A stretch of 20,104 nt of DNA from a virus (IMGVR_UViG_3300031382_000031:1-20104); one strand, 5' to 3'; positions 1 to 20,104 are shown, counted from the stretch's first letter. The notes: generated by a model from the sequence alone, not told the origin. Translations and numbers: made by a program.

Positions 1-881
1 TAGCTCTGAGTAGTTATATTAAACACATTGAACGCGAAAAATTTAAAGTTAGGGAATTTATCCTTGTTTCCTTGAATTCCTGGACCACATACTTCACCTT
101 GAACTGCGATAGAGTATCTTAGGTCTTCTCCAATATCTCCGAGAATATCTGGAAGACGAGCATTCTCTACAGCTTTCCAAAAATGAGAGTCAGGATTGTA
201 CTTAAGCTGCATGTTTCTTGAGCAGACAATGATCTCACCGAACTTTTCTCCAGTGTCTGCATGTCGAACTTCAATGGCTTTCTTTTCTTCATCTATATCT
301 TCGTGATTCATTACCCATTGATCTTCCATGTCACTACCAATGAATGCTACAGTACATAAGGAGCCATCAAGTTTTAGTGTTGGAACATATAGCGTATCTT
401 GTTCTGTTTCACTAAGCTTATCCCAGAGGTTCTGAATGCGTTCTTCATCAGTCTTTGGAATAAAGTCTGGACGAATACCTGCAGCATTTGTATCTTTAGG
501 TTCAGGGCGTTCATATTTAATAACATCCAAACGATCAGAGACATCAATTGCTAAAGGCAATCCTCTTAATTCATCGAATTGCTCAATTGGTAGAGCAAGT
601 CCCTGAGAAATTTGACCACGTAACTTAATTGTCTTCAAACGAATACGTTCTTTATCATCTGCACCTTTCTTAACTCCAGACTTTTTAAGAAATTCAAATC
701 GCGAATCATCAGCAGGTAGAAATGAGTCAATTTCAAAGTAGACGCATACATCACCTGGTTTGAATTCACCTTTCTTTGCAACCACATTCCATGCTCTGAC
801 TTTAATCAGTTCGATTGCATCAGCGTTAGGAATAGGGTTGACTTCTTTCACTACTCTGAGTGATACGAGTTGTCTAATCAT
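1..881 (-). CDS. RNA ligase, DRB0094-like family (partial, 3' end beyond the left edge)
   Basis: ATP-dependent RNA ligase that would seal RNA ends through a covalent lysyl-AMP intermediate. The first 293 residues are present; the C-terminus lies beyond the left edge. The N-terminal ~100 residues (start MIRQLVSLRVV, then a VWAKKGEFKPGDVCVYFEID-like stretch) look like the OB-fold domain that precedes the nucleotidyltransferase domain in Deinococcus DRB0094-type ligases. The adenylation motif KLDGS begins at Lys170, with later ligase-like segments EVRHADTGEKFGEII and SIAVQGEVCGPGIQGNK. The start codon overlaps the stop of the upstream membrane-protein gene by 4 bases (ATGA), which points to translational coupling. 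In T4, RNA ligases repair host tRNA breakage. Here a macro-domain gene lies about 3.5 kb upstream, which may or may not be linked in function. The family call rests on motif recognition only. Confidence 0.85.
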   Translation of the reverse strand, partial: MIRQLVSLRVVKEVNPIPNADAIELIKVRAWNVVAKKGEFKPGDVCVYFEIDSFLPADDSRFEFLKKSGVKKGADDKERIRLKTIKLRGQISQGLALPIEQFDELRGLPLAIDVSDRLDVIKYERPEPKDTNAAGIRPDFIPKTDEERIQNLWDKLSETEQDTLYVPTLKLDGSLCTVAFIGSDMEDQWVMNHEDIDEEKKAIEVRHADTGEKFGEIIVCSRNMQLKYNPDSHFWKAVENARLPDILGDIGEDLRYSIAVQGEVCGPGIQGNKDKFPNFKFFAFNVFNITTQS

Positions 882-1327
882 TCTTCAATCCTTATCATTG
901 GGCAAATCCTTTGCTTCTTAGCTTTAACATATTCTGTTAGAATGTTGGGTTGCTTCTTTGGTCTTTCAATACGATATAACCATTGGACAAAGTTTACTGA
1001 ATAATAAAAGAATGCACATGCTAATCCTAAGACGTGTAATGTTATAGAACTTTCTATAGCATTAATATCAAATGTCATAACATCAAACATTCCGTAAGCA
1101 ATTGTAAAGTACCAAACATATCCAATTATATATAAAAGAAACCCTGCAACATAGCATATAGCTGTGAATAAAATAATGTCACGCGCATAAATAAGTAGCT
1201 CAGTCATTACCATCCAAAAGTAAGTGCATAGACTAAGGCTACCAGTATCGGATCGATTTGAAGCAATGATTTTTCTTTTTCTCGATAGAAGTTTGAAGTG
1301 CCATGAATTACGGTTAATCGTCAACAT
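878..1327 (-). CDS. Small multi-pass membrane protein, unknown function
   Basis: 149 aa. I do not recognise a family. The first ~35 residues are basic and Ser/Arg/Lys-rich, followed by long hydrophobic stretches at about residues 44-82 (likely two passes) and 94-117 (one pass), then a basic Lys/Arg-rich tail. This suggests an inner-membrane protein. The start is supported by GGAG followed by ATATATA before the ATG. The stop overlaps the RNA ligase start by 4 bases. A hairpin and a TGATATAAT element lie just upstream, so the gene may have its own promoter. Small membrane proteins of T4-like phages often act in superinfection exclusion or lysis control, but nothing in the sequence shows that here. 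Confidence 0.7.
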   Translation of the reverse strand: MLTINRNSWHFKLLSRKRKIIASNRSDTGSLSLCTYFWMVMTELLIYARDIILFTAICYVAGFLLYIIGYVWYFTIAYGMFDVMTFDINAIESSITLHVLGLACAFFYYSVNFVQWLYRIERPKKQPNILTEYVKAKKQRICPMIRIEE

Positions 1328-1352
1328 TATATATCTCCATGTTTTAAAATTG

Positions 1353-1370
1353 GGGAGGAGTTACCCTCCC
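1353..1370 (-). terminator. Hairpin between the VWA gene and the membrane-protein gene
   Basis: Read on the minus strand: GGGAGG, loop GTAACT, CCTCCC, then CCAATTTT. The stem is six G/C-rich pairs, but the T-run is short and interrupted, so termination would be weak. It lies downstream of the VWA stop (1387) and just before the ribosome site of the next gene. Confidence 0.5.
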
Positions 1371-1380
1371 TTTCAATTAC

Positions 1381-1389
1381 ATTATATCA
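1381..1389 (-). promoter_or_regulatory. TGATATAAT element (extended -10) overlapping the VWA stop codon
   Basis: The minus strand reads TTTGATATAATG, a consensus extended -10 (TG-N-TATAAT). Its TGA is also the stop codon of the VWA gene. I see no good -35 box. The same nine bases recur at 3497, 7579 and 12701, each time at a gene junction, which argues against chance. Confidence 0.5.
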
Positions 1390-3459
1390 AATCTTCACTT
1401 CTTTCTTGACAATATGAGCAGTTATTTGTTGCTTATACTTTCCGCTACCAATGTCAATCGTTCCTGTTGCTTGAGGTTCTTCGTCAACCTCAATATCAGA
1501 GAACCAAGTCTTACCAATAACGATAGTGTAGACCACTTGACTCAACTCATAATCGAGATGGCGAGACTCTTCGGTGTATTTCTTGATAAGATGCTTGACT
1601 TCTTCATCACCTTTACCAAGTCCTTTGACCATGCCCTGCTTCACAAGATATTCAGAAACAGTGAGTGGCTTATCGGCATCAATCTTTTTCTGTATTGCAT
1701 TAGCAGACGGTAGACTCGACAATCCCTTGACTTTATATTCCAGCTCGGTGCTGTAGTAAAAGTCAGTAGCATCCTTGACAGTAACTTTCGGACTAAATCC
1801 ATAATCTCGTACACCAAGATCAGAAAGCCACTTCGCTGCTTCTTCACCGTACTTATCTTTCAATCCTTCAATCTTGCCATCTTTTTCAGTCAGACATGAT
1901 TTAAGACCTTTGATCAGACCCTTGACTTCAAATGATCGTCTTACGATATCGCAGAAGTCATTGAAGTCGACTGATTGAGACATTGCACGGTTAATGACAG
2001 GAGTACGTTCCAATGTTACTACTGCATATACACCATTGGTTGTACTTTCAGCACCGTCATCATATTCTTCAATTAGATCAATCTCAACACCATCCATACC
2101 TTTAATAGTGTCGTATGTCTCACGTGGCATAAGTAGTGGTAGGGATGTCATATTGAGAAGACCGTCTTTGACGACTGCATAATTACGCCATTGAATCGAA
2201 GGAACTCTCTTCAGATCAAACTCATTCTCTGGTAATTCAACACTACCTGTGATCAGAGTTTGCAGAGAAACATTCGGACGACTACTGTTATAGACAAGAT
2301 TTGTCACCTTAGCATATTGCCAAGGGCTTTTCACAAATCGTGGCAATTCATCTGAAGCTTCTGTAGCGCGGCCAATGCGATTGTAACTGAAGTACGGCGA
2401 ATCCAACACTACACGGATGCCATCAATGTTCAATACATCCAGAACATCCAGAACTGTAGTAGCATTCTCATCTGGGATAAAGTCAAAATCTTGACTTTCA
2501 ATGAATCGAGCTTTTTCATCTAATGCTGCATTTTCTGTCAGATCAAGAAAATCTGTCAGTTCCTGTCGTGTAAACGCATTGGTGTAGTCCTTGATCATTC
2601 GAACATCGCCAAGTGCCTCAAGACAGCGCCATGCAAGCTTACTTTGATTTGTCTTCACTGCATAATAAAGAATCAGATACAGATGTTCATCGCTGAGATG
2701 TTTCTGAAGTACGTCGCCTGGAACAATTGAAGAAACACGTGATACGGATTCAGGAACTTTCACAATTCCATTTTCTGGTTCAATGATTGAGATTTTACCG
2801 TTATGAATATAGACAGCATGCTTTGCTTTCTTATTCACAAGAACTTCGACTTTCGGTTCACGAACTGCATCGGAGACTACTGAGTCGAATACAACTTCAT
2901 ATTCATTGTAACTTCCAGCGAATACATGGAAACCACCAGACACTTCAGCCATCTTAGCAAGAAGCGTACGATCACAATACCAACCGTACTCAATAAACGA
3001 GACACTTTCAAATACTTCAGGCAATCGTTCACAGTTTCCAATGATGTTTGTTCGATTTGACTGGTTGTCATAACCGTCTGTCAACATCACAAAGTTATTG
3101 AATTTAGAAGAGTCGAGATTCTTTACTGTTTCAATTGCGAGATGAATTGGCTCAGCAAATCCAGTCAATCCTATTGGTGTCAGCCAACGATCAATTGCTT
3201 TCTGTACAGCTTGCACAGTTCCAAGTTCTTTTACAGGAACGCCTTCACAAACGATACCACATTGTCCTTTACCGCTAAAGTAAATGACTGTGAAAGTATC
3301 ATCTTCTTGTGCAACCATACTTACGATGTTTTTGAGATGCTGCCGCATTTTAGGAAGTGATGGATACATACTTCCTGATACGTCTACAACATAGACATGA
3401 TTCGTTGCTGCTTGCGATGTTACTGTACGCAAATCGCCAAGCTCAATAACTTCAAACAT
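1387..3459 (-). CDS. VWA-domain protein with intact MIDAS metal site
   Basis: 690 aa. The N-terminal ~200 residues form a von Willebrand factor A domain with the complete metal-ion-dependent adhesion site: DVSGS (Asp26, Ser28, Ser30), Thr99 in GLTGF, and Asp128 in LTDGYDN. VWA domains bind partner proteins through a Mg2+ ion. The remaining ~490 residues contain no motif I recognise; they include a Lys/Glu-rich stretch around residues 510-550 and a second around 600-650 that could be coiled-coil or stalk. There is no signal peptide or membrane segment, so it is probably cytoplasmic. The start is supported by GGAG eight bases upstream, and an extended -10 promoter lies at about 3500. What it binds is not shown. 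Confidence 0.85.
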   Translation of the reverse strand: MFEVIELGDLRTVTSQAATNHVYVVDVSGSMYPSLPKMRQHLKNIVSMVAQEDDTFTVIYFSGKGQCGIVCEGVPVKELGTVQAVQKAIDRWLTPIGLTGFAEPIHLAIETVKNLDSSKFNNFVMLTDGYDNQSNRTNIIGNCERLPEVFESVSFIEYGWYCDRTLLAKMAEVSGGFHVFAGSYNEYEVVFDSVVSDAVREPKVEVLVNKKAKHAVYIHNGKISIIEPENGIVKVPESVSRVSSIVPGDVLQKHLSDEHLYLILYYAVKTNQSKLAWRCLEALGDVRMIKDYTNAFTRQELTDFLDLTENAALDEKARFIESQDFDFIPDENATTVLDVLDVLNIDGIRVVLDSPYFSYNRIGRATEASDELPRFVKSPWQYAKVTNLVYNSSRPNVSLQTLITGSVELPENEFDLKRVPSIQWRNYAVVKDGLLNMTSLPLLMPRETYDTIKGMDGVEIDLIEEYDDGAESTTNGVYAVVTLERTPVINRAMSQSVDFNDFCDIVRRSFEVKGLIKGLKSCLTEKDGKIEGLKDKYGEEAAKWLSDLGVRDYGFSPKVTVKDATDFYYSTELEYKVKGLSSLPSANAIQKKIDADKPLTVSEYLVKQGMVKGLGKGDEEVKHLIKKYTEESRHLDYELSQVVYTIVIGKTWFSDIEVDEEPQATGTIDIGSGKYKQQITAHIVKKEVKI

Positions 3460-3496
3460 ATATTTTTCTCCGCTGGTTTACTACTACTTCATAATT

Positions 3497-3526
3497 ATTA
3501 TATCAAAATGAAGGACACGTAGTCAG
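3497..3526 (-). promoter_or_regulatory. Promoter before the VWA gene
   Basis: Minus strand: CTGACT, 18 bases, TATAAT, with TGA directly before the -10 (extended -10). The predicted start is near 3490, about 30 bases before the VWA start codon. The -10 is perfect; the -35 matches TTGACA at four of six positions. Confidence 0.6.
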
Positions 3527-3543
3527 TCATTTAAGATCAATCT

Positions 3544-3744
3544 TTAACCTTCATAATTAATAACATTCCCATCTCTCAAAACCATGAACATAAAGCATCT
3601 TTCGGGAGCAATGACTTCAATCATTCCGTAAAATCCTTTGTGATCATTTACGTAATCCAAAGCTGCGTCATAAGCATTATCGCTTTTAACTTTTGACTCA
3701 TGACCTGCAGCTATGAGTAAAAATTCATTATCAATACTTATCAT
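3544..3744 (-). CDS. Small protein, unknown function
   Basis: 66 aa, beginning MISIDNEFLLIAAGH and ending DGNVINYEG. No family recognised. It has an alternating polar/hydrophobic pattern (residues 38-63) suggestive of a small alpha/beta fold. The start lies two bases after the upstream stop codon, with no strong ribosome site (only AAAGATAGA), so translation probably depends on coupling to the upstream gene. Confidence 0.6.
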   Translation of the reverse strand: MISIDNEFLLIAAGHESKVKSDNAYDAALDYVNDHKGFYGMIEVIAPERCFMFMVLRDGNVINYEG

Positions 3745-3746
3745 AA

Positions 3747-3944
3747 TTATCTATCTTTTTGATCAACAATAAGTTCGACTGCTTGTTCGCGAGTTAATGG
3801 AGAGAGACCTTCATGGGCGCTCTCTGCATCGCTGTAACAACCATTATGATCATTCCATTGTAGCCATTCGATGATCTGTTCACGAGTGCCTTGCTTAATA
3901 AGATATTGTTGGAAATCTTCTGAATGTGGATTGCCGTTCATCAT
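3747..3944 (-). CDS. Small protein, unknown function
   Basis: 65 aa starting MMNGNPHSEDF. I chose the ATG at 3944 because GGAG lies exactly eight bases upstream; a longer reading from a TTG at 3965 would place that ribosome site inside the coding region. The protein is polar, rich in Glu, Gln and His, with no membrane segment or known motif. It ends two bases before the next small gene. Confidence 0.65.
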   Translation of the reverse strand: MMNGNPHSEDFQQYLIKQGTREQIIEWLQWNDHNGCYSDAESAHEGLSPLTREQAVELIVDQKDR

Positions 3945-3973
3945 GATATAAACTCCAATCTTCAAAATTTTAG

Positions 3974-3996
3974 AAAAAAGGGAGGGGCTAAGCCCT
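3974..3996 (-). terminator. Rho-independent terminator after the winged-helix gene
   Basis: Minus strand: GAGGG, loop CTTAGC, CCCTC, then CCTTTTTT. It directly follows the stop codon at 4001. The short G/C stem plus six Ts is a typical intrinsic terminator. Confidence 0.7.
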
Positions 3997-4000
3997 CATG

Positions 4001-4273
4001 TTAAAGTGGCTTAACAGGATTTGGGTTGATCTGTGTAGTGTAAACTTCAACACCTTTCTGTGTAAGATTCACTACAGGCATATTCTCTTCCCAGTCCATA
4101 ATCTCCACAAGACCTTTCTTCGAGAGACTTCCCAGCACTCCACCAAGCGATCCCTTAGGAACAGTATTCTCAATGCTGCATGTCCAAATTTGATCTGTCA
4201 GATCATCACCAAACTCAGAGTTGTCAATTCCTGTCAGTACTTTCTCTTCCATTTCTGTCAGCTTAATAGTCAT
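4001..4273 (-). CDS. Small winged-helix-like protein
   Basis: 90 aa. The order of elements fits a winged helix: an N-terminal helix TEMEEKVLTGID (residues 6-17), a middle helix SLGGVLGSLSKKGLVEI (42-58) resembling a recognition helix, then a beta wing up to about residue 80 (MPVVNLTQKGVEVY), as in MarR/PadR-type DNA-binding proteins. That fold call is by eye. The start has AAGGAA about nine bases upstream. The gene is flanked by a strong promoter (4319-4347) and a terminator (3974-3996), so it could be a single-gene transcription unit, as expected for an early regulator. Confidence 0.65.
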   Translation of the reverse strand: MTIKLTEMEEKVLTGIDNSEFGDDLTDQIWTCSIENTVPKGSLGGVLGSLSKKGLVEIMDWEENMPVVNLTQKGVEVYTTQINPNPVKPL

Positions 4274-4318
4274 AATTTAGATTCCTTCGATTTATGGTTT
4301 TTGCCATTTGATGTATCC

Positions 4319-4347
4319 ATTATACTAAGGAATTGAGCAGTTGTAAA
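4319..4347 (-). promoter_or_regulatory. Strong sigma70/early-type promoter
   Basis: Minus strand: TTTACA, 17 bases, TATAAT, with a G before the -35 (GTTTACA). This matches the T4 early-promoter pattern. The predicted start is near 4312, about 40 bases before the winged-helix gene. Confidence 0.85.
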
Positions 4348-4354
4348 CATTTTT

Positions 4355-4858
4355 CTATTTAAAAATAACGCATGACAGATCACTAAAGTTCAAACTGTCG
4401 ATGATCTGTTCAATAGCGTCCCAATTTCCACCAGCAAGACCAGCTCCAATCTGTGGAATACCAATCTTATACTTCACATCCATGTCGTAAAGAAGCTTTA
4501 TCTGTTTGAATGCATTGTACACAGCTTGATAATCAACTGGCTTTTCGGCAGGATTCATTCCGTATTGTGTGTAAGCATTGATAACTGTGAAGTTGTAATT
4601 GATTGGCTTCACACCTCTAACACTTGGGGCAATTTGTCTAAGAGCTTGACCAGATACTCGAGCTTGAGTAATCATTCCAAGTTTATTGCGATCTCCTTTC
4701 ATAGTCATGCTATCCACACATCTAGCATTAGGAAGCTTTTCTGCGATCTGTTTAGCGATACCAGCTCCCATCGTACAAAAGCAATTGCAACCATGAACAA
4801 TAATATCAAACTCACCGTCTTCTGCAAGTGTAATCAAATTTCCTTCAACGTATTTCAT
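4355..4858 (-). CDS. Macro-domain protein (ADP-ribose-binding)
   Basis: 167 aa, a stand-alone macro domain. Visible motifs are GNLI at residues 6-9, the nucleotide-binding loop VHGCNCFCTMGAGIAKQI (about 21-38) and the second loop GIPQIGAGLAGGNWD (about 138-152). This pattern fits the Poa1/TARG1-like group, which removes the phosphate of ADP-ribose-1''-phosphate or removes ADP-ribose from proteins or nucleic acids. The Asn in HGCNCF is the usual catalytic or ligand-binding position. A ribosome site AGGTGA lies just before the ATG. In a phage this could recycle products of RNA repair or reverse a host ADP-ribosylation defence; the sequence does not decide between these. Confidence 0.88.
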   Translation of the reverse strand: MKYVEGNLITLAEDGEFDIIVHGCNCFCTMGAGIAKQIAEKLPNARCVDSMTMKGDRNKLGMITQARVSGQALRQIAPSVRGVKPINYNFTVINAYTQYGMNPAEKPVDYQAVYNAFKQIKLLYDMDVKYKIGIPQIGAGLAGGNWDAIEQIIDSLNFSDLSCVIFK

Positions 4859-4903
4859 ATCATCACCTAGTATAAGTTCTCAGAAAAAGTTCTGATTCGG
4901 ACA

Positions 4904-5104
4904 TCAGATAAATCCAACTACTACACCAAGAGGTGCAAGAAAAATACCAATGATTCGTAGAACGAATAGACCAGTAACTCCACTGTCCATATCAACAAGC
5001 TTAATGATATTCCAAACCCATCCCCATGCGGAAACGAATACTATCAATATCCACACGACAACAACTAACAGTTCAGTTAAAGTAAAGCCTTTTTGATTTT
5101 TCAC
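4904..5104 (-). CDS. Small membrane protein with a prepilin-like N-terminus
   Basis: About 66 aa. It begins (M)VKNQKGFTLTELLVVVV, which matches the type IV prepilin cleavage and methylation motif: basic residues, Gly, Phe, then Glu at +5 and a hydrophobic helix. A second hydrophobic segment (GLFVLRIIGIFLAPLGVVVGF) forms the C-terminus. The protein is therefore short, with two membrane passes and no pilin head domain. The start is one of two adjacent GTG codons (5107 or 5104); 5104 gives the eight-base spacing to GGAG seen at other genes here. It may be a phage membrane protein of the exclusion type that only resembles a prepilin by convergence. Confidence 0.6.
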   Translation of the reverse strand: MKNQKGFTLTELLVVVVWILIVFVSAWGWVWNIIKLVDMDSGVTGLFVLRIIGIFLAPLGVVVGFI

Positions 5105-5184
5105 CACATAATCTCCAATTTTGCATATTTAGAATTAATAGAAAGCAATTTTACTCTGTACCCTTTCTTAGTACAGAGTTTCAT
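5101..5184 (-). CDS. Possible 27-aa peptide
   Basis: A 27-codon frame starting MKLCTKKGYRVKLL and ending LEIMW, rich in Lys. A GAGGAAGAG stretch lies upstream. Its last codons overlap the start region of the next membrane-protein gene by 4-7 bases, as real neighbours do here. Against it, its first codons lie within a perfect 9-bp inverted repeat, so the segment may instead be a regulatory hairpin. Confidence 0.35.
   Translation of the reverse strand: MKLCTKKGYRVKLLSINSKYAKLEIMW
5153..5179 (-). repeat. Perfect 9-bp inverted repeat
   Basis: Arms 5153-5161 and 5171-5179 are exact reverse complements, ACTCTGTAC and GTACAGAGT, with a nine-base centre. On the minus strand the hairpin is followed by AAAATTG rather than Ts, so it is not a classic terminator in the direction of the genes. 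It could be an operator or an mRNA structure. Confidence 0.6.
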
Positions 5185-5207
5185 TATATTCTCTTCCTCA
5201 CCAAGTA

Positions 5208-5375
5208 TTACAGAATATAAGCAATTTTTACACCAAGGTTTGCTCGATAACTAATCTTTTCTGCTATGTCCATTTCTTTTTCTCGATAGCGAGCTTCTTT
5301 TTCTCTTATTGATTTTGCAAGATCAGAAGCTTCAAAGGCACTGATCAGCTCATCTTTTTTCTTTTTTCTAAACAT
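5208..5375 (-). CDS. Small charged helical protein downstream of the helicase
   Basis: 55 aa, starting MFRKKKKDELISAFEA and ending LGVKIAYIL. It is highly charged (Lys/Glu-rich) and probably one long helix or coiled coil over residues 5-45. No family recognised. The start is three bases after the helicase C-terminal stop (TAA GCC ATG), with GGGA seven bases upstream, so it is likely translated with the helicase fragment. The short length makes it easy to miss. Confidence 0.6.
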   Translation of the reverse strand: MFRKKKKDELISAFEASDLAKSIREKEARYREKEMDIAEKISYRANLGVKIAYIL

Positions 5376-5378
5376 GGC

Positions 5379-5924
5379 TTAATCCCACTCTATGTCTGTG
5401 ACTTTCTTTTCAAGCTTTTTCTTACCATCACCTGGCTTTCGCTTGCCTACCTTTTTAGCTGTTTGTTCTGGTTCTCCACCTACATCAGAATATCTCATCT
5501 TATCCCAATCGATATTGACAAGCTCTGGTTTTGCATGAGATTTATTGCCCCAACGAGTTTTAAGAAGATGAACACACTGTTGCCCATTATCTTTCAACAC
5601 TTCATCTTGTGTTACAGCAATAAACCAATCTAGTGTCGCAGGTAATCCGAAACTGTTTTTTGTTAAGATGTCATTAGCATAAAACAAATTATCACCAGAC
5701 ACAGAGATGTCTATAAGCTCTCTTTCATCTAATTCTTCAATTTCAATTATTTCATCATTAAAATTAATTAGCTTTTGATCAGTATATTCTTCGCGCTCCT
5801 TTTTATTAATTTCTTCTTTGTAAATATAATCGGCTATCTGAAAAATATCTAACTCAATACTGCTGTCAAATTTCATCAATTTATCTGCTTGTACTAAACA
5901 TTTCTCATAAATATTATTGTTCAT
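5379..5924 (-). CDS. 41: Replicative helicase gp41, C-terminal part with C-terminal split intein
   Basis: 181 aa. Residues ~54-90 are a C-terminal split-intein piece: IEELDERELIDISVSG followed by LFYANDILTKN ending in Asn90. The C-extein starts at Ser91 with SFGLPATLDWF, which matches the helicase segment found at this position in T4 gp41, and continues to a basic tail (KVGKRKPGDGKKKLEKK). The intein piece closely resembles the gp41-1 split intein as I remember it. The residue before the final Asn is Lys, where most inteins have His. Residues 1-53 are an extra N-terminal extension not needed for splicing. The start overlaps the endonuclease gene by 11 bases, with GAGG upstream. Spliced with the N-terminal partner, the helicase would be 459 aa (T4: 475). 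Confidence 0.9.
   Translation of the reverse strand: MNNNIYEKCLVQADKLMKFDSSIELDIFQIADYIYKEEINKKEREEYTDQKLINFNDEIIEIEELDERELIDISVSGDNLFYANDILTKNSFGLPATLDWFIAVTQDEVLKDNGQQCVHLLKTRWGNKSHAKPELVNIDWDKMRYSDVGGEPEQTAKKVGKRKPGDGKKKLEKKVTDIEWD
5655..5765 (-). other. C-terminal split-intein piece (gp41, gp41-1 type)
   Basis: About 37 residues ending ANDILTKN before Ser+1. It carries the block F/G region, with the catalytic Asn and a Ser nucleophile in the extein. Confidence 0.85.
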
Positions 5925-6159
5925 TAATACTTTCCTCTATAAACTTAAGTACTTTATATTCTTTGTTTGTTTCAATTGACCAGACAGAGAATATCTTAAA
6001 TCCATTGTCTCTAGCAACTTCTTCTTTATACTTATCTTTTAGATAGGCATCTTCTCTATTTTTGCCAAAAAATTCCCCAATATATCTAAAGACACCATCA
6101 TCTTCGATACTTATAGGGTGCCATGCTATTCCATGATATTCTATTATACCGGAAAGCAT
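5914..6159 (-). CDS. Vsr-like (EDxHD-type) homing endonuclease, truncated
   Basis: 81 aa between the two helicase halves. IIEYHGIAWHP (residues 5-15) and KDKYKEEVARDNGFKIFSVW (about 41-60) match the core strand-WH and the helix plus last strand of Vsr-type PD-(D/E)xK nucleases known as free-standing genes inside genes fractured by split inteins. The N-terminal part that normally carries the first conserved Glu and the metal-binding Asp about ten residues before IEYHG is missing, and an in-frame TAA directly precedes the ATG. It is therefore probably inactive, or a remnant. Its stop overlaps the start of the helicase C-terminal gene by 11 bases. The region is more AT-rich than the helicase coding sequence. 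Confidence 0.7.
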   Translation of the reverse strand: MLSGIIEYHGIAWHPISIEDDGVFRYIGEFFGKNREDAYLKDKYKEEVARDNGFKIFSVWSIETNKEYKVLKFIEESINEQ

Positions 6160-6165
6160 TTAAAC

Positions 6166-7536
6166 TCAATAAGAACTAATTTTACTACTTATTTTTAATC
6201 CATCGTTTATTGACATACGGCCATCTTTTGTTGGAAAAACATGATCAGCACTGCATATAATTTCTTTTCCTGATTTCATTTTAATTCTATATGACTTTTT
6301 AATTTTTGGACAGTGTTTCATTCTTACAACTTTATATCCGTCATGTGACAATATTTCATCTCCAACTGAAACATCCTTTAGTAGTATATCACCCTTAGTT
6401 TTTTCAGTTATGACACTATATGGATCAAGACATTCACTGGTAGAAGTCATATCTGGTGATTTATCATTGAAGCCATCACGATTGATTTGAGTCGCAGTCA
6501 TAATAGGAATTTCAAATTCCACAGCGAGACCACGAAGCTCTTCGGCGATTGCTTTAATGTACGTATACGAATTCACTCCTGCCATTGATTTATATCTGGA
6601 AGATGCACAGATATTGATATAGTCGATGAAGACGAAGTCAGGATTAAATTTTTTCTTCTGTTTGAGTTCTTTAAGCAAATGTCTGAAGTGGCCAGAGTGA
6701 GCTGCGCTAGTTGGGTATTCTTTCGCAAAGAATCGACCATGAGTCTTTGACTTAACTTTATCAACCTTTTTAAGATACTGTTCTTTAGAAAGTTTCTCAA
6801 GATCATCTGTCGATATATCGAGAAGGTTAGCCTCAACACGTTGCATCACCAATTCTTCTGCCATCTCCATTGTGATATACAGAACATCTTTACCTTGCTT
6901 GAGTAATTCACCCGCAAGATAACACATCATAGCAGACTTGCCCACATTCGTGCCCGCTAGGATACAGCTTAATGCTTTTCGTTTATGCCCACCATTTGAC
7001 AATCGGTTTAGAGCAGACAGAGAAAATGGAACTCTAGCATCTTCGTCTGTATACATGTCATGACGACGGTCAGCATCATCAAAGAACTCCATACCAATCG
7101 TAGTGTCAAACGATACAGACAAAGCATCATCCAACATGTCAGGAATAGCATGAGCATCTAACTCTTTATCATTTCCATCAAGAATGTTAATTGATCGGTA
7201 GATCGCAGAATAAAGTTTCTTATTCTTACAGTAATCTTCTGTCTCGTCTACAAGCCAGTCAATGTTAGGAAGATCATCTTTATCATTATAGCATTCATCA
7301 ATCAGTTCGACAATCTCAGAGAATTCACCTTCTGAAATAGATCTCTTCTGTAGGGAGATTGCTAAAGCATCAAGATTAGGAACGGTATTGTATTTGTCGA
7401 ATAGTTCTTTATACGTTTCAAATAGTGTCTTTTGATATCCATCAAAATATTCACTCTCAAGATAAGGTAAAACTTTTCGAACAAACTCATCAGAATATAG
7501 TAATGCTTTAAAGATGGATTGTTCTATTGATACCAT
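6166..7536 (-). CDS. 41: Replicative helicase gp41, N-terminal part with N-terminal split intein
   Basis: 456 aa. DnaB-family 5'-3' hexameric helicase that unwinds the fork. Residues 1-~150 are the N-terminal domain. The ATPase core has Walker A GTNVGKS (195-201), a following ITMEM segment (221-225) and Walker B FVFIDYIN (301-308), then TATQINRDG (347-355). At residue 368 (TSTSE) the protein passes directly into an intein: Cys369, LDPYSVITEKTKGDILL, block B CSADHVFPT, ending KISSKISSY at 456. The intein piece is 88 aa, the same size as I recall for the gp41-1 N-piece. ATG is preceded by AGGG. A terminator and a TGATATAAT element sit upstream, separating it from UvsX. Confidence 0.93.
   Translation of the reverse strand: MVSIEQSIFKALLYSDEFVRKVLPYLESEYFDGYQKTLFETYKELFDKYNTVPNLDALAISLQKRSISEGEFSEIVELIDECYNDKDDLPNIDWLVDETEDYCKNKKLYSAIYRSINILDGNDKELDAHAIPDMLDDALSVSFDTTIGMEFFDDADRRHDMYTDEDARVPFSLSALNRLSNGGHKRKALSCILAGTNVGKSAMMCYLAGELLKQGKDVLYITMEMAEELVMQRVEANLLDISTDDLEKLSKEQYLKKVDKVKSKTHGRFFAKEYPTSAAHSGHFRHLLKELKQKKKFNPDFVFIDYINICASSRYKSMAGVNSYTYIKAIAEELRGLAVEFEIPIMTATQINRDGFNDKSPDMTSTSECLDPYSVITEKTKGDILLKDVSVGDEILSHDGYKVVRMKHCPKIKKSYRIKMKSGKEIICSADHVFPTKDGRMSINDGLKISSKISSY
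6169..6432 (-). other. N-terminal split-intein piece (gp41)
   Basis: 88 residues from Cys369 (TGT at 6432-6430) to the stop. Contains block A with the Cys nucleophile and block B with SxxH-type CSADH. Confidence 0.88.
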
Positions 7537-7550
7537 GAGAATCCCTATAG

Positions 7551-7577
7551 AAAAAGAAGGTCCGTTTAAGAACCCTC
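7551..7577 (-). terminator. Terminator between uvsX and gp41
   Basis: Minus strand: GAGGGTTC, loop TTAAAC, GGACCTTC, then TTTTT. The eight pairs include two G-U wobbles. It is followed by the gp41 ribosome site and begins directly after a TATAAT box. Confidence 0.65.
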
Positions 7578-7578
7578 T

Positions 7579-7587
7579 ATTATATCA
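7579..7587 (-). promoter_or_regulatory. TGATATAAT element before gp41
   Basis: Extended -10 with no clear -35 box. The predicted start falls inside the 5' arm of the adjoining terminator hairpin, so a transcript begun here would not form that hairpin. Confidence 0.45.
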
Positions 7588-7599
7588 TTGTTTATTGGA

Positions 7600-8166
7600 T
7601 TATTCTTCAGAATTAAGAATCTCTCCAGTGTCTTCATCAAGTTCTTCGCCGTCGTTGAGCATATCATCGATCTTGCTCTGAAGCAAAGGATCACCACCAC
7701 CGAAGCAATACATACTCTTAACAGCTTCATTGAATGTTGTATCTTTCAGTATAGGGTCCCAGAATTTTGTAGTTGATGTTTCTTTACGACGCCAGTTTTT
7801 ATCGTCTTCAACATTTGCTCTTGCATACCAACCCATCTTAGGTTTAACAACATGCCCTGTAGCAATCGCAATATCAAGTAGACCAGAATAAGTATCTAAG
7901 CCACTGCCATAAAGAACTTCAAATGGAATCGCCGACTTCTCTCGAATAGTACGAGACTTTTCAACGTTAAGAATGAACTGCCAACCGATAACATCTTTAC
8001 CTTCTTTGATCTGCCGTTTACCGACAATGAATACGTTGTTAGCAGAATACATTGGTCCAGTGTTATGAGTGATAACACCATTTTCTAGTACATAGTTTTC
8101 TTCATCTCTAACAGAGATATCATATACATTATGCTTACCGATTCGTTCAACACTTTTTACTTTCAT
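7600..8166 (-). CDS. uvsX: UvsX recombinase, C-terminal part with C-terminal split intein
   Basis: 188 aa. Residues 1-35 are a C-terminal intein piece of the DnaE-like pattern: MKVKSVERIGKHNVYDIS, then ENYVLENGVITHN with His34-Asn35. The C-extein starts at Thr36 with TGPMYSANNVFIVGKRQ, matching the segment after the L2 loop of T4 UvsX, and continues to an acidic tail (DGEELDEDTGEIL) like that used by UvsX to contact partners. The ATG overlaps the stop of the N-terminal gene (ATGA). Joined to the upstream fragment, this gives 376 aa against 391 in T4. Confidence 0.92.
   Translation of the reverse strand: MKVKSVERIGKHNVYDISVRDEENYVLENGVITHNTGPMYSANNVFIVGKRQIKEGKDVIGWQFILNVEKSRTIREKSAIPFEVLYGSGLDTYSGLLDIAIATGHVVKPKMGWYARANVEDDKNWRRKETSTTKFWDPILKDTTFNEAVKSMYCFGGGDPLLQSKIDDMLNDGEELDEDTGEILNSEE
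8062..8166 (-). other. C-terminal split-intein piece (UvsX)
   Basis: 35 residues, ending VITHN before Thr+1. Standard penultimate His and terminal Asn are present. Confidence 0.9.
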
Positions 8167-9128
8167 TTAGCACCCTTCTTAGCTTTAATTTGAGCATCAT
8201 CTCCGGGTTTAAGGTCTTTTGCTTCTACCCACTGATCATTTACAAGGAACTTGTGATTTTCACTACATTCCACAATAAATCCATCTTCAAACTCTACAGA
8301 GATACATTGTGGATTTCCATTTTCTAAAGTTTTTGGATTCCAAGTCTGGTGTACTTCTTTCATACCATTCTTAGTAGCAACAAACTCACCTACTTCAATA
8401 TCTTCAATATTCTTATATGATCCTTGTGCTGTAAGAATACGAGTACCAGGAAGTAAGCAACCACCTGACATAATCTGTTTCGGTGCACCCATTGATCCCA
8501 TATCATCATAAGTATGCATAGTGCCAATCATTGACATTTCACATCGATCAAAGTAAGGAGTTGCGATACGAAAGAATGCTTTCAGAGCCTTAGCACGTGT
8601 ACCCATATCAGCAGCAGGATTGTCAGACATTGCATCTCGTACTTCTTTGATAGACGCAAGGTTACCAATTGAATCCACAAAGACAACAAACCTTGGTTTA
8701 TCTTCTTCTTTTTTAGCGGATTCATATTCTGCACGAATGTCTTCAAGCTTAGTGACCAAGTCAAACTTTAACTCTTCAACGTTCATCACTGGAACATAGA
8801 TAACACGCTCAACATCAATGCCTACTGATTCAAAGTACTCTTGTGAAGCACCACCTTCAGAATCATAGAAGATCATGTGAGCATCAGGATAAGCATCGAG
8901 ATACGCCTTACACGCAATCAGACCAAACAGAGTTTTGAATGACTTGGATTTACCCGCTAGACAAGTAACACCTTGATTCAGTCCACCATTTAATAGATCA
9001 CCACTGAAAGCAAGGTTAAGACCATACACTCCAGTGTCATGTAGTTTCTTTTCCTTTTCTAGTATTTTTGAAAATTTACCAGCTCCATAGAGCTTTGTTG
9101 ATTTTGCAAACTTATCTGCTAAACCCAT
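8163..9128 (-). CDS. uvsX: UvsX recombinase, N-terminal part with N-terminal split intein
   Basis: 321 aa. RecA-family strand-exchange protein that coats single-stranded DNA and drives recombination-dependent replication. It has Walker A GKSKSFKT (59-66), a YDSEGG segment (88-93), Walker B VVFVDSIG (148-155) and IGTMHTYDD (201-209). The extein ends KQIMSGG at residue 223, in the DNA-binding L2 loop (aligned with TTGG of E. coli RecA). Residues 224-321 are a 98-aa intein N-piece: Cys224 LLPGTRILTAQGS, block B ECSENHKFLV, ending IKAKKGAK. The two halves overlap by 4 bases and no endonuclease lies between them. AAGGA lies seven bases before the ATG and overlaps the upstream stop codon. Confidence 0.94.
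   Translation of the reverse strand: MGLADKFAKSTKLYGAGKFSKILEKEKKLHDTGVYGLNLAFSGDLLNGGLNQGVTCLAGKSKSFKTLFGLIACKAYLDAYPDAHMIFYDSEGGASQEYFESVGIDVERVIYVPVMNVEELKFDLVTKLEDIRAEYESAKKEEDKPRFVVFVDSIGNLASIKEVRDAMSDNPAADMGTRAKALKAFFRIATPYFDRCEMSMIGTMHTYDDMGSMGAPKQIMSGGCLLPGTRILTAQGSYKNIEDIEVGEFVATKNGMKEVHQTWNPKTLENGNPQCISVEFEDGFIVECSENHKFLVNDQWVEAKDLKPGDDAQIKAKKGAK
8166..8459 (-). other. N-terminal split-intein piece (UvsX)
   Basis: 98 residues from Cys224 (TGC at 8459-8457), with block A and the ENH of block B visible. Confidence 0.9.
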
Positions 9129-9138
9129 ATATGATTCC

Positions 9139-9693
9139 TTAGTGAAGTGTATTAAACAGTTTGTTCTTTACCTTTTCTTTGTCTAGGAAACCTGCATCTC
9201 CTAAAACATCAACGACATCTGTCATGAATTGCTGATAGTAGATAATACCACTTTTCTTTAGATACTCTTCTACACTAGTTAAACGCTTCTTGACGTTGTC
9301 TTGAGATGAGTTAAGAAATTCAGTATCTTCGGCAATACTACTTGCTACCATATCAAGCAATTGAATATCGTATTGTAAACTTTTATGAAGCCTTGTAGTT
9401 AGATATGAAGAAACTTTCTTATCTTCTCCATCGGAAAAGATTGAAAAGTCAGATTTAATCAAATCTTCATGTCCTTCATCAGGAGCTTCGATTTGAAAGA
9501 ACATTTGATCAATAAAGCATATTGTATTTTCAGCCGTATCAAAATCAATCGTAAACATATATTCATCAGCTGAACTTACTGCTTCGTTTACTGTCCCTGA
9601 TACACCTGTCTTAGTGCTACAAGTCGTAAGTAGCTCTCGAAACAAATCCTCTTTTCCAGAGTTTGATTCTAATGTAAGTATAAGTTTTGCCAT
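9139..9693 (-). CDS. Unknown protein between polymerase and uvsX
   Basis: 184 aa starting MAKLILTLESNSGKED. The ATG at 9693 is preferred because AAGAG lies six bases upstream; a GTG at 9738 would add 15 residues without a better site. The protein is acidic in the middle (APDEGHEDL, FSDGEDK), with predicted helices in residues 110-184, including SVEEYLKKSGIIYYQQFMTD. No family recognised and no membrane segment. Its position inside the replication core suggests a role in replication or recombination, but the sequence does not show one. Its stop codon overlaps the ribosome site of uvsX. Confidence 0.7.
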   Translation of the reverse strand: MAKLILTLESNSGKEDLFRELLTTCSTKTGVSGTVNEAVSSADEYMFTIDFDTAENTICFIDQMFFQIEAPDEGHEDLIKSDFSIFSDGEDKKVSSYLTTRLHKSLQYDIQLLDMVASSIAEDTEFLNSSQDNVKKRLTSVEEYLKKSGIIYYQQFMTDVVDVLGDAGFLDKEKVKNKLFNTLH

Positions 9694-9756
9694 AAGTATC
9701 TCTTTGCTATCGAGTGAATATGATATATTGTAACACACATCTATTAGATAATGATA

Positions 9757-11100
9757 TCAAAAGCTAAACATATCAACTTTTTCTTCTTCCGAATATCGAA
9801 TCACATCGAGATAGATACGAAGTGGTTGTAAGAATGACTTTTCTAGCATAAGCTCACGATTTACATATTTTTCGAGTTCAAATTCTTTTGGAAGATAAGT
9901 GTCAAATCCGATTACATCAACACTTGTAGGATTAGGCATTTTCAGTTCAACGAACTTGATTTTATTTCCATCAGTGATAGGCTCGATTCGTTTAAGATTC
10001 AATTTCTTTATCATTTGATTATGATTAATCGCAGCTTTAACATTCTTTGGTGTACCGCTCTTAAACAGTTTATCTTCATCGTACCACTTACCAATATTGT
10101 TAACACCACGTGGCATTGCAATATCATTGATAGATAAAGAGTGGAATTCATCTACGATCTCTTGAACACGCTTCTGTAGTGTTTCTTCTGATTCATTAAT
10201 ACATACACGGTAGCATTCTTTCAGATATGTTCTAGCCCATTGTGGAGTGCTAGACTTAACTGACTCCATACCCATAATTTTATAGTAGGGATCATTAAGA
10301 TAGCGAGTACCTTCATCGTCAAATACAGACATGACATATTTCTTTTTGCCTACCCATACTGCGCGATTGGATATGATCTCTCTACTCCAAAACATACGCT
10401 GCTCATAACAGTTCATATAATCAGCAAGCTCTTGACAGCGTTCTTCAATCTTAGGTTGAATCACTTCGTCTGAGAAATGTTCAATTGTATTAAGTAGCTT
10501 AGCACGATCCATATCTTTAAGCGTATCAACAAACGGCTTGATCGTAAAGTAACCAGAGTCAGTATCACTGTAAATCCAGAAAGCTTGCTTTGAATCAAAT
10601 ATCTTCTGTAAGAATTCATTGATGTAGCTACATGTCCAGCGATTGATCAATTGTCCTGACATGGTGATAGCTTCAGCATTCTCTACCTTATAGTATAAGA
10701 AGTGTTTGTTACCAAGAGCACCATAGCCACCGTTAAGTAGAATCTTCAGACCCATCTGCATGTTATTAGCAGCAGACTCTAAAGCATCATATTTATCTTT
10801 ATCAGATTTGCTTCCACTTTCATCAGCATCAACATTCTGTTGTTTATAGCCTAGCATCTTTTTCTTGTATGATTTACGTTCAGAATATATTTCACGTTTG
10901 ATTTCAGAAAAGAAAGACATTCGATCTGTACGATAGCATTCACCGTTTGCTGTAATAGTCATATCTGTTATATTTAAAACATCCGATAAGTCTTTAGACA
11001 TATTCTCATTTAAGAAATAGTTAACATTGACTTTATCTATTTCTTTTTTAAAATCGTTCTCTAAGTATTCTTTAAGTTCTAATAATCTTTTTTTATCCAT
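9757..11100 (-). CDS. 43B: DNA polymerase gp43, C-terminal subunit (fingers, palm, thumb)
   Basis: 447 aa. Second half of a family B replicative polymerase. The fingers/motif B segment KILLNGGYGALGN is at 119-131, motif C YSDTDS at 177-182 (Asp179 and Asp181 are catalytic), and the KxY-like segment KKKYVMSV follows. The C-terminus EEKVDMFSF resembles the clamp-binding tail of T4 gp43. Residues 1-~55 are a highly charged helical lead (MDKKRLLELKEYLE...) with no match to a conserved polymerase block. GAGG lies five bases before the ATG. It lacks motif A and the exonuclease, which are on the upstream subunit, so activity needs both chains. The two subunits sum to 897 aa, against 898 in T4. Confidence 0.93.
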   Translation of the reverse strand: MDKKRLLELKEYLENDFKKEIDKVNVNYFLNENMSKDLSDVLNITDMTITANGECYRTDRMSFFSEIKREIYSERKSYKKKMLGYKQQNVDADESGSKSDKDKYDALESAANNMQMGLKILLNGGYGALGNKHFLYYKVENAEAITMSGQLINRWTCSYINEFLQKIFDSKQAFWIYSDTDSGYFTIKPFVDTLKDMDRAKLLNTIEHFSDEVIQPKIEERCQELADYMNCYEQRMFWSREIISNRAVWVGKKKYVMSVFDDEGTRYLNDPYYKIMGMESVKSSTPQWARTYLKECYRVCINESEETLQKRVQEIVDEFHSLSINDIAMPRGVNNIGKWYDEDKLFKSGTPKNVKAAINHNQMIKKLNLKRIEPITDGNKIKFVELKMPNPTSVDVIGFDTYLPKEFELEKYVNRELMLEKSFLQPLRIYLDVIRYSEEEKVDMFSF

Positions 11101-11291
11101 TCGTACCTCTTCTGTCCACAGTCGTAATATCTATAAATGCTATTGGATTCTAATATTGACTTTACTGTACATTTTCTAGAATATACGATAGTATCATTAA
11201 TTGATAAAGCAGAACTTAATAAAGAGCATATATTATCATATTTAGACAGTACATCAAAATCTGTAACATGAATTAAGATGACCTTTATTGG
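11079..11291 (-). pseudogene. Startless open frame in the gap between the polymerase halves
   Basis: The 204-base gap holds a 70-codon frame bounded by stops, reading ...VTDFDVLSKYDNICSLL..., then SRKCTVKSILESNSIYRYYD and CGQKRYEWIKKDY, with no ATG, GTG or TTG. It runs 22 bases into gp43B in another frame. The segment is AT-rich (11161-11220: 14 G/C of 60). It could be the tail of a decayed homing endonuclease; I cannot name the family. Confidence 0.35.
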
Positions 11292-11305
11292 TTAAAAAGT
11301 ATTCT

Positions 11306-12658
11306 TTAATCAAAGTCTTTAAGTCTTTCATTAATTTCCTCTAATGCTTTTTCTTTAAAAACATTTATAGGAACATGAGTTTCAGGCCCAATGTTCCATT
11401 GCTGCTCTATGTGAGGGTATAGTGAATTTAAGTCGTATGATACAACCCAATCATGAAATCCTTTTATTGGTTCTTTAACGTATGCACCTTCAAACTCTCG
11501 TTCTTCAATAATCTTTTCACGACGGAATGGAGGAACGACATTTTTACTATAGAGGAATTTAGCAACTAGCTTTTCCCATATCTTTACAGTACCCATTGTA
11601 TCTTCAAAGTTACATAGAGAATAGTAAGACATAGCATATATGAGAGACATCAGTCCAAGCTTTTCATCTAGACGTTTGATGATATCTACGTCACGAATGT
11701 TGTAGTCAATGAATAGTTGATAGTTCTTTTCATATAAGTCTTGAAGATCGCCATAATCATCATAAGTCAACTTTTCTTCGCCAAGTTCAGCATGACCGAT
11801 AAAATCAAGACGATATGATTCACGTGGAGTATAAGTATGCTTCTTGTAGATTTGCATGTAGTCGAGATGAGGCATACCTACAAAGTTATAAACAGTTTGC
11901 ATTTGACCAAAGTTAGCTCTTACTTCACGTTCATCGATTTTATTGAACGGAGATAGCATCTTTTTGGTGTATGCTTCACCAAGTACTTTGTTACATCTGT
12001 TTACAATGTAAGGTACGTCGAAACCTTCAGAGTGCCAACCAGTCAGTACATCAAATCTGCTTTCTTGTACATAGGATAGGAATGCACGAAGTAGAGATTC
12101 TTCATCCATAAAACCAATATACTTAACTTTTAGGTCTTTGATCTTTTTGTCAACATTATCTTTCGACCAACCGCCACAACCATCATATTCAAGACCAAGT
12201 GTCGTAAAAACTTTTGTTACAGAATCATATGTGGTGATAGCGTTGATTGGATACTTTGCTTCATAAGGATCAGGAAAGCCATCGGTTGCATGAACCTCGA
12301 TGTCAGTCATACCAATACGAATAAGATCGGCGTTGTAGTCTGGAGTTTTACCTTCAAACAATTCGATCATAAACTGATTGGCATAATCAGAGTTACCACA
12401 GATTCCTATTTCTGGAAGTTCTTTGTACTCTTCAGCAAATCCTTTAGCGTCTCGCATTGAATCAAATTCAACTGCTTTAACGTCTTGATTGTAGATATTC
12501 TTTAAGCCTGTCTCTTCTTCTGTCACTGTATATAGTGTTGGCTTATAGAAATCTACTACTTTTGATTTAGTGACAGGATCGTTGTTTGACTTGTAGCGAA
12601 TTAATATCTTATTACCTTGTTTATAGTAATAAGTGTAGAACATTTGATCTGATGACAT
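11306..12658 (-). CDS. 43A: DNA polymerase gp43, N-terminal subunit (exonuclease and start of palm)
   Basis: 450 aa. First half of the T4-type family B polymerase. The 3'-5' proofreading exonuclease is complete: Exo I Asp119/Glu121 in MTDIEV, Exo II Asp214 in TGWHSEGFD, Exo III Asp323 in YNIRDVDII. Polymerase motif A SYDLNSLYP (Asp409) follows, then NIGPETHVP, and the protein ends ALEEINERLKDFD. The break is in the loop between motif A and the fingers, where T4 gp43 has a variable stretch. I chose ATG 12658 because GGAG is six bases upstream; a TTG at 12670 would swallow that site. No intein motif is visible at the break, so the halves must associate non-covalently. Confidence 0.93.
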   Translation of the reverse strand: MSSDQMFYTYYYKQGNKILIRYKSNNDPVTKSKVVDFYKPTLYTVTEEETGLKNIYNQDVKAVEFDSMRDAKGFAEEYKELPEIGICGNSDYANQFMIELFEGKTPDYNADLIRIGMTDIEVHATDGFPDPYEAKYPINAITTYDSVTKVFTTLGLEYDGCGGWSKDNVDKKIKDLKVKYIGFMDEESLLRAFLSYVQESRFDVLTGWHSEGFDVPYIVNRCNKVLGEAYTKKMLSPFNKIDEREVRANFGQMQTVYNFVGMPHLDYMQIYKKHTYTPRESYRLDFIGHAELGEEKLTYDDYGDLQDLYEKNYQLFIDYNIRDVDIIKRLDEKLGLMSLIYAMSYYSLCNFEDTMGTVKIWEKLVAKFLYSKNVVPPFRREKIIEEREFEGAYVKEPIKGFHDWVVSYDLNSLYPHIEQQWNIGPETHVPINVFKEKALEEINERLKDFD

Positions 12659-12671
12659 TAAAATCTCCAAT

Positions 12672-12700
12672 AAAAAAGGATGGCTTTACACCATCCTTTT
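12672..12700 (-). terminator. Strong terminator between gp56 and gp43A
   Basis: Minus strand: AAAAGGATGG, loop TGTAAAG, CCATCCTTTT, with the T-run continuing (six Ts in all). The 10-bp stem is perfect. It ends just before the gp43A ribosome site. Confidence 0.85.
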
Positions 12701-12709
12701 ATTATATCA
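12701..12709 (-). promoter_or_regulatory. TGATATAAT element before gp43A
   Basis: Extended -10 directly abutting the terminator stem; no good -35 box. The predicted start (about 12694) lies in the 5' arm of the hairpin. Confidence 0.5.
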
Positions 12710-12741
12710 AAGTTTGCTAGCAATTTATGAACAATTTAGAA

Positions 12742-13257
12742 TCAATATCCACTATCATAACGACGTTTGTTTTCAGCGTTCTTCAACATATATAGAATAT
12801 AGATGTCTTTGGAAGTAAGTCCAAGTGCAAGAAATTTGTTCATCATAAAGTGCCAGATGTCAATCATTTCAAATAGCATTTCAAGCCGATCTTCATCAGG
12901 CATCTCAGAAATTAACTCATTTGAAATATCTTGATGATTCGCCTTCCACTTTTTCCAAACAGCAGATGCTTCTTTTTCGCCTTTGCTCATACCACCAATA
13001 GCATTCTTCAGCTCTCGAAACTCATCCATGATAGCATCGTAGTTACGATCCATCCAATCAACCATCTGACCTTTTGTTTTTACTTGGTCTGGACTAATGT
13101 TATCTTCTGGTAGTTTCTTTGCAAGAATTGTCTGTAGCCAATTTTGCATGTTAAGCATGTCTTGCAAAGGATCATCAGATTCAATGAATGCATTTTCAAT
13201 TTCTGTTACTTTGTCTTTATCTTGAATAAGATCAGCACATGAATTATATTCAGCCAT
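12742..13257 (-). CDS. 56: dCTPase/dUTPase, gp56-like
   Basis: 171 aa, the same length I recall for T4 gp56. All-alpha dimeric dUTPase/MazG-type pyrophosphatase that hydrolyses dCTP and dUTP to the monophosphates. In a T4-type phage this keeps cytosine out of the DNA and supplies dCMP to the hydroxymethylase. Metal-site motifs are DEFRE (78-82) and EMIDIW (130-135), with the family signatures EKEASAVWKKWK (94-105) and the closing KNAENKRRYDSGY. The N-terminus (LIQDKDK, DPLQDMLNMQ) also follows T4 gp56. AAGGA lies seven bases upstream. It sits just after the methyltransferase gene and is followed by a strong terminator. Confidence 0.93.
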   Translation of the reverse strand: MAEYNSCADLIQDKDKVTEIENAFIESDDPLQDMLNMQNWLQTILAKKLPEDNISPDQVKTKGQMVDWMDRNYDAIMDEFRELKNAIGGMSKGEKEASAVWKKWKANHQDISNELISEMPDEDRLEMLFEMIDIWHFMMNKFLALGLTSKDIYILYMLKNAENKRRYDSGY

Positions 13258-13340
13258 TTATTTTTCCTTAAAATTATGATTAGTTTAACATATTGCAACT
13301 ATATATCATAGACGTTGAAATTATTTAAAATATAAGAACT

Positions 13341-14558
13341 TTACTGATTCTCAAACAAATCAATAATTTGTTCTTCTGAATGAGACTCAAAATCTATTTC
13401 TTCTTTCCAATTATTCTGCTTAACAAAATCAGAGTTTGAAAATTCTAATTCACCAAGAATAAATTTTTTTGCTTCAAGAACAATGTCACGTGCTGTGTGT
13501 ACTGGAACATTTTGTGCAATATGATTCATATTCTTTTTTCCACCTAATAACTCAAAATCAATTGGAAAACTCATAATATATAAACACTCACCAATAGTCA
13601 ATGATCTATCTTCTATTGGGTGTAGAACTGAAGTCATATTTCTTCCAGTTAGAGCACCAATATTATTGTCATATATGTTTATAGAGCTATCCCATATATT
13701 ACCTCCAGCAGATAGCTTATTTTTTATGTATAGAGCACTATCATATGCTTTAACATCACCATCATTTTTAAAAAAATCTATAGCTTCATCTAACAGTTTA
13801 TTGTTATTCACAAATTGCAAAACTGATTTTGTATTACTATCTTTTACCATTTGTCGTATATCTAGATTACAAAATTTATAACTTAAAAATCTAAAATACG
13901 AATCACTTAATATTTTTGTGTTAGTATGATCTAAATTAATACTATTAGGCTTATATGATAAAACGTAATCGTCAAATTTGTCATAACTATGATTATAAAA
14001 ATTCATATAAGGTGCAACTTTAGATTTCCATAAAATAGCAAAACATCTACGTCTATCTTGTGGAATTCCATGACGAATAGTTGAGGTTTTATATAAAGTC
14101 AAAGAATAACCATTTTCTTTAGCTATGTTATATATTTTATCTACAACCGGTTTACCTTTTTTTGTATATAAAGCTGGAGCATTTTCAACTAATATGACTT
14201 TAGCATCTAATTTTTTAATAGCATCTGTTATACTAATATACATCCATTCATTTTGCGCGCACCCAGGGCCGTGTGAATCAGGATTCTTACTAGAGTTAAA
14301 AGAAGATAATCCAGCACACGGAGGAGTACATACTACAATATCAACAGGATCTAAGTCTTCTTTATCGTCTATTGAAACATATGGAATGTTTCTATTTTTT
14401 ATTTTTTGTTGATAATTTACATAGTGCGAATCATTTAATTCAAATCCTTTATAACTATATATAGCAGATGGTGGTACATTTAAAGCTAATTCAGCACCAA
14501 GTGGAAATCCACCAATAAGTGGTATGAGCGGGGCGAATGTAATTTTATGATTATTCAT
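13341..14558 (-). CDS. DNA cytosine-C5 methyltransferase
   Basis: 405 aa. Transfers a methyl group from S-adenosylmethionine to cytosine C5. Motif I is PLIGGFPLGAELAL (13-26), an altered form of the usual FAGIGG. Motif IV, CTPPCAGLSSF (77-87), has catalytic Cys81; motif VI is ENAPAL (125-130); motif VIII QDRRRCF (167-173); motif X-like HIAQNVPVHTARDIV follows near the C-terminus. All key residues are present, so it looks active. The variable target-recognition region (about 180-330) is large and unlike anything I can name, so specificity is unknown. Its ATG overlaps the glycosyltransferase stop by one base (TAATG). The gene is AT-rich compared with its neighbours, a sign of transfer. Confidence 0.9.
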   Translation of the reverse strand: MNNHKITFAPLIPLIGGFPLGAELALNVPPSAIYSYKGFELNDSHYVNYQQKIKNRNIPYVSIDDKEDLDPVDIVVCTPPCAGLSSFNSSKNPDSHGPGCAQNEWMYISITDAIKKLDAKVILVENAPALYTKKGKPVVDKIYNIAKENGYSLTLYKTSTIRHGIPQDRRRCFAILWKSKVAPYMNFYNHSYDKFDDYVLSYKPNSINLDHTNTKILSDSYFRFLSYKFCNLDIRQMVKDSNTKSVLQFVNNNKLLDEAIDFFKNDGDVKAYDSALYIKNKLSAGGNIWDSSINIYDNNIGALTGRNMTSVLHPIEDRSLTIGECLYIMSFPIDFELLGGKKNMNHIAQNVPVHTARDIVLEAKKFILGELEFSNSDFVKQNNWKEEIDFESHSEEQIIDLFENQ

Positions 14559-15400
14559 TAAATATACGATCTAAATAGTGAATTTTCTGAATTTTCTAAT
14601 TTAGCAACACCATATTTATAAGCTTTTTTAAATTGAATATGTGTAGTTAATTTAGTTAATCCTTTCCAAGGCCCAGATTTAGCAGTCTTTTCTTTAGTTT
14701 TTACGAAATCTGGCCACAACTTTGATAACTTTATTTGCGATTCGTTATGCACATCTATATTTCTCCATACAGAACAACCTCCGTCAGTATTTGTATCTGA
14801 TGGATTAACCATGTATTTTGTAGAAATTCTATTTTTAATTCCACTAGTTAGCAATTGGAGAGTTACATCAAAATCTTCAGCTGCTGGCACTCTATCCCAT
14901 TTAATATCAACTGGAAATAAAGGTCCATTATAAAAAGTGTTTGTCATAACTCTATAATTTTCGCTATATGGCCATAGATTTATGCTAGGCACAATCCATG
15001 TAGTACCCAATCCACCAAAAACAATACCTTCGTCCATCCAAGAATCAATAGTATTAAACATATCATCAAAATCTGAATCAGTATATTTCCAAGATATCCA
15101 TTTTGGTGCACCATCAGATAAATCTTTATTGGGTTCTTTTACTGTAAAATTCAAATCATCATCAAATACCATGTGACGTGAATCTTTAAAATTATTAAAA
15201 ATCCATTCTCTTGTTGGTGCTATAGTATTTATTTCTTTTGGCAAACATATAACTTTGTCTCCATATAACTCTGCCATTTTTTCAAATTCATGATGTTGGA
15301 CTATAAATTTAGTTATATTTTTATACTTATCAGGTAAATTATTATATGTTATTTGATTATGAATTCTACCTAATGTTGGTATAACGATGTGACTTATCAT
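14558..15400 (-). CDS. Glycosyltransferase, TET-associated (TAGT)-like
   Basis: 280 aa from ATG 15400, which has GAGG seven bases upstream; a longer reading to 15430 lacks a site. GT-A-type glycosyltransferase: IVIPTLGRIHNQ at 5-16, INTIAPTREWIF at 58-68, and the metal-binding FDDDLNF at 79-85. The order and spacing resemble phage TET-associated glycosyltransferases, which attach sugars to 5-hydroxymethyl pyrimidines in DNA. A later segment PAAEDFDVTLQLL and a GCSVWRN segment could be acceptor-side elements. Placed between dCMP hydroxymethylase and a C5 methyltransferase, it probably glycosylates hydroxymethylcytosine. Neither T4 alpha- nor beta-glucosyltransferase is seen in this window. It is AT-rich like the methyltransferase. 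The family assignment is from memory of motifs. Confidence 0.75.
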   Translation of the reverse strand: MISHIVIPTLGRIHNQITYNNLPDKYKNITKFIVQHHEFEKMAELYGDKVICLPKEINTIAPTREWIFNNFKDSRHMVFDDDLNFTVKEPNKDLSDGAPKWISWKYTDSDFDDMFNTIDSWMDEGIVFGGLGTTWIVPSINLWPYSENYRVMTNTFYNGPLFPVDIKWDRVPAAEDFDVTLQLLTSGIKNRISTKYMVNPSDTNTDGGCSVWRNIDVHNESQIKLSKLWPDFVKTKEKTAKSGPWKGLTKLTTHIQFKKAYKYGVAKLENSENSLFRSYI

Positions 15401-15523
15401 GTAATATCCTCTTGTCAATATATATAACAATGTACGTTTGTTGACACTAACCTACTTCAAACCTTGACTACGAATCAATGTGTATTTCATATAGGTTATC
15501 CTTAGTTAGTTTTAAAATTCATT

Positions 15524-16216
15524 CTAGAGTGTGCTGGCGCCTTTCGTATCACTATTTATCCAGTCTACAAGGAATCCAAAGTGTCTTTCATAAATATGTA
15601 AATTAGAAGCAGTCCAGATTAGATCACCAACTTCAATATTAAGTTCATCTGCAAGTTCTTTTTGAACATATTTAGCCCAGGCGTAATCATTGTTGTATCC
15701 GAACACAGCATCATTAGATCTCATTAAGTAATGGCTGATAAGTCTACCATCACGAATATAGAATGTGTTTGCATACGTACACATGAAATCATTCATACCG
15801 TTTTCATTGTAATCAATATGCATAGTTGGTCGATTGTAGATCATTACTGCTCTTCGTGAATTCGGGTTTTTCCGCAATTCGTTGACGACATTATCAAACT
15901 GATTTCCGTTTTCCTCCGACCATACACACCAGCCATAGTTGGAATTAATTTTGCCAAAGTCATCTGACACTTGTTGCCAAATGGTTGGTGTTTTTCCTGG
16001 AATGTCAATGACGTAACGTGACTGTGATTTATACCAATCAAGCTCTCGTTGAATGTAATCTTTGTTTGGTTCTCTGATAATACAGTCTTCGTCTGCAATG
16101 AATGTTGCTCCGATGATTTCAAGTGTCTTCACTCCTGTACGATCAATTGTGAATTGCTCGTGCTTAAGCATGTTGTCAAATTGAATTCGTATATCATTTA
16201 CTTTAGGCATCTCCAT
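15524..16216 (-). CDS. 42: dCMP hydroxymethylase, gp42-like
   Basis: 230 aa. Converts dCMP to 5-hydroxymethyl-dCMP using methylene-tetrahydrofolate, the first committed step to hydroxymethylcytosine DNA. It belongs to the thymidylate-synthase fold, but the match is to T4 gp42: RTGVKTLEIIGATFIADE (26-43), IWQQVSDDFGKINSNYGW (79-96), nucleophile Cys146 in DFMCT, and RSNDAVFGYNNDYAW (166-180) with Asp177. The Cys-Asp distance (31) equals that of T4 Cys148/Asp179; the Asp is what distinguishes the enzyme from thymidylate synthase. The C-terminus is about 16 residues shorter than T4's. The start overlaps the kinase stop by 14 bases. Confidence 0.93.
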   Translation of the reverse strand: MEMPKVNDIRIQFDNMLKHEQFTIDRTGVKTLEIIGATFIADEDCIIREPNKDYIQRELDWYKSQSRYVIDIPGKTPTIWQQVSDDFGKINSNYGWCVWSEENGNQFDNVVNELRKNPNSRRAVMIYNRPTMHIDYNENGMNDFMCTYANTFYIRDGRLISHYLMRSNDAVFGYNNDYAWAKYVQKELADELNIEVGDLIWTASNLHIYERHFGFLVDWINSDTKGASTL

Positions 16217-16775
16217 TAAAGTATCCCCTGTCTGGAAGTTTGTCTGTTATTTGAAAATCGACTCCACGTATCATGTCTTTTAAAGAAGTTGAATTTTCTG
16301 TATAGTCGTAAAGAAGTTTATTCTTAATTTGGGATTTGCCATGAACACGTATAAAGCTCTCTCGTACCTTTGATATGTCATCAATATTACTAGATAGACT
16401 ATCTCCGTCTTCCCTACTCATGACACACTCTGGACTGTCTACAACAGTAACCAACATGACATCGTCGCGCGTATAAAAGAACTGAGCATCCAATGTGTAA
16501 ACCCATTCAGCTGGTCTGTTTCGATAGATAGGGCCGTAAACGTCTTCACCAAGATGAGAGCGATTAAGAATGATATCCCAACCACAATCAGACATTTTCG
16601 TAATGTGAGAGAGAAGTTCTGTGTAATGCTTTAGAGCCCAATGCATTGGAGCTCCTGAAGGTGGTGACACACAATGCATCATCATAGTCTTAACATTTTT
16701 GAGCTTGTGCTTTCTGATATGTTTGATCAGTGTGTCTTTGCCACAACGATCCATACCTTCAACAATAATGATCAT
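16203..16775 (-). CDS. P-loop (deoxy)nucleoside monophosphate kinase, thymidylate-kinase-like
   Basis: 190 aa from ATG 16775; a longer reading to 16823 would start inside a hairpin and lacks a site. The P-loop GMDRCGKDT is at 7-15, followed by NRSHLGEDVYGPIYR (about 71-85), which corresponds to the DRx substrate motif of thymidylate kinases. Such enzymes phosphorylate dNMPs. Next to dCMP hydroxymethylase it would suit phosphorylation of hydroxymethyl-dCMP as well as dTMP, the job of gp1 in T4, but this is inference. The upstream site is weak (GAAG). Its stop lies inside the start of the hydroxymethylase gene. Confidence 0.78.
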   Translation of the reverse strand: MIIIVEGMDRCGKDTLIKHIRKHKLKNVKTMMMHCVSPPSGAPMHWALKHYTELLSHITKMSDCGWDIILNRSHLGEDVYGPIYRNRPAEWVYTLDAQFFYTRDDVMLVTVVDSPECVMSREDGDSLSSNIDDISKVRESFIRVHGKSQIKNKLLYDYTENSTSLKDMIRGVDFQITDKLPDRGYFNGDA

Positions 16776-16789
16776 AAGTTTTCTTCTAT

Positions 16790-16824
16790 AAACAAAACAA
16801 GAGATGGTGTAATTATACACCATC
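16790..16824 (-). terminator. Terminator after the helix-turn-helix gene
   Basis: Minus strand: GATGGTGTA, loop TAAT, TACACCATC (16803-16824), then TCTTGTTTTGTTT. A perfect 9-bp stem with an interrupted T-tract. The sequence TATAAT spans the stem-loop border (16812-16817). Confidence 0.7.
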
Positions 16825-16851
16825 CCATCAGTTGTGCTATGTTATTTAAGA

Positions 16852-17406
16852 TTACTTGTCTTGATATCCACCGAAGAGACGTTTGTAACCTGAGAAATAT
16901 TTTGCTGATTGGACTCGATTATGCCCAGTTGCATCCATAATTTGCTTGACAATTTTTTGACGATTTTCTCTAAGAAGAGTTTTTTCTTGAAAGTGAGTAT
17001 CAATAACTTCCATTATAAGTTGGCGAATTGATTTTACACCGTCTGGATTCCGGCCACGCTGTCCAACACGATTTACAAAATCAGTATTTTCTTCACGCTT
17101 ATTGTAGAAGTCAGTCAGAATCTTTTGTTGATTTGAGTTCAGAGTTTTCATTATTTCTTCCATTGATTTTGTTGCGTCGTTTTTATCAGTATCATTTTCT
17201 ACTTCATCAGTAGTTTCGGACTCATCGGTCATATCAGCCATCTTGGAAATGATGTTGCGAGCTTCATCTTCATGCTTGTTAGCATAGTGACGAACAGAGT
17301 CAGAAGACACACCATAATCGGCAGCGATTTGCTTCTTGGTTGTGTTACTGTTCAGAACAGCGATTGCGATGTCGATTTGAGTTTCGAATGCGATTTGCTT
17401 AGCCAT
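16852..17406 (-). CDS. Helix-turn-helix protein, putative DNA-binding regulator
   Basis: 184 aa starting MAKQIAFETQ; ATG 17406 is chosen because AAGG lies nine bases upstream. Residues 28-50 (TTKKQIAADYGVSSDSVRHYANK) form a classic helix-turn-helix. A long acidic, Thr/Ser-rich linker follows (about 62-90), then a C-terminal half with basic helices (RQLIMEVIDTHFQ, ENRQKIVKQIMDATG) and an aromatic end (KYFSGYKRLFGGYQDK). It has a promoter and a terminator around it, so it is likely a separately transcribed regulator. I cannot match it to MotA, AsiA or another named T4 regulator. Confidence 0.65.
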   Translation of the reverse strand: MAKQIAFETQIDIAIAVLNSNTTKKQIAADYGVSSDSVRHYANKHEDEARNIISKMADMTDESETTDEVENDTDKNDATKSMEEIMKTLNSNQQKILTDFYNKREENTDFVNRVGQRGRNPDGVKSIRQLIMEVIDTHFQEKTLLRENRQKIVKQIMDATGHNRVQSAKYFSGYKRLFGGYQDK

Positions 17407-17481
17407 GATATAGTACCTTCTCATTTTAGTTTCGGTTTTTCAAATCAGAGGTTTTTGTGGTTTCCTCTATTTGATGATACC

Positions 17482-17510
17482 ATTTTATCAAACAAATTAG
17501 GTTCTGTATA
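17482..17510 (-). promoter_or_regulatory. Promoter before the helix-turn-helix gene
   Basis: Minus strand: TATACA, 17 bases, TAAAAT, with TGA before the -10. The arms TTTGAT and ATCAAA flank the -10, a possible operator. It sits between the upstream terminator and the gene. Confidence 0.6.
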
Positions 17511-17546
17511 TAGTTTTTTTCATTTTTTTCAAAATTTTTTATAGAG

Positions 17547-17571
17547 AAAAAAAGGGAAGCCGAAGCTTCCC
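17547..17571 (-). terminator. Terminator with UUCG loop
   Basis: Minus strand: GGGAAGC, loop TTCG, GCTTCCC, then seven Ts. The extra-stable UUCG tetraloop is typical of T4 terminators. It lies 18 bases after the AP2-like gene stop. Confidence 0.93.
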
Positions 17572-17588
17572 AGATATTTCTCATTCTC

Positions 17589-18188
17589 TCATTCAGTGAG
17601 AACTTTTGCAAATGTATTCAGAACCTGCCTTCCTTTTATAGACATCTTGTCTGACATGACATTTGATACAAACTCACGAATCAATTCCTTGTCAGACGCT
17701 GGAAGATCGAATGGATCAGCCATGTCAGTGAGGTCTTTAAGAAACGAATTCTGTTTTGACATTGCAACAGGAGTTGGTTTAACTACGGGAACATCGCCAC
17801 AAAGGGAGAGCCAAAGCTCTTCCCAATAAAACTCTTCCAAACTATCGTCGTAAAGTCCAAAAGAATTGCTAAATGCTTCAATCTTTTGATTTATAAAATC
17901 GACAATGTAAACCAGATTCTTAAATTTTCTTGCTTGGATGTAAATCCGAGTAGGGAGATTAATATGCTTAAGACGATACTTATACAGATGCTTTGCGATA
18001 TGTGCTGCATCTTTCTCAGTAAATTCTCTAGATAAAAGGAAGGTGTAAATCCTATCATTCAAATTAACGATCACACGAAACTTATGATCATAGTACGGGT
18101 CAGTGGAGACACCCCAATAATTAGAGTTACCACGGTTATTCACAATCCCAATTCCATCATAATCAATTGTAGCTTTTCTCATAAACAT
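17589..18188 (-). CDS. AP2-like DNA-binding protein
   Basis: 199 aa from ATG 18188 (or 197 from ATG 18182); GAGG lies four or ten bases upstream. A longer reading to 18440 overlaps the acidic-protein gene in another frame and would cross this gene's own promoter, so I reject it. Residues ~15-75 resemble an AP2/ERF-type domain: NYWGVSTDP, a beta strand FRVIVN, then IYTF and EFTEKDAAHIAKHLYKYR, as found in phage homing endonucleases and some regulators. No HNH or GIY-YIG nuclease core is visible. The rest is a mixed helical region with aromatic EEFYWEELW and a Ser/Asp-rich C-terminus. DNA binding is plausible; the role is unknown. Confidence 0.6.
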   Translation of the reverse strand: MFMRKATIDYDGIGIVNNRGNSNYWGVSTDPYYDHKFRVIVNLNDRIYTFLLSREFTEKDAAHIAKHLYKYRLKHINLPTRIYIQARKFKNLVYIVDFINQKIEAFSNSFGLYDDSLEEFYWEELWLSLCGDVPVVKPTPVAMSKQNSFLKDLTDMADPFDLPASDKELIREFVSNVMSDKMSIKGRQVLNTFAKVLTE

Positions 18189-18211
18189 ATTACCTCGTAG
18201 TTGTTTAATAG

Positions 18212-18231
18212 ACAGGTTTTTCTCAACCTGT
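18212..18231 (-). promoter_or_regulatory. Hairpin at the predicted 5' end of the AP2-like gene mRNA
   Basis: Minus strand: ACAGGTT, loop GAGAAA, AACCTGT. It begins at the base where transcription from the promoter at 18238-18266 should start. No T-run follows, so it is not a terminator. Confidence 0.55.
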
Positions 18232-18237
18232 AAATCA

Positions 18238-18266
18238 ATCATACTACAGTTTTCAAAATCTGTAAA
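18238..18266 (-). promoter_or_regulatory. Early-type promoter before the AP2-like gene
   Basis: Minus strand: TTTACA, 17 bases, TATGAT. The same -35 and spacing occur in the promoter at 4319-4347. It lies just past the acidic-protein gene stop. Confidence 0.75.
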
Positions 18267-18282
18267 TGGAATATAAGAATTT

Positions 18283-18585
18283 TTATGCGTTGTGACCGTA
18301 ACGACTATTAATCGCAGCTGCATCAGGGTCAACTTCTTCATCGTCAAGCGGCTCAAGATCAAACATATCTTCCATGTATGCATAAGCAGTATCGTAATCT
18401 TCAACATTCGCTGTTGTGAGTACACCACCGTTGACATCATAGATCGTAACAGTTGTCATCAGAGTAACTTCGTCTTCTTCAATATCGTAGTACTCAGCTT
18501 TATCAATTAGGTCGTCTGTAAACTGAGCATCGATTGATTGAATTGCTTCGTTGATCTCTTGGTGTTCTTTAATTGTAATAGTCAT
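18283..18585 (-). CDS. Very acidic small protein
   Basis: 100 aa starting MTITIKEHQE. I count 27 Asp/Glu against three Lys/Arg, giving a net charge near -24. The acid residues are dense in YYDIEEDEV (32-40) and DLEPLDDEEVDPD (76-88). No family recognised. AGGA lies seven bases before the ATG, and the start overlaps the stop of a 22-codon gene by one codon position (ATGA). Small, strongly acidic phage proteins are sometimes DNA mimics that block host nucleases or nucleoid proteins; that is only a suggestion here. Confidence 0.75.
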   Translation of the reverse strand: MTITIKEHQEINEAIQSIDAQFTDDLIDKAEYYDIEEDEVTLMTTVTIYDVNGGVLTTANVEDYDTAYAYMEDMFDLEPLDDEEVDPDAAAINSRYGHNA

Positions 18586-18650
18586 TGTCTTATCCTGCTG
18601 AGTTTAGATATTGTTCTAAATTGTGTTTGCCTGTGAGCTTTTGATTTCAT
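18582..18650 (-). CDS. 22-aa basic peptide
   Basis: Starts MKSKAHRQTQFRTISK, with eight basic residues out of 22 (Lys, Arg, His) and no acidic ones. Support comes from an exact GGAG eight bases before the ATG and a 4-base ATGA overlap with the next gene. Both are habits of proven genes in this window. It could be a real peptide or a short leader that couples translation to the acidic protein. Confidence 0.5.
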   Translation of the reverse strand: MKSKAHRQTQFRTISKLSRIRQ

Positions 18651-18664
18651 AATATCAACTCCTT

Positions 18665-18672
18665 TATTTATA
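18665..18672 (-). promoter_or_regulatory. Possible late-type promoter box TATAAATA
   Basis: An exact match to the T4 late -10 box, overlapping the stop codon of the zinc-ribbon gene, 15 bases before the 22-aa peptide start. A single AT-rich 8-mer can arise by chance. Confidence 0.35.
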
Positions 18673-18886
18673 TATACTTCATATTCATTTGTTTCAGAGC
18701 TTCTTCAATATCCGATATTCGTTTTAGAAACGCTTCAACTTTTTCAATCTTCTCATATTCGTCAATGAATCCCCGAAGATCTTCACTACAATTAGGACAT
18801 TTGTAAACGCCCGACAGAATCTCAACTTCTGTCGGGCTATCAAAAATTGCTTCATTACAGTTTGGACACAAGTGCCAATAACCCAT
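18668..18886 (-). CDS. Small zinc-ribbon protein
   Basis: 72 aa. Two CPNC knuckles (residues 7-10 and 30-33) form a zinc-ribbon pair, followed by a charged helix (about 42-70) likely to be a coiled coil for pairing. Zinc ribbons of this size bind nucleic acid or proteins; no specific family recognised. GAGG lies six bases before the ATG, and the start is nine bases from the DexA stop, so it is probably co-transcribed with dexA. Confidence 0.75.
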   Translation of the reverse strand: MGYWHLCPNCNEAIFDSPTEVEILSGVYKCPNCSEDLRGFIDEYEKIEKVEAFLKRISDIEEALKQMNMKYI

Positions 18887-18894
18887 TCTTCACC

Positions 18895-19563
18895 TCACTT
18901 ATATGAAAATTCATCCATGTCAGATTCTTCAGGCATATCCATTTCGTCGGCTGCATACAGTTCAGCGTGCTTGATATGCATGATTGCTCGAGCAACATCG
19001 TCAATAGGATCGTGATGCTTGAATCCGTTTAGTGTTCCTTTAGGCAATGGAACTTTTGTTACATCATGTGATACCATTAGACCAGAGATATAAGAACGAA
19101 TGTCTCGCTGATCCCAGAATGGAATTGGGTAGAAAGCTTGATTCTTAGACCAATCATCTAGATCAGAATCATCTTTGAACATCAAAAGGATATTACCCAG
19201 AATAGGAAAATCAAATGACTGACCTCGAACATATCCTTTAGTACCTTTAGTGACACTTTCTCGAATCAGAGCATGTTTAAAATCTGTAATAAACTGTCCT
19301 AATTCAATATCATCTTTTGTTGGTTCAAACTGAGACTTACGAACTTCTGGGTCTTGTTTATCCCACCAGTCCAATGTACGTGGATCAATGATACGACCTC
19401 TTTCGAGCTGATGATTCAACTCAAATTTCCAGTAGTATGCTTTTTCACGATAAGTCTGAAAATCTTCAAGCTTATCTCTGTCGTAAACAATCAATGCACA
19501 TGATAGTACGACTGCATCTGGTGATTGAGCAACGGTTTCAAAGTCAAACGAAAAATCTTTCAT
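18895..19563 (-). CDS. dexA: Exonuclease A, DexA-like
   Basis: 222 aa (T4 DexA 227). DEDD-family 3'-5' DNA exonuclease. Visible motifs: FDFE (Asp7, Glu9), RGQSFDFPIL (113-122, Asp118) and HHDPIDD (183-189). Other segments shared with T4 DexA are DWWDKQDPEV (65-74), FWDQRDIRSYI (149-159) and PLPKGTLNGF (172-181). Its role in T4 is nonessential, probably host-DNA degradation or repair. The ATG overlaps the upstream stop by 4 bases, with AAGG seven bases upstream. Confidence 0.93.
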   Translation of the reverse strand: MKDFSFDFETVAQSPDAVVLSCALIVYDRDKLEDFQTYREKAYYWKFELNHQLERGRIIDPRTLDWWDKQDPEVRKSQFEPTKDDIELGQFITDFKHALIRESVTKGTKGYVRGQSFDFPILGNILLMFKDDSDLDDWSKNQAFYPIPFWDQRDIRSYISGLMVSHDVTKVPLPKGTLNGFKHHDPIDDVARAIMHIKHAELYAADEMDMPEESDMDEFSYK

Positions 19564-19796
19564 GATTTATCCTTCTTGCATTCTTCATTACATTCATCTT
19601 CAATGATCCAGTTAGCAAGAGCTCCTGAGACCAAAACAAGAATTGCAAAATGAGTTCTGTTTTCTTGCCACAACCAAGTCCATGATCCTTCAATAACAAA
19701 ATAACCGCAATGAATTACTAGCAATATAATTGCAGTCAATGCTACAACAGAAGCGATATAGATAATCAATCCGCTAATGGCTCTAACTATTGGCAT
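19560..19796 (-). CDS. Small two-pass membrane protein
   Basis: 78 aa starting MPIVRAISG. I chose ATG 19796 because GGAG is six bases upstream; the TTG at 19808 would include that site. Hydrophobic segments at about 7-34 and 50-68 flank a short aromatic loop (GSWTWLWQENR), and the tail is acidic with two Cys (DECNEECKKDKS). Topology would place both ends on the same side. Function unknown. Confidence 0.65.
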   Translation of the reverse strand: MPIVRAISGLIIYIASVVALTAIILLVIHCGYFVIEGSWTWLWQENRTHFAILVLVSGALANWIIEDECNEECKKDKS

Positions 19797-19813
19797 TTGA
19801 ATCTCCAATATAA

Positions 19814-19843
19814 GAAGGAGGAGAACGTTAATCCTCCTCCTTC
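19814..19843 (-). terminator. Terminator-like hairpin after the right-edge gene
   Basis: Minus strand: GAAGGAGGAG, ten-base loop, CTCCTCCTTC, then TTATATT. The 10-bp stem is perfect, but the T-tract is broken. Confidence 0.6.
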
Positions 19844-19849
19844 TTCAAT

Positions 19850-20104
19850 TTACCTTTTAGATTTTTTCTTTGAGTTGAATTCTATTTCGTGGCGATGGCG
19901 ACGATTAACATCACGAACATGTTTTGCCATCCATGCACGCTGGAATGCATCTTCCGGACCACCAATGTTTTCGTACAGAAACCCTTTGTCATCTTTCTTC
20001 TCTGTAACAAATCCTTCGATAGTCTCAAAACGATTGATCCAACCGAGACGATTCTCAGACTTACGTGGACCACGATGATGAATATTCTTCAGAGCTTTTT
20101 TAGC
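19850..20104 (-). CDS. Basic protein, unknown function (partial, start beyond the right edge)
   Basis: The last 84 residues are seen, beginning AKKALKNIHHRGPRKSENRL and ending EIEFNSKKKSKR. It is strongly basic, rich in His and Arg (HVRDVNRRHRHE). There is a GGPEDAFQRAWMAKHV segment in the middle. The basic composition suggests nucleic-acid binding. No family recognised. Confidence 0.6.
   Translation of the reverse strand, partial: AKKALKNIHHRGPRKSENRLGWINRFETIEGFVTEKKDDKGFLYENIGGPEDAFQRAWMAKHVRDVNRRHRHEIEFNSKKKSKR

What the first reader, a model, noticed from the sequence alone, without database searches (positions are those of the whole stretch)
5379..12658. Three adjacent replication genes are each fractured, by three different arrangements
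gp43 is split without an intein, uvsX by a split intein alone, and gp41 by a split intein plus a homing-endonuclease remnant, all within about 7.3 kb. Fractured genes with split inteins and Vsr-like endonucleases are known from environmental phage DNA, and split gp43 from some T4-like phages. Three together would be a series of stages of the same invasion and decay process. The phage's replisome would depend on two trans-splicing reactions and one subunit assembly.
Basis: partly seen in the sequence, partly recalled or inferred. Interest (0 to 1): 0.75.

Follow-up and report, generated by a model that had tools for sequence, protein, structure and literature searches.

The report
Three replication genes broken by endonucleases
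A T4-like virus of bacteria carries its DNA polymerase, recombinase and helicase genes each cut in two by remnants of selfish DNA-cutting genes; two of the proteins are probably rejoined by protein splicing and one by assembly of its halves, and relatives show the same breaks at every stage from full invader to nearly healed.

Summary
gp43, uvsX and gp41 are each broken in six independently assembled contigs (99.6-99.99% identical), while relatives with the same gene order have all three intact. The predicted spliced lengths (376 and 459 aa) are right. One correction: the gp43 gap is not plain. It encodes a decayed Hef-like homing endonuclease (HEG) frame (E=3e-6), so gp43 and gp41 both keep HEG remnants and only uvsX has lost its HEG entirely.

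Interpretation: three separate HEG invasions at conserved sites, caught at different stages of decay. Relatives supply the stages at all three sites: empty, full HEG, HEG deleted, and for uvsX a contiguous mini-intein whose linker is the former ribosome-binding site. In every deletion compared with an intact HEG, the part kept is the HEG's 3' end, which carries the start signal of the downstream half.

It is not unique. The uvsX and gp41 split inteins occur at the same sites in cultured phages. All three genes are also broken in Vibrio phage vB_VmeM-32 and two environmental contigs. Trans-splicing and gp43 two-chain assembly are inferred, not shown. New member of a known kind ('fractured genes'); the most interesting part is the decay and re-fusion series in the relatives.

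The parts
11306..12658 (-). gp43 N-half (450 aa): exonuclease domain and palm up to motif A (DLNSLYP)
   Evidence: phrog_262 7e-137, Pfam DNA_pol_B_exo1 1e-18; intact homologues L008, L009, pf16; ATG at 12658 preceded by GGAG
11079..11285 (-). Remnant of a Hef-like homing endonuclease in the gp43 gap: end of the nuclease domain joined to the extreme C-terminus; its stop overlaps the gp43C start and its codons contain the gp43C ribosome-binding site (AGAAGAGG)
   Evidence: phrog_3339 homing endonuclease E=3.2e-6; alignment with RaK2 and Bakedbeans proteins at both ends; no start codon in frame
9757..11100 (-). gp43 C-half (447 aa): fingers, palm motifs (LLNGGYG, SDTDS), thumb; about 25-residue N-terminal head not found in intact homologues
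   Evidence: phrog_262 2e-131; head compared with L111 and L193, split at the same place
8460..9128 (-). UvsX N-extein (223 aa, ends ...IMSGG)
8163..8459 (-). UvsX split intein, N-part (98 aa, starts CLLPGT); its tail codons (KAKKGAK) contain the ribosome-binding site AGAAGGG of the C-half
   Evidence: homologous to IntN of Pm5461, TG1, Thanatos-1, VmeM-32, L121; SD
8062..8166 (-). UvsX split intein, C-part (35 aa, MKVKSV...ITHN); ATGA overlap with the upstream stop
   Evidence: Pfam Intein_splicing 1e-6; A1 alignment; gap -4 nt in all six sequences compared
7600..8061 (-). UvsX C-extein (153 aa, starts TGPMYS) and stop
   Evidence: T4_UVSX_C 2e-18; phrog_18112 7e-66
6433..7536 (-). gp41 helicase N-extein (368 aa, ends TSTSE)
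   Evidence: phrog_19 3e-90, DnaB_C 6e-18
6166..6432 (-). gp41 split intein, N-part (88 aa, starts CLDPYS)
   Evidence: gp41-1 intein PDB 6qaz E=1.4e-14; same site in Shigella phage ESh36
5914..6159 (-). 81-codon remnant: C-terminal 77 residues of a ~376-aa EDxHD/Vsr-like homing endonuclease; no ribosome-binding site of its own
   Evidence: 52% identity to residues 297-371 of the 376-aa HEG of L214, E=3e-21; VmeM-32 E=1e-5; SD check
5655..5924 (-). gp41 split intein, C-part (90 aa with a ~57-aa leader; ends ILTKN); ribosome-binding site GAGGAAAG lies inside the HEG remnant
   Evidence: 6qaz E=1.5e-9; leader and TKN shared by L202, L212, L213, L214, ESh36
5379..5654 (-). gp41 C-extein (91 aa, starts SFGLPA) and stop
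   Evidence: phrog_19 positions 522-595; intact L008 TSTSESFGLPA

Best explanation
A T4-like phage's replication operon was invaded three separate times by homing endonuclease genes at conserved sites of gp43 (between motif A and the fingers), uvsX (SGG|TG) and gp41 (TSE|SFGL). In uvsX and gp41 the HEG sat between the halves of a split intein; in gp43 it entered without one. Each HEG then decayed: entirely lost in uvsX, leaving ORFs that overlap as ATGA; cut to its last 77 codons in gp41; reduced to an internally deleted, startless 68-codon frame in gp43. The part kept is the 3' end of the HEG, because it holds the ribosome-binding site of the downstream gene half, so decay proceeds from the 5' side (inferred from comparison). 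The phage should make UvsX and gp41 by protein trans-splicing and gp43 as two chains that assemble non-covalently (inferred; shown for other split gp43s, not here).
For: Breaks recur in six contigs. Intact syntenic relatives. uvsX split intein at the same site with a full HEG in Pm5461, TG1, Thanatos-1 and L121 and in many IMG/VR stretches. gp41 split intein at the same site with full HEG in ESh36, L212, L214, L194; HEG deleted with 73 nt of its 3' end kept in L213; 3-nt gap in L202/L203. gp43 same site: full HNH HEG in L111, truncated HNH remnant in L193. Remnants match HEG C-termini. SDs of gp43C and gp41 IntC lie inside the remnants. Cys1, Asn and Thr/Ser+1 present in both inteins. Exonuclease motifs, DLNSLYP, LLNGGYG and SDTDS present in gp43. 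Split gp43 of Aeromonas phage 25 co-purifies and is active (PMC2988022).
Against: No splicing, assembly or expression data. The gp41 intein ends TKN, not the usual THN (but so do all five other inteins compared at this site). The Hef-like match covers only 43 residues at E=3e-6, and the HEG once in the window's own uvsX is not seen; it is inferred from relatives. The AlphaFold model of gp43C alone is poor (mean pLDDT 66, palm below 50), so it says little about assembly. The '3'-end kept' rule rests on about five informative deletions.
Confidence: 0.82

Rival explanations
1. The uvsX break is a recent frameshift in a contiguous mini-intein rather than a HEG-less split intein: one lost base would give exactly the ATGA overlap.
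For: Contiguous 130-140-aa mini-inteins exist at this site in relatives; the two frames differ by one base with nothing between.
Against: The C-part starts at the same MK[VI]K methionine as most split alleles and has its own ribosome-binding site; the state is fixed in all six sequences compared. The two histories differ only in the last step.
Confidence: 0.2
2. The breaks are assembly or sequencing errors, or the genes are dead.
For: Three broken essential genes side by side is unusual; the window is a 20-kb fragment.
Against: Same breaks in six contigs from different samples; intact catalytic motifs; complete intein splice residues; same breaks at the same sites in cultured phages.
Confidence: 0.02
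3. The gp43 gap is a group I or II intron and one polymerase chain is made after RNA splicing.
For: Phage polymerase genes elsewhere carry introns (general knowledge); head and tail of the halves differ from intact homologues.
Against: No Rfam intron match even at E 10; the gap holds a HEG remnant ending at the gp43C start, with an SD before that start; relatives L111 and L193 have HEG or HEG remnant there.
Confidence: 0.03
4. gp41 no longer splices (TKN instead of THN) and works as two non-covalent chains, as gp43 does.
For: The last-but-one His usually assists splicing (PMC7765530); here it is Lys.
Against: Lys is present in all six inteins compared at this site, with full, truncated or no HEG, while the rest of the splicing motifs is conserved: a lineage trait, not decay.
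Confidence: 0.1
5. The fractures are kept because they regulate replication, for example by delaying active UvsX and gp41 until halves meet.
For: Fractures at these sites are widespread.
Against: States vary between nearly identical phages, including loss of HEG and re-fusion, and many relatives lack them, which fits tolerated parasites better.
Confidence: 0.07

Closest known systems
Fractured genes with split inteins and EDxHD/Vsr-like endonucleases (Dassa et al. 2009, NAR 37:2560; known here only through citing papers)
   Same: Gene halves each fused to half an intein, same strand, Vsr-like HEG (here a remnant) between them; gp41 among the hosts; the gp41 intein is a relative of gp41-1
   Different: HEG is truncated; insertion appears about 12 residues downstream of the gp41-1 site (SGY|SSSDV, from memory); Lys in place of the last-but-one His; two further genes broken alongside
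Vibrio phage vB_VmeM-32 (KU160494, cultured)
   Same: gp43, uvsX and gp41 all broken in the same gene order; uvsX at the same site; Vsr-like HEG in gp41
   Different: gp43 in about five pieces with HNH gene, Vsr-like gene and split intein; uvsX keeps a SegG-like ORF; gp41 broken at the Walker A site with a full 378-aa HEG. Its paper (PMC6483233) does not mention inteins or homing genes in its main text
Split gp43 of Aeromonas phages 44RR and 25
   Same: Family B polymerase as two genes without intein; phage 25 also has a HEG there; its halves co-purify and are active (PMC2988022)
   Different: Break lies about 75-100 residues later, in the fingers (measured on 44RR); the spacer differs from the Hef-like remnant here
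uvsX split intein of Proteus Pm5461, Yersinia TG1, Shewanella Thanatos-1
   Same: Same insertion site and homologous intein halves
   Different: Those have a complete HEG between the halves; the window has none and the ORFs overlap by 4 nt
gp41 split intein of Shigella phage ESh36 (ON528746)
   Same: Same insertion site, same TKN ending, same overlap of HEG end and IntC start
   Different: Complete 332-aa HEG; uvsX intact

Membership tests
Fractured gene (Dassa type) | Two neighbouring same-strand ORFs, each an extein half fused to half of one intein | tested here: met
   uvsX and gp41
Fractured gene (Dassa type) | Intact relatives without the insertion, break exactly at the intein site | tested here: met
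   L008 ..IMSGGTGG.. and ..TSTSESFGL..; 22 contigs with the empty uvsX site, 3 with the empty gp41 site
Fractured gene (Dassa type) | Homing endonuclease gene between the halves | tested here: inconclusive
   gp41: only the C-terminal 77 residues remain; uvsX: none in the window, present in relatives
Fractured gene (Dassa type) | Protein trans-splicing | not testable with these tools
   Residues present; no experiment
Class 1 split intein, gp41-1 relative | Cys1, block B His, terminal Asn, Ser/Thr/Cys+1 | tested here: met
   Both inteins
Class 1 split intein, gp41-1 relative | Last-but-one His (usual, not universal) | tested here: not met
   gp41 TKN; shared by ESh36, L202, L212-L214. UvsX has THN
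Class 1 split intein, gp41-1 relative | Sequence relationship to gp41-1 | tested here: met
   6qaz E=1.4e-14 and 1.5e-9
EDxHD/Vsr-like homing endonuclease (81-aa ORF) | Full-length protein with the nuclease's first catalytic E and D | tested here: not met
   Aligns only to residues 297-371 of 376 in L214; upstream E and D region missing: a remnant
Hef-like homing endonuclease (gp43 gap) | Sequence match to the family | tested here: met
   phrog_3339 E=3.2e-6; end pieces align with RaK2 and Bakedbeans proteins
Hef-like homing endonuclease (gp43 gap) | Complete open gene | tested here: not met
   No start codon, 68 codons instead of about 550, internal deletion: a remnant
Split gp43 of the 44RR/25 type | Break at the same position | tested here: not met
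   Window breaks just after T4 residue ~427; 44RR in the fingers at ~T4 500-525
Split gp43 of the 44RR/25 type | Halves assemble into an active polymerase | not testable with these tools
   Models of single halves: N-half mean pLDDT 80 with palm strip below 50; C-half 66

The most novel reading that the evidence does not exclude
Fracture is a two-way, directional cycle. A HEG splits a gene; decay removes the HEG from its 5' side because its 3' end doubles as the start signal of the downstream half; a last in-frame deletion turns that ribosome-binding site into a linker and re-fuses the split intein into a contiguous mini-intein, which then moves on between phages. The window catches three steps of the cycle in one operon.
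Probability: 0.55. Interest if true: 0.7.

Novelty: new member of a known kind. Interest (0 to 1): 0.55.

Why it matters
It shows that a phage can apparently tolerate breaks in polymerase, recombinase and helicase at once, and it supplies, at three sites, naturally ordered intermediates of how selfish endonucleases enter and leave essential genes. A review states that split inteins may arise from contiguous mini-inteins by a break (PMC7765530); the uvsX alleles point the other way, split to contiguous, in nearly identical phages. The HEG-less split inteins, including a TKN-ending group related to the fast gp41-1 intein, are also possible protein-engineering parts.

Tried and rejected
Group I/II intron in the gp43 gap: no Rfam match at E 10. 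Hidden split intein in gp43: no intein N- or C-part at either end. Assembly error: excluded by six contigs. TKN as intein decay: rejected, the Lys is conserved at this site. Within-species variation as a test of selection: window vs L007 has 28 nonsynonymous and 8 synonymous differences, near neutral and uninformative. An empty gp41 allele of this same phage was sought because L007 ends at the insertion site; none found in IMG/VR. Pfam does not recognise the two HEG remnants or the full EDxHD-type HEGs; PHROGs and direct comparison did the work. Nucleotide searches against phage records found only weak matches. Structure models of single gp43 halves: the exonuclease (N-half) and thumb (C-half) fold well, the palm does not when separated; no fold search was run on them. 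The original 'Fractured genes' paper is not held.

Full report
What is in the window. The window is a 20,104-bp virus record (G000) with its recognisable genes on the minus strand. From 12658 down to 5379 it carries gp43 N-half, a 205-nt gap, gp43 C-half, a 199-codon ORF of unknown function, uvsX N-half with IntN, IntC with uvsX C-half, gp41 N-half with IntN, an 81-codon ORF, and IntC with gp41 C-half. PHROGs and Pfam confirm each half.

The breaks are real. Five contigs from other metagenomes carry the region at 99.6-99.99% identity, with the same gp43 gap (208-209 nt between the coding halves) and the same ATGA overlap in uvsX; a sixth was found by its spacer. Intact, syntenic relatives exist: Pseudomonas phage pf16 and IMG/VR contigs L008 and L009 (55-75% identity to L008), with L010 partly covered. 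Among roughly 70 related gp43 loci nearly all are contiguous; besides the window's own cluster only L111 and L193 break gp43 at the window's site.

The gp43 gap is a HEG remnant. The gap has an open frame of 68 codons (11285-11079) without start codon. It matches phrog_3339, Hef-like homing endonucleases, at E=3.2e-6. The first ~45 residues (VILIHVTDFD...IVYSRKCTVKS) align with the end of the nuclease domain of the RaK2 protein (INLIHIHESDY...TIYARKCIVKE) and the last ~15 (YDCGQKRYEWIKKDY) with the very end of the Bakedbeans protein (YDCGNLKYVLKN): a gene shortened at its 5' side and internally, with its exact 3' end kept. Its last codons overlap the gp43C start and contain that gene's ribosome-binding site (AGAAGAGG). 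Two relatives are split at the same place: L111 has a complete 177-aa HNH endonuclease there and L193 a 177-nt remnant of an HNH endonuclease, again its C-terminal end. This place is therefore a repeated target. It is not the place where Aeromonas 44RR gp43 is split.

uvsX. The split intein lies at SGG|TG. Homologous split inteins lie at this site in cultured phages (Pm5461, TG1, Thanatos-1 and others; 34 records cover at least 80% of the N-half query including IntN) and in 87 stretches of IMG/VR, a few of them contiguous. The cultured examples I opened carry a HEG between the halves; the window has none, and its ORFs overlap by four bases. In six contigs (L176, L178, L180, L188, L200, L208) the intein is contiguous, with about 110-140 aa inserted.

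A natural decay series at the uvsX site. In one group the intein DNA is 97-100% identical over IntN, but three states occur: a complete HNH gene in a 732-nt spacer (L173, L147, L185); 36- or 52-nt spacers from two different deletions (L182; L183, L184, L186); and a contiguous frame (L176, L178, L188), where the deletion joins TAC to GAGGAAATTATG so that the former ribosome-binding site of IntC now codes the linker Glu-Glu-Ile. L188 and L185 have identical uvsX flanks on both sides and differ by the deletion of the HEG. L176 and L184 are 97% identical over 8 kb and differ in the uvsX state and in the presence of a second fracture, at the Walker A site of gp41. Between backgrounds whose extein DNA is only 65-90% identical, the intein DNA is mostly 98-100% identical, with sharp borders at the intein ends, so these alleles, HEG-less ones included, moved recently. 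Caution: identical inteins in several phages of one community can mislead short-read assembly; a chimera producing L188 would need two switches.

gp41. The intein lies at TSE|SFGL and is a relative of gp41-1 (PDB 6qaz; E=1.4e-14 for IntN, 1.5e-9 for IntC). Split inteins at the same site occur in Shigella phage ESh36 with a 332-aa HEG, in L212 (392 aa), L214 (376 aa) and L194 (356 aa) with full HEGs, in L213 where the HEG is gone except for 73 nt of its 3' end, and in L202/L203 with a 3-nt gap. The window's 81-codon ORF aligns to the last ~77 residues of the L214 HEG (52% identity, E=3e-21); the upstream part with the first catalytic residues is gone, and the ORF has no ribosome-binding site, whereas the IntC ORF has one inside the remnant (GAGGAAAG). 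The C-part ends TKN, not THN. That is shared by all six sequences compared at this site, so it is a lineage trait; its effect on splicing is unknown.

A common pattern. In the window's gp41 and gp43, in L193 gp43, in L213 gp41 and in L183/L184/L186 uvsX, what survives of the HEG is its 3' end, next to the downstream start codon. The simple reading is that this end is the translation-initiation region of the downstream half, so only deletions that spare it are viable. This is inference from about five independent cases.

How it most likely works. Shown by sequence: three HEG-associated breaks, different HEG families, different decay states, intact catalytic and splice-site residues. Inferred: UvsX and gp41 are joined by trans-splicing; gp43 works as two chains. 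The review by Edgell et al. reports that the split gp43 of phage 25 co-purifies and is active, and that insertion in functionally critical sites protects against imprecise loss (PMC2988022). At the gp43 site, the three split lineages share a charged, probably helical head on the C-half (window ..FKKEIDKVNV, L111 ..EQEIGKVNV, L193 ..KELSSQVNV) not present in intact homologues; a role in assembly is a guess. AlphaFold models of single halves fold the exonuclease and the thumb well, but not the palm, which is cut by the break.

Known or new. Each element is known: fractured genes with split inteins and Vsr-like endonucleases, split gp43, uvsX split inteins at this site. The combination also exists elsewhere: cultured Vibrio phage vB_VmeM-32 has gp43 in about five pieces, uvsX in two and gp41 in two, unremarked in its paper (PMC6483233); environmental contigs L166 (gp43 four pieces, uvsX two, gp41 three) and L194 (gp43 three, uvsX two, gp41 broken at the window site with its C-half beyond the contig end) are further cases. 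So this is a new member of a known kind. What seems less known is the gp43 Hef-like remnant, the retention of HEG 3' ends, and the split-to-contiguous step; a review describes the opposite direction, mini-intein to split intein (PMC7765530). My literature check covered only an open-access subset.

Noticed in passing
L185, L188, L147, L173, L182-L184, L186, L176, L178 (uvsX): Near-identical uvsX inteins in three states (split with HNH gene, split without, contiguous); in the contiguous form the old ribosome-binding site codes the linker EEI. L188 and L185 share identical flanks.
   Followed up: yes
L188 vs L176, L185 vs L184, L173 vs L185: Intein DNA mostly 98-100% identical while neighbouring extein DNA is 65-90% identical, with sharp borders at the intein ends: recent transfer, including of alleles without an endonuclease gene.
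   Followed up: partly
L166 (IMGVR 3300035698_004753), 3160-12803: gp43 in four pieces, uvsX in two, gp41 in three (Walker A site plus a second site ending THN|SGFDSSDVGL, apparently the gp41-1 site).
   Followed up: partly
window 6440 / L007 12661: Contig 3300028374_000095 ends a few bases before the gp41 intein insertion point, as expected if intein-bearing and empty alleles coexist in that sample.
   Followed up: partly
window 486-3702 / L006 around 10418: Contig 3300031209_000139 lacks about 3.2 kb present in the window, including a VWA-like 690-aa ORF (1387-3459).
   Followed up: no
window 9139-9738: Unknown ORF between gp43C and uvsX has 6 nonsynonymous and no synonymous differences between window and L007, with repeated changes at codons 10 and 48 in other contigs; the likely start is ATG 9693 rather than GTG 9738.
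   Followed up: partly
window 13341-16216: C5 cytosine methylase, a TET-associated glycosyltransferase (TAGT) and a thymidylate-synthase-family enzyme side by side suggest modified cytosines in the phage DNA; no TET-like oxygenase was recognised among the ORFs scanned.
   Followed up: no
window 4904-5107: 67-aa ORF with a type IV prepilin-like N-methylation motif (Pfam N_methyl, above cut-off), unusual in a phage; GTG start.
   Followed up: no
window 4355-4858: Macro-domain protein (Pfam above cut-off), a possible ADP-ribose-binding enzyme.
   Followed up: no
L092 6832-17273 (Vibrio phage vB_VmeM-32): Heavily fractured replication operon of a cultured phage, not mentioned as such in its paper; a convenient laboratory system for testing these breaks.
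   Followed up: yes
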